A DNA stretch of 48,898 nucleotides from a virus. Shown here one piece after another: positions 1 through 48,898 of the stretch (position 1 is the stretch's first letter; the number at the start of each line of letters is the position of its first letter). The stretch covers positions 1 through 48,898 of IMG/VR virus record IMGVR_UViG_3300004463_000741, one strand, 5' to 3'. Under the pieces are notes generated by a model. It was not told the origin of the DNA and ran no database searches. It worked only from the letters and a program-made list of their open reading frames with translations. Position numbers and translations under genes: made by a program.

Positions 1-1351
1 AGATGTCGGTGAGCGCCGCGGCGACGTTCGTCCCGGCCGGAGCCAGCTCACGCAGCGTGGTGCGGGTGTTGCCCAGGATCGTGTTGAGGTCGATGACCGC
101 CGGCCCCGAGCTGGCCCAGTCCGACCACATCCGTGCGCCCGAGTTCAGTTCGGTGGCGACCCCGCCCAGCCCTGCCCGCAGCGTGGGCAGGTACGTGGCG
201 CCGAGCTGCCGCATCTCCACGCCCAGCCCTGCCAGGAGGCGCTGCTGCACGTCGAGACGTACGCCGTCCCACGCCGGAGCGAGCGCCCGGATCTGGGTGA
301 CCAGCTCCCGGCCGGCGGGGGCCAGCCGCGCCATGGCCTCGTTGACCTTCTCCAACTCCGCGGCGGTGCCGGTCGGGCCGAGGGCGTCGCCGAGCCCGTT
401 GAGCCCGATCGCGACGGTGCCGATCGCGGCGCCGGCGGCGAGCCCGGCGGCCGGGACGAGGCCGAGAACGCCGGCGAGGCTGACCAGCTCCCCGCCGAGC
501 GCAGCCACCTGCCCTGTCAGGTTGATGATCCCCGGGATGGACAGGGCGATCGCGCCGCCCTTGCCGATCTTCCCCAGGGCGTCGCCGAGCTTCGCGACCG
601 CCGCCGTCGCGCTGTTCGTGTCGACGTCGACCCGGGCCCGGGTGTTGCGGATGCGGCCCAGCGCGGCCGCGATCCCCTCCAGTTCGGCGCGCACGCCGGG
701 CGGGTTGATCTGGAACTCGATCCGGACGCGCGTGCCGTTCAGCGCGGAGACCCGCTGGTGCAGGCGGGCGATGTCGCGGGCGAAGGTCCCGTCGTCGAGC
801 CCGACCTTCACCTTGACGTGGCGGGCCAGTGTCCGCAGCGAGGTCGCCAGTGCCGCCACGCGGGTGTGCGCGTTGCCGTCCAGGTCGATCCGGACCCGGG
901 CGTTGCGCAGCGTGCGGAGCTGGTTGGCCAGCGCGTTGATCGCCGTCGAGGCGTTGCCCTCGATGTCGACGCGCACCTTCGCGGTGCGCAGAGCCCGCAG
1001 CTGAACGGCGAGCGCGGTCACCTCGGCCCGGGCGCCACCGTCGACGTCGATCCGCACGCGGGCGTTGCGGAGCTTGCGGATCTCGACGACCAGCGCGGTG
1101 ACCTCACGGCGAGCCTCGGCCGCCCCGTCCACCTGCACCGTGGTGCGCACGTTGCGCAGCGCGTCGAGGCGGGACTGCAGCTGCGTCGCCGACCGGGTCG
1201 CCGGGGTGATGTTGAGCTGCACCGACGGCTCGATGCGGAGCCGGTCGAGCGCCTTGAGCTTGTTCTCCAAGCGCTCGACCACGGTGGCCATGGCCGCCAG
1301 GTCGCGGGCGTCCCCGTCGGCCCGGACATCGAACGTCATGGACCTGGTCAC
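1..1351 (-). CDS. Tape measure protein, N-terminal part (runs off window start)
   Basis: This is the N-terminal 450 codons of the tail length-determining tape measure protein; the reading frame is open at position 1. I chose GTG at 1351 because GAGGTGG lies 7 nt upstream; an in-frame ATG at 1339 is the alternative. After a short N-terminus, about the first 200 residues are degenerate repeats of roughly 30 residues with a core like LRNARVRIDVDGNA, predicted helix plus strand. A hydrophobic Gly/Ala/Leu-rich stretch follows (about residues 240-290), as in many tape measures. It lies downstream of the tail chaperone genes, as expected. The C-terminal part is very probably the minus-strand frame at 47449-48898, but the two pieces are one base out of frame if the window edges are joined directly. 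Confidence 0.88.
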   Translation of the reverse strand, partial: MTRSMTFDVRADGDARDLAAMATVVERLENKLKALDRLRIEPSVQLNITPATRSATQLQSRLDALRNVRTTVQVDGAAEARREVTALVVEIRKLRNARVRIDVDGGARAEVTALAVQLRALRTAKVRVDIEGNASTAINALANQLRTLRNARVRIDLDGNAHTRVAALATSLRTLARHVKVKVGLDDGTFARDIARLHQRVSALNGTRVRIEFQINPPGVRAELEGIAAALGRIRNTRARVDVDTNSATAAVAKLGDALGKIGKGGAIALSIPGIINLTGQVAALGGELVSLAGVLGLVPAAGLAAGAAIGTVAIGLNGLGDALGPTGTAAELEKVNEAMARLAPAGRELVTQIRALAPAWDGVRLDVQQRLLAGLGVEMRQLGATYLPTLRAGLGGVATELNSGARMWSDWASSGPAVIDLNTILGNTRTTLRELAPAGTNVAAALTDI

Positions 1352-1417
1352 GGCAAAGCCACCTCATCTCCCGGGTACGTGCAACTGGTGGATGAGGCGG
1401 GGGTTGAACAGGGTCGA

Positions 1418-1741
1418 TCAGGTGGCGGCAATGGCCTCCGGGTCGGTGGCCGGCTCGGCAGGCTCCGGCTCGTCGGCCTCGTTCGTGGCGCGCATGCACG
1501 CCATCAGCTCGATGTCGTCGGCATCGACACGCAGGGCCTCGTCGACCGACAGGCCGCTGCGGCGGCGCGCGATCACCAGTGCCGCAACCCAGGAGTCCGG
1601 ATCCATCTGCGCCCGCGCCTGCTCCGCCTGCGCGGGGAGCAGCCCGTCGGTGATGCGCTTCTGCAGACGGGCCTCCGACGCGGTGATCCGCTCGTCGTCG
1701 AACGTCCACGTCGTGCCCTGGTAGGGGACGAGCCACTTCAT
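1418..1741 (-). CDS. Small acidic tail protein, possible second tail assembly chaperone
   Basis: A 107-residue protein starting with ATG (MKWLVPY...), which overlaps the stop of the preceding gp10-like gene by ATGA. It has a Trp/Phe-rich N-terminus (TTWTFDDERITASEA), a helical middle and an acidic Glu/Pro/Ala tail. Position (last gene before the tape measure), size and the pattern 'F-D-D-x-R-I-T-x-x-E-A' resemble gpG-type tail assembly chaperones. The frameshifting chaperone, however, is clearly the gene at 2229-2923, so this may be a paralogous chaperone or another tail protein. Function is inferred from position and general pattern only. Confidence 0.7.
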   Translation of the reverse strand: MKWLVPYQGTTWTFDDERITASEARLQKRITDGLLPAQAEQARAQMDPDSWVAALVIARRRSGLSVDEALRVDADDIELMACMRATNEADEPEPAEPATDPEAIAAT

Positions 1742-2232
1742 CCGAGTCTCCTCATGGTCCTGTCGATCGCCGCCTCGGCGGCACGCGTGTAGCGGGGCTC
1801 CTCGGTCCGGATCGAGGAGAAGAACCACGGCATGCCGAGCTGCGTCACCCAGCGACTCCGGTTGCCGTGCACCGGGTGCCGCCAGCGCGGCGCCAGCTCC
1901 GTGTCCGACAGCATCGCCAGGCGGTGACCGCGCGAGCCCTTCCCGACCGCGGCGCCGTTCACCCGGAACCGCACCCCGTTGGCCAGCGGCACCGTCTCCG
2001 TCGCTGCAGCCAGGCCGGCACGGAAGCCCGCCGGGCCCGCACCGCCCGCGGGAGGCGCCACGGGGAACTCGGCCCCCAGCACTCGGGCCTTCGTCTTGCG
2101 CAGCACCGGCGGGGCCGCCCGCACCAGCTCCGCCGTCAAGTCGCGCTGCAGTCCGCCGTCAGCCGCCGCCCGCAGACGACGTGCCAGCCGCCCGAACTGG
2201 GCATGCCTCGACACCCGCACCCGGATCTTCAC
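1738..2232 (-). CDS. HK97 gp10-like tail/head-tail joining protein
   Basis: A 164-residue basic protein. Start is GTG at 2232, overlapping the TGA of the upstream chaperone extension (GTGA). The C-terminal block RWRHPVHGNRSRWVTQ, followed by PWFF and a helical end, is the signature seen in HK97-gp10-like tail completion proteins. The N-terminal 50 residues are a basic amphipathic helix region (RLARRLRAAADGGLQRDL). These proteins normally help join tail to head or complete the tail. An unusual point is its place after, rather than before, the major tail protein and chaperone. Confidence 0.78.
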   Translation of the reverse strand: MKIRVRVSRHAQFGRLARRLRAAADGGLQRDLTAELVRAAPPVLRKTKARVLGAEFPVAPPAGGAGPAGFRAGLAAATETVPLANGVRFRVNGAAVGKGSRGHRLAMLSDTELAPRWRHPVHGNRSRWVTQLGMPWFFSSIRTEEPRYTRAAEAAIDRTMRRLG

Positions 2233-2555
2233 GGCCGCCTCCGCTCCAGGTGGATCGACACCCCACGCCGACGCGGCAGCGTCGACTTCTCGTCCTTCTC
2301 CCGCGCCGCCTCCAGCACCGCGCACCCCGGACACCGGTGATGCGTGGCCTCGAACGCCGACGGGTGTCCGCCCCGCTCCGGGTCCCACTCCTCGTCCCGG
2401 GTGCCGCACCCCTTGCAGGTGGCCCGCTGCCGCGCCTGCCAGATCAGTGCTGCGTCCCGCGAGAACTTCGACCAGCGCAGGAAGTCCTCGTACTCGATCC
2501 CCAGCGGGCCGCAGTAGTCCATCTCGGCGAAGAACTGCGGGGAGCGGTCTAGCCT
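2229..2555 (-). CDS. Tail assembly chaperone, -1 frameshift extension (T part)
   Basis: This frame is reached by a -1 slip at the heptamer at 2555-2561 and adds 108 residues to the upstream chaperone, making a fusion of about 231 residues. An internal ATG at 2522 (MDYCGPLG...) exists, but the region upstream of it (AGG CTA GAC ... GAG) is open back to the slip site, which favours translation by frameshift. The extension carries four Cys in two pairs (CKGCGT and RCPGC) flanking DEEWDPERGGHPSAFEA, a likely zinc-binding knuckle. In lambda-like phages the G and GT forms bind the tape measure and recruit tail tube protein. Confidence 0.82.
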   Translation of the reverse strand, partial: RLDRSPQFFAEMDYCGPLGIEYEDFLRWSKFSRDAALIWQARQRATCKGCGTRDEEWDPERGGHPSAFEATHHRCPGCAVLEAAREKDEKSTLPRRRGVSIHLERRRP

Positions 2556-2923
2556 TTTCCCAGGTCAACACCCGGAGAGCGGTCGTTCAGGGCCCACGCC
2601 GCGTGGAACAGCTGGTTGAACTGCGGCCCGGTGATCTTCTCGTGCAGAGCCAGGTCCGCCCAGTCCGCCGCCGACAGCGGGTCCTCGCCGTCCGGCGTCA
2701 CGACCGACTCGGCGATCAGCGCCGGGCGGAACGTGGCCCGGTTGAACAGCTCACCCCGCTGCGCCTGCTCCGGCGTGGGCGGGTGCTCGTCGAACAGGTC
2801 GTCCCACCGCTGCGCGGGCAGCGCGCGCAGCGGGACGATCTCCGGGGTGCCGCCGTCCGGTGGGTACAGCGACACCTCGGAGACCGCAGGCTCCCACGCG
2901 GAGAGCCGCTCCCTCAGTCCCAC
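2549..2923 (-). CDS. Tail assembly chaperone, short form (G part)
   Basis: A 124-residue protein starting at GTG 2923, just 1 nt after the major tail stop. It has a compact helical composition with RWDDLFDEHPPTPEQ, FNRATFRPALIAES and ADWADLALHE patterns typical of actinophage tail chaperones. It ends GGA AAA GGC TAG. The last sense codons form the X XXY YYZ slip site G GGA AAA, so a fraction of ribosomes should shift -1 and continue into the frame at 2229-2555. Its position between major tail protein and tape measure is the canonical one. Confidence 0.88.
   Translation of the reverse strand: MGLRERLSAWEPAVSEVSLYPPDGGTPEIVPLRALPAQRWDDLFDEHPPTPEQAQRGELFNRATFRPALIAESVVTPDGEDPLSAADWADLALHEKITGPQFNQLFHAAWALNDRSPGVDLGKG
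2555..2561 (-). promoter_or_regulatory. Programmed -1 ribosomal frameshift site (G GGA AAA)
   Basis: On the minus strand the zero frame reads CTG GGA AAA GGC TAG. The heptamer G GGA AAA is a canonical slippery sequence placed two codons before the stop. In the -1 frame translation continues AGG CTA GAC... straight into the 97-residue frame ending at 2229. A short potential stem (CCGCAG pairing with CTGCGG) lies about 12-40 nt downstream and could stimulate slippage. This matches the lambda G/GT arrangement. Confidence 0.88.
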
Positions 2924-2924
2924 G

Positions 2925-3422
2925 TCACGCGGCAGCCGGGATGACGACCTTCTCGGCCGGGAGCCGACCCGACGGGAACGCGAACTGCACCATCCACATC
3001 GTCGCCGCGTCCGTGCTGCGCTGCCGCGAGCAGGTCTTCACCTTCACCTGCCACACGTCCATCAGCTCCGTGGGGGTGTCGCCGGTGTCCATGAGCAGGA
3101 TGTAGCCGGTCGTGTCGGCCGGCATCACGTCGGAGACGTCGTCCCCGCCACGGTCGGCGTAGAGCATCATGCTCGACTCCTCGAACGTGATGCGTCCCGC
3201 CAGGGTGCCGGTCACACGCTGCAGCCCGGGCATCTCGATGTCGCCCGCCACGTACCGGAACCCGGTCGGGGGCTCCATCAGCTCGGCCGACAGGTCGGTG
3301 CCCGCGTCGATCTCCGCGCGGGTCGGGATCAGTGTGCTGGCCGCGATGACCGGCACGAACAGCACGGTGAGGTCACCGAGCGCGGAGAAGCGGACGCTCG
3401 GGTTGATCGGGGTGGCGACCAT
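2925..3422 (-). CDS. Major tail (tube) protein
   Basis: A 165-residue, beta-rich protein starting ATG with MVATPINPSVRFSALGDLTV. Its features fit a siphovirus tube subunit: a Gly/Thr-rich sandwich, a GDIEMPG/GRITFEE pattern, a YILLMDTGDTP strand pair and length in the usual 140-220 range. It directly precedes the frameshifted chaperone. Identification rests on gene order and overall character rather than a diagnostic motif. Confidence 0.82.
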   Translation of the reverse strand: MVATPINPSVRFSALGDLTVLFVPVIAASTLIPTRAEIDAGTDLSAELMEPPTGFRYVAGDIEMPGLQRVTGTLAGRITFEESSMMLYADRGGDDVSDVMPADTTGYILLMDTGDTPTELMDVWQVKVKTCSRQRSTDAATMWMVQFAFPSGRLPAEKVVIPAAA

Positions 3423-3425
3423 CGG

Positions 3426-3626
3426 TCAGGACTCCTGTCCGGTCGTGGTGCGTGGGTGCTTCGCGGGCGGGGGCGGGTCGGTGGCGGGCGACTCGGCGGC
3501 GCCGACCTCGTACCAGCCGCGGGCCTCCCAGTGGTACAAGCTGCGGCGCAGCTTGCGGTGCGTCCCGTCGATCCCGGGGTGCGCGAGCTCCACCAACTCG
3601 TTGGGGTCCTTGTGCTCGTCGGCCAC
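3426..3626 (-). CDS. Small head-tail region protein
   Basis: A 66-residue protein. The start is set at GTG 3626 (MADEHKDPNELVELAHPGIDG) because GAGGAG lies 6 nt upstream. A longer GTG start at 3656 would give a GTGA overlap with the preceding gene and ten more residues. The core ELVELAHPGIDGTHRK...YHWEARGWYEVG resembles small proteins found between tail terminator and major tail genes of many actinophages. The C-terminus is Pro-rich and disordered. Function unknown. Confidence 0.72.
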   Translation of the reverse strand: MADEHKDPNELVELAHPGIDGTHRKLRRSLYHWEARGWYEVGAAESPATDPPPPAKHPRTTTGQES

Positions 3627-3652
3627 TGCTATCTCCTCGTCGATCAGGTGGA

Positions 3653-4111
3653 TCACCGACGCCGGTAGGCGTCGACGTGCACGGTGAACTCGATGTCCGC
3701 GGCCTCGCCGCGGTTCGTCGGTGCCTGCGAGAACGACTCGCGGGTCACGTACGCCTGCTGCACCACGCCCGGTAGACCCAGGTCGGGGGATGCCCGCAGC
3801 ACGTCGCGGACGATGTCGACCAGCTCGTACGCGCGGGCCATCCGGGCCAGCGCCGCGGTCTCGTCGACATCGCCGGACCAGGACTGCGCGGTGCAGCCGA
3901 TGTCGATGGGGAGGTCCTCGTGGCCCATCGTGCGGCGCACCTGCCCGGTCACGGACTGCGGCGTGAACACGGCCAGGCCGACGGCGATGACGTCGGGCTC
4001 CTCGATCTCGCCCGGGTCCCCGAACGCCACGCGCAGCGTGGCGGCCTGCTCGGCCAGCAGCAGCGCGTGCAGCGCCGCGACGGCCAGCGGCGCGGGGTGC
4101 GGGCCGGTCAC
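3653..4111 (-). CDS. Tail terminator / minor tail completion protein (putative)
   Basis: A 152-residue protein placed between the head-tail connector and the major tail protein, where the tail terminator normally sits. The start chosen is GTG 4111, which overlaps the connector stop (GTGA). In-frame GTGs at 4114 and 4132 are also possible. Sequence features include a helical N-terminus (AALHALLLAEQAATL) and beta segments with DVIAVGLAVFTPQSV, then a predicted C-terminal strand IEFTVHVDAYRRR. The terminator assignment is positional. Confidence 0.72.
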   Translation of the reverse strand: MTGPHPAPLAVAALHALLLAEQAATLRVAFGDPGEIEEPDVIAVGLAVFTPQSVTGQVRRTMGHEDLPIDIGCTAQSWSGDVDETAALARMARAYELVDIVRDVLRASPDLGLPGVVQQAYVTRESFSQAPTNRGEAADIEFTVHVDAYRRR

Positions 4112-4788
4112 CACACGCTCCGCGACCAGCACCCGGCCGGGTCAGGCCACGGCTGCGCCGCCGGGAACGAGCCGACGGGCGCGGCCCCGGCCTCAGCGGC
4201 GGGCGGCCCGAGCAGGTCCGTCAGCCGCGTCTTGATCGCCGCCATGCCGCCCAGGCCCGAGTCGGACTCGATCGCCACGCCGGACGCGCCGCCGCCGGAC
4301 ACGCCACGGCCCACCTTCGCCCGCTGCGTGCGCCAGTACTCGGCGAGGACCAGCTTCACCGCGAGGACCTCGGATGCGGTGACCTGCGTGGCACCGGACA
4401 GTGCGCGGCCCGTGTGGCGCTCCACCCGCTCGACCGCGGCCGGGAGCATCAGGCGCAGCTCCTCGTCCGACACGGGGCTGATCTTGTTGAGGTGCTCCTT
4501 CGCGTCGGCCAGGGACAGCACGCCCAGACCGGCCACCGGGCGGACGTCGATGATGTCGGCGAACGCCGCCGCGGGGGCCGTGGCCACGCACCGCACCGTG
4601 TGGACGCCCGACTGCGCCGGGATGTAATCCAGCTCGTAGCGGCCGATGCTGACCCGCGTCGGAGTCTCGGTCTCCGCGGTGCCGTCCGGCAGGCCGATCG
4701 TGACCGTGACCGTGCCCGCGTCGGCGAGCTCACCGGCCGCGTCGAGCACCTCCCACGCGAGCGACACCGTGTCGCCGAGGTCGATCAT
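4108..4788 (-). CDS. Head-tail connector with N-terminal Ig-like domain
   Basis: A 226-residue two-domain protein. Residues 1-85 look like an Ig/filamin-type beta domain (VSLAWEVLDAAGELADAGTV and the RYELDYIPAQSGVHTVRC pattern). Residues 88-175 match gp6-like head-tail connector adaptors: LSLADAKEHLNKISPVSDEEL, then VERVERHTGRAL and LAVKLVLAEYWRTQRAKVG. The C-terminus is Pro/Ala-rich. It overlaps the upstream fibre gene stop by ATGA. The N-terminal beta domain is an addition compared with the usual roughly 100-residue adaptor and may face outward at the neck. Confidence 0.82.
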   Translation of the reverse strand: MIDLGDTVSLAWEVLDAAGELADAGTVTVTIGLPDGTAETETPTRVSIGRYELDYIPAQSGVHTVRCVATAPAAAFADIIDVRPVAGLGVLSLADAKEHLNKISPVSDEELRLMLPAAVERVERHTGRALSGATQVTASEVLAVKLVLAEYWRTQRAKVGRGVSGGGASGVAIESDSGLGGMAAIKTRLTDLLGPPAAEAGAAPVGSFPAAQPWPDPAGCWSRSVW

Positions 4789-7127
4789 CAGGTCCCCGAT
4801 CTGATCGTGGCGCCCGCACGGGCGATACAGCGGACGGTGGGTCCCCGGCGCGACACCGGGCGGACGTGGCCGTCCGGTGTCGAGGGGCCGACCCCTGCCG
4901 TTCCGCCGGTCGGCGCGGGCACGGTCGCGGCGAGTAGTGCCGTCACCACGACGCGAACCGCCAGTGCCGCGATCGGCACGGGCACGTGGGCGGCGAGGAG
5001 GGCTTCGCCAGATCCGGTGGTGCCAGCCAGCCCGGCGATCGGCAGGGGCGCGATGGTGGCAAGCGCGGCGGGTGCAGCGAGCGCACCGGCGAATGCGACG
5101 ACCGGAAGCGGCGCGGTAGCGGCGAGGGTCGCCTCATCGGCGACTTCGGCCGCCAACTCAGCGGTCGAGAGGAGAGCGACCGCGGCCAGGAGCGCGCCAC
5201 CGGAGTCGACGTCACCGGTGAACGCGGCCACCGGGAGCGGCACGGTGGCGGCGAGGAACGCGCTGGCGACGACCTCGACGGTGAAGGTCGCGTTCGGCAA
5301 TGCGACGGTCACTGCCAGGGCGGCTGGGTCGGTCAGGGAGCCGGTCAGCGCTACGACGGGGTGCGGGGCGGTGACGTGCAGCTCGGCACCAGCGACGGTC
5401 GTTGCTTCCAGAGCGACTGCGGGAAGCAGCGCGGTCACGCCGAGGGCGGCGGGCACCGAGACCAGCGCCGCGACCACGGCTGCGGGCAGCGGAATCGACG
5501 CGGCGAGCTCACCGGCCGCGGCCGGGGTGAGCTCGTAGAACTCCAGCTCGTAAATATCGAACTCGGCAGTGCCTGTTCGGACCCCGTTGTGGGACAGGGT
5601 GATGGTGGGGGCCAGCGGCCGGTCCTCGACCTGGTCCTGCCCGTCGAACAGGTCCCAGGTGGTCGGCTCGGCGTCGCCGTCCGCCCATTCCTTGACCCGG
5701 ACCCGGCGCCCGATGCGCTCCAGGCGGAAGCAGCGGATGCCGCCGTCGCGCATGTCGTACTCGTCCTCCCACCGCTTCAGGTGGCAGTACGGGGTCTCGT
5801 CGAGGTCGGTGGAGTAGGGCGCGGTGGGGTCGACGGTGCGGCCGGTGGTGTCGTCGATCCGGATCGGGCGCCGGATCAGCCCGGACTGGATCTCCAAGCC
5901 GTACCCGCCGGAGTAGACGTACTGGTCGATCCACGGCTCGGGGTCGTTGTCGAACCCGGCCCCGACTGTGGCGAACGCCTGCGAGTTGCCCCCCGGGTTC
6001 GAGATCCGCAGGTAGATGCCCCACTCGGCGCAGTACTGCCCGGTGTAGCGCAGCCGGGAGCCCGCGGCACCACCATCGGCGTCCTGGGTGAGGTCGTGGG
6101 CCAAGGTCAGGACGGTGCCGTCGAAGGTGGCGGTCGAGGTACCGGCGGAGTCGTCGACCCAGCCGGTCGGGAGCGCCATGTCGGTGCCGAGGATCGTGGT
6201 GACGGTGACCGGGGTGCGGTCGGGGATGTCGGGGTCACGCAGGTCGGTGCCGCCCAGCCCGATGACGTCGACGGCCTGGTTGAGCCGGATCGTGTTGCCG
6301 GTGGTCGAGGCGCCGTCGTCGCTGCTGAACCCGAACTTGAACCGGGTCGCGGTGAACGCGCGGTCCCCGGTGCGGCGGGTGATCCAGGTGTAGCCGTCGC
6401 TGGAGTCGTACGCGGTCCACGTCCCGGTCGCCGACGCGTAGGTGATCCGCAGCCAGGCGGGGATGCCCGACTGGTAGTCGCTGATCGTGGCGATCGCCCC
6501 GCCGAGGGTGCCGCCCGCACCGGACGCCCGCGCGTAGCCGTAGTGGCGGGGACTCTCGAAGTCGGCGCTGCTGTCGTGGTACCAGGCGAACCGGGCAGCG
6601 TCGTCGCCGTCCGAGCAGATGAGGTTGAGGCCCTGCTCGATCATGTCCGAGACGTCGGTGTCGACCTGCACGGCGATGTCGATGTCCCCGCCGTGGTCGG
6701 GGATGGCGGCCCACACCCCGACCGAGTTGTCCGGGCTGCTGGTGGACGAGATCGAGTCGAAGGGGGTGCCGCCCGGTGCAGTGATGTGGGCGCGTGACCC
6801 GGATACCGTGAGGGAAGCCCCGACCGTGTCTGGGTCCTCGAACGTCCACGCGAGCGGCAGCGCAGCCCCGGTGAAGTCGCTGGTGAACGGGGGGTCGTCG
6901 GTGATCGCCGCGACCGGTAGCGGGATCTGGACGGACATTGTGACCGAGGTGGTGACCGCCGCGGGGAGGGCCGCGATCGGCAACGGAGCGGTCGCAGCCA
7001 GGGCGCCGGGGTTCGGAACTTGGCCGGTGAGCTGCGCCTGCGGCAGCGGGATCGTGGCGGCGAGGACAACGCCGCCCACGGTCGCCGCGGGCGCGTAGAG
7101 CGCCGCGTGGCGCAGGGTCAGAGACAT
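4788..7127 (-). CDS. Large head-proximal fibre/structural protein with lectin-like domains and ~21-residue repeats
   Basis: A 779-residue protein encoded within the head gene cluster. Residues 18-78 hold three and residues 535-735 about ten degenerate repeats of 20-22 residues (core ALAATxPLPxAALxG). Between them lie two regions of about 210-230 residues that look like concanavalin/LamG jelly rolls: one near 82-290 (TWTAYDSSDGYTW, RFKFGFSSDDGAS) and one near 305-535 (WGIYLRISNPGG, RFKFG-like strands, EFDIYELEFYEL). This suggests a fibre or decoration projecting from capsid or neck that binds glycans. The receptor or ligand role is inference. The last 30 residues are basic and non-repetitive. 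Confidence 0.75.
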   Translation of the reverse strand: MSLTLRHAALYAPAATVGGVVLAATIPLPQAQLTGQVPNPGALAATAPLPIAALPAAVTTSVTMSVQIPLPVAAITDDPPFTSDFTGAALPLAWTFEDPDTVGASLTVSGSRAHITAPGGTPFDSISSTSSPDNSVGVWAAIPDHGGDIDIAVQVDTDVSDMIEQGLNLICSDGDDAARFAWYHDSSADFESPRHYGYARASGAGGTLGGAIATISDYQSGIPAWLRITYASATGTWTAYDSSDGYTWITRRTGDRAFTATRFKFGFSSDDGASTTGNTIRLNQAVDVIGLGGTDLRDPDIPDRTPVTVTTILGTDMALPTGWVDDSAGTSTATFDGTVLTLAHDLTQDADGGAAGSRLRYTGQYCAEWGIYLRISNPGGNSQAFATVGAGFDNDPEPWIDQYVYSGGYGLEIQSGLIRRPIRIDDTTGRTVDPTAPYSTDLDETPYCHLKRWEDEYDMRDGGIRCFRLERIGRRVRVKEWADGDAEPTTWDLFDGQDQVEDRPLAPTITLSHNGVRTGTAEFDIYELEFYELTPAAAGELAASIPLPAAVVAALVSVPAALGVTALLPAVALEATTVAGAELHVTAPHPVVALTGSLTDPAALAVTVALPNATFTVEVVASAFLAATVPLPVAAFTGDVDSGGALLAAVALLSTAELAAEVADEATLAATAPLPVVAFAGALAAPAALATIAPLPIAGLAGTTGSGEALLAAHVPVPIAALAVRVVVTALLAATVPAPTGGTAGVGPSTPDGHVRPVSRRGPTVRCIARAGATIRSGT

Positions 7128-7131
7128 GGGG

Positions 7132-7470
7132 TCACGCCCCGGTGGACAGGATTACCCACGGAAAGGCGCGGCCGGTGCCGTCGGTCTGCTCCAGCGTGGC
7201 GACGAGGCGCCCGGTGGCGACGACGGGGATGGAGTCGGCCAGCTTCTCCGTGGGCGCGACCGGGCCGTAGGTGGCGTGATGCAGCAGTCGCTCGGTGTCG
7301 GTGGCGTTGCGGGCCTTGGTCTTGATCCGCAGCGTCACGATGTCGCCGGCCGAGAGGTTGGCGAGGTCGACGCGCAGGACGTAGATGCCGGGGTCCGCGA
7401 CGGTGGCCAGGGTGTGTTCGGTGTCCAGAGTCGCCGTCTGTGAGCCGGCGGTCTTCTCGGTCACGGCCAT
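7132..7470 (-). CDS. Small virion structural protein
   Basis: A 112-residue Thr/Ala-rich beta protein starting ATG (MAVTEKTAGSQTATLDTEHTL). The pattern GIYVLRVDLANLSAGDIVTLRIKTKARN recurs in small structural genes of actinophages located beside fibre genes. It sits 1 nt from the next gene. The beta-sandwich and symmetry-adapter role is inferred only from context; no enzymatic motif is visible. Confidence 0.72.
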   Translation of the reverse strand: MAVTEKTAGSQTATLDTEHTLATVADPGIYVLRVDLANLSAGDIVTLRIKTKARNATDTERLLHHATYGPVAPTEKLADSIPVVATGRLVATLEQTDGTGRAFPWVILSTGA

Positions 7471-7471
7471 G

Positions 7472-8290
7472 TCAGCTCACCCCGTAGAGGACGTAGTCGA
7501 GGACGCGGTCGGTGGCGTCGGTGTCGTTGCACTGGGCCCGCACAGCGAGGCGGCTGCCGGCCGGGATCGACGCCGGAATGACCGGGCTGAACTGCGGAGT
7601 CAAGGTTTCCGTCAGCCCCACCGCGACCGCCCAGTCGGCCAGCACGACCTGCTCGGAGCCGGACCCGCCCACCCCGACATCGATGAGGAACTCCTCGTTG
7701 CGCAGCGCGCCGTTGCCGCGGTGGCCGACCCCGAGCATCAAGCCGCGATGGGCGGCGATGCTGGACGCGGTCAGCTCCGACCACGCACCCTTGGTGTGGG
7801 CGGCACCGCCCGGGTCGGCCTCCGTGCCGCCCGAGTCCGCGGTGCTCGCACCGTAGGTGACCACACGGTGCGCGGGCGGGGGCGCGCCCCAGCCGCCAGC
7901 CGAGATGCGGGCAGTGACGTGGGTGAGCGCCGAGATGGTGGATGCCTGCGCGCGGGCCGACAGGCGGGACCCGGCCGGGATGTGCAGCGGCAGGTCGGCC
8001 ACAGCGATCGACTGCGCGCCGCCTGCCACGAGCAGGTCGGCCACGACGACCTGCTCGGAGGAGGCGGCGCCGACGGCCAGGTCGACCAGGGCAGTGATGA
8101 CCCCGGCCTCCTCCATGGTGTGCAGCGACACCACCACCCGGTCCGCGTCGAACTCGGTGGCAGCGACCAGCTCGACCCACGACCCCTTGACGTGGGCTGT
8201 CCCGGCCGCGGCCACCGCGACCCCCGACGAGGCCGCCGCATCCACCGCCGACGACATGCGGGACCCGGCCGGTGAGCCCCAGTCGCCCAT
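7472..8290 (-). CDS. Virion structural protein with tandem duplicated domain
   Basis: A 272-residue protein, ATG at 8290 with an ATGA overlap to the upstream gene. It consists of two similar halves of about 130 residues: half one has AHVKGSWVELVAATEFDADRV, SSEQVVVADLLVAGG and IPAGSRLSARAQ; half two has AHTKGAWSELTASSIAAHRGL, GSEQVVLADWAVAVG and IPAGSRLAVRAQC. The matching order of motifs shows an internal duplication. Context places it among head-proximal fibre/decoration proteins. Function otherwise unknown. Confidence 0.75.
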   Translation of the reverse strand: MGDWGSPAGSRMSSAVDAAASSGVAVAAAGTAHVKGSWVELVAATEFDADRVVVSLHTMEEAGVITALVDLAVGAASSEQVVVADLLVAGGAQSIAVADLPLHIPAGSRLSARAQASTISALTHVTARISAGGWGAPPPAHRVVTYGASTADSGGTEADPGGAAHTKGAWSELTASSIAAHRGLMLGVGHRGNGALRNEEFLIDVGVGGSGSEQVVLADWAVAVGLTETLTPQFSPVIPASIPAGSRLAVRAQCNDTDATDRVLDYVLYGVS

Positions 8291-8700
8291 CAGTCGGCGG
8301 TCCCGGTCGGGATGGTGATCGTCCCGCTGGTGATGTCGACCGACAGGCCGGTGGAGATGGTGGTGGTGGCGAGGGTGATGTCGCCGCCGCCGCCGGTCTC
8401 GGTCACCTGGAAGTCCAGGATCGCGGTGGTGTCGGCGAGCAGTCGCGCCCAGGTGCAGGTGCCGTCGGCGACGCCGGTGACCGCGTCCGGGTCGACGATC
8501 GTGAGCACCCCGCCCGACTCGGTGAAGCTGGGGTCCTCCAGCGCGACGGTGGCGAGCAGGTCGCCGGTGGCGGTGGTGTCCGGCCCGGCGGGGCGTGTTC
8601 CGGATCGGAGCTGGATCGTGCACGCCGCCCCGGCATCGAACGCGGCGAGGTAGGCGTTGGCGAGCGCGACGCGCATCGCGGTGCTCTGGGTGATGGTCAT
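8290..8700 (-). CDS. Small structural protein of head cluster
   Basis: A 136-residue protein, ATG 8700, overlapping a 31-codon upstream gene (ATGA). The N-terminal helix STAMRVALANAYLAAFDAGA is followed by IQLRSGTRPAG and a Thr/Gly/Asp-rich beta region. This N-terminal pattern is common in actinophage virion proteins encoded beside fibre genes. No catalytic motif is present. Likely a fibre-associated or decoration component. Confidence 0.7.
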   Translation of the reverse strand: MTITQSTAMRVALANAYLAAFDAGAACTIQLRSGTRPAGPDTTATGDLLATVALEDPSFTESGGVLTIVDPDAVTGVADGTCTWARLLADTTAILDFQVTETGGGGDITLATTTISTGLSVDITSGTITIPTGTAD

Positions 8701-8792
8701 GACGACGAGTCCTCACCAACATCGAGCACCACGCCGTCGGGGTGGGTAGCCACCGCCGACGCCGTGATGACCGTCTTCGCCTCCGAGCTCAC
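8697..8792 (-). CDS. 31-residue peptide between capsid-region genes
   Basis: A short frame beginning GTG AGC TCG at 8792 and ending TGA at 8697. It overlaps both neighbours by 4 nt (GTGA upstream, ATGA downstream), exactly like the other genes in this run, which argues that it is translated by coupling. The peptide is acidic at its C-terminus (LDVGEDSSS). No function can be assigned. Without it there would be a 96-nt gap in an otherwise gapless gene string. Confidence 0.6.
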   Translation of the reverse strand: MSSEAKTVITASAVATHPDGVVLDVGEDSSS

Positions 8793-8992
8793 GGCGAGTC
8801 CTTCGCGGCGGCCGGCTTGCGGGTGGCCGGCTTCTCGGCGGCGACCGGCGACACCAGCCCGATCGCCGTCAGCCGCGCCACCTCCGCCGCCGGCACGTCC
8901 TCCGGGAGGACCGCGCCCGTGTAGTAGTAGCGCAGCTTCCCGTTCACGTCCTTCACCACGGCCAGGGGCCCGGTGACCTCGTGGCCGGCCAT
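8789..8992 (-). CDS. Small protein downstream of major capsid
   Basis: A 67-residue protein. I chose ATG 8992, which overlaps the capsid stop (ATGA). The sequence GPLAVVKDVNGKLRYYYTGAVLPEDVPAAEVARLTAIGLV has a short beta hairpin followed by a helix and a Lys/Ala/Pro tail. Small proteins of this type follow the major capsid gene in other actinophages, but no role is established from the sequence. Confidence 0.7.
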   Translation of the reverse strand: MAGHEVTGPLAVVKDVNGKLRYYYTGAVLPEDVPAAEVARLTAIGLVSPVAAEKPATRKPAAAKDSP

Positions 8993-9918
8993 CAGGACGT
9001 CACCCCCGTGATGGTGTAGGCCGCGGAGGGCTCCAGCACCACCGGCACCGTCACCCGGCGCGCACGCAGCCGCCACTTGTCGTTGTTCTCGTCGCGGATC
9101 GACTTCGTCTCGATCCCGCCCATGCCGCCCGCGTAGCCCGGGCCGCCCAGCTGCTCGTCGGCCATGCCGCCCAGCGCCGTGCTGTCCAGCACCATCGCCG
9201 CGTTCGCCGTCGGGATGAACGGCGTCGCCAGCCAGCGCATGCCGTCGATCACCGGGAAGCTGCCGGTGAAGACCGGGGCGTCACCCGACTCACGCGGCAG
9301 GTAGCCCGAGTCGGCGAACGTCGCCATGGCGTACGTCCACGCCGTCGTCGAAACGACCACGGTGTCCGGGTCGTAACCGTGGCCCAGGTCGATGATCGCC
9401 GCCTTCGCCTGCGCGACGTCGAGGAAGATCTGCTTCGCCGTCGCCGTCGACCACACCGCCGCGGCCGAGTCGGTGGCCGTGACCGCCGACAGGATCGCGG
9501 CAAGGGTGACGCCGTCGACCTTCTTCACCATCTGGTTGATCAGCTTCGAGAACGCTCGGTCCACCGGGTTGCGGTTCAGACGCTTGATCGCCTCGTCCGT
9601 CACCGGCACGTCCTGGCCCCACTTCTGGACCTCGGCGTACTGGGGGGTGCCCATGCCGATCGCGGCCAGCGGGTACTCGGTACCCGGCCGCACGACCTCC
9701 GGGTCCCGGGTCGTGTACAGCGAATCGTCGTCCTGCTCGAACTGCACGCCGCCACCGGCGGCGGTGAACCGGCCGGTCAGCAGGGCGTCCGCGATGAACC
9801 GCTCGTCGGCCAGCGTGCGCAGCCGCTTCGCGATCAGCGTCGGGTCCTGCAGCAGCCGGTGGATCGTGTCGTAGTCGCCGGTCGAGGTAGGCCCGGGCGG
9901 CGGGTAGGTGTAGCTCAT
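8992..9918 (-). CDS. Major capsid protein (HK97 fold)
   Basis: A 308-residue protein starting MSYTYPPPGPTSTGDYDTIH. Features fit a small HK97-fold capsid subunit: an N-terminal helical arm (RLLQDPTLIAKRLRTLADERFIADALL), a YPLAAIGMGTPQYAEVQKWGQDVPVTDEAI E-loop/spine region, and a C-terminal A-domain with FPVIDGMRWLATPFIP and a closing strand RARRVTVPVVLEPSAAYTI. It sits after portal, protease and decoration genes, the standard order. There is no large N-terminal delta domain; scaffolding may come from the protease gene's C-terminal part. Confidence 0.9.
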   Translation of the reverse strand: MSYTYPPPGPTSTGDYDTIHRLLQDPTLIAKRLRTLADERFIADALLTGRFTAAGGGVQFEQDDDSLYTTRDPEVVRPGTEYPLAAIGMGTPQYAEVQKWGQDVPVTDEAIKRLNRNPVDRAFSKLINQMVKKVDGVTLAAILSAVTATDSAAAVWSTATAKQIFLDVAQAKAAIIDLGHGYDPDTVVVSTTAWTYAMATFADSGYLPRESGDAPVFTGSFPVIDGMRWLATPFIPTANAAMVLDSTALGGMADEQLGGPGYAGGMGGIETKSIRDENNDKWRLRARRVTVPVVLEPSAAYTITGVTS

Positions 9919-9937
9919 CGTGTTGTCCTTCTCCCCG

Positions 9938-10309
9938 TCAGCGGGCCATCTTGACGCGGGCCGTCTGGCCCGCGGTTGCCTGCGCGGTGAGCGCGATGCC
10001 CACCACCTGCGAGTACGTGGTGCCCGCCGCGATCGGCGTGACCCGACCGTTCGCCGCCGAGATCAGCACGTCGCCGACCGCGACCGCGGCGGCGACCGTC
10101 AGGTCCTGCACGCCGCCGGAGGTGACGCCGACCTTCGCGCCCGACGCGGCGTCCTGCATCGCCACACCCAGCCACGCCGCACTCGCACCCGCGGTCTTCA
10201 CCACCGTGTTCGCCGCCGACAGCGCCACGAGCTCGCCGCCCGTGATCGCCGCCCCGGCGGTCATCGTCAGGTCCTGGCCCGGCTTGAAGACCGGGATGTA
10301 GTCGGCCAT
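9938..10309 (-). CDS. Head decoration / stabilisation protein (DUF2190-like)
   Basis: A 123-residue Ala/Gly/Val-rich beta protein starting MADYIPVFKPGQDLTMTA. The repeated V-A-x-G-D/G-x-L pattern (GGELVALSAANTVV, AVAVGDVLISAANGRV, YSQVVGIALTAQATAGQ) is characteristic of DUF2190-type capsid decoration proteins. It lies between the protease and the capsid gene, as usual. It probably trims the capsid surface. Confidence 0.82.
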   Translation of the reverse strand: MADYIPVFKPGQDLTMTAGAAITGGELVALSAANTVVKTAGASAAWLGVAMQDAASGAKVGVTSGGVQDLTVAAAVAVGDVLISAANGRVTPIAAGTTYSQVVGIALTAQATAGQTARVKMAR

Positions 10310-10312
10310 CGA

Positions 10313-11485
10313 TCAGCCCTCCTTGCCGAACACCGACGCGTACAGCTCGTCGGAGACCGACGCCTCGGCGCCGCCAGCGGACCCGATCGGGGCCCCGACC
10401 GGGATGAGTCCCTTCTCCAGCGACGCGAGCGTCGCCGCCGCGCCCGGGTCCGCGGCCAGCTGCGCCAGCCACGCCTCGCGCCGCGCGGGCGCGATCCGGC
10501 CGTCCGCGACCGCGGCCTCGACCAGCCCGGTGCGGTCGTCGGCCTGCTGGCGGGCGTGCGCGGCCCGGCCCAGCTCGGCCGCGGCCCGCAGCTCCGCGAG
10601 CGTCGCGGCCTCGACGGCCACCACACCCTCCGGCAGCTCCGGCGTCTCGGCGGTCTCCGTCTCGTTCTCGACCTGCTCGGCCAGCGTCTCGTCCAGCGCG
10701 GCCAGCACGGTCGCCTCGTCAGCCTCGGCAGCGACACCGAGCCGCTGCCGGACGTCATCCAGGAAGGGCACGATGCCAGTCCTCTCGGTTGTTGATCGCC
10801 CGGCCGCGGACGCGGCGGGAGTCTCGATGGGCTTGCGGGACAGCGCGGACAGGTCGAACCGCGCCCGCGCATTCGGTGCCCCGTCGCCGCTCTTGGGTTC
10901 GACGATGCGGTCGGCCAGTCCGGCCTCGACGGCCTCCTCGGCCGAGTACCAGCGCTCGTCGGCCATCGCGGCCAGCCAGTCGTCGACCGAACCGCCGGTC
11001 TTCGCCGCGTAGATCGACGCGATGTTGCGGTCCTCGTGGGTCAGGTCGGCCGCCATCTTCTGCATCTCCGCGGCGTTGCCCAGACACATGCCCCACGCGT
11101 TGTGGATGAACAGCTCGGCGTTCGCCATGACGTGCAGCTCGTCCACCCCGGCCGCGAGGAACGACGCCGACGAGGCCGCGATGCCCTCCACGACCGCCAC
11201 GACCGTCGCCGGGTGGGCGCGCAGCGCGTTCAGGATCGCGAGCCCCTCCCACACCTCCCCGCCCGGAGAGTTGATCAGTAGGCGGATCTCCGTGGTGTCG
11301 TCATCCAGCTCGTCGAGCGCCGCCACGAACTCCTTCGCCGACAGGCCCCACGGACCACCCCACGAGTCGAGAGGGTCGTAGAGCCGCAGCGACACCACGC
11401 CCGACCCGTCCCCCTTCGACTCCGGGCGCTCCGCACGCAGCGGGGTGCGCTGCAGCGCGAACGGCTGCCGCAGGAACGGGTTCAC
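10313..11485 (-). CDS. ClpP-like prohead protease with C-terminal scaffold-like region
   Basis: A 390-residue protein starting GTG 11485, which overlaps the portal stop (GTGA). Residues 30-195 form a ClpP/S14-type protease: INSPGGEVWEGLAI oxyanion region, GIAASSASF with the likely nucleophile Ser105, and ELFIHNAWG with His128. The helical end ERWYSAEEAVEAGLADRI holds the acidic member. Residues 225-390 are Ala/Glu-rich and helical, the composition of an internal scaffold, as expected when protease and scaffold are fused. It would cleave scaffold and capsid arms during prohead maturation. Confidence 0.88.
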   Translation of the reverse strand: MNPFLRQPFALQRTPLRAERPESKGDGSGVVSLRLYDPLDSWGGPWGLSAKEFVAALDELDDDTTEIRLLINSPGGEVWEGLAILNALRAHPATVVAVVEGIAASSASFLAAGVDELHVMANAELFIHNAWGMCLGNAAEMQKMAADLTHEDRNIASIYAAKTGGSVDDWLAAMADERWYSAEEAVEAGLADRIVEPKSGDGAPNARARFDLSALSRKPIETPAASAAGRSTTERTGIVPFLDDVRQRLGVAAEADEATVLAALDETLAEQVENETETAETPELPEGVVAVEAATLAELRAAAELGRAAHARQQADDRTGLVEAAVADGRIAPARREAWLAQLAADPGAAATLASLEKGLIPVGAPIGSAGGAEASVSDELYASVFGKEG

Positions 11486-12738
11486 GAGTCCTCCGTGATG
11501 GGTGTCGCCGCCGATTCGTCGGCCGCGGGAAGGCCGTACTGCTGGCGCAGGTGCCGCTCCAGCGCGGGGTCGTTCGACAGTGCCCCGGCGTCGACCAGCA
11601 TCTTGATCGCCGCGGCCGTCGCGGCGTGCTTGCTGCCGATCTCGTCGAACACGATGCGGGGCGCGTTCTCGTCGATGCCCCAGTTCCAGTCCACGAGGTC
11701 CTCGACGATGTGCGCGTTCGCGACGTCGGCGATGAACTGCGCCACGGCCTGCAGCGACAGGGTGAAGAAGTCGGCGAACGTCGTGCCGAGCGCCCAGCTG
11801 CCGGTCTGCGTGCCCAGGTTCAGGAAGTGCGCCAGCACGGCGCGGGCGATCTGCTCGTCGTGGTACCGGATCGCGGGCTCCGCGTCGGGCAGCGCGCCCT
11901 CGACGCCGACCAGGCGGATCTTCGACCCGTTCGGGATCGCGGCGTGCGAGTTCTCCCCGGACCGGTAGCCGGCCACGAGCTTCCGGCCCTCGTCCATGAA
12001 CTTGTTGCCGGCCGCGTCCTCGTACACCGGGATGCCCATGCCGTTGCGGTCGATCGTCTGCGCCTGCACCCGCAGCAGCCGATCCTTGATGACCCAGTTC
12101 TTGTAGGCCGGGCGCAGCAGCGACTCGCCCACCCAGTTCGCGCCCTCCCGCTCGTGGGAGTACACGACCAGCCGCGACACCGGGATCCTCGTCGCCCCCC
12201 ACGCGCCCGCCTGGTCCATGCCGCCGAACTGCTCGACCGCGACCAGGCCGCCGTCGCGGGCGACCTCCCACGACGAGATCGTGCGGGCCGGGCGCAGCGC
12301 CAGCTTCCGCAGACGCAGCAGGCCCCGATCGTCGAGGCGGGCCACCTGCTCCATCACCGAGTGGCCGTAGCGCAGGCTCAGCAAGGCGTCGGCGAGGTGC
12401 GCCTGCCACGAGAACCGGTCCCGGGTCCGGCCCCGCGGCATGTCGTCCTCGCTCATGCCCACGATCGGCAGACCCAGGTCCGTTGCCACGTGCTGCACGA
12501 CCTCGTCGCGGGCCCCGTTCGGGTCGATCCGCCACGCCGTACGCCGCACCGGGCCCGTCACCGCGCGCAGCACCGAGCGCACCTGCGCGTCCTGGCGGTG
12601 CATCGCCCCGTACACCCGCGTCGAGTCCGGCCACCGAATCTCCGGCGTCTCCTCGTCCTGCGGTGCCGCCCACCAGCCCCCGGGGTAGGCGTTCGCGTAG
12701 CCCAGCTCGGACGTGGGAGCGCCCAGCGGTGCCGACAT
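11482..12738 (-). CDS. Portal protein (DUF935/Mu gp29-like)
   Basis: A 418-residue portal subunit, ATG 12738. Recognisable blocks are AMHRQDAQVRSVLRAVTGPVRRTAWRI near residues 46-72, RYGHSVMEQV near 143, AQTIDRNGMGIPVYED near 245, and GTQTGSWALGTTFADFF near 330. These are typical of DUF935-like portals of actinophages. It forms the dodecameric ring at the packaging vertex, between terminase and protease genes. Separated by 19 nt from the upstream terminase stop. Confidence 0.9.
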   Translation of the reverse strand: MSAPLGAPTSELGYANAYPGGWWAAPQDEETPEIRWPDSTRVYGAMHRQDAQVRSVLRAVTGPVRRTAWRIDPNGARDEVVQHVATDLGLPIVGMSEDDMPRGRTRDRFSWQAHLADALLSLRYGHSVMEQVARLDDRGLLRLRKLALRPARTISSWEVARDGGLVAVEQFGGMDQAGAWGATRIPVSRLVVYSHEREGANWVGESLLRPAYKNWVIKDRLLRVQAQTIDRNGMGIPVYEDAAGNKFMDEGRKLVAGYRSGENSHAAIPNGSKIRLVGVEGALPDAEPAIRYHDEQIARAVLAHFLNLGTQTGSWALGTTFADFFTLSLQAVAQFIADVANAHIVEDLVDWNWGIDENAPRIVFDEIGSKHAATAAAIKMLVDAGALSNDPALERHLRQQYGLPAADESAATPITEDS

Positions 12739-12757
12739 CAGCTGCCCCCCTCGTCCA

Positions 12758-15394
12758 CTAAAAGCCCATCCGGCCCAGGTCTGATGTGTCCGACGTCGCC
12801 TCGCCCGGCGCTGCTCCCATCGGCGGCACCGACAACGGCGCCCCCTGCGTCAGCAGCACGTGCCGCGCGATCGCCACCGCGACGGCCGGCGCGATGTTCG
12901 CCCCCGAGTTCTTCCGGCCGAACGCCCACGCACCGTCACCGATCGGGCGCTTCCGCACCGCCTCGACCGCGTCGTCCAACAGCGCGTCGCCCAGGTGGAA
13001 CGGCAGGACGTCGACGAAGCCCATGCACGCCCGCGCCAACTCCGGGCCCGTCAGCCGCACCACCTCGAGGCCCGCGTCCTCCAGCGGCGCCGCCAGCGGG
13101 CCCGCCGGGCCGTTCGCGTCGATCGCCCACAGCGTCGGCCCGTGCTGCTCGTCCAGCTCCACCGCGCGCTCGACCACCCACTCCGTGCCCGACGGCCACA
13201 CCTCGTCCGGGTCCATGCCCCGCACCGGGCGCGGGAGCTCCACCAGCACCCCGCCGTCCGGGCGCAGACCCGCCGCGCCGATCGACGCCGCCGTCCGCTC
13301 CGGGTTCACGTCCACCCCGAACACCGGGGTGCCCTCGATCACCGAGCCCGGGCGCTCCGCCAGCCGCCACGCCTGCGACGAGATCAGCCGCGACCCCGCC
13401 GCGCCCAGCACCGGCCACATGCCGAAGCACTCCCGCGCGAAGCCCTCCTCCGACAGGATCCGGCGCAACCGCTGCAGCGCCGACTCCCCGAGACGGCCCG
13501 ACCCCAGCGACGGGTTCGGCGGCCCCCAGTTCGCCCGGTCGTCCAGGAACGCACGCCGCTCGCCCGGCTCCATCGCCGCCAGGTCCGCCAGCGACGTCGC
13601 CAGACCCCAGTCCCGGTAGCCCAGCAGGCCCGGGTCGTCGGACTCCGCGCGCTCCCGCGTCCGGAACATCACCTGGCCCGACTCGCCATCCAGCGGCGGC
13701 GTCGAGGTGAGGATGACCTGCGCGTTCGGCTGCGCAGCCGTCGCCGGGGCCTGCGCCTCCATCTGCGCGTCGTTCAGCGCGAACGCCTCGTCCAGGATCA
13801 GGCACTCCGGGTCCATGCCCCGGCCACCACGCGCCGAGCGGGCCACGAACTTGAGCTCCGCCTGCGTGTCCAGGCGCTCGAAGCCCTCGTGACCGTGCGT
13901 TCCGTTGATCTTCACGGTGAAGCCGTCGTCGGGGAACTCGATGTAGAACTCGCCCAGGCGGCCCGGCATCGGCCGGCCCAGCTTGCGCAGCAGCTTCTCC
14001 ACGAACTTGAAGCTGCGCATCGTGGTGTCCACCCGGTGCGACGACCACAGGATCAGGTGCTCGTCCAGTGCCAGGAAGCCCAGGACGGCGCGAGGTGCCA
14101 GGAGGCCGGCCGAGTTGTGCGTCGGCATCAGGCCGTGGCCCGCCAGGAACAACCCGTCGGGCCGTTCGACTCGGATGCACCGGACCGGCCGTGTGGCGAC
14201 CGGCACGACCGACGCCACGCTGACGGCGGTGCGCGCCGCCAGCCGGCCGCGCGGTGCAGGAATGCGCGCGACCTTCCGCGCCAGCCGAAACGGCGGCGGG
14301 TCGTCCGTCGTCACGGTCCACATGACCCGCCATCGGCGGCCCACCTCGCGGCCGTTCAGCGTCGCCGCCGATTCCTTGATGGTGGCCCGCCAGCCGAGCG
14401 ACCGAGCCAGCAGCTGGACCGCATCCGCGAGGCACCGACGGGTCGAGCAGAACTCAACCTGGCCCCGACGCGACTCGATCGAGCCGTCGGTGTCCATCAG
14501 GCCCTGCAGTAGGGCGAGACGCTGATCGTCGCCGGCCGCCAGGTAGACGTCCGGGACGTGCTTGTTGCGCCAGAGCCCCAGGCGTCGAGCGCGCGACTCG
14601 AACCCGTCGCGCATCGGCCCGGTCCGGAATCGCAGCGCCCACGCGGTGTGAGTCGGGCGCACGGAGACGATCTCCGCTCCCGTGGCGAGCACGAGGGCTT
14701 GCATCTCATCGACGTCCTGCGACCCGACGGTCAGATGTGCGGAGCCGCTACTGCCATCGCCCAGCCACGCCCCGAACAGGTAGGGCTCGATCGGTAGGTC
14801 CACCGGCTTCGACACGATGGCGTGCTGCACCGGCAGGCGCAGACGGTAGTCGCGCGACACGCCGCCGGGCCGCTGCCTGGTCGCGAACAGCCGCATGGCG
14901 GCCAACGACCGCGTCGTGACCGTCGCCCAGGTGCCGCGCCGCCAGTCCTGCACCGTCCACAGGTGGTTCGCGTCGGCCACCACAGACCGGCCGTCCGTCG
15001 TGCTCACCTCGAAGCACTCGCGACCAGCCATGACCTCGGAGACCGCGACCACGCGCGTCGGGTGGCCGTCCGGGTGGAACAACTCATCGCCGGGCGTCAG
15101 CGCGCCCATCGTCGACCAGCCGGCCGTCGTGAGGATCGGTGTGTCGCAGTCGAGGGCCTTGCCGTTCTGCCGGCTCACCCACTCCGCGTAGTCCGGGCAC
15201 GCCCACCGCCCGTCCTCACGGATCGACAGCATGAGGTCCAGACCGTCGCGCTGCCACGGGTCCAGGTTCAGCCCGGCACGGCCCGCGAGCTCCACCGCCT
15301 CCTCGACGAGGGAGTCGACGATCCCGTCCGGGCGAACCTCAACCCGCGGCCTGGCGACGCCGCTGCGCGACTCGGGAAGCAAGGTTAGTGACAC
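12758..15394 (-). CDS. terL: Terminase large subunit interrupted by an in-frame intein
   Basis: An 878-residue precursor; removing the intein leaves a 530-residue terminase. The start chosen is GTG 15394 (MSLTLLPESR), with AGGTGCCGAAGG just upstream; GTG 15418 is an alternative, and both overlap the small terminase gene. The ATPase Walker A is split: SRQNGK at 74-79 before the intein and SAGLLA from 428 after it. Walker B is ECLILDEAF with Asp535/Glu536. The nuclease part includes VFGVDVNPERTAAS and IDANGPAGPL. It translocates DNA through the portal. Because the intein splits the P-loop, packaging ATPase activity should depend on splicing. Confidence 0.92.
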   Translation of the reverse strand: MSLTLLPESRSGVARPRVEVRPDGIVDSLVEEAVELAGRAGLNLDPWQRDGLDLMLSIREDGRWACPDYAEWVSRQNGKALDCDTPILTTAGWSTMGALTPGDELFHPDGHPTRVVAVSEVMAGRECFEVSTTDGRSVVADANHLWTVQDWRRGTWATVTTRSLAAMRLFATRQRPGGVSRDYRLRLPVQHAIVSKPVDLPIEPYLFGAWLGDGSSGSAHLTVGSQDVDEMQALVLATGAEIVSVRPTHTAWALRFRTGPMRDGFESRARRLGLWRNKHVPDVYLAAGDDQRLALLQGLMDTDGSIESRRGQVEFCSTRRCLADAVQLLARSLGWRATIKESAATLNGREVGRRWRVMWTVTTDDPPPFRLARKVARIPAPRGRLAARTAVSVASVVPVATRPVRCIRVERPDGLFLAGHGLMPTHNSAGLLAPRAVLGFLALDEHLILWSSHRVDTTMRSFKFVEKLLRKLGRPMPGRLGEFYIEFPDDGFTVKINGTHGHEGFERLDTQAELKFVARSARGGRGMDPECLILDEAFALNDAQMEAQAPATAAQPNAQVILTSTPPLDGESGQVMFRTRERAESDDPGLLGYRDWGLATSLADLAAMEPGERRAFLDDRANWGPPNPSLGSGRLGESALQRLRRILSEEGFARECFGMWPVLGAAGSRLISSQAWRLAERPGSVIEGTPVFGVDVNPERTAASIGAAGLRPDGGVLVELPRPVRGMDPDEVWPSGTEWVVERAVELDEQHGPTLWAIDANGPAGPLAAPLEDAGLEVVRLTGPELARACMGFVDVLPFHLGDALLDDAVEAVRKRPIGDGAWAFGRKNSGANIAPAVAVAIARHVLLTQGAPLSVPPMGAAPGEATSDTSDLGRMGF
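14114..15157 (-). other. Intein with LAGLIDADG endonuclease domain, class 3 type (within terL)
   Basis: A 348-residue in-frame insertion (precursor residues 80-427). The N-terminal splicing block is ALDCDTPILTTAGW...MGALTPGDELF. Block B carries Trp146 in ANHLWTV. The C-terminal blocks read CIRVERPDGLFLAG and MPTHN/S, with Cys406 and Thr425. Trp, block F Cys and block G Thr form the W-C-T set that defines class 3 inteins, which use the block F Cys rather than residue 1 as nucleophile. Two endonuclease motifs are present: LFGAWLGDG (206-214) and LLQGLMDTDG (about 295-304), so the homing nuclease may be active. The junction lies between Lys and Ser of the P-loop. Confidence 0.9.
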
Positions 15395-15791
15395 CCTTCG
15401 GCACCTCCCCCGTCTCACCTGGAGCGGGGGCAGGGGACGCGGCAGGCTGCTCGCCTGCCATCTTCCGCAGCAGGGCCATCACCCGGGTCAGCTCACGCGT
15501 CCCCGCCGTCATCGACAGGCCCTGGTCGACCTGCACGGCCAGCGCCCGCGCGCACGCCGCCTCCGTGGACGCCTGCACGGCCGCCGGCATCCCGGCCAGC
15601 TCCGCCTCCAGCGCGATGCCCGTGAACCCGCGGGCGGGGAGAGCGGCCGGCTGCTTCGGCTTCGGCTTCGGCTTCGCGGACGACGACGGCTTCGGGGCGC
15701 GGCAGGTCTCGCAGCGGCGCGGGAGGGGGCCGCGGGAGCCCGGCTTCCGGACGATCGCGGCGGGGCAGGTCTCGCACTTGGGAGCGCGCAT
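15339..15791 (-). CDS. Terminase small subunit (putative)
   Basis: A 150-residue protein, ATG 15791 with GGAG about 8-9 nt upstream. Residues 1-30 form a Cys-pair zinc knuckle (CETC...RRCETC). A Lys/Pro-rich linker (KPKPKPK) follows, then a helical domain (GIALEAELAGMPAAVQASTEAACARALAVQVDQ and ELTRVMALLRKMA). It directly precedes and overlaps terL. Helical DNA-binding small subunits of actinophages often have this design. The role would be cos recognition. Confidence 0.72.
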   Translation of the reverse strand: MRAPKCETCPAAIVRKPGSRGPLPRRCETCRAPKPSSSAKPKPKPKQPAALPARGFTGIALEAELAGMPAAVQASTEAACARALAVQVDQGLSMTAGTRELTRVMALLRKMAGEQPAASPAPAPGETGEVPKGVTNLASRVAQRRRQAAG

Positions 15792-15970
15792 TTCGGCAAC
15801 TCCCTACGATTTTGATCAGAAAGTCGGCGAAAGCATCGAAAAGACGTCAGAAAGTAGCGATTCCGGCCCATTTCAGGGCCAAATCGGCATGATCACCGGC
15901 CCAGCACCACTCAGCGGAGGGGTACACGGAGGGCCACGTCGGGGTGGCACTGCCCCCCATTCGAAGATTC
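15792..15970. other. Gene-free region upstream of terminase genes, candidate cos/cosB
   Basis: 179 bp without a gene, clearly lower in GC than its surroundings. It holds two copies of TCAGAAAGT (15816-15824 and 15847-15855, 31 bp apart, about three helical turns), with GCGAAAGC between them, and a dyad GGCCC-N6-GGGCC (15866-15881). It lies between the HNH nuclease gene and the small terminase gene, where cos sites of HNH-carrying cos phages are usually found. No cohesive-end sequence can be pinned down by eye. A promoter for the terminase genes could also be here. Confidence 0.4.
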
Positions 15971-16852
15971 TCACGCCGCTTCCGCGGACCGGCAGCTGCC
16001 GCACCGAACCGGCGGTCGTCCGCGCCGCCCGCTGTGGACGATCGGGTTGTCGCAATCCCGACACCGGTGGATCTCAACGCCGACTATCCGGAGTGGGCGA
16101 CCCTTGCGCTCCGCATCCCTGACACGCGCTCGTTCTCGTCGGCATAGCGACGAGCAGGTGACCTGATGCGACCGTCTGGTCGTGTACGTAGCCGCGCATT
16201 GCTCGCAGGTCTTGCGCATCGGCGACGTCTCGGGCTTCGGACTGCGGCGCCTGAGTGCGCCGCTGCAGGTTCGGCTACAAGCGCGCTGGTTGCCGCGGCC
16301 GAGGAACCGTTGGCCGCAGTGCTCGCACTCTCTGGTCGGGATCAGGCCCTGTGGTATCGGGGTTGCCCGACGCGCCGAGTTGCAGCGTGCGTGGGCCAGC
16401 CGCAGGTTCGAGCGTTCCATCGTCCCGCCTTGGGCGCGCGGCACGATGTGGTCGACGGCCGGTGCGCCCGGGTGCGGAGTGGTGAGCGTCTTGTCGACGA
16501 GCTCGTCGCAGAACCCGCAGTGCGACTCCTCGTCGACAACGATCCGCCGCATCTTGCGCCACTCGTAGCCAAGCACCTCGTCGCCGGCTGCACGCCTGCG
16601 CCCGCCTCGGCCGCGCTCGGCGCACGAGGCCGAGCAGTAGCGCTGGCTGATGGAGCGCGGCGTGTACGTCTGATCGCAGATCGAGCACGGCCGGTCCGGG
16701 CGGACCGGTCGCTGTCGTCGCTCGGTCGTCCGCTCGGCTGGCCGAGCCCTGCGGCACGGATGGCACCGAGCCTGCCCCTCGGGCAGTGAGCCCTTGCCGC
16801 TCCACATCAGCGTGCCGCAGTCGGCGCACGGTAGGTCTCGGCGGCGGGGCAC
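15971..16852 (-). CDS. HNH endonuclease with multiple zinc knuckles
   Basis: A 293-residue protein, GTG 16852. The HNH core is at about 111-160: HCGFC, then AVDHIVPRAQGG with Asp134/His135, then NLRLAHARCN with His154 and Asn158. Six or more further Cys pairs (CADC, CHPC, CSIC, CSASC, CEHC, CSRTC, CEQC, CSSLC, CRDC, CGSC) flank it on both sides. That is far more than typical HNH proteins and suggests a string of zinc ribbons for DNA binding. HNH proteins next to terminase genes are required for cos cleavage in HK97-like phages. Confidence 0.85.
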   Translation of the reverse strand: MPRRRDLPCADCGTLMWSGKGSLPEGQARCHPCRRARPAERTTERRQRPVRPDRPCSICDQTYTPRSISQRYCSASCAERGRGGRRRAAGDEVLGYEWRKMRRIVVDEESHCGFCDELVDKTLTTPHPGAPAVDHIVPRAQGGTMERSNLRLAHARCNSARRATPIPQGLIPTRECEHCGQRFLGRGNQRACSRTCSGALRRRSPKPETSPMRKTCEQCAATYTTRRSHQVTCSSLCRRERARVRDAERKGRPLRIVGVEIHRCRDCDNPIVHSGRRGRPPVRCGSCRSAEAA

Positions 16853-16970
16853 GGCTACGCCACCCCAGGGTTACGCTGGGACACGTCGACTCCTACAGGT
16901 CGGCCATGCCCCGGGCCTGTTCGCGCAGGTGCCGGGGCGCTCTATGCAGTTGTGGGTCTTGGGGTCTTGC

Positions 16971-17081
16971 TCAGCCGGCCGCGATCAGCGCGACTACGTG
17001 CAGCACGACCAGTCCGAGCACGAGGGACGCGACGAGGGCTACGGCGACGCCAGCACCGAGAAGCACCCACGAAGCGCGCAT
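16971..17081 (-). CDS. 36-residue single-span membrane peptide
   Basis: A short frame starting ATG at 17081, 2 nt after the stop of the HNH gene, so translational coupling is likely. After MRASW the peptide is one long hydrophobic segment (VLLGAGVAVALVASLVLGLV...ALIAAG). It could be a small membrane protein of lysis or host-takeover type, but no known family is recognised. The 120-nt spacer on its 3' side holds no evident gene. Confidence 0.55.
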   Translation of the reverse strand: MRASWVLLGAGVAVALVASLVLGLVVLHVVALIAAG

Positions 17082-17083
17082 GC

Positions 17084-17374
17084 TCACCACTCCCTCGACG
17101 TCGGGCTCACCGGTCGGTACCGCGCGCGCAGCCGGTTGGACTGCGCGGCATTGCACCGGTTGTGCATGAGCCGCAGCACCGCGCCGTCGCGCACCAGCTC
17201 GGGCCCGCCGAGCATGAGCGGCACGACGTGGTCGACGCTCGGGCCCCACGGGTGTCGGCCGGGCAGGGAGCGGTCGACGTGGTGGCCGCAGTAGCTGCAC
17301 TCGGTCTGCGTGGTCGTCGCGAGGAACTGGGCGACGTCGGCCTGCCAGGCGCGTCCGCCCTTCCGTCGGGTCAC
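17084..17374 (-). CDS. Second HNH endonuclease (compact)
   Basis: A 96-residue protein with a minimal HNH fold: ECSYCGHHVD (Cys26, Cys29), SVDHVVPLMLGGPE (Asp48, His49), and LRLMHNRCNAAQS (His71, Asn75). An RKGGRAWQADVAQFLA helix precedes it. Small free-standing HNH proteins assist cos cleavage or act as homing nucleases. Having both this and the larger zinc-rich HNH protein within 1.2 kb is notable. Which of the two works with terminase cannot be decided from sequence. Confidence 0.85.
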   Translation of the reverse strand: MTRRKGGRAWQADVAQFLATTTQTECSYCGHHVDRSLPGRHPWGPSVDHVVPLMLGGPELVRDGAVLRLMHNRCNAAQSNRLRARYRPVSPTSREW

Positions 17375-17394
17375 GTGCTCACCCCGGTACGACG

Positions 17395-17421
17395 AGAGCC
17401 AGCCCGGTCGGGGCTGGCTCT
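17395..17421. terminator. Perfect hairpin between early and late genes
   Basis: AGAGCCAGCCC and GGGGCTGGCTCT form an 11-bp stem with a 4-base loop. It lies in a 114-nt gap between the last early gene (ends 17489) and the HNH gene that opens the packaging genes. No T-run follows on either strand, so it may be a non-canonical terminator or a regulatory hairpin dividing early from late transcription. Confidence 0.5.
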
Positions 17422-17488
17422 GGTGACACGTGTGCTGTGCGTCGGTGACGATAGCGTCCTGACCTGCGGGGCGCTAGCGCGGGCTGAT

Positions 17489-17746
17489 CTACGGCGTGGC
17501 GCGCTTGGTCGCGCTGGTCGCGCCCCACGTGTTGGCGAGGTCGGTGATGGTCGCGGCGTCTCGGTGCGAGTGCGTGGGGAGGAAGTCCGTCAGGACGAGG
17601 ACGAGATGGTCGAGGCAGGCCCACGTCACCACTGCGTCGCCGTGTCGCCCCAGTCGCCACCTCGGCTCGCCGTTGCACAGGGCGCAGCGTCCCGCCAGGG
17701 TGCCGACGTTCTCCGGGTGCTGCGGCAGCTCGGCCATGCCCCTCAT
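17489..17746 (-). CDS. Small zinc-knuckle hypothetical protein
   Basis: An 85-residue protein. ATG 17746 overlaps the upstream stop (ATGA); a second ATG at codon 4 is possible. It carries RCALCNGEPRWRLG and a TWACLDHLVLVL motif, so three Cys and His could bind one zinc. The C-terminal half is a helix ending in basic residues. Last gene of the early run, before a hairpin. Function unknown. Confidence 0.7.
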   Translation of the reverse strand: MRGMAELPQHPENVGTLAGRCALCNGEPRWRLGRHGDAVVTWACLDHLVLVLTDFLPTHSHRDAATITDLANTWGATSATKRATP

Positions 17747-18564
17747 CCTGCCCTCTCCTGCGCCTGCTCCTCCAGCACTCGGGCGAGGTGCTGCAGCATC
17801 CCGGCCGGCCAGTGCGCCCCGCACCCGGGCGCGATGCACCGCGCGCTGGCCGTGCCTGACCCGACGTGCAGCTCCAGCGCCGGCCGTCGCACGACCTCGC
17901 CGGTGTCGTCGGGTTGGTGCACGGTGGTGCGCCCGCACTGCGGGCACGCCCCCTTGGCGACGAGGCGCCGCTGCGGGTTGAGGATGCCGCGCCCGGTAGC
18001 CACCCACTGCTCGGCGAGCTGGGCGGCGTGGGCGAGCACCTCGGGCTGCTCGTCGGCCCACGTGCGCACCTGCTCGGCCCACAGCCGCACGCGCTGCCGG
18101 ATGGGCCCGCGCCCGACCTCCCGCTCGATGTGGGCGAGCAGTTCGGCGGCGGCGAGCCCGATGGGTGAGCGGTGCGCCCCGGCGCTGGCGGCGCCGCCGG
18201 TGCTGCTGCTGGACTGCACGGCGTCGCGGAGCTGGTCGAGCAGAGACGGGACGGCCCCGGTGGTGGCGGTGACGGCGTCGCTGCCCCGCCGTTCCTCCAC
18301 CCGCCGCCGGTGGTCGCTGAGCTGCTCCAGGACGCGGCGTGCCTGGGCGGCGTGCCGGGCCCGCAGGTGCTTGGCGTGGCGCGCCTCCAGCTCGCGCTCG
18401 ACGGCGCGGTCCTGGGCGCGTTGTGCGGCGACGTGCTCGTCGAGCTGCCCGTCGGCGCGGTCGAGCCTCTCGGTGCTGGGCTGGACGAGCTGGGCGACGG
18501 CGGCGTCGAGGGCGAGGTGGGCGGCGTCGACGTCGACGGGTGCGGGCTGGTCGGGCTCGGTCAC
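17743..18564 (-). CDS. Coiled-coil and zinc-ribbon protein, hypothetical (DUF7341-like layout)
   Basis: A 273-residue protein. Residues 10-120 are charged, Ala/Arg/Glu-rich helix with coiled-coil character. Residues 130-190 are helical (IRQRVRLWAEQVRTWADEQPEV). The C-terminal 70 residues hold a zinc ribbon: ACPQCGRTTVHQ ... SARCIAPGCGAHWPAG. The layout of a helical body plus C-terminal ribbon with 'WVATGRGI...KGACPQCG' matches a common actinophage hypothetical family that I recall as DUF7341; this needs a search. No catalytic residues are visible. Confidence 0.7.
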   Translation of the reverse strand: MTEPDQPAPVDVDAAHLALDAAVAQLVQPSTERLDRADGQLDEHVAAQRAQDRAVERELEARHAKHLRARHAAQARRVLEQLSDHRRRVEERRGSDAVTATTGAVPSLLDQLRDAVQSSSSTGGAASAGAHRSPIGLAAAELLAHIEREVGRGPIRQRVRLWAEQVRTWADEQPEVLAHAAQLAEQWVATGRGILNPQRRLVAKGACPQCGRTTVHQPDDTGEVVRRPALELHVGSGTASARCIAPGCGAHWPAGMLQHLARVLEEQAQERAG

Positions 18565-19079
18565 TCGGCCGCTCCGGGCTTCAGGAACGCGCGCACTTCG
18601 GCGGTGCGCAGCGTGGCGTACTGGGCGCCGTTGTGCATGGCGTCCAACTCATCGCACCGCGCCAGGAGTGCGCCGGCCTTGTCGCGGATCCGACTCAGCG
18701 CCCCTACGCCCATCACTAGATCCACATCGCCATCGGGGCACCCGCCGAGAACCGCGGCAAGCTCACGGCGCAGGCGTTCCAGGTCCGGATCGACGTAGCT
18801 ACGGCGGCCCAGGACCCGCACGCTGACATCCCGCATCCCCTCGTCGGAGAGCTGATACCACCGCCGTGGGTTGACGGGCCTGTCCTCCCAGCCGGTGCGC
18901 ACAAGGCCCTTCTGCTCCAGCCGGGCCAAGGTCGGATAGAGCACCCCGGGGCGCATGGGGATGGACCGGCTGAGGTCGTAGACGAAGTGCCGTTCCCCGT
19001 CGCTCATACCGACGACCTGCACGGTCCACTCGGCGGCCAGGCGTCGGGCGTACCGGCGGCGACGGTAGGCGCGGATCAC
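18561..19079 (-). CDS. PadR-like winged-helix transcriptional regulator
   Basis: A 172-residue protein, GTG 19079 overlapping the upstream stop. Residues 15-90 read as a PadR-type winged helix: AAEWTVQVVGMSDGERHFVYDLSRSIPMRPGVLYPTLARLEQKGLV, then RWYQLSDEGM for the wing. In normal PadR proteins the 'sgYeI...l...gtlYp.L.rLe..Gli' helix pair is the DNA reader; here PGVLYPTLARLEQKGLV is that helix. The C-terminal half is helical and may dimerise. Its place deep in the early operon suggests control of early or middle genes, or of host genes. Confidence 0.78.
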   Translation of the reverse strand: MIRAYRRRRYARRLAAEWTVQVVGMSDGERHFVYDLSRSIPMRPGVLYPTLARLEQKGLVRTGWEDRPVNPRRWYQLSDEGMRDVSVRVLGRRSYVDPDLERLRRELAAVLGGCPDGDVDLVMGVGALSRIRDKAGALLARCDELDAMHNGAQYATLRTAEVRAFLKPGAAE

Positions 19080-19285
19080 CACGCCGCCACCCCACCCAGC
19101 ACCCGCATCCGTTCCTCCGCGCTGTCCCACCCGCTGCCCCGCGCCCGCTCCACAGCGGCCCGGTGCAGCTGCTCCACCTGAACCCCGGTGCGCGCCTTGG
19201 GCGTGGCCCCGCGGCACCGGCAGCCCCCCAGCTGCGGGCCGCATGGGCTGTCGGTGGCGGTCGGCCTGGTCTCGGTGATGGTCAC
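19076..19285 (-). CDS. 69-residue hypothetical protein
   Basis: Starts GTG 19285 (VTITETRPTATDSPCGP), GTGA overlap on both sides. It has a CGPQLGGCRCRG cluster of three Cys and a C-terminal helix (VEQLHRAAVERARGSGWDSAEERMRVLGG). No family is recognised. Real by virtue of coupling and coding in an otherwise gapless gene string. Confidence 0.6.
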   Translation of the reverse strand: MTITETRPTATDSPCGPQLGGCRCRGATPKARTGVQVEQLHRAAVERARGSGWDSAEERMRVLGGVAAW

Positions 19286-19446
19286 GGCGAGTCCTTCGGG
19301 TCGAGGAGCAGGGCGAGTCCGGCGCCGCCGAGCAGCGCGCCGACGATGAACCCGGTGGCGGCCTGGAGCTCGGCACCGGCGTAGAGGGCGAGGACGGCGA
19401 GGGAGAGCAGCACGGCGGCGAGGGCGATGCGGTCGTAGTGGGTCAC
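19282..19446 (-). CDS. 54-residue two-span membrane protein
   Basis: GTG 19446, overlapping the upstream stop. Two hydrophobic segments (IALAAVLLSLAVLALYAGAEL and TGFIVGALLGGAGLALLL) are separated by a short turn, with a charged C-terminus DPKDSP. This is a hairpin inner-membrane peptide. It could be a superinfection-exclusion or regulatory small protein, but nothing in sequence decides this. Confidence 0.62.
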   Translation of the reverse strand: MTHYDRIALAAVLLSLAVLALYAGAELQAATGFIVGALLGGAGLALLLDPKDSP

Positions 19447-19805
19447 GGGACGGCCGGGGCGAACAGGTCGAGCTGCACCGCCGATGGCCGGTAGTGGATC
19501 CCGCCTGGCCCGTGGTCGCTCTGCGGCACCCGGTACGCGCCGTCTGGGCCCTTCGGCCAGGGTCGGTAGTGGCATGCGCACTGGTAGCCGTCGGTCGCGG
19601 CGGCGATGTCGTGGTCCTCCGGGTAGAGACCGCCCCAGGTCTCCGTCCACTGCTCGCCGTCGTCGGTGGTGCCGCCCAGGATCGTGCCCCCGTAGTAGCC
19701 CTCGACGGTGCCGGTGAAGCCGGTGCGACGCAGGCTCCCGCGGTACCCATGCATGGTCACGCGGTCGCCGTAGGTGTACGGGCATCGCACCGGGATCGGG
19801 CTCAC
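19443..19805 (-). CDS. Conserved-looking 120-residue hypothetical protein
   Basis: GTG 19805, GTGA overlap with rusA. The N-terminal half (GDRVTMHGYRGSLRRTGFTGTVEGYYGG) looks like a small SH3/KOW-type beta barrel. The middle is Trp/Asp-rich (EQWTETWGGLYPEDHD). The C-terminus is a Pro/Tyr-rich coil. No catalytic motif is recognised. Confidence 0.65.
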   Translation of the reverse strand: MSPIPVRCPYTYGDRVTMHGYRGSLRRTGFTGTVEGYYGGTILGGTTDDGEQWTETWGGLYPEDHDIAAATDGYQCACHYRPWPKGPDGAYRVPQSDHGPGGIHYRPSAVQLDLFAPAVP

Positions 19806-20224
19806 GCCGTCACCGCTTCCCGCTCCGGCCACTGCGCCACGCGGATGTGCGCCCCCGGCTGCTCGTCGAGCGCGGCGAGGCGCTTGGTGGCGTGGAGGTC
19901 GACGATCTGCGAGTCGTCGCGGACCACGACGTCGGTGATGGCGTCGAGCACCGCCCGGGCGAGCTTGTCGATGTCGGGCCGCTTCACGGCGGGCGGCGTG
20001 GTCCGCTTCGGGCATCCGGCGGGTCGGGGCATGACGAACTCGATGTGGACGGCGAGGGGGCCGTCGAGCGGCGCGGCGGTGTGCGTCTGGGCGGCGTGCC
20101 AGGCGACGGTGGTCCGCCAGGGTGCGACGGCCTTGGAGGACTCGACGAGGATCCCGTTGCCGACGTGGCGCTTGCTGCCCTGCGGGGCGGGACGGCCGGG
20201 GACGAACAGCTCGACGGCGGTCAC
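19802..20224 (-). CDS. rusA: RusA-like Holliday junction resolvase
   Basis: A 140-residue protein, GTG 20224 (GTGA overlap); an upstream GTG at 20233 is also in frame. The N-terminal strand VELFVPGRPAPQGSKR, the central KRPDIDKLARAVLDAI with Asp84/Asp86/Asp94, and VVVRDDSQIVDLHATKR with Asp103/Asp104 are the RusA signature. It binds and cuts four-way junctions to remove branches before packaging or during recombination. Acts with the Cas4-like nuclease and prim-pol in the same operon. Confidence 0.9.
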   Translation of the reverse strand: MTAVELFVPGRPAPQGSKRHVGNGILVESSKAVAPWRTTVAWHAAQTHTAAPLDGPLAVHIEFVMPRPAGCPKRTTPPAVKRPDIDKLARAVLDAITDVVVRDDSQIVDLHATKRLAALDEQPGAHIRVAQWPEREAVTA

Positions 20225-20454
20225 GATGGACACGGCCCGTAGTGCGCGTACCCGTCGGCGCGGTCCCAGCAGCGGGCGATCTGGTCGCCCGGCTCGATCC
20301 CGACGCATCCGCGTGCGCACCCGCTTCGGTACGTGGCTTCGATCGGCTGGCCGACGGTCTCGATCACCTGTTCGTCCGGGGCGAGCCCCCCGCGGTGGTT
20401 GCGGCAGGCGCACTGCTCGGGCGGCAGCTCGCTCAGCGGGCACTCGGCGCTCAC
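20221..20454 (-). CDS. Small zinc-finger protein
   Basis: A 77-residue protein, GTG 20454. The N-terminal ECPLSELPPEQCACRNH could bind one zinc. The C-terminal EATYRSGCARGCVGIEPGDQIARC is a PARP/GATA-like knuckle with the common 'C..C...I.pGD.I.r' turn. Probably a nucleic acid-binding accessory protein. GTGA overlaps on both sides. Confidence 0.65.
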   Translation of the reverse strand: MSAECPLSELPPEQCACRNHRGGLAPDEQVIETVGQPIEATYRSGCARGCVGIEPGDQIARCWDRADGYAHYGPCPS

Positions 20455-20693
20455 CGCCCCTCCCTCTCCCGCACCACGTCGGCGATGGCCCGCGCCCACA
20501 CCAGGTGGTCGTCCCGCGTCCACCGCGGCGACAGCGCGTCCCGCACCCACGCGGTGAGGAACACGAGCAGCGGCGTCTTGGCGGCGGCGTCGAGGTACTC
20601 CATGGCGCGAAACGCGCGCTGGTCGGGGGTGAGGTTGGGGGCGACGATGCGGTGGCGGAGGCGGCGGATCTCGGCGACGGTCATGGCGCTCAC
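20451..20693 (-). CDS. 80-residue helical hypothetical protein
   Basis: GTG 20693, with a second in-frame ATG three codons on. The sequence is helical and basic at the N-terminus (VAEIRRLRHRIVAPNLTPDQRAFRAMEYLDAAAKTPLL), with WTRDDHLVWARAIADVV near the end. No family recognised. Overlaps both neighbours by 4 nt. Confidence 0.62.
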   Translation of the reverse strand: MSAMTVAEIRRLRHRIVAPNLTPDQRAFRAMEYLDAAAKTPLLVFLTAWVRDALSPRWTRDDHLVWARAIADVVREREGR

Positions 20694-21040
20694 CAGCCCC
20701 CTCCCGTCGGTCGGGCCGCAGCGGCGGGCTCGTTGTCGTCCTCGTCTTCCAGCCATGAGGCCAACGGCAGGGCTTGCGCCCGCGCGAACGCCTCACTCAG
20801 CGACCACGCCCGCACCTGCTGCGTGACAGGTTCGCTCCACCAATCGGAGTCGGAATGCGGACCGCCCACCAGGGCGTGGCTGCCACGGCAGCGGTACGTG
20901 ATCTCGAACGTGTGCCCGGCCTCCGGCCCCTGCCCACCGTCGGGGCGCTGCGGGTCATGTGCGGGGTCCATGCAGTTCGCGGCGGCACCAGCGGTGCGCT
21001 GCCACAGGCCACAGGTCGGGCAGGCGCGCGGGTCGCTCAC
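20690..21040 (-). CDS. Hypothetical protein with N-terminal zinc knuckle
   Basis: A 116-residue protein, GTG 21040. It opens with CPTCGLWQRT and has a further Cys at ANCMDP. A beta segment (HTFEITYRCRGSH) and an acidic stretch (EDEDDNEP) follow. Looks like a small nucleic-acid or protein adaptor. Function unknown. GTGA overlap with the upstream gene. Confidence 0.62.
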   Translation of the reverse strand: MSDPRACPTCGLWQRTAGAAANCMDPAHDPQRPDGGQGPEAGHTFEITYRCRGSHALVGGPHSDSDWWSEPVTQQVRAWSLSEAFARAQALPLASWLEDEDDNEPAAAARPTGGGW

Positions 21041-21618
21041 TTCTCTCGCTCCGTCGGTCGGGCCGCCAGAGCGGCAGCGACAGCAGCACGGACCTCGGGG
21101 CCGACAGCGCGCGTGATCGCCGCGAGACGCCGAAACAGGACGGGGCCCAGGTTCAGTCCGTCGGCCCCCAGCACGTCGGCTGCGGCGTCGAGCCGGGCGG
21201 GCACGTCCTCCCCCTGCTTACCCGCTTGCCATTCAGCCTGGCCATGTCGGTGCCGGTCGGTGCTGCCGCACAGCGGGCAGCCGCTACGCGGGAAGTTGAC
21301 GGTCACGTCCGGCGCGTCCTCCCCGTCCGGGACGGCGGGCGCCGGGGCCCGGGGCGCCTCGTACAGCCAGCCCTCGTGCGGCGTCTGGCAGACATAGCAG
21401 GCCCACTCAGTGCCGTCGCAGCTTGGACACTCGGCACGCTCGGCGGGCTGCGGGGTACGGGCCGCCAGCGCGGCGCGGATGCTGCGCGCCATCTGGCCGA
21501 GGATCCACTTCCCGTGAACCGTGCTGGGCTCGGCGAGCTGCTCCAGCAGGCCTGCGACGGTCTCGATTGTGGCGTCGGCGTCCACCTGATGCCGGGTGGG
21601 GCGGTCCGGGGCGGTCAC
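21037..21618 (-). CDS. Hypothetical protein with two zinc knuckles
   Basis: A 193-residue protein, GTG 21618. Residues 1-55 are helical (TIETVAGLLEQLAEPSTVHGKWILGQMARSIRAALAA). Two Cys clusters follow: ECPSCDGTEWACYVC and GCPLCGSTDRHRHG. The C-terminal 55 residues are helical. Such helical-ribbon proteins are common in actinophage early regions but unassigned. Confidence 0.65.
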   Translation of the reverse strand: MTAPDRPTRHQVDADATIETVAGLLEQLAEPSTVHGKWILGQMARSIRAALAARTPQPAERAECPSCDGTEWACYVCQTPHEGWLYEAPRAPAPAVPDGEDAPDVTVNFPRSGCPLCGSTDRHRHGQAEWQAGKQGEDVPARLDAAADVLGADGLNLGPVLFRRLAAITRAVGPEVRAAVAAALAARPTEREK

Positions 21619-22139
21619 GACGCCGCCTCAGCGGTCCAGAGCGACTGGGGGTAGGCCGGAGTACCCCCGAGCCCTGCGAGGCCGTCAGGCGAGTTCCGTA
21701 ACGGTGTTAACGGGGCACTGGGCGCGGGCGGCGGGGCGTGATCGGGGCAGAGCGGGCTCGTGCAGCCCCGGCACGGCACCGGCTCGTCCAGGCACCGCAC
21801 GCACGGCGGCTCCACGCACCCACACCACGGCACCGGCCCGTCCGCCGGGACGACCACGCACGGCGACGACGAGGCGTCGGTGGTGCGGTGCTCGACCCGG
21901 ATCCCGGCCACGGCGTGCTCGGCAGCCCAGGTGGTGGCGATGTCGCCGACGGGGTCGCGGTGGGTGGGGACGACGACGATCAGGGGCTGCCCGGCGAGGC
22001 GCCACACGCGGGTGAGGGCGGCGCGGATCTGGGGTTCGGTGCCCGGCCCGTCGAGGCGGACGCGGGTGCGGGGGCCCTGGGCGGGGAGGGTGCGGGTGAC
22101 GGCCTGGGCGGGGCCGTGGGCGAGGGTCGGGGTGATCAC
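21615..22139 (-). CDS. Degenerate SLOG/DUF2493-like protein with Cys-rich tail
   Basis: A 174-residue protein, GTG 22139. The first 90 residues follow the order of DUF2493 (YspA-type SLOG nucleotide-binding) proteins: PQIRAALTRVWRLAGQPLIVVVPTHRDPVGDIATTWA. The usual HGxxxGAD loop is replaced by PTHRDPVGD, so nucleotide binding is uncertain. Then comes a Cys-rich segment (WCGCVEPPCVRCLDEPVPCRGC...LCPDH) able to bind two metals. The fold call is tentative. Confidence 0.6.
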   Translation of the reverse strand: MITPTLAHGPAQAVTRTLPAQGPRTRVRLDGPGTEPQIRAALTRVWRLAGQPLIVVVPTHRDPVGDIATTWAAEHAVAGIRVEHRTTDASSSPCVVVPADGPVPWCGCVEPPCVRCLDEPVPCRGCTSPLCPDHAPPPAPSAPLTPLRNSPDGLAGLGGTPAYPQSLWTAEAAS

Positions 22140-22399
22140 CGGGCACCACCGAGCAGGCCCAGCTCCCAGCCGCGGTTCACCGCGGCGGCGCGGTTGGTCA
22201 CGTCGAGCTTGGCCAGGATCCGGCGCACCAGCGTCGACGCGGTGGTGGCGGTGACGTGGATGCGGCGTGCGATCTGCTGGTTGGTCAGCCCGGCCGCCAT
22301 GAGCGCGAGGACCTCGCGCTGCCGCCCGGTGAGCGGCGTCCCGGCGCTCGGGCCGGGGGCGAGGGCGTCGAGCATGGCGTTGCGTTCGAGGGTGGTCAC
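22136..22399 (-). CDS. LuxR/GerE-type helix-turn-helix protein
   Basis: An 87-residue protein, GTG 22399. Residues 22-80 form a LuxR-type DNA-binding domain: LTGRQREVLALMAAGLTNQQIARRIHVTATTASTLVRRILAKLDVTNRA. There is no receiver or sensor domain, so it is a free-standing HTH. Small single-domain LuxR proteins of phages may switch early to middle transcription. Overlaps neighbours by 4 nt on both sides. Confidence 0.82.
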   Translation of the reverse strand: MTTLERNAMLDALAPGPSAGTPLTGRQREVLALMAAGLTNQQIARRIHVTATTASTLVRRILAKLDVTNRAAAVNRGWELGLLGGAR

Positions 22400-22596
22400 G
22401 CGCGCTCCCTGACGGTGGTGGTGGGCAGGAACTCGACGGCCTGCGCGGGCACCTCCGGCGTGTAGCCGAGGTGGTCGAGCGCGTACGCGGCGCCGTGCAG
22501 GACGGTGGTCGCGGGGGCGTCGGGCTGGTCCGGCCAGGTGATGAACACCTTCGTGCCGGTCTCGGCGTCGAGCACGCGGATGCGCAGCGGGCTCAT
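22396..22596 (-). CDS. 66-residue hypothetical protein
   Basis: ATG 22596 overlapping the upstream stop. Beta-rich N-terminus (LRIRVLDAETGTKVFITWPDQ) and a helix (GAAYALDHLGYTPEV). The pattern is that of a small alpha/beta adaptor. No known family. Confidence 0.62.
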   Translation of the reverse strand: MSPLRIRVLDAETGTKVFITWPDQPDAPATTVLHGAAYALDHLGYTPEVPAQAVEFLPTTTVRERA

Positions 22597-22967
22597 CGGG
22601 TGGTCCTCTCGGTGGGTGCGCCAGCGGCGGCGGCGATCGCGTCGAGCGCGTGGTCACACCACGCCAGCCCGGCACGGAAGTCCTCGGAGTCGGTGGTCTG
22701 CGAACGGGCGTAGAGCGCGTCGCGCTGGCGGTCGATCTCCAACCGGACCGCGCACGGATCAGCCGGCGGCGCCAGCCCCCCGACGTGCGCGGCCAGCCAC
22801 GCCGCCAGGTGGCGGGTCAGCTCGCCGCCCAGGGCGTAGCGGCGGCGGGCGGCCATCACGAACACGCCGTAGCCGGCGCGCTCGGGAATGGCGGGTTCGA
22901 CGGTGATCTCGCCGCCGCGCCAGACGGGACGCTCGGCGGTCGTCGTGGGGTCCATCAAGGTCTCCAT
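22593..22967 (-). CDS. Hypothetical protein, 124 residues
   Basis: ATG 22967 (METLMDPTTT) overlaps the upstream stop (ATGA); ATG at codon 5 is an alternative. The mid region GYGVFVMAARRRYALGGELTRHLAAWLAAHVGGL has an alternating strand-helix pattern. A second helical block, CAVRLEIDRQRDALYARSQ, follows. No motif for a specific activity. Confidence 0.62.
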   Translation of the reverse strand: METLMDPTTTAERPVWRGGEITVEPAIPERAGYGVFVMAARRRYALGGELTRHLAAWLAAHVGGLAPPADPCAVRLEIDRQRDALYARSQTTDSEDFRAGLAWCDHALDAIAAAAGAPTERTTR

Positions 22968-23389
22968 CAGAACGGGGCGCTCTCGGGCAGGGTGCGCCGG
23001 TATTTGAGCCAGTCGGGTACGCGGCTCACGGCCGCCGGCGGGATCGCAATGCCGCAGCGGTGCGCAGCCACCAGGGCGTGGCGCTGTCCGCGGCGAATTG
23101 CTTCGGGATAACGAGGGTTCAGATTCCATCCGGATTTCCCCGATCCGCTGATGCTGCGGGTGATTGTGTAGGTGCGAAGTCCGAGCGCGAGCGCGACCAA
23201 TTCGCCGCGGGTGTCTATTTCCGTGGTGTCGCAGACGACCAATAGGGCGGCCACGTCGGCATCGAGTCCGCGAAGGACCGGGCGCCCGCAGCCGTCGCAC
23301 CTCTGCAGGCGAGCTACGCGGGTTGCTCCGTCGGCGTGGATGACTCCGCGCGCCATGAGGTCGGCGAGGAGCCAGTCAGGAAGCGGCAT
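22967..23389 (-). CDS. Hypothetical protein with zinc knuckle
   Basis: A 140-residue protein, ATG 23389. It contains RCDGCGRPVLRGLDAD, followed by alternating strands (LLVVCDTTEID) and a helical end with RHALVAAHRCG, which with the first pair may bind zinc. The stretch 23080-23260 is noticeably lower in GC than neighbouring genes. Its 5' end abuts the iteron-like repeat cluster. Function unknown. Confidence 0.65.
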   Translation of the reverse strand: MPLPDWLLADLMARGVIHADGATRVARLQRCDGCGRPVLRGLDADVAALLVVCDTTEIDTRGELVALALGLRTYTITRSISGSGKSGWNLNPRYPEAIRRGQRHALVAAHRCGIAIPPAAVSRVPDWLKYRRTLPESAPF

Positions 23390-23460
23390 CGCGCACCGCC
23401 GTCAGCTCGTCCGCGCGGACCTCGTCCGCTGATCTTGAACGGGACGACCGCACCGCGTCC

Positions 23461-23563
23461 GCGACCTCGTCCCTCCCCGTAGGGGGGAGGGGGACGGGAC
23501 GAGGTCGCTGATGAACGCTCGGCACCTCGTCCCGGGACGAGGTGGGACGAGGTGGGACGAGGT
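23461..23563. repeat. Iteron-like cluster of 10-bp repeats (candidate origin or translocase site)
   Basis: Six exact copies of the 10-mer GGGACGAGGT or its complement ACCTCGTCCC: forward at 23496, 23534, 23544 and 23554 (the last three in direct tandem) and reverse at 23464 and 23524. The copies at 23524 and 23534 abut to make a perfect 22-bp palindrome. Those at 23464 and 23496 form the base of a long hairpin with C/G-rich inner arms. A degenerate copy is at 23419. The cluster begins just downstream of the prim-pol gene stop. Such arrays mark plasmid/phage origins or 8-10-bp TraB-type recognition loci. Confidence 0.75.
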
Positions 23564-23568
23564 GGGCT

Positions 23569-25725
23569 CTAGTGCTCGTCATCGTCGGCCGCCACGAGGT
23601 CCTGGAGCTCTCGGTAGGTACGGGTGTGACGGTGCAGCACCGCGTTGCGCGGACCCGGGTGGCGGGCGACGAACCCCTCGTTCACGAGACAGTCGAGCGC
23701 AGCTCGGATCACCGACGCCCGCCCCGAAATGGATTCCTCGATCTGCTTTCCCGACAAGTCGCCTTCGGTCGTCGACAGAAGACGCGAGATCGACGCCATT
23801 ACGCCGGTGGGCCGGAACGGTGCACGCTGTTCCGCCGGGCGCTCATCGGGAGGCTCAATTACTACAGTGACGCTCGCTCCTGTGGCATCGGATTCCATGA
23901 CCGCCGTCCCCAGGTTCTTGCCGAACTGGGCAATTCCACGAACGTGGCCGCCCCGGTCCTTGTCGACGGTGAGCCGAAGCCGGCCGGTCTGGCCGCGGCC
24001 GAACGGGGCGACGACCTCGACGCTGATCGAGCAGCCGGTCACCATCGCGCGCTTCGCCTGCGCACCGATGCCGCCCTTGCCGCGGGTCTCCTTGTTCTTC
24101 GCGACGTGGTCGATGGTGATGACCGCGGCACCGGTGCGGGCGAGCGGCCGGAGCAACGTCTGCGCGAACCGGGTCGCGTCGCTGTTGGACTCCAGCTCCA
24201 GGCCCAGCAAGGACATGGCCGCGTTGACGCCGTCGATGGTGATGATGGAGAACGCGCGGCTTCCGGTGACCGCGGCCAGGTCGGCCGCGGCGAGCACGTG
24301 CAGGCTCTCGTCGGGGTCGATGTAGACGAAGTGCGCGAGCATCGTCTCCGTGGGCACGCCGAGCGCGGCCAGGCGGCCGGTGATGCCAGCCGCGGCGTCC
24401 TCGAAGTCGAGGTAGAGGACGTCCAGTCCGGCTGTGAGGGCCTGGGCCACGGCGAGCAGGGCCACCCACGTCTTTCCCGACTCGCTCTCGCCCAGCAGGC
24501 CGTTGACCTTGCTCGCGTAGAACAGGGCCTGCTTGTCGGCCCGGGCGAGCACGGCGGGTGGCGGCTCGGCGTTCTCACCGGACAGCACCGTCGCGAGGTC
24601 GCGCGGCCACCACGAGGTGTGCTCATCGGCCTTGGGCGTCTCAGAGGGCTCGGGTAGCCCGCTGTCGTGCGGCGGAGTCGTCGCCGGTGTCGCGACGACC
24701 AACGGCACGGCGTCGGCCGGGCTGGGTGGGGCGACCAGGCCGGCGAACGGCTGGGTGCAGGGATCCTGCGGCTGCTCGGCCTCGGCCTCGGCCACGGACG
24801 GGGTGCCGAGGATGCGCGACAGCGCGCCGGTGAGCGAGCGCCTCCACTCGCGGCTGGCGTCGTCCATGGTGCGCACGCCGGAACGCCCGGGTCGTGTCGC
24901 CTCGGCGATGAAGGCGGTGCGGACCTGGCCGAGTGCCTCGAGTAGCCCGGTGTGCCCCTGCTCGGCGAAGCGCACCATCGTCATCAGGTGGCGCAGCGAT
25001 TCGTGCGCCGACCCGGCCTGCAGCTCCGCGAGCATGCGGTCGCGGGCGTGGGCGGTGGCGCGGCAGGGGCTACCTGGCCCGTGGGTGGCGAACCATCCGG
25101 ACGCCTGCCCGTCGGTGACGTCGGCGAACGTGACCGTCTCGGCGAGCTCGCCACCGGTGAGGCCGGTCAGCCACGCGTCGGGCAGGTCGGGGATCTCGTC
25201 GACCCGGGGCGGCACGGTCGATGCGAGCCCGTCGGGTCGGTACCACCGGTAGACGCGACCCTCGGGGTGCAGCGACGGCCACACCATCGCGTAGCGGTGG
25301 CCGGTGTGGATGGTCTCGATGCCCGGTCCTACCTGGCCGGGCCAGCGCAGTCCCTCCGGGACCCGGTACAGGCGGATCCCGGAGATGCCATCGTCGCGGG
25401 CCGTGGTGATCCAGGTGTCAGGCAGCGAACCCCAGCGCTCCGTCGCCTCGGCGAGCGTGGCGCCGCCGGCCTTGCCCGCGTAGGCGTCGACGTCGATCCC
25501 GACAATGTCGCGGGGCAGTCGCAACGCGATGTTCCCGCCGCCCTCGTCGCGCTTGCTGGTCTCGCACCACGCCTGAACGTCGGCCGTGGAGGGCCACGCA
25601 CCGCCGTGCCCGGTCCAGCCGCTGAGCTGCAGCTTCTTGGTCCGGTACGGAGTGGGGAGAACTCCGACCCAGCCCGCAGCGCGGTAGGTGTGGGCGGCGT
25701 CGCGGTACGGAGTGGGGAGCTCCAC
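23569..25725 (-). CDS. Bifunctional primase-polymerase / AAA+ replicative ATPase
   Basis: A 718-residue replication protein. I chose GTG 25725 (MELPTPYRDAAHTYRAAGW) with GGAAGG upstream; GTG 25767 is possible. Residues 1-190 are a prim-pol domain, including IALRLPRDIVGIDVDAYAG with catalytic-type Asp78/Asp80, TTARDDGISGIRLYRVP and HRYAMVWPSLHPEG. Residues 395-640 form a RepA/KaiC-type ATPase: GLLGESESGKTWVAL Walker A (Lys418), VLYLDFEDAA Walker B-like, and IDHVAKNKETRGKGGIG. The C-terminus is a winged-helix-like domain (LDCLVNEGFVARHPGPR). It would prime and unwind phage DNA. LPTPYR occurs twice near the N-terminus. Confidence 0.9.
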   Translation of the reverse strand: MELPTPYRDAAHTYRAAGWVGVLPTPYRTKKLQLSGWTGHGGAWPSTADVQAWCETSKRDEGGGNIALRLPRDIVGIDVDAYAGKAGGATLAEATERWGSLPDTWITTARDDGISGIRLYRVPEGLRWPGQVGPGIETIHTGHRYAMVWPSLHPEGRVYRWYRPDGLASTVPPRVDEIPDLPDAWLTGLTGGELAETVTFADVTDGQASGWFATHGPGSPCRATAHARDRMLAELQAGSAHESLRHLMTMVRFAEQGHTGLLEALGQVRTAFIAEATRPGRSGVRTMDDASREWRRSLTGALSRILGTPSVAEAEAEQPQDPCTQPFAGLVAPPSPADAVPLVVATPATTPPHDSGLPEPSETPKADEHTSWWPRDLATVLSGENAEPPPAVLARADKQALFYASKVNGLLGESESGKTWVALLAVAQALTAGLDVLYLDFEDAAAGITGRLAALGVPTETMLAHFVYIDPDESLHVLAAADLAAVTGSRAFSIITIDGVNAAMSLLGLELESNSDATRFAQTLLRPLARTGAAVITIDHVAKNKETRGKGGIGAQAKRAMVTGCSISVEVVAPFGRGQTGRLRLTVDKDRGGHVRGIAQFGKNLGTAVMESDATGASVTVVIEPPDERPAEQRAPFRPTGVMASISRLLSTTEGDLSGKQIEESISGRASVIRAALDCLVNEGFVARHPGPRNAVLHRHTRTYRELQDLVAADDDEH

Positions 25726-25834
25726 CGTCGCGTCGTCCTTCCCTGGTAGTTGCACGTGCCCCGCCACGCCTTGCTGCGCGGACGGCCGGCTCGATCCCGG
25801 CACGGGGCTGCCTTGCAGGTGGAGCGAACGAAGC

Positions 25835-26455
25835 TCAGGACGTCGGCGGCGGGAACATCTGCCACGCCACCGCGGGCGCGACGTTGGCGGCCTGGAGGCC
25901 GGCGAGCTGCTCGGGCGTGAGGTGCGGCGGGTAGGGAAGCTCGGCGGCGGCATTCGGCTGTGCAGCTGCGGCCTGTGCAGCTGCGGCCTGCGCGGGCTGC
26001 TGCTCGGGCGCGATGAACGCCGAAGCGGCGGCGGTGTACTCCGCCGAGTGCAGCCAGGCGCCGTCGAGACCCTTCTTCTTCGGCTCGTCGCGGCCGACGC
26101 GCGTCACGAACAGCGTTCCGCCGACCTCGAGCCCCGGCGCACCGGCGGCGCGGATCGCCTCACGCAGCACCTTCTGCAGGTTGCCCTTGACGTAGAACCG
26201 TCGGCGGCCGTCGTCCTCGGCGTTGGCCGGGTCGCGCAGGTCGGTCTGCACGGTGACGACGAGGTGCTGACGCGGGCTCCCGTCGTCCCAGGTGAGCAGC
26301 GCTCCGGAGTCGAAGTCGGTCTGCTGGCGCAGCTCGGGGCGCTCGACGATCTGCCCGCCGCGGCGGGTGCCGATGGGGTCGTTCTTGGTGAACGCGGACG
26401 GGATGGATTCGCCGCCCATGAGGAACTGCTGCTCGGGCGTGAGTGCGCTGGTCAT
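25835..26455 (-). CDS. Probable ssDNA-binding protein of the replication operon
   Basis: A 206-residue protein, ATG 26455 with AGGAG about 11 nt upstream. The first 135 residues form a beta-rich OB-like body: GTRRGGQIVERPELRQQTDF, LLTWDDGSPRQHLVVTVQTD, FYVKGNLQKVLREAIRAAG, GGTLFVTRVGRDEPKKKG. An Ala/Gln-rich linker and an acidic/Pro-rich end follow. Location between exonuclease and prim-pol supports ssDNA binding. I recall this as a widespread actinophage family; the biochemical role is inferred. Confidence 0.7.
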   Translation of the reverse strand: MTSALTPEQQFLMGGESIPSAFTKNDPIGTRRGGQIVERPELRQQTDFDSGALLTWDDGSPRQHLVVTVQTDLRDPANAEDDGRRRFYVKGNLQKVLREAIRAAGAPGLEVGGTLFVTRVGRDEPKKKGLDGAWLHSAEYTAAASAFIAPEQQPAQAAAAQAAAAQPNAAAELPYPPHLTPEQLAGLQAANVAPAVAWQMFPPPTS

Positions 26456-26489
26456 GTCTGCGGTGCTCCTGTGTATGCGGTTGGTCGAG

Positions 26490-27470
26490 TCAGGCAACGA
26501 GGTCGTTCAACGTGCTCCGCTTGGAGTCGCGCTTGGCGATCCACGCGGCATCGCCCGGGCATCCCGTGGCGAGGTCTGTGGTGTGGGGCTGGAAGAACTG
26601 GCAGCCCTGGCAGTAGTGCTCGGTCGTCGGCTGCATGCGGGCCGCGTCAGGGCCGAGCGCGTCGACCATCTGCGCGATGCCGCCAGCGCGGGCCAGGGCG
26701 TTGACCGCGATCGCTTCGTCGTAGGGCTCGTGGGTCCAGATCGCGTCCTCCAGCTCGCCTGCAGCTGGGAGCCGGAGGATCCCGACGTGCGCGACGGGGA
26801 ACCCGGCGTTGGCGGCGCCGCGGCCGTAGAGGTGCTTCTGGACGCGGTAGGTCGGGTTGCGCTCCGGGCCGCCGGCCGCGGTCTTGTGCGCCTTCATCTG
26901 CGTGGGGCCGGGGACCTTGAGGTCGATCACCGTGGCGGTGAGGACGTCGAGCGCGTCGAGGGTGCCGAACACGGGGCGCCCGGCGCAGAGGTCGCCGACG
27001 TAGACGGTCACGTCGGTGAGGTAGCGGACGCCGTGGGTCTCGTTGTGCCGGTGCAGCCACGCGGAGAAGTGCTCGTGGACGGCGGTACCGACGGCGGGCC
27101 GCCATGGGGTCTTCCGCTCGCGCCTCGGGGCGCCGGCGAAGAACAGGGCCAGCCAGCGGTTGCAGGGGTGCCCGATCTCGGACGGCCCGATCTCTGCCTG
27201 CAGGGAGCGCGGGTGTGCTGCGACGGCTTCGGCCACGGCGGTGAGCAGGTCGTCGCGCAGCGGGGCGGGGTCGGCGCCGTTGTTGGTCGCTTCGTCGGCC
27301 CACGGCGTGAGGTCGGGGCAGTCGTCGAGGGTGCGGGATGGCGTGTCCACCGCGACCGGCGCGGCAGCCTGGGCGCGGGCTCGTGCGCCGGCGTCGACGA
27401 GGTGGTCGGTGGAGTCGGTGGCGATGCCGTTGACCCAGTCCTCGATCTCGGAGTGGTTCTCACCGAGCAC
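26490..27470 (-). CDS. Cas4/RecB-like PD-(D/E)XK exonuclease with Fe-S cluster cysteines
   Basis: A 326-residue protein, GTG 27470. Motifs are in order: GPSEIGHPCNRWL with Cys103, AVGTAVHEHF with His132, FGTLDALD with Asp172, and ATVIDLKVPG with Asp183 and Lys185. A C-terminal Cys triad follows: HYCQGCQFF (Cys287, Cys290) and ATGCPG (Cys304). The one-plus-three cysteine layout is that of Cas4/AddB-type 4Fe-4S nucleases. A 5'-3' exonuclease supplying recombination or replication ends is likely. It is not near CRISPR. Confidence 0.85.
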   Translation of the reverse strand: MLGENHSEIEDWVNGIATDSTDHLVDAGARARAQAAAPVAVDTPSRTLDDCPDLTPWADEATNNGADPAPLRDDLLTAVAEAVAAHPRSLQAEIGPSEIGHPCNRWLALFFAGAPRRERKTPWRPAVGTAVHEHFSAWLHRHNETHGVRYLTDVTVYVGDLCAGRPVFGTLDALDVLTATVIDLKVPGPTQMKAHKTAAGGPERNPTYRVQKHLYGRGAANAGFPVAHVGILRLPAAGELEDAIWTHEPYDEAIAVNALARAGGIAQMVDALGPDAARMQPTTEHYCQGCQFFQPHTTDLATGCPGDAAWIAKRDSKRSTLNDLVA

Positions 27471-27666
27471 GGCGACCTCCGCCCCCGCTGCAGTCGCAGC
27501 ACGTGATCCGGGCGATGGGCGGCCCGCCGGGGTGCTGCCCGCGGCTGCGGTGCATGTCGGCGGAGTCGAGGACGGCTCCGCAGGCGCAGGCGAGCATGGC
27601 GACGCCGGGCGGGGGCGGCTCGATCCCGGCGGGCTCGTCGGGCTGGTCGGTCTCGGGAGCGGTCAC
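27460..27666 (-). CDS. Small zinc-binding protein
   Basis: A 68-residue protein, GTG 27666 (GTGA overlap), overlapping the exonuclease start by 11 nt. It has LACACGAVLD and ITCCDCSGGGG, two Cys pairs separated by a His-containing loop (RSRGQHPGG), so a single zinc ribbon. The N-terminus is acidic and Pro-rich. Function unknown. Confidence 0.62.
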   Translation of the reverse strand: MTAPETDQPDEPAGIEPPPPGVAMLACACGAVLDSADMHRSRGQHPGGPPIARITCCDCSGGGGRRAR

Positions 27667-27884
27667 GACGCGTCCGGCCGGTGCACGAGATCGAGCGGAC
27701 CGTGCGCGGTGAGCAGGTGCGCCCAGTGGAGCTGGTTCAGTTGGCCGCTGCACTGCGCAGGGAACCAGCCGTCGCTGGTGCTGAACAGCGGTCGTCGCCG
27801 CTGCCACGCCGTGCCGCAGCTGTCGACCACGACGCTGCCGATAGGCGGCTGCTCGGGGACGTCGACGCTGATGCGCTCCATCAC
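27663..27884 (-). CDS. 73-residue hypothetical protein
   Basis: GTG 27884 or the adjoining ATG 27881 (MERISVDVPEQPPIGSVVV). A beta hairpin with SCGTAWQRRRPLFS and a WHAHLL-type helix near the end. GTGA overlaps on both sides. Similar small 'PPIGSVV.D..G..W.R' proteins occur in many actinophages; no role is known. Confidence 0.62.
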   Translation of the reverse strand: MMERISVDVPEQPPIGSVVVDSCGTAWQRRRPLFSTSDGWFPAQCSGQLNQLHWAHLLTAHGPLDLVHRPDAS

Positions 27885-28990
27885 GACGTGCCGTCCGCGA
27901 ACTTGCGCGTACCGCCGTCGGCGAACGACCCGGTGCGCGGGGTGGGGCGGGGGCCGGGCTGGGCGGCGACGGCGCGGTACCCCGCCCGCAGGACGTGCAG
28001 GGCCAAGCGCCGGTAGGTGTCGCGGCCCTCATCGGCCAGTGCGTCCCAGGCGGGCAGGTCGTCGAACCTCTGGTCACCGGCGTTGAGCACTCGCGCGAGG
28101 GCCTCGACGTCGTCGATGGTCACCTTCTTCGCCGGGGCGAACGTGCCCAGCGCCCCGACGGCGGCGAGCTGCTCGGCGACGTGGCGCGGGTGGTGCCTCC
28201 CCGGCCATCCGCATCGGCACTTCCCGGTGACGCTCGGCCCTTCCCAGGTGTGGGCCAGGATCGTCGTCGCCGCCCCCTCGATCGCCGCCTGCCGGTCCCG
28301 CTGCCCGACCTCGTCGCCGAGGCGCTCGGCGGTGGCGACGAGGTCGGCGTCGGCGTCGTTCGGCCAGACGGCGTGGACCTTCCCGCCCCCGGCGACGCGC
28401 TGGCCGCGGTGGTCGCGGTTGCGCGTGCAGCCGTAGCCGTCGGAGCTGGCGGCCTCGCAGCACGGCGTGCCGTCTGCCCAGCGCGTCGGGTCCGCGTCTC
28501 CGACCTTCGCCGCGTCGGCCGGGTCGGCCGCACCGGACGGGTGCCGCTGCATCGCGGCTGCGAGCGCGCCGTCGGCGGCCTGCTGCTCCGCGTCGACACC
28601 ACGCCGCGCGCGGTAGGCGCTCGTGGCCGCGTCCCAGGACTCCCGTCCACCGAACTGGCCGCCGTCGGGGTGGTGGTGCGGAGGCTGGTGTCCGGCACCG
28701 AGGGCGCAGGTCTCGATCGCGCCGGTGTCGCACACGCCGTGCTGGGCGGTCAGCTCGGCGCGCATCCGGGCGACGAGGTTCCGCAGCGCGCCGATCGTCG
28801 CCGACGCCTTGCCATACATGCGGTTCCGCCACCGCAGCTCCGCATCCAGGGCGCCGTACCGCACCTGCAGCTCCAGCAGCGCCGCCCGCGCGGACTGCTC
28901 GGCGCGCGCCTCCTGGTCGAGCCACCGCTGCGTGTCGGCGGTGACGGGGTCGGGCTTGGGCCAGGGCCAGCCGAGGAGTCCGAAGGTCAC
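27881..28990 (-). CDS. Coiled-coil and zinc-knuckle protein, hypothetical
   Basis: A 369-residue protein, GTG 28990 overlapping the upstream stop. Residues 20-85 are a coiled coil (RWLDQEARAEQSARAALLELQVRYGALDAELRWRN). Two Cys/His-rich segments follow: TCALGAGHQPPHHH and CCEAASSDGYGCTRNRDHRG, the latter like the 'C....D..C.r...H.g' knuckle in other actinophage proteins. Near the end is a CRCGWPGRHH cluster and a C-terminal helical domain. Probably multi-domain nucleic acid binding. No enzymatic motif. Confidence 0.65.
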   Translation of the reverse strand: MTFGLLGWPWPKPDPVTADTQRWLDQEARAEQSARAALLELQVRYGALDAELRWRNRMYGKASATIGALRNLVARMRAELTAQHGVCDTGAIETCALGAGHQPPHHHPDGGQFGGRESWDAATSAYRARRGVDAEQQAADGALAAAMQRHPSGAADPADAAKVGDADPTRWADGTPCCEAASSDGYGCTRNRDHRGQRVAGGGKVHAVWPNDADADLVATAERLGDEVGQRDRQAAIEGAATTILAHTWEGPSVTGKCRCGWPGRHHPRHVAEQLAAVGALGTFAPAKKVTIDDVEALARVLNAGDQRFDDLPAWDALADEGRDTYRRLALHVLRAGYRAVAAQPGPRPTPRTGSFADGGTRKFADGTS

Positions 28991-29262
28991 GACGCCACCT
29001 CCACCCACGGGCCGGTGCGCACCTCGCGACGGACCAGGGGCCTACCTGACGCGGCCGCCTGGTGTCGCGCGTCGCGCTCGCCGTCGCGGGCATTCCAGGT
29101 CTCGCCGTTGCGGGAGCGGACACCCCACTCGGTGCGCGCGTCGCCCGCTTCGAGTTCGGCCACCAGGCGTGCGAGCCGGGTGATCTCTCGCTGCATCTCC
29201 TGCGCCGTGGCGCGCCAGTCGACGTCGCTCGGGTCGATCTCGTCCAGGTACGTCTCGGCCAT
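28987..29262 (-). CDS. 91-residue hypothetical protein
   Basis: ATG 29262, one base overlapping the upstream stop. N-terminal acidic stretch (TYLDEIDPSDVDW), a short helix (EMQREITRLARLVAELEAG), then a basic beta part with EWGVRSRNGETWNA. It could be a small DNA mimic or adaptor; unassigned. Confidence 0.6.
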   Translation of the reverse strand: MAETYLDEIDPSDVDWRATAQEMQREITRLARLVAELEAGDARTEWGVRSRNGETWNARDGERDARHQAAASGRPLVRREVRTGPWVEVAS

Positions 29263-29555
29263 CAGGCACCCCCGCCCAGCAGCCGTGCCAGCAGTCCGGG
29301 CGTCGGCGTCTTCGCGCCCGCCCCGAGCCGCACCGGCCGGCGCGCGAGGTCGACTCCGGCGATGGCGGCGACGTGGACGGACCCGGTGCGTCCGGCGCGG
29401 TGGCGACCGGACGGCTTGGTGTCGGAGGGGATCCAGCCGCCGCGGGCCCGCTCGCGCTCGGCGTGGGTGCGGTCGAGGGCCTCGCGCAGGTTCGCGGGCG
29501 GGGTCGTGGGGATCTCGCCGGTGGGCGGGTTCTCGTGGAGAATCGAGGTGGTCAT
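29262..29555 (-). CDS. 97-residue basic hypothetical protein
   Basis: ATG 29555 with AGGAAGAG upstream. Pro/Thr-rich N-terminus, a helix (LREALDRTHAERERARG), and a basic, Gly-rich C-terminus (RRPVRLGAGAKTPTPGLLARLLGGG). No family recognised. Confidence 0.58.
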   Translation of the reverse strand: MTTSILHENPPTGEIPTTPPANLREALDRTHAERERARGGWIPSDTKPSGRHRAGRTGSVHVAAIAGVDLARRPVRLGAGAKTPTPGLLARLLGGGA

Positions 29556-29608
29556 CAGGGGCTCTTCCTGGTGGTCGGGGCGGCTCGGCGCTCGCGGCGC
29601 CGGGTCGC

Positions 29609-30016
29609 CTACTTCGTGGGGGTGGTGGCGACGGGGCGCGAGACGCGGCCGTCGGTCAGCTCGGCGGCGATGCGCCAGAGGTCGCGCAGCTCGTGACCGC
29701 CCCAGAACAGGCCGTCCTCGCCGGCCGCGTCCTCGAAGTCGAGGCCGAGCAGCGTGGCCGCCAACTCGCCGATGGTCTGGTCCGTCCCGGCCACACCCGC
29801 GGTCGTGACGGTGGTCGCCGACGCACCGAACGCGGTCGGCCAGTCGACCTCGTGGCCGGACAGGACAACGGTGTGCCCGGCAAGGCAGTAGGCGGTGCCG
29901 CACTCGGTGCGTACCGCCCAGTTGCCCTGGTCGTGCTCGTCGGGGTGCTCGGTGATGTAGGTCAGGACCCGCCGCAGCAGGTCCTCGTTGACGCCGGTCG
30001 TGGCGGGCGCGCTCAC
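29609..30016 (-). CDS. Early protein with Cys pair, hypothetical
   Basis: A 135-residue protein, GTG 30016 overlapping the Cro-like stop. The block VLTYITEHPDEHDQGNWAVRTECGTAYCLAGHTVVLSG is strongly patterned and recurs in many actinophage early genes. A second half has LLGLDFEDAAGEDGLFWGGHELRDLWRIAAEL. It probably forms a compact helical fold. Function unknown. Confidence 0.68.
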   Translation of the reverse strand: MSAPATTGVNEDLLRRVLTYITEHPDEHDQGNWAVRTECGTAYCLAGHTVVLSGHEVDWPTAFGASATTVTTAGVAGTDQTIGELAATLLGLDFEDAAGEDGLFWGGHELRDLWRIAAELTDGRVSRPVATTPTK

Positions 30017-30252
30017 GACGCCCGCGCCGTGGGCTCGGCGGCGTCGTCCAGCAGGTCGACGACGGACACGTCGAGCAGCCCCGACACGGTGTGCAGCTCG
30101 CTGATCCGCCACTCCTGCACGCCGCGCACGCGGCGGCTCACGGACTCCTGGCTGATGCCGAGAGCGGCGGCGACCTTCTCCTGGGTGATGCGCTTCTCCG
30201 CCATCAGCTGACGGACTCGATCCGCCAGCGGGGGAGCCGGTGCTGGTTGCAT
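30013..30252 (-). CDS. Cro-like XRE-family regulator
   Basis: A 79-residue protein, ATG 30252. The HTH is RQLMAEKRITQEKVAAALGISQESVSRRVRGVQEW (about 14-48), then a SELHTVSGLLDVSV helix. First gene of the leftward early operon, divergent from the repressor at 30379. No ribosome binding site precedes it. A candidate -10 ends only six bases from the ATG, so it is likely translated from a leaderless transcript. It would act as the Cro-type switch. Confidence 0.82.
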   Translation of the reverse strand: MQPAPAPPLADRVRQLMAEKRITQEKVAAALGISQESVSRRVRGVQEWRISELHTVSGLLDVSVVDLLDDAAEPTARAS

Positions 30253-30300
30253 GGGACGTTTCTAGTCATCTCATGACTTAAATGCAACCCCATGAGTGTG
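30253..30300 (-). promoter_or_regulatory. Early leftward promoter with palindromic operator
   Basis: On the minus strand a -35 TTGCAT (30282-30287) and -10 TAGAAA (30259-30264) are 17 bp apart. The palindrome AGTCATCTCATGACT (30264-30278, six-base arms) fills the spacer, so a repressor bound here would block polymerase. A second half-site, CATGAGT, lies at 30291-30297. GTTGCAT at 30246-30252 is complementary to ATGCAAC at 30282-30288. Predicted transcription start is at or within a base or two of the Cro ATG, suggesting leaderless mRNA. Confidence 0.6.
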
Positions 30301-30315
30301 GTTGGTTCGTAGCCG

Positions 30316-30345
30316 TTGACCGTCTAGGCGGGACGTGCCTAGAGT
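30316..30345 (+). promoter_or_regulatory. Repressor promoter with second operator type
   Basis: TTGACC (30316-30321) and TAGAGT (30340-30345) with an 18-bp spacer form a plausible sigma-70-like promoter. TCTAGGC (30323-30329) and GCCTAGA (30337-30343) are an inverted repeat with a 7-bp gap between and over the -10. The sequence differs from the AGTCAT operator on the other side, so two regulators may act in this 126-bp region. AGAGGAG at 30364-30370 is the ribosome site for the ATG at 30379. Confidence 0.6.
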
Positions 30346-30378
30346 TGTGCCGTACGACTGACCAGAGGAGACGCAGCC

Positions 30379-30807
30379 ATGACCGCCGCCGCGCCGATCA
30401 CCCACGACGACGACTCCGGCACCACCCTGCGCCAGTACGTCGCCGACGAAGTCCGGGCATGGCTCGGCCGACGCCGGATCTCCGGCGCCCAGCTCGCCCG
30501 GGAAATGGGCAAGTCGCAGACCTTCGTCGCGCGTCGGCTCGACGGCCGACAGGCATTCGACGTGGACGACTTGGAATTGGTCGCGCGCGTTCTCCGGATT
30601 TCCGTGAGCGATCTGATGCCGCGACCTAATCCACAGTATCCCGGCCATGAGCTACAGCTGGTAGTGAACGAAGCCCAGGTCAGCGAACCTTCCGAGAGCC
30701 CCGCGCCCAACCTTGTAGCGGTCAACGGAATGTGCGATCAGAGCAAAGTCGGGGTCACCCATCGGGTGTCGCCCAGCCGGACTAGCCACCTTCCGCTAAT
30801 CGCCTGA
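30379..30807 (+). CDS. XRE-family phage repressor (immunity regulator)
   Basis: A 142-residue protein with a strong ribosome site 8 nt before the ATG. HTH at about 30-56: GRRRISGAQLAREMGKSQTFVARRLDG, then FDVDDLELVARVL. Residues 84-142 have no recognisable domain and end in hydrophobic LPLIA. It is divergent from the Cro-like gene and directly upstream of integrase. The 3' third is lower in GC and contains CACCC-ATC-GGGTG (30756-30768). The rep-int order resembles phages with integration-dependent immunity, but no attP core is proven. Confidence 0.82.
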   Translation: MTAAAPITHDDDSGTTLRQYVADEVRAWLGRRRISGAQLAREMGKSQTFVARRLDGRQAFDVDDLELVARVLRISVSDLMPRPNPQYPGHELQLVVNEAQVSEPSESPAPNLVAVNGMCDQSKVGVTHRVSPSRTSHLPLIA

Positions 30808-30849
30808 ATTGCGCAGTCTGTAGCCGCTCGATTACTCGGAGACTTAGGC

Positions 30850-31749
30850 ATGGACTCACGACCTCTCACCGAACGTGATCGGCGCATCATCCGACTCCAC
30901 CTCGACTGGCTCGGGCGCAGCGGCGCGACCGAGCGCACCCTGCACCACCGAGGCGAGAACCTCCGCCGCCTCGCCGCACGACTCCCCGTCGAGCTACTCG
31001 ACGCCACCCGCGAGCACCTCGACAACTGGCAGTTCGGGCTGTTCCAGACGATCGCCATGACCAGCGTCGCCACCTACAGCAGCCACGCCCGGATGTTCTA
31101 CGCCTGGGCCGTCGACGCCGGCCACCTCGACAGCGACCCCGCGGCCCGACTCCCCCGCCCGAAGATCCCCAAGCGCCACGCGCGCCCCATTCCCGAGAAG
31201 GACCTCGACGTCCTCCTGGCCGTCGCCCCCGAACCACTCAGGACGTGGCTGATGCTGGCCGGGTACATGGGCCTGCGCGCCCACGAGATCGCGCAGATCA
31301 CCCGCGAGGACGTCACCGAACGCGCGGGCCGGCTCTACCTCTCCGGCATCGGGAAGGGCCGCAAGTCGTTCGGCATGGCGGTCCCCCGCCATGTCGAGCC
31401 GTTCCTGCGGGCGCACCTGACGGGCAGGCCGGGGCCGCTGTGGCGCACGGCCACCGGCATGAAGGTCGGCTCGAAGCAGGCGACCATGGCCGCGTCGGCG
31501 CTGATGCGCGACCTGGACATGCCCTACACGCTGCACTCCCTACGACACCGGTTCGGGACCAGGTTGTGGGACGAGACCCGCGACATGTTGATCGTGCAGC
31601 AGGCGATGCGCCACAGCTCCCCGGACACCACACGGATCTACATCGCCACGACCGACGGTGAGGCGGCAGCCGCGATGGACCGATTGTCGACGACGCTGCG
31701 GCCGAAGCGGGCACGGCGTCGGCCGAGCCCGGGGACGGAGGCTGCGTGA
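30850..31749 (+). CDS. int: Tyrosine integrase
   Basis: A 299-residue recombinase. N-terminal SAM-like core-binding domain (residues 10-95: LHLDWLGRSGATERTLHHRGENLRRLAARL). Catalytic residues are Arg143 in GLRAHEIAQI, His229/Arg232 in TLHSLRHRFG, His255 in QQAMRHSS, and the nucleophile Tyr264 in RIYIATTDG; Lys169 is near the hairpin. The C-terminus is basic. It would integrate the phage into the host chromosome. It ends 2 nt from the stop of the convergent excisionase. Distinct in sequence from the second recombinase at 37319. Confidence 0.93.
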   Translation: MDSRPLTERDRRIIRLHLDWLGRSGATERTLHHRGENLRRLAARLPVELLDATREHLDNWQFGLFQTIAMTSVATYSSHARMFYAWAVDAGHLDSDPAARLPRPKIPKRHARPIPEKDLDVLLAVAPEPLRTWLMLAGYMGLRAHEIAQITREDVTERAGRLYLSGIGKGRKSFGMAVPRHVEPFLRAHLTGRPGPLWRTATGMKVGSKQATMAASALMRDLDMPYTLHSLRHRFGTRLWDETRDMLIVQQAMRHSSPDTTRIYIATTDGEAAAAMDRLSTTLRPKRARRRPSPGTEAA

Positions 31750-31751
31750 TG

Positions 31752-31940
31752 TCATGGATCCTGCCGCCGGTGGAGCGAGGGGTTGCGCAGCTGCTCGCGG
31801 AGCCGCTCCAGATCCCACCGCATGTGCCCGCCAGGGGTTCGATGGTCGGGCTCGATGAGTCCCTTCTCGACCCACATCTGCATGGCGCGTCGCGAGACGC
31901 CAAGCGCGGCGGCGGCCTGTCCGGTCGTGACGTAAGGCAT
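31752..31940 (-). CDS. xis: Excisionase (MerR-type HTH)
   Basis: A 62-residue protein, ATG 31940. It has the winged HTH_17/BldC pattern VTTGQAAAALGVSRRAMQMWVEKGLIEPDHRTPGGHMRWDLERLREQL, which serves as excisionase in many actinobacterial phages and AICEs. Convergent with int, with 2 nt between the stops. Its minus-strand promoter region contains two 20-bp-spaced direct repeats. Directionality control of integrase is inferred from size, motif and position. Confidence 0.82.
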   Translation of the reverse strand: MPYVTTGQAAAALGVSRRAMQMWVEKGLIEPDHRTPGGHMRWDLERLREQLRNPSLHRRQDP

Positions 31941-32085
31941 GTGGGCGCACGGTGGAGCACGGCGTGCGCGATCTTCCGCGTTCGTGCGCGATTTTCACAG
32001 ATGTGCGTACTTCGTGGCGGCCGGGCGAGGAAGCCCGACCGTCGCGTGAGGCGCGAGACGGCAGGCCGACCGGCCTGACGTAGGC
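31941..32085. promoter_or_regulatory. Upstream region of xis with spaced direct repeats
   Basis: No gene is seen in 31941-32148. CGTGCGCGAT followed by TTC-like bases occurs at 31963 and 31983, 20 bp (two helical turns) apart, and the inverted GCGCAC at 31945. Such same-face repeats next to an excisionase gene are typical of Xis or integrase arm sites. The right part is GC-rich with GGCCG-ACCGGCC. A promoter for xis must be in this stretch, but no clear -35/-10 pair stands out. Confidence 0.45.
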
Positions 32086-32122
32086 GGGCCCGGGCGAGGC
32101 GCTGGAACGCCTGCCCGGGCCC
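32086..32122. terminator. Strong GC hairpin before accessory operon
   Basis: GGGCCCGGGC (32086-32095) pairs perfectly with GCCCGGGCCC (32113-32122); inner GGCG/CGCC extend the stem around a six-base loop. Only a short TT follows on the plus strand, so it is a terminator-like hairpin rather than a textbook intrinsic terminator. It sits 30 nt before the first plus-strand accessory gene and may insulate it from integrase transcription or act as a transcript-processing element. Confidence 0.5.
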
Positions 32123-32148
32123 TTGGTCAGCCACCGGAGGGCCGACCC

Positions 32149-32403
32149 ATGGATCACCGTAACCCGCCCCTGCGCTGGAACACCTTCACCGAGGTGCTGT
32201 CCTTCATGCCCGACGTCATCGGCCGCATGCTGGCCGCGCACACCCCCGCGGCGAGCGGCCGGTGCCGGTGCTGCACCGAGGGCGGCACGGGCGTGCCGCA
32301 CGCCCCGTGGCCGTGCCCGCCGCACGAGCTGGCAGCGGCGGCCGACCGCATCGCCCGCGCGCGGGAACGGGCGGAGCGGCTGCGCAGGGAGCGCGCGGGG
32401 TGA
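32149..32403 (+). CDS. Small zinc-finger protein of the accessory operon
   Basis: An 84-residue protein, ATG with GGAGGG upstream. A RCRCCTEGGTGVPHAPWPCPPHELA motif of four Cys and a His makes a zinc knuckle, followed by a charged helix (ADRIARARERAERLRRERAG). This pattern is familiar from small actinomycete plasmid/AICE and chromosomal proteins. Its role is unknown. It overlaps the next gene by 4 nt (GTGA). Confidence 0.7.
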   Translation: MDHRNPPLRWNTFTEVLSFMPDVIGRMLAAHTPAASGRCRCCTEGGTGVPHAPWPCPPHELAAAADRIARARERAERLRRERAG

Positions 32404-32582
32404 GCTGCGCGCAGGTGGAGTGCCGGCGGCGGGCCGACGTGGTCGTGGACTGCGGCGAGGGGTTGCTGGTGCTGTGGTGTGGGCGGTGCGCGGTGGTGGC
32501 GTTGGCGCGGGACTCGCGGTGGCGGATCGCGCTGGTGCTCGACGGCTCACCGGATGTGACGATCCGGCCACGGGGCGCGTAA
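32400..32582 (+). CDS. 60-residue hypothetical protein
   Basis: GTG 32400, GTGA overlap with the preceding gene. The sequence CAQVECRRRADVVVDCGEGLLVLWCGRCAVVALARDSRWRIALVLDGSPD has four Cys and strands, a small beta protein or zinc ribbon. No known family. Confidence 0.6.
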   Translation: MSCAQVECRRRADVVVDCGEGLLVLWCGRCAVVALARDSRWRIALVLDGSPDVTIRPRGA

Positions 32583-32612
32583 CGCGCAGGTCGGGCGTGC
32601 GAATCTCCTGGT

Positions 32613-32915
32613 ATGCGCCGCACCGCTGCCGTCCTCGCCCTGCTCGCGCTCACGCTGGCGGGGTGCGGTGGCCGAACGCCCGCCGAGGAGGCGTTCCTGG
32701 CCGACCTGCAGGAGCGCAGCTCCATGATCGAGCTGCCCGACCCGGACGGCGACCTACGGGACGGCCACGAGGTGTGCGAGGTGCTGGCGGCCACCAAGCC
32801 GGACGAGCGCTACACCACGAGCGGGATCCTGGGAGACCGGATGTTCGGCTTCACCATCGTGTTCGCCGCGCAGGAGCACCCCTGCCCCGAGGTCGACGTG
32901 CCGAGCCCGTTCTAG
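32613..32915 (+). CDS. Secreted lipoprotein, DUF732-like
   Basis: A 100-residue protein with a lipoprotein signal peptide (hydrophobic run VLALLALTLAGC, lipobox Cys18). The mature part follows the DUF732 pattern of actinobacterial secreted proteins: AFLADLQERSSMIELPDPDGDLRDGHEVCEVLAA, with Cys near 55 and a second Cys near the end. Expressed from the lysogeny-side module, it may be a moron that alters the lysogen's surface, for example superinfection exclusion. That role is inference. Its last bases overlap the convergent HTH gene. Confidence 0.75.
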   Translation: MRRTAAVLALLALTLAGCGGRTPAEEAFLADLQERSSMIELPDPDGDLRDGHEVCEVLAATKPDERYTTSGILGDRMFGFTIVFAAQEHPCPEVDVPSPF

Positions 32916-33163
32916 TCCGAGCTGAGCGGGCGCTTCGCCCACCGGCTGACCGTCGCCTCGTGAACGCCGAGGCGCTCCCCGATGGCGGCGAACGTCCAGC
33001 CGCGCGCGTTCAGGCAGCGGACGACGCGAGCCAGGTTCACGGGTCCGCCCTGTAGGGCAGCGCCGAGCGCGAGAAGCCGTTCGTCGTCCATCTCGTCGAG
33101 ATCGGTCTCCCCGTTCATGAGACGGACCAGCGCATCGATCACCTCGGAGTTCAGGTCCGCCAC
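32912..33163 (-). CDS. HTH regulator of the accessory/translocase module
   Basis: An 83-residue protein, GTG 33163. C-terminal helix-turn-helix LNARGWTFAAIGERLGVHEATVSRWAKRP; the N-terminal half is acidic (NGETDLDEMDDERLLAL). It is transcribed away from the operon beginning at 33272 and separated from it by paired palindromes, the classic plan of a divergent self-regulating repressor. A TACGAT -10 candidate (33171-33176) lies 7 nt before the GTG, with no ribosome site, so it may be leaderless. Confidence 0.78.
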   Translation of the reverse strand: MADLNSEVIDALVRLMNGETDLDEMDDERLLALGAALQGGPVNLARVVRCLNARGWTFAAIGERLGVHEATVSRWAKRPLSSD

Positions 33164-33183
33164 GCGACGGATCGTAGGGCACG

Positions 33184-33250
33184 CCTTGCGACTTGCACTG
33201 CTGCAAGCCGCAAGGGCACACTAGGCCTCCAACTTGCAGCCCTGCAAGTT
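33184..33250. promoter_or_regulatory. Two palindromic operators between divergent regulator and translocase operon
   Basis: AACTTGCAGCCCTGCAAGTT (33231-33250) is a perfect palindrome with 9-bp arms and a 2-bp centre. CTTGCA (33192-33197) and TGCAAG (33202-33207) repeat the same TTGCA core. CCTTGCG (33184-33190) and CGCAAGG (33209-33215) form an outer dyad around it. The two centres are 41 bp apart, about four helical turns. This strongly suggests cooperative binding by the HTH protein encoded at 32912-33163, to control both itself and the 33272-37138 operon. Confidence 0.72.
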
Positions 33251-33271
33251 CCGAGACGGAGGCCGATCATC

Positions 33272-33481
33272 ATGCTGACGACCCTGCTCATCCTCGCCGT
33301 ACTCCTGACGCTCAGCCTCGCCGCCTACGCCACCCTCCACCTGCGCCACCTGGAGCACGCCCTGCGCGGGCAGGGCCTGGAGATCGGCGCGCTGTGCGAG
33401 CGCGTCGGGGTGACCGACCAGGACGTCGACGCCTACCACGCCCGCATCCACCCGCGGCACGTCGAGGCGGGTGAGCGGTGA
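33272..33481 (+). CDS. Small membrane-anchored protein opening the translocase operon
   Basis: A 69-residue protein with GGAGG before the ATG. N-terminal membrane segment MLTTLLILAVLLTLSLAAYATLHL, then a helix (RHLEHALRGQGLEIGALCERVGVTDQDVDAYHARIHP). The next gene starts on its stop (TGATG). Type II single-pass topology is likely. First gene behind the operators. Confidence 0.68.
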   Translation: MLTTLLILAVLLTLSLAAYATLHLRHLEHALRGQGLEIGALCERVGVTDQDVDAYHARIHPRHVEAGER

Positions 33482-33636
33482 TGGGCTGGGGCAGTGGCAA
33501 GCGGGGCGCGGTCGACCCCGAGCCCGACGTCAAGGTGCACCACACCGCGGGCTGCGTGCTGTGCAGCCGGACCGACCAGCACACGCACACGCAGGACGAG
33601 TGGCGCGCGATGCTCGACGCGAAGGACGGCCGGTGA
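33481..33636 (+). CDS. 51-residue small protein
   Basis: ATG 33481 shares its A with the preceding stop; TGA at 33634-33636 overlaps the next ATG the same way. The peptide MGWGSGKRGAVDPEPDVKV...GCVLCSRTDQHTHTQDEW has CxxC plus two His, so likely a zinc knuckle. Its opening MGW is shared with the next gene. No known family. Confidence 0.6.
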   Translation: MGWGSGKRGAVDPEPDVKVHHTAGCVLCSRTDQHTHTQDEWRAMLDAKDGR

Positions 33637-33944
33637 TGGGCTGGTTCAGCCGCTCCCACAGCGGGATGCCCGATGTCGGCCAGGGCGAGGGCTGGTCGCC
33701 GTCGTCGTGGCGCAGCGCCCCCCGCCGTCGAGTGCCGGTCTCCAAGCTGGAGGCGACGAACCGCGGCCACTACCTGAACCCGCGCACCGCGGCGAAGTAC
33801 GCCCGCGGCGGGGGCGGCGACCCGTACGTCGTGGAGTCGGGCGGGCGCTACTACCTGGCCGACGGCCACCACCGTGCCGCCGCGGCTGTCGCCCGCGGGG
33901 ACCGGTACATCACGGTGCGGGTGAAGCGCCCGGGTGACCGGTGA
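33636..33944 (+). CDS. ParB-like domain protein
   Basis: A 102-residue protein, ATG 33636. The C-terminal half has the ParB/sulfiredoxin-like core: DPYVVESGGRYYLADGHHRAAAAVARGDRYITVRVK. GHHRAAAA corresponds to the ParB 'G-x-R-R/H-x-x-A' box that in ParB proteins binds CTP. The N-terminus is basic and Ser-rich. No HTH DNA-binding domain follows, so it is not a full partition ParB. Its neighbours (DUF2637, FtsK) suggest a DNA-transfer or segregation role. Confidence 0.68.
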   Translation: MGWFSRSHSGMPDVGQGEGWSPSSWRSAPRRRVPVSKLEATNRGHYLNPRTAAKYARGGGGDPYVVESGGRYYLADGHHRAAAAVARGDRYITVRVKRPGDR

Positions 33945-34195
33945 CCGCGCCCACCGAGACCGGCGTCGAGCGGTGGGAGGACACCGGCCCTCTCCCGGTG
34001 ATCCTCCCGGTCGGTTGGGACGACACCCCGCCGCCCGGGAGCGACGTCGTCGCCCAGTACCCGCCGCGCCAGCGCGGGAGCTTCACCCACGCCCAGGTCG
34101 CCGGGATCGACGCCCGGGTGGCGCGCGGCGCGCTGCCGTGGTGGCGACGGTGGCGGGAGCCGCGCCCGCCCACCTGGGAGGAGACGTGCCGGTGA
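33941..34195 (+). CDS. 84-residue hypothetical protein of the translocase operon
   Basis: GTG 33941 overlapping the preceding stop. Pro/Trp-rich: RWEDTGPLPVILPVGWDDTPPPGSDVVAQYPPRQRGSFTH, then a basic Trp cluster (ALPWWRRWREPRPPTW). It may be a peripheral membrane adaptor. Overlaps the DUF2637 gene by 4 nt. Confidence 0.6.
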   Translation: MTAPTETGVERWEDTGPLPVILPVGWDDTPPPGSDVVAQYPPRQRGSFTHAQVAGIDARVARGALPWWRRWREPRPPTWEETCR

Positions 34196-34827
34196 CCGGG
34201 CGCCGGGCGCTGGGCGCGCTGCTCGCCGTCGTCGCCCTGGCCGCCGCCGTGCTCTCGTTCGACGCCCTGCGCCTGCTCGCGCTGACGTGCGGGTTCGACG
34301 CCCGCCTGGCGTGGCTGCTCCCGGTTGTCGTCGACGCAGGCGCCGCCGCCGGATCGCTGGTGTGGCTCGGCCAGTGGGCGCCCGCCCCCGCCCGCCGGTT
34401 CGCCCGGGTGCTGGCGCTGCTGCTGCTCGGCGGGAGCGTCGCCGGCAACGCGCTCGGCCACGGCCTGGCGGCGTTCCGGGTGGCGGCGCCGTGGTGGGTG
34501 GTGGTGCTGGTGTCCGCCGTGGCGCCCGCCGTGCTCGGCGCCGTCGTGCACCTCGCCGTGCTGGCGTCCGGGCGGGAGCGGGAGGACGTCCCCGCCCCGC
34601 TCCCGCCCGGAGACCAGTCGGTGGGAGAACGACGTGAGGAGGTGGGTGAGGAGGTGGGCGACACCGGGCGGGAGCCGCCCACCGAGCCGCCCGCTCCCGC
34701 GAGTGACCGGGTGGGCGAGCTGCTCGCCGCGGGCGCCGGACGCCGGAGGGTCGCCCAGGCGCTCGGGATCAGTGAGCACGAGGCGCGCCAGTTGCTGGCC
34801 GGCCGGACCAACGGGGCGGCCCGGTGA
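34192..34827 (+). CDS. DUF2637 (SpdB-like) membrane protein with C-terminal HTH
   Basis: A 211-residue protein, GTG 34192 (GGAGGAG about 9 nt upstream; GTG 34186 also possible). Four membrane segments lie in residues 5-130. The signature SFDALRLLALTCGFDARLAWLLPVVVDAGAAAGSLVWLG is the DUF2637 pattern found in Spd/transfer-region proteins of Streptomyces plasmids and AICEs. After an acidic linker, DRVGELLAAGAGRRRVAQALGISEHEARQLLAG looks like an HTH. Spd proteins help plasmid spread between mycelial compartments. Direct partner of the FtsK-like gene. Confidence 0.82.
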   Translation: MTGRRALGALLAVVALAAAVLSFDALRLLALTCGFDARLAWLLPVVVDAGAAAGSLVWLGQWAPAPARRFARVLALLLLGGSVAGNALGHGLAAFRVAAPWWVVVLVSAVAPAVLGAVVHLAVLASGREREDVPAPLPPGDQSVGERREEVGEEVGDTGREPPTEPPAPASDRVGELLAAGAGRRRVAQALGISEHEARQLLAGRTNGAAR

Positions 34828-34991
34828 ACACCGACCTGCTCGTGTTCGCCATCGTCCTGGCCGCCCTGATCGTGGCCGCCTACTCGAAGCCGGGGCGCAA
34901 GGCGATCGGCGGCGTCATCTCCAAGGACCGCAAGGGCCGGACCACGCTGGTGATCTGGCCCGCCGGGAAGAAGCGGAAGAAGCGCCGATGA
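34824..34991 (+). CDS. 55-residue membrane protein with basic tail
   Basis: GTG 34824 (GTGA overlap). One membrane span (LLVFAIVLAALIVAAY) then a Lys/Arg-rich tail ending KKRKKRR. It overlaps the translocase ATG at 34988 (ATGA). The cationic cytoplasmic tail could touch DNA or the translocase. Present in the same relative position as small Tra-operon proteins of actinomycete elements, though I cannot name a family. Confidence 0.65.
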   Translation: MNTDLLVFAIVLAALIVAAYSKPGRKAIGGVISKDRKGRTTLVIWPAGKKRKKRR

Positions 34992-37138
34992 CCGAGCCGG
35001 GTGTCGACCTGGAGAAGCGCGACCGCAGCGACGTCGTGCTCGACGGCGAGGTCGTGGAGCGGGAGCAGCGCCAGACCGTGTACGGGCGGATCATCCGGCC
35101 GCGGGCCGACGCCGTCGTCACCTACTTGGGCGCGACCGGGACCGTGGCCGTGGCGGACCGGGTGTGGCGGCGGTCGGTGCGGGTGGGGTGGACGACCGGG
35201 CAGGGGGCGCTGTCGTGGTGCCGCCGCGCCGGGCGGGCGGTCACCCACGGCGTGCTGCGCGAGCAGATCCGCCTTGCCTACCTCGCCGGGAACGCCGAGG
35301 AGCTGGCCAAGCGCGCCGAGCAGCTGGAGAAGGCCAAGAGCGCGCGGATGCAGCGGCTGCTCGAGCTGCCCCGCGCCGCGCTCGGCCTGCTCGTGCTCGC
35401 CGGTGGCGCCCTGGCGCTCGTGGTGGCGCTGCTCGTGGCAGGTGCGGGCGTCGCCCAGCTGGCGCCCGGCGGGACCGACTGGGCGGGATGGTGGGGCGGC
35501 GTCGGCGGTGTCCTGTCGCTGGCCGGCACGGTGCTGCACCTGCTCGTCGTGGTCGCGCTCCCGGTGGTCGCGCTCCCGGTGGTGCTGCTGCTGGCGTGGC
35601 TGGAGGGTCGCCGCGTCGGGGCACCACCGTTCTGGCTGCTGACCGCCGCCGACGCCGACGACCTCGTGATCGACGAGACGTCGATCGCTCGGGCGCTGGA
35701 CGCGCTGCGCATCGCGCAGATCTCCGCCTACCTCAAGGCCGGCTCCCCGCTGCAGTTCCTCACCCCGGCCCGGGTCGACGGCCGCGGCACGCACGCGGTG
35801 ATCCGGCTCCCGGCCGGCGTGCCCGCCGAGCGGATCGCGCGCCGGCGTGCCGACCTGGCGACCGGGCTGCACCGGCTGTCCAAGGAGGTGTGGCCGACGA
35901 CCGGCTCGGAGGCCGGGATCCTCGACCTGTGGATCGCAGACAAGGGCGCGCTCGCCGAGGGCGCCGGGCCGTACCCGCTGCTCGAGGACGGCACGACGGA
36001 CTTCTTCAAGGGCTTCCCGGCCGGCAAGACGCTGCGCGGGACGCCGGTGACGGCGCCGATGATGGGCCGGAACACGATCGTCGGCGGCATGCCGGAGCAG
36101 GGCAAGAGCAGTGCCGCCCGGTGCGAGGTCGCGGGGGCCGCGCTCGACCCGACCGTGGAGATCCGCATCTGGGTGCCCGACGCCAACTTCGACTTCGAGC
36201 ACTTCCGGCCGCGGTGCTCCCGCTACGTGATGGGCGCCGAGGACGCCGACATCGAGCGGATCCTGGAGGACCTCCGCGAGCTTCACGCCGAGGTGCAGAT
36301 CCGCGGGCAGCTGCTGGTGCGCTACGAGATCGCCGAGGTCAACCGGCACTACGCGTCGAAGAACGTGGGGCTGCACCCGATCGTGGCGCTGCTCGAGGAG
36401 GCGCACGTCGCCATGCAGCACGGCGAGCACGGTGCAGAGATCTCGCGGCTGGTCACTGACATCGTGCGGCTGGGCCGCAAGCGCGCCATCCACTTCATCG
36501 TGTCGACCCAGGCCCCGACCGCGAACTCGGTGCCGCGCGACGTCACCCGCAACTGCTCCAACGGGATCGCGTTCGCCGTCGGCGACCACGTCGCGAACGA
36601 TGCCCTGCTCGGGCAGGGTGCCTACGCGGGCGGGCACCGCGCCACCGAGCTGATCCCGGGCACCGACCGCGGGACCGCGCTCGTGAAGGGCTTCGCCGGT
36701 CAGCGGTCCGAGGTCGTGCAGTTCTACTTCATCGACGTGGCGGAGGTGCCGGCGATCATCGAGCGCAGCCTGGACGCGATCGCGCGGGCCGGCCGGAAGG
36801 TGCCGGGCACCGATCCGTCGGCGGCCTCACTGCTCGTGGAGCGCGACCTGCTCGAGGACCTGGACGCGGTGCTCGGCACGGATCCGCTGCCGATCGCGGA
36901 CGTGGCGTCGCTGCTGTCGGCGCACGCCCCGGGGTGGGCGCCCTACCGGTCGCTGACGGGCAAGGCGCTGCGTCAGCGGCTGGCGCAGCGGTACGGGGTG
37001 AAGGTGCCGAGCACCGGGAACCGGTGGCCGCTCGACCCGGTGGCGGTGCGGGAGGCGCTGGCGCGGCGGGCGACGAGTGATCTCGACGAAGGGCCCGACG
37101 AGGGCCCGGTTTCGGGCCTCTCTCGTGGCCTGCCGTAA
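34988..37138 (+). CDS. FtsK/SpoIIIE-type DNA translocase (TraB/TraSA-like)
   Basis: A 716-residue protein, ATG 34988. Residues 1-125 are cytoplasmic and charged. Two to three membrane spans lie in 129-206. Residues 210-350 form a linker resembling the FtsK alpha domain. The motor domain has Walker A IVGGMPEQGKSSA (Lys373) and Walker B PIVALLEEAH (Glu470/Glu471), then IVSTQAPTANSVPRDVTRN. The C-terminal 100 residues (LLSAHAPGWAPYRSLTGKALRQRL) look like a winged helix for sequence reading. This is the plan of TraB/TraSA proteins, which transfer double-stranded plasmid DNA as the sole conjugation protein. It is rare in a phage genome. Confidence 0.9.
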   Translation: MTEPGVDLEKRDRSDVVLDGEVVEREQRQTVYGRIIRPRADAVVTYLGATGTVAVADRVWRRSVRVGWTTGQGALSWCRRAGRAVTHGVLREQIRLAYLAGNAEELAKRAEQLEKAKSARMQRLLELPRAALGLLVLAGGALALVVALLVAGAGVAQLAPGGTDWAGWWGGVGGVLSLAGTVLHLLVVVALPVVALPVVLLLAWLEGRRVGAPPFWLLTAADADDLVIDETSIARALDALRIAQISAYLKAGSPLQFLTPARVDGRGTHAVIRLPAGVPAERIARRRADLATGLHRLSKEVWPTTGSEAGILDLWIADKGALAEGAGPYPLLEDGTTDFFKGFPAGKTLRGTPVTAPMMGRNTIVGGMPEQGKSSAARCEVAGAALDPTVEIRIWVPDANFDFEHFRPRCSRYVMGAEDADIERILEDLRELHAEVQIRGQLLVRYEIAEVNRHYASKNVGLHPIVALLEEAHVAMQHGEHGAEISRLVTDIVRLGRKRAIHFIVSTQAPTANSVPRDVTRNCSNGIAFAVGDHVANDALLGQGAYAGGHRATELIPGTDRGTALVKGFAGQRSEVVQFYFIDVAEVPAIIERSLDAIARAGRKVPGTDPSAASLLVERDLLEDLDAVLGTDPLPIADVASLLSAHAPGWAPYRSLTGKALRQRLAQRYGVKVPSTGNRWPLDPVAVREALARRATSDLDEGPDEGPVSGLSRGLP

Positions 37139-37318
37139 CTCGGCTCACTCGCGTAACTTCCGCAGGTCAGAGGCCGGGTGATCCACTGTGGGAGGCGGGT
37201 TAGGAATCTAACTCGCCGTGGTCGGTGGCTAACCCGCCAGCGGTCTCGCCTGTGGGCCGATTCAGCACGAAACTGAAAGTTCGCAGGCACGCAAGAGCGC
37301 GACAGGAAGGCTGCCGAG
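37139..37318. promoter_or_regulatory. Repeat-rich region upstream of second recombinase (candidate recombination site)
   Basis: 180 bp without a gene. GGCGGGTTAG (37194-37203) pairs with CTAACTCGCC (37208-37217, one mismatch, 4-bp gap) and again perfectly with CTAACCCGCC (37229-37238). Closer to the gene, CGAAACTGAAAGTTCG (37268-37283) is a near-palindrome. Two inverted 10-mers and a short core near a XerC/D-like gene are what an attachment or resolution site would show, but a regulatory operator is equally possible. Confidence 0.48.
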
Positions 37319-38242
37319 ATGTCCTCGACGAGCACCCCGCACGGGGGTACCCGAACGCCGCGCGAAGACCTGACGGAGGACTGGCTGATGTCCCAGCGGG
37401 CCCCCTCCACGGCCGGGCCCTACCGCATCGCCATCACCGCGTTCATCGCCTGGTGCGAGCGCGAGCACGTCGACCCGCTCGTGGCGACCCGGCGCGACAT
37501 CGACCGGTACCGGCACTACCTCGCGAGCCCCGGCCGGCCACGCGGGCCGCTCGGGCCGGCGTCCATCTACCGGCACCTGTCCACGATCTCGTCGTGGTAC
37601 CGGTTCGGGATCCAGGACGGGCGCCTGGAGGTGAACCCCGTCGACGCGATCAAGCGCCCCCGCGTGCAGAACGAGTCGCTGTCGGAAGGCCTCACCGCGG
37701 CAGAGGCGCGCGGCTTGCTGGCCGCGTCGATCGCCGACGGGCCGCGCGCGGCAGCGCTGGTGCACCTGCTGCTCGCGACCGGCGCACGGGTGTCGGAGGT
37801 GTGCTCGGCTTCGACGTCGGACCTCGGGTGGGACGACGACGGCGCGCGGACGTTGAAGATCGTGCGGAAGGGCGGGCACCCTGCTCGGGTGCCGATCGCC
37901 CCGGCGTTCTGGCGGGTCGTGCAGGCCTACCTCGACGGCCGACCGCAAGGTGCCGAGGGGCCGTTGCTGCTGACCGAGCGAGGCGCGATGTCTCGCGGCG
38001 CGGCGTGGTCGATCGTGCACAGGCTGGCCGCCGAGGTGGCCCCACGGAAGCGGATCAGCCCGCACAGCTTGCGGCACACCGCGGCGACGATCGCGCTGGA
38101 CGCGGGCCAGCCGCTGCAGGAGGTGCAGGAGATGCTCGGGCACCGGGCGCCGGCCACGACGTTGCGGTACGACCGGGCCCGGGGGACGCGCGGGCGGGCG
38201 GCTTCGCGAGCGGTGGCCGATGTGCTCACTGGCCAGCCCTGA
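37319..38242 (+). CDS. Second tyrosine recombinase (XerC/D-like)
   Basis: A 307-residue protein, ATG with GGAAGG upstream. N-terminal core-binding domain (residues 15-105). The catalytic set is complete: Arg157 in LLATGARVSEVC, Lys184, His249/Arg252 in ISPHSLRHTAATI, His275 in EMLGHRAPATTL, and Tyr284. It resembles host-type XerC/D or plasmid recombinases rather than the phage integrase at 30850. Following the FtsK gene, a translocase-activated recombination system (as in FtsK-XerCD-dif) is conceivable. It ends 8 nt before a terminator. Confidence 0.9.
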   Translation: MSSTSTPHGGTRTPREDLTEDWLMSQRAPSTAGPYRIAITAFIAWCEREHVDPLVATRRDIDRYRHYLASPGRPRGPLGPASIYRHLSTISSWYRFGIQDGRLEVNPVDAIKRPRVQNESLSEGLTAAEARGLLAASIADGPRAAALVHLLLATGARVSEVCSASTSDLGWDDDGARTLKIVRKGGHPARVPIAPAFWRVVQAYLDGRPQGAEGPLLLTERGAMSRGAAWSIVHRLAAEVAPRKRISPHSLRHTAATIALDAGQPLQEVQEMLGHRAPATTLRYDRARGTRGRAASRAVADVLTGQP

Positions 38243-38250
38243 GACGCCGA

Positions 38251-38288
38251 ACAGCGCCCCCGCCCGGGGAAGTGGGCGGGGGCGCTGT
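38251..38288. terminator. Bidirectional terminator between convergent modules
   Basis: ACAGCGCCCCCGCCC (38251-38265) pairs perfectly with GGGCGGGGGCGCTGT (38274-38288): a 15-bp stem with an 8-base loop. It lies between the plus-strand recombinase stop (38242) and the minus-strand late gene stop (38308), so it can end both transcripts. No long T-run is present. Confidence 0.8.
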
Positions 38289-38307
38289 CGCGTGCGGGGA
38301 GCGGACG

Positions 38308-38736
38308 TCAGGGCTGCTCGGCCGGCTGCTCCGGCTCGGCCGCGACCGGCTCGTCGACCACGGGCTCGGCCGGCGCGGTGACGTCGGGCAGGTCCGGCTT
38401 CGCCGCGAACTTCCCGGCGATGAGGTTGAGCTGCTCGCGCACCGGCTGGGCGGCGGCCAGGTCCCCGGCCTCGTCGGCGGCGGCCTCGCCCTCCAGCTCG
38501 GCGACCCGCGCACGCAGCGCGGCCTCGGACGCCAGGAGCGCGTCGACGGGGGCGGTCAGGTCGGACAGGTCCTGGGCGAGCTCGGCGAGGAAGTCGCGGT
38601 CGGCGGACATGAGGGTCTCCAGTCGGGTGAAGTGGGCGGGGATCTGCAGGACGACGGCGCGCCGGATGTCGCGGACGTCGACGCGCATGTAGGCGGTGGC
38701 CTCGCGGGTCTCGCGGAGCCAGGTGAGCCAGCGCAC
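38308..38736 (-). CDS. Last late gene: coiled-coil protein after the holin
   Basis: A 142-residue protein from GTG 38736; an ATG at 38610 with GGAG 8 nt upstream gives a 100-residue alternative (MSADRDFLAELAQDLSDL). The second half is a coiled coil (LLASEAALRARVAELEGEAAADEAGDLAAA) and the C-terminus is Pro/Glu-rich. Small coiled-coil proteins near the lysis genes occur in many actinophages. They may be structural or lysis accessory. No function assigned. Confidence 0.65.
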   Translation of the reverse strand: MRWLTWLRETREATAYMRVDVRDIRRAVVLQIPAHFTRLETLMSADRDFLAELAQDLSDLTAPVDALLASEAALRARVAELEGEAAADEAGDLAAAQPVREQLNLIAGKFAAKPDLPDVTAPAEPVVDEPVAAEPEQPAEQP

Positions 38737-38737
38737 G

Positions 38738-39085
38738 TCAGCCGTCGACGGCGGCGGCCGGGGTGGGCGCGACGACCTGCGTGCGGACGAACGCGGACAC
38801 GAGCGCGGTCACGAACGCCATCACTGCGCCCTGCGTCTCGGGCGGAACGGCGAGCCCGAACGCGAGCGCGCAGGCGAGGACGGCCTGCACGACGCCGAGC
38901 ACGGCGGGTGCGGCCTTCTCGGCCGACACGGCGGCGGCGGTGGCGAACCCGATGACGGCGACGGCGACGGCGTTGAGCACCCCCTGCTGCTCGACGCTGA
39001 GCGGCAGCAGGGTGGAGGACAGGAGCTGGATCGCCGCGGCGATCAGGCCCAGGATCAGGGACGGCTCACGGCCGAAGATCTTCAC
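38738..39085 (-). CDS. Holin (putative)
   Basis: A 115-residue, very hydrophobic protein, GTG 39085, which overlaps the endolysin stop (GTGA). Predicted spans: PSLILGLIAAAIQLLSSTLL, GVLNAVAVAVIGFATAAAV, AVLGVVQAVLACALAFGLAV and AVMAFVTALVSAFV. Short charged loops lie between them (SAEKAAP). The N-terminus has KIFGREP. Size, topology and its place directly after the endolysin indicate the membrane-permeabilising holin. Confidence 0.8.
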   Translation of the reverse strand: MKIFGREPSLILGLIAAAIQLLSSTLLPLSVEQQGVLNAVAVAVIGFATAAAVSAEKAAPAVLGVVQAVLACALAFGLAVPPETQGAVMAFVTALVSAFVRTQVVAPTPAAAVDG

Positions 39086-39846
39086 AGCGTCTCCTTGGCG
39101 GTCAGGTGCAGGGGGCCCAGGTCGGCGAGTGCCTCCCGGATCAGGGCGCGGACCTGGTCCGCGGTGGTGGCGGTGCCGCCGATCGCGCCCTTGGCGATGG
39201 CGTCGAGCTTCTGGTGCAGCGACGCGAGGTTGCCGTGGACCTGGCGCACCTCGACGTTGCCGCGGCGGGCGTAGTCGACGAGGGTCAGCGCCTCGCCGGT
39301 GCCGCCGCCCCAGCCGGGCCAGGCGTGGGTGAGCTGCAGGTGGATGGCGCGCAGCATGGCGTCCTGCTCGGGGGTCACGTCGTCCTCCGGGGTCGGTGCG
39401 GGCCGCGCGGGCGCGGTCGTAGCGGATGCGGTGGCCAGCCCCCACGGGGCGGTCGAGTCGAACCCGGCACGGTTGCGGGAGAACGACACGTGCAGATGGG
39501 AGGTGTGCGGGTTGGACCCCGTGTAGGTCTTCCATCCGCGCCAGTCCGGGGTGGTGATGCGCCGGTTGAAGATGACGTAGCCGCCGCCGGTGAGCCGCGG
39601 GTCGCCGGCCTCGCCGCGGCGTCGGAGCCACTCGGCGAGCCAGGGGGCGTCGATGCCGTCCTTGTCGACGTCGCGGGCCCGGACGACGCCGACCTTGTCG
39701 ACGACGATCCACGGGTTGTGGTCCGAGGTCCGGGTGGCGTGGGCGGCGTCGCCGATGGTCCCGTCGGAGGTCTTGTCCCGGCCAGGCCACCGGCGGTTGA
39801 TCTCGTCGACGAGCACCGCGGAGGCCTTGCAGTTCCGCCAGGCCAT
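39082..39846 (-). CDS. Endolysin, M15-like (VanY/D,D-peptidase) family
   Basis: A 254-residue enzyme, ATG 39846 (ATGA overlap). Metal-site pattern: TRTSDHNPWIVV with His43, VRARDVDKDG with Asp59, and the closing HTSHLHVSF with His117/His119. This is the M15-like fold that cuts peptide stems in peptidoglycan. Residues 150-254 are a helical C-terminal part (EDDVTPEQDAMLRAIHLQL ... TADQVRALIREALADLG). The N-terminus has no signal peptide, consistent with holin-dependent release. Confidence 0.85.
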   Translation of the reverse strand: MAWRNCKASAVLVDEINRRWPGRDKTSDGTIGDAAHATRTSDHNPWIVVDKVGVVRARDVDKDGIDAPWLAEWLRRRGEAGDPRLTGGGYVIFNRRITTPDWRGWKTYTGSNPHTSHLHVSFSRNRAGFDSTAPWGLATASATTAPARPAPTPEDDVTPEQDAMLRAIHLQLTHAWPGWGGGTGEALTLVDYARRGNVEVRQVHGNLASLHQKLDAIAKGAIGGTATTADQVRALIREALADLGPLHLTAKETL

Positions 39847-40085
39847 CAGGGCGCTCCGGGCGGGTCGGCGTCTTCGCCTGCGAACGCCCACGGGTCGGAG
39901 TGGTCCTGCTGTCCGGCAGTGAGAGCGTGCGGCTCGGGCTCGGGCCGCACCCAGTCCTCCGCGCCGCCGTACCGCACGGTGGCGGGCAACATCGTCGTGG
40001 CCGGGTCGGTCCCGACCGCACCGGCGGGCACGTCGTCCATGAGCCGCTCGTCGGCGAGGCGCCGGTATATCCACGGGTCGGTCAT
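39846..40085 (-). CDS. Hypothetical protein before endolysin
   Basis: A 79-residue protein; ATG 40085 with GAGAGG upstream was chosen over GTG 40106. It is Pro/Asp/Ala-rich (IYRRLADERLMDDVPAGAVGTDPATTM), with a Trp-containing acidic C-terminal half. Probably unstructured. It overlaps the endolysin start (ATGA). Unknown role. Confidence 0.6.
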   Translation of the reverse strand: MTDPWIYRRLADERLMDDVPAGAVGTDPATTMLPATVRYGGAEDWVRPEPEPHALTAGQQDHSDPWAFAGEDADPPGAP

Positions 40086-40216
40086 CGCTGCACCTCTCTT
40101 CGCCACGTCGCCATGAGCTGGGCCACCTGGTCGGCGTCGGGCGGGGTCGCCCCCGCGATCAGGTCGTCGAGGAGCTGGTCGTCGGCGGCGACGTCAGCGG
40201 GGTCGTCGTGGGGCAT
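40082..40216 (-). CDS. 44-residue acidic peptide
   Basis: ATG 40216 (MPHDDPADVAADDQLLDDLIA) to TGA 40082, which overlaps the next ATG by ATGA, like most genes here. It is acidic and helical, with a basic C-terminus (TWRREVQR). No known family. Translation is supported by the coupling pattern only. Confidence 0.55.
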   Translation of the reverse strand: MPHDDPADVAADDQLLDDLIAGATPPDADQVAQLMATWRREVQR

Positions 40217-40454
40217 TGCGCACTCCTTCGGGGACGACGCGGGGGCCGGGGATGCGCACGATGCGGTGCCGCAGCGGCGGCAGGGCCGTGGCGGTGCGGG
40301 AGTACGGGGCGAGCGCGACCGCGAGCCGCAGCGCGGACACCTCCCCGCGGGCTGCGGCCAGCTCGCGGCGCAGCATGGCGATCTCGGCGCGCATCGCGGT
40401 GCGCTGCTGCAGGTGCGCCAGGGCGCGCCGGACGTGGACGGTGGGGTCGGCCAT
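40194..40454 (-). CDS. 86-residue coiled-coil protein
   Basis: ATG 40454. Helical N-terminal half (VRRALAHLQQRTAMRAEIAMLRRELAAARGEVSALRLAVAL), then a Pro/Arg-rich tail. It overlaps the 44-codon gene by 23 nt, which is longer than usual. No function recognised. Confidence 0.55.
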   Translation of the reverse strand: MADPTVHVRRALAHLQQRTAMRAEIAMLRRELAAARGEVSALRLAVALAPYSRTATALPPLRHRIVRIPGPRVVPEGVRNAPRRPR

Positions 40455-40465
40455 GGCTCCTCCGG

Positions 40466-41152
40466 TCAGGACAGCAGGGTCAGGCCCATCGCGGGCGGGT
40501 CGTCGCCGCTGGCGGCGGTGCAGGTGTAGGTGGCGGCGTCGTCGGGGCTGCCGGGGTCGCGGGTGCAGGTCTGCTGGTCCCCGTCGCCGTCGACGAAGGT
40601 GAATCCGGCGGGCGGCGGGCCGACCGCCCCGGGTGTGCCGTCCTGGCCGGGCGCCCCGTCAGCTCCGTCGGTGCCGGGCACACCGGGTGTGCCCGGCATC
40701 CCCGCCGGCCCCGGGACCGTCGAGTCCGCACCGGGCGCGCCGGGGGCGCCGGGCGGGCCCGGCACCGTCGAGTCGGCGCCTGGCCGTCCGGGCGGACCAG
40801 GTGGGCCGGGAGCCCCGGGCACAGGGGGCACCGGGTCGGCGATCACACCGCGGGCGTCGTCGCAGATCCGCCCCTGCAGCTGCCCGGTGTCGCACTCGGC
40901 GAGGATCTGCTGCGACAGCGACAGGGCCTGCGCTCCCGCCTCGTCGCGCTCGTCCTCGACGGCGCTGCCGCGGGTGGCGAGCGCCCACACGCCGATCCCG
41001 ATCAGCAGGGCGACCAGCAGCAGCAGGGCCCGTCCGCGGTCGGTGCGCTCACGGCCCTCCGGCGGCGTGTCGGGCACCTCCGACAGCATCCGGTCCACCC
41101 TCGGTGCCGGGTCCAGGCGGTGCGCCGGGCTCGACCTCGTCGGGCTCGTCAT
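40466..41152 (-). CDS. Membrane-anchored protein with collagen-like repeats
   Basis: A 228-residue protein; start ATG 41152, with an internal ATG at 41089 that lessens overlap with the upstream gene. One membrane span (ALLLLVALLIGIGVWALA, about residues 42-60), a short helix with AECDTGQLQGRIC, then a run of Gly-X-Y triplets with Pro (GPPGPPGRPG, GPPGAPGAPG, AGMPGTPGVPG). It ends in a small C-terminal domain with Cys pairs (DQQTCTRDPG, YTCTAAS). Gly-X-Y tracts form trimeric collagen-like stalks in phage fibres and bacterial surface proteins. A membrane anchor with such a stalk among lysis genes is unusual. Confidence 0.72.
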   Translation of the reverse strand: MTSPTRSSPAHRLDPAPRVDRMLSEVPDTPPEGRERTDRGRALLLLVALLIGIGVWALATRGSAVEDERDEAGAQALSLSQQILAECDTGQLQGRICDDARGVIADPVPPVPGAPGPPGPPGRPGADSTVPGPPGAPGAPGADSTVPGPAGMPGTPGVPGTDGADGAPGQDGTPGAVGPPPAGFTFVDGDGDQQTCTRDPGSPDDAATYTCTAASGDDPPAMGLTLLS

Positions 41153-41378
41153 CGTGGACCGCCCGCAGTGCCCGTGGCCGTCGCGGCGCGGGCTCGCCGC
41201 GGGAGGTCCACCCGCGTCGCTCCAGTGCGAAGACGTGCACGTCGAACTCCTGCACGAGCGCGCGCAGCTTCCTGATCTCGGCGCGCTGCTTGCGGGACTC
41301 CCGCGAGTAGTAGGCGGTCACGGCCGGGATGGCGAGTAGCAGCGCCCCGACGACTCCGCCGAGGATCGTGAAGTCCAC
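41049..41378 (-). CDS. Small membrane protein near lysis cassette
   Basis: A 109-residue protein, GTG 41378. One N-terminal span (ILGGVVGALLLAIPAVTAYY) followed by a charged coil (SRESRKQRAEIRKLRALVQEFDVHVFALE) and a Pro/Gly-rich end. The layout fits lysis-region spanin-like or accessory holin proteins of actinophages, which are not well defined. Its 3' end overlaps the collagen-like gene by up to 104 nt, depending on that gene's start. Confidence 0.65.
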   Translation of the reverse strand: MDFTILGGVVGALLLAIPAVTAYYSRESRKQRAEIRKLRALVQEFDVHVFALERRGWTSRGEPAPRRPRALRAVHDDEPDEVEPGAPPGPGTEGGPDAVGGARHAAGGP

Positions 41379-41428
41379 GCACAGCTCCCCCTATCGAGCG
41401 GTCTACGACTGGGTGCGCCACGGCGTGG

Positions 41429-41764
41429 TCACCGGCTCAGGCCGGGCGTCGTGGGCTGCGGCGGCGCGTCCGGGGGCACCGGCTTCTCCGGCGGCTTGAG
41501 CCGGACCGGGCGGTGCTGCGGCTGGAGCTTCGCGTCGAGCGCGACGGTGGCGGCGGCGTAGTCCTCGCCGGGCTCCTCGACGACCAGCCACACCTTCGGG
41601 CAGCGGCGGCACGTGATGTGCGCCTGCTGTCCGTCTGGTCCGAGTACCCGCGCCCCGCCGTCGGCCGAGTCGAACCGCAGCGCGTTCTCATAGGCCAGCA
41701 GGTGGCCCTTCTCGCGGCAATCCTGCTCGTAGACCGCTGCCCGCATCTCCGGGGTGACCTCCAC
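41429..41764 (-). CDS. Hypothetical protein with zinc knuckle
   Basis: A 111-residue protein, GTG 41764. It carries Cys16 and ITCRRCPKVW, a likely zinc site, then a Lys/Pro-rich C-terminus (RLKPPEKPVPPDAPP). Placed between fibre and lysis genes. Function unknown. Confidence 0.6.
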   Translation of the reverse strand: MEVTPEMRAAVYEQDCREKGHLLAYENALRFDSADGGARVLGPDGQQAHITCRRCPKVWLVVEEPGEDYAAATVALDAKLQPQHRPVRLKPPEKPVPPDAPPQPTTPGLSR

Positions 41765-41776
41765 GAGGGTTCCCTC

Positions 41777-42457
41777 CTATGTCCAGATGAGGTGATTGAC
41801 CGCCAGGCTCGACTGCCGGATATCGACCGCCGCACCGGATCCGACCGTCGACTCGTTGATCGTGTGCGTGTGATTGCCACTCAGCTCCACGCCACCGGAG
41901 TGCGAGTGGTCGCCCCGAGTCACTCCAGCGCTGTCGAACGCCGCCAGTCCGAGCCCGCCTGCCTGCGCCTGCGCACCGAACGCCGCACCAGGAAAGTGTC
42001 CGCTGTGTCCGCCGCCGCCTGACGTCGTGAACTCGTGGCCGTGGTTGCCGATCGCGACCGCCGAGACGTTGTGGTCGTGCGCGGGCAGGTTCGCCACGGT
42101 CAGCGTGCGGGTGTCGGACCCGACCGCCTGCCCCACCGTCTCCCCCGCCGCCGCCCCGCGCAGCACCTTCCCGCGGGTGTCCGGCAGCGTGAACGTCGTC
42201 GAGCCGTCACCCGGGCCGAACCCGCCCGCGCTGGTGTCCTGCACCCACTGCCACAGCCGGGCGTACGTCGTGCGCGACACCGTCTGCCCCTGCAGCAGCA
42301 GCGTGCCAGGCGGGGCGACCGTCGCCAGGGTCTCGAACATCGTGCCCGTCGGCATCGTGGGCAGGCGGGCGAGCACGGTCGATTTGAAGTCCTCGTGCTC
42401 CGCGCGCAGGGCCGCGAGCTCGGCGGCGGCGTCGTTGAGCGGGCGATCCTCAGCCAT
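41777..42457 (-). CDS. Tail collar fibre with HxH repeats
   Basis: A 226-residue fibre protein. Helical N-terminus (residues 5-30), then a collar domain: APPGTLLLQGQTVSRTTYARLWQWVQ...GSTTFTLPDTRGKVLRG (about residues 47-103). After it come repeated His-X-His and Asp-His motifs: AHDHN, NHGHEF, GHSGH, GDHSHSG, NHTHT. These are metal-coordinating knots as in trimeric long tail-fibre tips (T4 gp37-like). The C-terminal strand is hydrophobic (SLAVNHLIWT). Probably the receptor-contacting tip, immediately after the large minor tail protein. Confidence 0.82.
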   Translation of the reverse strand: MAEDRPLNDAAAELAALRAEHEDFKSTVLARLPTMPTGTMFETLATVAPPGTLLLQGQTVSRTTYARLWQWVQDTSAGGFGPGDGSTTFTLPDTRGKVLRGAAAGETVGQAVGSDTRTLTVANLPAHDHNVSAVAIGNHGHEFTTSGGGGHSGHFPGAAFGAQAQAGGLGLAAFDSAGVTRGDHSHSGGVELSGNHTHTINESTVGSGAAVDIRQSSLAVNHLIWT

Positions 42458-44884
42458 CTACACCAGCTCCAGATCCACCGACTCGACACCGGTCTCCGTC
42501 ACCTGCACCGTGCGCTTGCGGATCCGGTACGCCCCGGTCAGGCCCAGCTGATCCGTGCCCAGCTCGAGCTGCACCGTGTCCCCGACGTCGTAGGCGCCCA
42601 GGTCGGCGTCCGGGGTGACCCGCATCTGCGGCCCCGGGACGATCAGGGCGTGCGAGCGGGCGGCGAGCAGGGCGCGCACGTGGTCGTCGAGGGTCGCCTG
42701 CTCGGAGACGTCCTGCCACGACCCCATCGCCGCCGACAGGCCGAAGCTCGCCGCCAGCTCGGCGTTCACCTGGAACGACGACAGCCCGCCGTCCGACCCC
42801 GCCGACGAGGATGTGCCGAACGCCAGCGACGCCAGATCGCCGGGCGCCACCGAGCACATCACGTCCGGGCTGGCGATGACCCGACGATCCAGCACCACCG
42901 CCGACGGGCCCGACGACCGGTCCACCCCCTTGAACGGGTGCCACAGCTGCAGCTGCCGGGTGGTCGGGTCGATTTCCGCGTCGAAGCCGCCGTCGACCGC
43001 GCCCAGCTCCTCGATCCGCTGCGCCACCTTGTGCTGCTCGTTGCGCACATACGACCGGTCGCGCAGCCGCCCCGACGCGGAGACCCGCGAGGTGTCGATG
43101 CCGTAGTGGCCGTGGCCGTAGGAGCTGTTCTGCCACTGGTCGATCAGCGCGGCCGCGATCAGGTGCTGGTCGACCTGGTCGAACCGCATGTCGGCGAGCA
43201 CGATCATCCGCTGCGTGTAGCTGAGCAGCCCGCCCGCGACGAGCTCCACGTCGGGGCCGCGGCGGTGCCACCCGGCGAGCGGGCCCGCGGCCACGATCTG
43301 CCCGTCACGCAGCAGCCGCAGCTCGGTGGCCTGCCGGTCCGGGCCGAGCAGGCGCTGCGCCACCAGGTCGGAGATGGACGCGACCTGCACCGTGGCGGTC
43401 AGCTCCTGCGGCCGGCTGAGCACGTCGGCGTAGCGCAGGCCGTTCCACTTGATCCGGTCCACGACGATCAGCGCGGGAGGGCCGGACTGCTGCGGGATCC
43501 GGGCGATGCACTGCAGCTCGTAGCCGGACTGCGTGGTGTCAACGAGCCCGGCCAGGCGCGCCAGGTCGATCGTGACGCTGAACGACGGCTCGCCGAACGC
43601 CTCGGCGGTGGGGATCCCGGTCGGGGAGACGGTGACCGGGCCGGCCGTGAGGACGGCCACCCCGAACGCTTCGGCACTGGGGATGCCGGCCGGGTAGAGC
43701 CGCATCGACACCGACGGCGACCCGAAGGCCTCGCCCGAGGCGATACCGGCCGGTGAGACGGTGACCGCCCCCGCGGCCAGGACCGTGACGCCGAAGGCCT
43801 CCGCGGACGGGATGCCGGTGACCGTGACAGTGACCGCGCCGACGACGACGGCCGGAGTGCCGAACGCCTCCGCGGACACGATGCCGGTCGGGCTGATCAC
43901 GTTCGCGACGCTCGGCGTGCCGAACGCTTCCATGCTCGGGATCCCGGCCGGGAGCAGCGTGACCGCGCCAGGCGTGACCGTCGGCGTGCCGAACGCCTCC
44001 GCCGACGGGATGCCGGTCGGGGACACGAGCCCGCCGACGACGACCGTCGGGGACCCGAACGCCTCCGCCGACGCGATGGCGGTCGGGTAGATCGTGAGGT
44101 TCACCTGCGGCAAGCCGAACGCCTCGGCGGTGGGGATCCCGGAGGGCGCGACCGCTACCAGCCCCGGCGTCACGACCGGCGTGCCGAAGGCCTCCGCCGA
44201 CGCGATCGACGGCACTGTCACCTGCTGCGCGCTCGACATCGGGCGCAGCGCCACGGTGATCGCCACCCAGGCGGCCGTGCCGAACCCGAAGTCGTCGTCG
44301 ACGGCCAGCGCGTTCGAGCCGGTCGCCCCCGCCGCCCCCAGCGCCTTGCGTGTCGCGGCGAGCGCGCCGTCCGAACCGACCGTCGTGATGTAGCTGCCGC
44401 CGCCGTAGCTGAGCGTGAAGCCGTTGGTCGGGGTCGCGAACCCGGTGCCGCCGCCGTTGTCGGCGTTCGCGAAGAACGACACCGCGTAGGCGTCGTCGGT
44501 CGAGGTCGTGACGGACGGGGCGGTCGCCGTGGTCGTGGTCCCGGTCGCGGCGGCAGGAGTAGTGACGTCCAGCGGCGTGGAGGTGTCGACGCCGCGGAAG
44601 GCGCTGATCACACCGTAGAACCCGCTGGTGCCACCCCCGGTCCACGCGCCGGAGGTGTCGCCCGAGGTGAAGGTGCGCCACCACACCGACAGCCGACCGG
44701 TGCTGGTGCCGAGCTGGATCTGGGTCCACCCCTGGCCGGACGGGGGTGTCGGGGTGGCGCCCGCCCGGGAGTACATGTGGGCGAGCAGCACGTCATCGGT
44801 GGCCAGGCCCGCCGGGTGGGCCGGCGTGACCGACGCCGTCGAGCTGGTGGCGAGCGCGCTCGCGCCGACGAAGCTGATCGCCAC
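42458..44884 (-). CDS. Large minor tail protein with ten EAFG repeats
   Basis: An 808-residue protein in three parts. Residues 1-218 are a jelly-roll-like N-terminal domain (TQIQLGTSTGRLSVWWRT, GFYGVISAFRGVD). Residues 227-440 are ten repeats of 20-23 residues with an EAFG core (ISAEAFGTPVV type). Residues 441-808 form a baseplate-like C-terminal domain (SGYELQCIARIPQQSGPPALIVVDRIKWNG, ..ISDLVAQRLL, VDLELV). EAFG repeats are familiar from mycobacteriophage and rhodophage tail proteins. Likely part of the baseplate or side fibre. Confidence 0.82.
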   Translation of the reverse strand: MAISFVGASALATSSTASVTPAHPAGLATDDVLLAHMYSRAGATPTPPSGQGWTQIQLGTSTGRLSVWWRTFTSGDTSGAWTGGGTSGFYGVISAFRGVDTSTPLDVTTPAAATGTTTTATAPSVTTSTDDAYAVSFFANADNGGGTGFATPTNGFTLSYGGGSYITTVGSDGALAATRKALGAAGATGSNALAVDDDFGFGTAAWVAITVALRPMSSAQQVTVPSIASAEAFGTPVVTPGLVAVAPSGIPTAEAFGLPQVNLTIYPTAIASAEAFGSPTVVVGGLVSPTGIPSAEAFGTPTVTPGAVTLLPAGIPSMEAFGTPSVANVISPTGIVSAEAFGTPAVVVGAVTVTVTGIPSAEAFGVTVLAAGAVTVSPAGIASGEAFGSPSVSMRLYPAGIPSAEAFGVAVLTAGPVTVSPTGIPTAEAFGEPSFSVTIDLARLAGLVDTTQSGYELQCIARIPQQSGPPALIVVDRIKWNGLRYADVLSRPQELTATVQVASISDLVAQRLLGPDRQATELRLLRDGQIVAAGPLAGWHRRGPDVELVAGGLLSYTQRMIVLADMRFDQVDQHLIAAALIDQWQNSSYGHGHYGIDTSRVSASGRLRDRSYVRNEQHKVAQRIEELGAVDGGFDAEIDPTTRQLQLWHPFKGVDRSSGPSAVVLDRRVIASPDVMCSVAPGDLASLAFGTSSSAGSDGGLSSFQVNAELAASFGLSAAMGSWQDVSEQATLDDHVRALLAARSHALIVPGPQMRVTPDADLGAYDVGDTVQLELGTDQLGLTGAYRIRKRTVQVTETGVESVDLELV

Positions 44885-44916
44885 GAGTCAGCCCTCCACC
44901 CCCACTACGGTCACGA

Positions 44917-45324
44917 TCAGAGCCGGAAGATGCGCAGCGACCCGTTGTCCCAGGCCACGTTGATGTCGCCCGAGTTCGGCTGCACCGGCAGTCCGGTGGC
45001 CGAGTCGATGTAGGCGATCAGCTGCGACGTCGCCGCCGAACCGGAGTCCTTGTAGATCACCAGCGCCTCGGACAGGTCACCGGTCGCGCCGGTGAACACC
45101 GGGTCGTCGGCGTCCGCGACACCGGCAGTGGCGTCCTTGCCCGTCAGGTTCGCCGAGGTCGCCACCCGCGCGCCCGACGGGATGTCGTCGAGGAAGTCGT
45201 GCGTCGCCAGGTTCACCGTGTAGTCGGCGGCGTCGACCAGGACGACCTTGATGTTGTCGGCCAGCCAGTCGATGTCGCCGGTCAGAAATGCGTTCCGCCC
45301 GGAGTCATAGAGCGCATTCGCCAT
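44917..45324 (-). CDS. Minor tail structural protein
   Basis: A 135-residue protein, ATG 45324. The opening ALYDSGRNAFLTGDIDWLADNIKVVLVDAADYTVNLATH is a strong pattern of actinophage tail structural proteins that sit between Dit-like and fibre genes. The rest is beta-rich (ANLTGKDATAGVADADDPVF) and ends in IFRL. Exact function not known. Confidence 0.76.
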   Translation of the reverse strand: MANALYDSGRNAFLTGDIDWLADNIKVVLVDAADYTVNLATHDFLDDIPSGARVATSANLTGKDATAGVADADDPVFTGATGDLSEALVIYKDSGSAATSQLIAYIDSATGLPVQPNSGDINVAWDNGSLRIFRL

Positions 45325-45337
45325 GTCGTCGTGCTCC

Positions 45338-46981
45338 TTATGCCGTGGATGTGTCGCTGTAATCGAGGTGGGCGGCGACCGCGGCGCCCGGCGGGGTGGT
45401 GCGCAGATAGATCGCGTTGACGCCGGGAGCCAGGTAGAACGGGGTGCGGGGCGGCTGCCACATGCCGTAGGCGTTCTGCCCGTTCAGCGTCACGACCGGC
45501 CTGCTCGCCGCGGTCACGTCCGCTGGCATGTCCCCGACGAGCTGCCCGCCGCCGGGCGGGATCGCGCCGACGGTCGCGAACGCGGAGCCGGTGGTGGCGT
45601 TGACCATCTCGACGCCGGTCACCTCGACGACGTCGCGGTTGTCGAAGCGGACCCTCGGGTAGGCGCGGCCGTTGCCGGCGTTGATCGCCGACACCACCGT
45701 CACCTCGGTCGCGCCGGCCGGGGTGACCGGCACCGCCACCGACCGGGCCTGCGCCCCGTAGATCCGCGGGTCCGACGCCAGCAGCGCCAGCGTCTGCGAG
45801 CGGAGCAGCAGCTGCACCGCGTCCAGCTCGTCCGACAGCGCGACGGGCCGGCACCGCACGAACTGCAGCGGGCGGCCCGGGCGCCGAAAGAGCAGCTCGA
45901 AGTCGTCGTCGCGGCGTGGGGTGAGCGCGGCGACCAGGTCCTGCGTGAGCTGCTCCAGCACCTCGTCGTTGTCGTCGTCCCAGTTCAGCTCGATCAGGAT
46001 CTGCCGGGACGACTGCAGGTCGACGCCGCGGGCCGCGCCGTCACCCAGCGGGAACTCCCCGTCGGAGGTGCGCACGTCGTGCCCACCCAGGCCGGTGACC
46101 TTGCCGATCCGGTAGGAGGTGCCCGGACCGATCAGCAGCCCGCTCGGCCCGCCGAGGCGCATCTGCAGGTTCCCGGGCCCGATCCACGCCGACCCGCCGT
46201 CGAAGGTGACCGCGTCCGGCATGCCGGTCGAGGTCATCGGGCCGAACACGTTCAGCTCGGCGCTGCCGCCGGTGAACGTGGCGGCGTCGGGCAGGTCCAG
46301 CGAGGTCATCAGGGCCGGGCCGAGGCTGCCGCCCCTGAACGTGACGACCGCGGCGACCCAGTCGCGCGACGTCGACAGGTTGCCGCGGAGCTCCCAGCTG
46401 GTCGCCGTCGTCGGCAGGGCCAGGTGCGCGGACAGGCGGGAACGCTGATTGTCGGAGTCGTAGCGGTCACCGATCGGGGCCGGCTGCTCCACGAGCTTCG
46501 CCAGCCCGCCGGAGAACCCGCCCTGCGTCGTCGACGAGTACCGCGACGCGATGAATCCCAGCACGGCCTCGTCGGCCTGGGCCAGGGTCCCCGTCAGCCC
46601 GGACCGCGGCTGGTTGGACCGACCCGACTGCACCGTGATCCGGTCCAGGGCGGAGCCCTGCGCGGCCCCGGTGATCTCGAACAGCATGATCTGTGAGCTG
46701 CGGTTGGAGCCGTTCACCACCCAGGCGCCGGTGATCGAGGGCGCGTTCTCCCACCGCCACACCGCCAGGGTGATCTCGCCGTCCTGCGTACGGCGGAACA
46801 CCGGCCAGCCGAACCCGGGCGGCGCGGTCAGCGAGTAGGTGCGCTCGTCGTCGTGGTTGGCCAACGACACCAGCACCAGCAGGCTCCCCTGCAGGGTGCG
46901 CTGCCCGAGCTGCACCGACGCCGTGCTCGGCTTCGTCGGCCCGGTGCCCTTGCCGTTGGCCGCGTACTGCCGCAGGTCCAC
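45338..46981 (-). CDS. Distal/minor tail protein
   Basis: A 547-residue protein, GTG 46981. Residues 1-220 form a beta-rich N-terminal domain (LQGSLLVLVSLANHDDERTYSL, SWELRGNLSTSRDWVAAVVTF). Residues 265-420 resemble a Dit/baseplate hub: YRIGKVTGLGGHDVRTSDGEFPLGDGA followed by LIELNWDDDNDEVLEQLTQDLVAAL. The C-terminus is a carbohydrate-module-like beta domain ending DYSDTS. Downstream of the tape measure in the transcription order. It may initiate tail assembly. Confidence 0.78.
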   Translation of the reverse strand: MDLRQYAANGKGTGPTKPSTASVQLGQRTLQGSLLVLVSLANHDDERTYSLTAPPGFGWPVFRRTQDGEITLAVWRWENAPSITGAWVVNGSNRSSQIMLFEITGAAQGSALDRITVQSGRSNQPRSGLTGTLAQADEAVLGFIASRYSSTTQGGFSGGLAKLVEQPAPIGDRYDSDNQRSRLSAHLALPTTATSWELRGNLSTSRDWVAAVVTFRGGSLGPALMTSLDLPDAATFTGGSAELNVFGPMTSTGMPDAVTFDGGSAWIGPGNLQMRLGGPSGLLIGPGTSYRIGKVTGLGGHDVRTSDGEFPLGDGAARGVDLQSSRQILIELNWDDDNDEVLEQLTQDLVAALTPRRDDDFELLFRRPGRPLQFVRCRPVALSDELDAVQLLLRSQTLALLASDPRIYGAQARSVAVPVTPAGATEVTVVSAINAGNGRAYPRVRFDNRDVVEVTGVEMVNATTGSAFATVGAIPPGGGQLVGDMPADVTAASRPVVTLNGQNAYGMWQPPRTPFYLAPGVNAIYLRTTPPGAAVAAHLDYSDTSTA

Positions 46982-46982
46982 G

Positions 46983-47402
46983 TCAGGACCCGCCGGCGGG
47001 GATCTCCAGGGTGCCCAGGGGGACCTCGACCGGGCTGTTCCCGGAGCGGGCGCTGATCGGCACGTTCAGCGGGACCGTCCACCGCGGGGTGCCGCCGGTC
47101 GCGGCGGTGAAGAACCCGATCTCGACGAACACGCCCCACGTCCCGGTCGGGTTGGGGAACTCGATGTCGGTGCCGTTGGTCTTCGTGGTGCGCCCGCCGG
47201 CGGTCGCCGCGGCCGGGAAGTTCGCGGCGTTGTTGGTCTTGGCCGACCGCGCGTAGGACCCGACGCCGATGGTCGGCTCGGTGAAGCCGGACCCGTCAGC
47301 ACTCGACGGCGTCGTCGACCCGCCCACGTACCACGTCGCGGGCGAACCGGACCCGAACCGAGAGTCGAGCAGCGTGCGGAGCTCGTCGTGCTTGGCGCCC
47401 AC
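46983..47402 (-). CDS. Small tail structural protein
   Basis: A 139-residue protein, GTG 47402 with GGAGG 8 nt upstream. Short N-terminal helix (VGAKHDELRTLLDSRFGSG), then a Gly/Thr/Ser-rich beta body (WYVGGSTTPSSADGSGF, WGVFVEIGFFTAATGG). It directly follows the tape measure gene. Such small proteins at this place often sit in the distal tail. Otherwise unassigned. Confidence 0.68.
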   Translation of the reverse strand: MGAKHDELRTLLDSRFGSGSPATWYVGGSTTPSSADGSGFTEPTIGVGSYARSAKTNNAANFPAAATAGGRTTKTNGTDIEFPNPTGTWGVFVEIGFFTAATGGTPRWTVPLNVPISARSGNSPVEVPLGTLEIPAGGS

Positions 47403-47448
47403 GGGCGAACCTCCAGGGGGGTGACGTGCAGGGGACAGCGGGCGGTGG

Positions 47449-48898
47449 TCAGCTGGGCATGCGCATACGCCACTGCGCGGCGCGCGCCACCTCGACCGGG
47501 TCGGCCGCGGAGCTGGTGACAGTGATCGGGCGGGCCTCACGCACAGCAGCGGCAAGGTCCCCGAACTGAGCGCGTAGCGCCCCCACCTCGGAGCGGAGCT
47601 GACCGTTCGCGGACAGCACCGCCGCGGCGATCGGGGCCGTCGATACCTGCGTGCCGCGGCGTACGTCCATGCCCTGACGGAGGCCAGCCACAACCGCGGT
47701 GGCCGCGACTGGGCTGCTCGCGGCGGCGCTACCGATGCCGCGCGGAAGTAGGCCGAACCCCATGCGTTGGGCTGTAAGCCCCAAGATCGACACCGATCGC
47801 GGTGAGGAGTTGACCGGGATGAACGCCTCGTCGCCCTGCATCCGGTCGCCGATGATCCGCAGCTGCCTGGCGGGCACCACCTCGGCGCGGGCCGCGGACA
47901 TCCACCGCATCCCGCCCGAGGCGTAGGCGGTGGCGTAGGCGCCACGGGCCCGGGGTACCGCGTAGGCGCCGAGCGCGCGTTCGGGGATGACCTTCTTCCC
48001 GACCCCGGTCGACAGGCCGCCGACGGACTGGATGTAGACGGTGTGGGTCGAGGTCTTCGGGATGCGGTTCAGGACGGGGGTTGCCTGGTCGTTCGCCGCG
48101 ATCGTCATCAGCGCCCGGGCGGCGTTGGTGTCACGCAGGATCGCGCCGAGCACCTGCTGCGCCGGGATGGACTGGCCGTTGATGGTGACCGTGCCGGCGC
48201 CCGAGCTGATCGCCGACAGGGTGTCGCGCAGGACCGCGGCGGCGGGCACGGCCTGCCCGTTGATCGTGACCGTCGCCCCGGACGTCTCGATCTGGTTGAG
48301 GATCATCGACAGCGCCGTCGAGGCGGGCACGGCCTGCCCGTTGATGGTGACCGTGGCCGCTCCGGCGGCGATCTGCCCGAGCACCGTCTGCAGCGCCACC
48401 CCGGCCGCCATCGGGTTGCCGTCGATGTTCACCGACCCGCCGGCGCCGTTCACGACCCCGATCAGGGCGTCGAGGTCGGTGAGCGCCTGCTGCGTTTCCA
48501 GGTTCACCGCGACGTCGCCGTCGCGCATCCCGTCGAGCAGGGTCTGGGTGTCGACGATCTTTCCGGTCTCGGGGTCGACGGCGATCGTGACGGTGCGCCC
48601 GTCCGGCAGTGTGAGTACCTGCGTGGCGAAACCCAGCGCGGCAGCTCCCGCAGACAGGGCTTGCAACTGTGCGTCGGACAGGTTGGCGACGTGGCCGAGC
48701 AAGGCATCGCGGGCCGGCCCCTCGGCGGCCGCGGCCATGTTGAGCAGAGTCGCCCCGTACGCCGCCGTGCCCGCGTCCGCGCCACCCAGCCCTTCGGCGA
48801 CCCGCTGTGCCGATTGGGCCACCTGATCGGCGCTGGCCACGAACTCGTCGAGCGCCGCGGCCGCCTCCTCCGACCCGGCCCCGTGTTCGCGCACTGCG
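47449..48898 (-). CDS. Tape measure protein, C-terminal part (runs off window end)
   Basis: The frame is open at 48898, with at least 482 codons. Residues 100-250 contain four to five repeats with the core TINGQAVPA (GATVTINGQAVPA, GTVTINGQSIPA), followed by a region rich in Ala, Gly and Val (GLLPRGIGSAAASSPVAATAVVAGLRQG). The C-terminal 120 residues end in RAAQWRMRMPS. The GTG near 48892 is not a likely true start because the frame continues upstream. Taken with the N-terminal part at 1-1351 this would be a protein of about 930 or more residues, if the same gene. Confidence 0.85.
   Translation of the reverse strand, partial: AVREHGAGSEEAAAALDEFVASADQVAQSAQRVAEGLGGADAGTAAYGATLLNMAAAAEGPARDALLGHVANLSDAQLQALSAGAAALGFATQVLTLPDGRTVTIAVDPETGKIVDTQTLLDGMRDGDVAVNLETQQALTDLDALIGVVNGAGGSVNIDGNPMAAGVALQTVLGQIAAGAATVTINGQAVPASTALSMILNQIETSGATVTINGQAVPAAAVLRDTLSAISSGAGTVTINGQSIPAQQVLGAILRDTNAARALMTIAANDQATPVLNRIPKTSTHTVYIQSVGGLSTGVGKKVIPERALGAYAVPRARGAYATAYASGGMRWMSAARAEVVPARQLRIIGDRMQGDEAFIPVNSSPRSVSILGLTAQRMGFGLLPRGIGSAAASSPVAATAVVAGLRQGMDVRRGTQVSTAPIAAAVLSANGQLRSEVGALRAQFGDLAAAVREARPITVTSSAADPVEVARAAQWRMRMPS

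Follow-up and report, generated by a model that had tools for sequence, protein, structure and literature searches.

A temperate siphovirus with a putative actinomycete-type DNA transfer module and a recombinant translocase gene

In Streptomyces, the translocase TraB uses a winged helix at its C-terminus to bind clt repeats; it assembles into hexamers, makes pores and transports double-stranded DNA intact (PMC3583192, PMC3218068). Actinomycete integrative conjugative elements (AICEs) have been surveyed by looking for the joint occurrence of Int, Rep and Tra (PMC3218068). For the Streptomyces plasmid-phage pZL12, the passages cited report replication, transfer and a lytic phage cycle (PMC4487206, PMC3583192), and its transfer is ascribed there to a major tra gene and two adjacent genes (PMC3583192); gene 71c of the corresponding record (phage ZL12, GQ919031) is FtsK-like. 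Since pZL12 provides a precedent from 2010, one element acting both as a phage and in transfer is not new. FtsK has also been annotated in the actinobacterial phage P1312 (PMC4569894) and in cluster P1 mycobacteriophages (PMC5764923). In the literature searched, of which the coverage was incomplete, no description was found of a DUF2637-translocase module in siphophages or of an anchor/motor exchange with AICEs.

The DNA analysed here, called the window below, is the virus record IMGVR_UViG_3300004463_000741 of IMG/VR, 48,898 bases in length. On the minus strand, PHROGs identified genes for terminase, portal, capsid, adaptor, tape measure and tail proteins, among them those for the terminase large subunit (12758-15418; phrog_9, E=3e-40), the portal protein (11482-12738; phrog_113, E=1.5e-92) and the major capsid protein (8992-9918; phrog_1650, E=1e-86). 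With terminase, portal, capsid, tape measure, integrase and repressor all present, the set is that of a temperate siphovirus. Identity to the window is 81% for TerL, 77% for the capsid and 69% for the portal in a sister phage, G002 (locus L003; IMG/VR 2911771518_000002), which from its identifier is taken to be an isolate. The tape-measure gene is divided between both ends of the window (1-1351 and 47449-48894), and in an alignment with the 1338-aa protein of G002 the left piece covers residues 1-398 and the right one residues 856-1266. Because both ends of the record fall in this one gene, the window is a permuted, nearly closed phage genome that lacks about 1.4 kb; no sequence in it was recognised as host DNA. 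The initial annotation had called it an otherwise complete siphovirus; the siphovirus gene set was indeed found by PHROGs, but the genome is not quite complete, since about 450 tape-measure codons are absent relative to G002. Tandem repeats with units of 69 and 195 bp lie within a minor tail protein gene (43757-44206). The host is probably Pseudonocardia or a related actinomycete.

The phage integrase, which is the first tyrosine recombinase (30850-31749, plus strand; PF00589, E=8e-14), is accompanied by a MerR-like excisionase candidate (31752-31940, minus strand; PF00376, 33.7 bits at a cut-off of 28.2). A Prim-Pol/AAA replication protein is encoded on the minus strand at 23569-25953 (PF09250, E=1.2e-16; PF13481). 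Adjoining its gene, GGGACGAGGT occurs six times without mismatch and in both orientations (23464-23563), an array that includes every copy in the window and likely consists of replication iterons or forms a protein-binding array, a binding site for the translocase being one candidate; an array of this type was not found in G002. It is the sole strong repeat array in the window and lies 11 kb from the motor gene, and searches for tandem repeats, direct repeats and 8-mer clusters revealed no clt-like repeat cluster beside the motor gene itself. Two Pseudonocardia species have four copies of GAACCGGC within 102 bp (L044:9320-9421 and L045:9133-9234), preceding the AICE motor gene by a few hundred bases, and this cluster is a clt candidate; GAACCGGC shows no clustering in the window. 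The L045 contig, from Pseudonocardia acidicola and carrying an AICE-type motor, has an assembly coverage of 896, so the element may be multi-copy or excised.

The transfer operon occupies 33272-38242 on the plus strand, between the integrase gene and the lysis and tail genes, and every gene which the initial annotation had named there was present at the coordinates given. Its first gene encodes a 69-aa membrane protein (33272-33481; a 49% identical homologue in L003), and is followed by genes for a VapB/ParB-like small protein (33636-33944; PF23719, 28.5 bits at a cut-off of 27) and for an 84-aa protein (33941-34195), the C-terminal part of which is kept in L003 (63% over 38 aa). Next comes the membrane protein predicted to belong to DUF2637 (SpdB-like), an identity that a profile search placed well above the cut-off (34192-34827; PF10935, 41.4 bits against 22.8, E=1.8e-10); it has a C-terminal helix-turn-helix-like tail. 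TM55, a 55-aa membrane peptide with a basic tail (34824-34991), has a homologue of 59% identity in the corresponding position of L003. It is followed by the 716-aa FtsK/TraB-type dsDNA translocase (34988-37138) and by the second tyrosine recombinase (37319-38242), whose XerC/D-like nature agrees with a PF00589 match (E=9.6e-25). The DUF2637, TM55 and translocase genes overlap by four bases at their junctions (34192-34195, 34824-34827 and 34988-34991), as in a coupled operon. A divergent HTH regulator is encoded on the minus strand at 32912-33163 (PF13384, 33.6 bits at a cut-off of 24.6). The view that the module has its own regulator gains from the recurrence of a divergent HTH gene beside the motor in G002 and in the phage G070, where a 55% identical homologue of the window regulator adjoins the motor gene. 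The divergent promoter region (33164-33271; inverted repeat I3) contains CTTGCA/TGCAAG palindromes, a possible operator judging by the sequence, which are not conserved in L003. At the right edge of the block, a perfect 15-bp inverted repeat (38251-38288) forms a hairpin dividing the convergent transfer and lysis/tail transcription units; it is conserved in L003, where the DNA matching 38239-38321 is 80% identical.

Association of DUF2637 with an FtsK protein, claimed for actinomycete plasmids, does occur on plasmids of Streptomyces and Pseudonocardia. The mer plasmid of Pseudonocardia broussonetiae has a DUF2637 gene in its transfer operon (L221:20000-22913; NZ_CP053565.1), to which the membrane domain of the window gene is 76% identical at the nucleotide level over 376 bp; there the gene that it precedes encodes not an FtsK motor but an ATPase with a TraM-recognition domain.

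No Pfam family matched the translocase, and it was recognised through PHROGs (phrog_1358, FtsK/SpoIIIE-like, E=4e-25), its fold and its phylogeny; it has a Walker A motif, GMPEQGKS, and gives weak matches to plasmid TraB and EssC motors. An AlphaFold model based on a 32-sequence alignment (mean pLDDT 83) has FtsK motor domains as its best solved matches (Foldseek E 7e-16; Z 30.6, rmsd 3.5 over 350 residues); the next best is the conjugation coupling protein TcpA. The motor is thus predicted to have the RecA-type fold of FtsK/SpoIIIE with its Walker A motif. The N-terminal membrane spans proposed earlier correspond to two long hydrophobic helices at about 131-210 in the model, and hydropathy gives two to three membrane segments in most homologues. 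Region 636-700, modelled as helices with short strands, may be a winged helix; a match to the FtsK gamma domain (PF09397) was absent. With the NCBIfam equivalog NF041214 (plasmid_TraB) the translocase scored 20.1 bits, membership requiring more than 800 bits, but the characterised TraB of pSVH1 itself scored 41 bits, also below the cut-off, so that this model covers a narrow subgroup and is uninformative here.

A scan of GTDB species genomes yielded 46 relatives of the motor. Identity over the aligned segment reached 67-68% in the closest of them, and the majority came from Pseudonocardia, Prauserella, Kribbella, Amycolatopsis, Frankia and related taxa. Most of the relatives have the AICE layout of membrane protein, FtsK, Prim-Pol, further genes and Xis; Prim-Pol is missing at L053, L059, L060, L067, L072, L073 and L085, which may be either AICEs or prophages. 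Characterised relatives of these AICE translocases are those of the pSAM2, pMEA100 and pSE211 types. In a maximum-likelihood motor tree, six chromosomal FtsK proteins stood apart with 100% support. One clade of 30 motors, including that of L003, was found in viruses only, and a second clade of 42, to which the window belongs, consisted of 35 genome motors and 7 scattered virus motors; the rows for pZL12, pCM32 and pZL1 have long branches, and their placement is unsure. Among the genome members of the window's clade, at least L078 is a prophage, with a terminase about 22 kb away, and at the genome locus L053 a terminase lies 18 kb away. The initial annotation had assigned the motor to the transfer type of actinomycete plasmids and AICEs and had named grouping with chromosomal FtsK as the finding that would count against it; in the tree the translocase nests among those of AICEs, away from chromosomal FtsK. 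Chromosomal FtsK identity was ruled out by this placement and by the missing gamma domain.

Comparison of separate parts of the translocase gave two different pictures. Over residues 1-215, identity is 60% with L003 and 34-40% with the Pseudonocardia AICE proteins, whereas residues 216-355 are 84-86% identical to the AICE proteins L044 and L047 and 43% to L003, and residues 356-600 are 78% and 28% identical, respectively; the C-terminal part is about 70% identical to the Pseudonocardia AICE copies. A tree of the N-terminal domain joins the window with L003 (support 100/98), and a tree of the motor domain joins it with L044 and L047 (support 100/98). By blastn, DNA homology to L003 extends from 34824 to 35640 and homology to the AICE L044 from 35572 to 37089, which places the crossover within about 69 bases. 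This recombination zone (35572-35640), also evident from sliding identity, lies directly after the last membrane helix, and the reading frame is intact across it. By these comparisons the gene is a recombinant of a phage-type anchor (34988-35602, up to about codon 205; 60% aa identity to L003) and a motor with C-terminal recognition part of Pseudonocardia AICE type (35603-37138; 78-86% aa identity to L044/L047), a structure absent from the reading in the initial annotation. The evidence for the swap is taken from the separate domain trees and the DNA junction, not from the full motor tree. From the many AICE members that surround the window motor, we infer that the phage kept its own anchor and 55-aa peptide and took the motor/recognition half from the AICE pool. 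The Nonomuraea motor L085:9593-11905 is apparently the product of a second anchor/motor swap, its anchor being nearest to that of phage L010 (67%) and its motor nearest to L002 (78%).

The block in G002 stands at the same place and comprises genes for a lipoprotein, the divergent HTH protein, the 69-aa membrane protein, DUF2637, the 55-aa peptide, the translocase and a recombinase, followed by convergent lysis/tail genes as in the window. Absence of the block from all related phages, the other finding named in advance as adverse, was therefore not observed. For viruses in general, a profile scan of IMG/VR with an alignment as query found 37 records with the motor, compared with two loci when the single window protein was used, and an added scan with the L003 protein brought the number to 41 virus records, the window included. 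At least 29 of the 41 also contain terminase or portal; 25 have a phrog_9 terminase, 20 a PF04860 portal, and G005 another portal type. DUF2637 is present in 14 of the 41, in 13 of which its gene precedes that of the motor at a distance of 0.4-2.0 kb and on the same strand. Since the head genes differ among motor-bearing phages (portals of phrog_113, PF04860, phrog_104 and phrog_2662), the module probably entered several phage lineages. Among 50,697 phage records, the window motor had no relative at E 1e-5 except a 23% Bacillus phage match, and the motor proteins altogether gave weak Bacillus/Staphylococcus matches only. One relative is complete: pPaSha2 of Pseudonocardia alni (L111; CP052773.1, 1-41938), deposited as a plasmid, is a circular record of 41,938 bp with genes for terminase, portal, protease, capsid, holin, integrase, DUF2637 and FtsK, and is apparently an unrecognised phage-plasmid. 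It was typed as non-mobilizable, and its description mentions neither phage nor conjugation. As for phage-plasmid traits, the window has an integrase together with the iteron-like array, and this relative is a complete circular record.

Spd proteins aid spread within the mycelium. On balance we favour the reading that this temperate siphovirus carries a working actinomycete-type DNA transfer module by which phage DNA would be pumped between cells or hyphal compartments. It builds on the gene content, the AICE kinship of the motor, the recombination junction and the conservation in related phages, together with the motor fold of the predicted model. The phage DNA would be excised, or replicated as a circle, and the translocase would bind the circular form through its C-terminal part, the presumed site of DNA recognition. 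A motor of the FtsK type, presumably a hexamer with a pore and anchored by the N-terminal helices, TM55 and the DUF2637 protein, would then pump intact double-stranded DNA to a neighbouring cell or across hyphal cross-walls, and the integrase would establish the phage DNA in the recipient. The phage could thereby spread free of particles within the mycelium and possibly between mycelia. The partner membrane proteins of the motor in AICEs are not DUF2637 by Pfam, so the compatibility of the partners is presumed. The recombinant motor, itself unexpected, raises the likelihood of the functional claim and renders it readily testable.

Alternatively, the motor and the Xer-like recombinase could act inside the cell, resolving multimers or positioning or segregating the circular phage genome in the manner of FtsK-XerCD at dif. 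A tyrosine recombinase does follow the motor in the window, and a different one occupies the same place in L003; Xer2-like genes are close to the motor in two Actinomadura genomes, and the FtsK-like protein of phage P1312 was annotated as a DNA segregation protein (PMC4569894). However, the recombinases of the two sister phages differ in kind (27% identity) while the anchor and TM55 are conserved, and the C-terminal half of the translocase is of the AICE transfer protein type. Because the recombinase was replaced while the anchor and peptide were kept, and because the recognition half derives from transfer proteins, such a role is less likely than transfer; the lack of a gamma domain and of kinship with chromosomal FtsK speaks against it as well, and we regard it as unlikely.

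Slightly less probable again is that the block is cargo, acquired from an AICE or plasmid and of no present use to the phage. Of the 25 long records whose portal is related, 4 have the motor, namely the window, G002, G069 and G070, and the motor is thus accessory; G002, G069 and G070 are the records above 40 kb with a capsid at least 72% identical. This sporadic occurrence would fit with cargo, as would the variation among close relatives, since the position and orientation of the motor in G069 and G070 are unlike those in the window; G069 has an AICE-type DUF3307 gene near it. The dN/dS of the motor is 0.26-0.35 between the window and the AICE copies and 0.07 between two AICE copies, values that are rough because of the extreme base composition. 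The motor is thus under constraint, in keeping with the transfer reading, but this constraint may be weaker in the phage than among AICEs, again as cargo would predict. On the other hand, the operon is intact and overlapping, the layout in G002 is identical despite a very different motor, the recombination preserved an exact fusion of anchor and motor, and the virus-only clade of 30 motors indicates long residence in phages.

It is improbable, though conceivable, that the module acts on other elements by interfering with, excluding or hijacking AICEs or plasmids that share its motor family. The motor half is 78-86% identical to AICEs of the probable host group, so competition for the same site or partners is possible, but a full anchor, the ATPase motif and the partner genes are retained, none of which a decoy would need. 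A hybrid assembly or an AICE lying beside a prophage, which might be suspected from a virus record of uncertain source and from the integration sites that AICEs and prophages in general share, has a negligible chance of being correct, as phage genes flank the block on both sides, the record ends in one tape-measure gene, and the same block in G002 and a similar layout in the complete circular pPaSha2 rule out a chimera.

Extending the transfer reading to a widespread set of actinobacterial temperate phages is more tentative, and we put it forward as a proposal that could well fail. Such phages would spread in two modes, as virions and by TraB-type conjugation of the circular double-stranded prophage, keeping a phage-specific anchor with DUF2637 and TM55 and exchanging the motor/recognition half with resident AICEs. 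If true, this exchange would let one element adopt the transfer specificity of the other. Phages and conjugative elements are usually viewed as separate routes of gene movement, and a family of motor-swapping phages would blur the line; filamentous hosts would have a virus crossing the mycelium without lysis. Elements of this kind can be misfiled by surveys in which integrase, Rep and FtsK define an AICE, or capsid genes a phage. Through the anchor/motor junction it can be tested which half of a TraB-type pump sets partner and DNA specificity.

Of the known systems, the AICE translocases of the Tra/TraSA class in Pseudonocardia, Prauserella, Kribbella and other genera resemble that of the window in having an FtsK motor behind a membrane anchor, and AICEs likewise hold Int, a Xis candidate and Prim-Pol within the element. 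The window differs from them in its phage-type anchor, its DUF2637 partner, a Prim-Pol gene away from the motor, and complete virion genes. By published AICE criteria (PMC3218068), it does unite integrase, Tra and Rep/Prim-Pol in one element of 30-60 kb, but its int lies between rep and tra on the linear map, contrary to the rule given for AICEs in the same source; the terminase, portal, capsid and tail genes rule out that it is an AICE. TraB of Streptomyces pSVH1 and its relatives are membrane-anchored FtsK-type motors of the same fold family with a spd gene upstream, but the window translocase is about 30% identical or less, and clt repeats were not found in the window. Plasmid-phage pZL12 is likewise a phage genome with an FtsK-like tra gene and an adjacent membrane gene; unlike the window, it is a 90-kb plasmid-phage maintained by ParAB, and its FtsK-like protein is remote, on a very long branch. 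In P1312 the FtsK-like protein has been read as a segregation protein, whereas the role proposed for the window motor is transfer. Finally, pPaSha2 shares with the window the order of integrase, regulator, small genes, DUF2637, FtsK and then lysis/tail genes, as well as complete head genes, although its motor belongs to another lineage of the tree.
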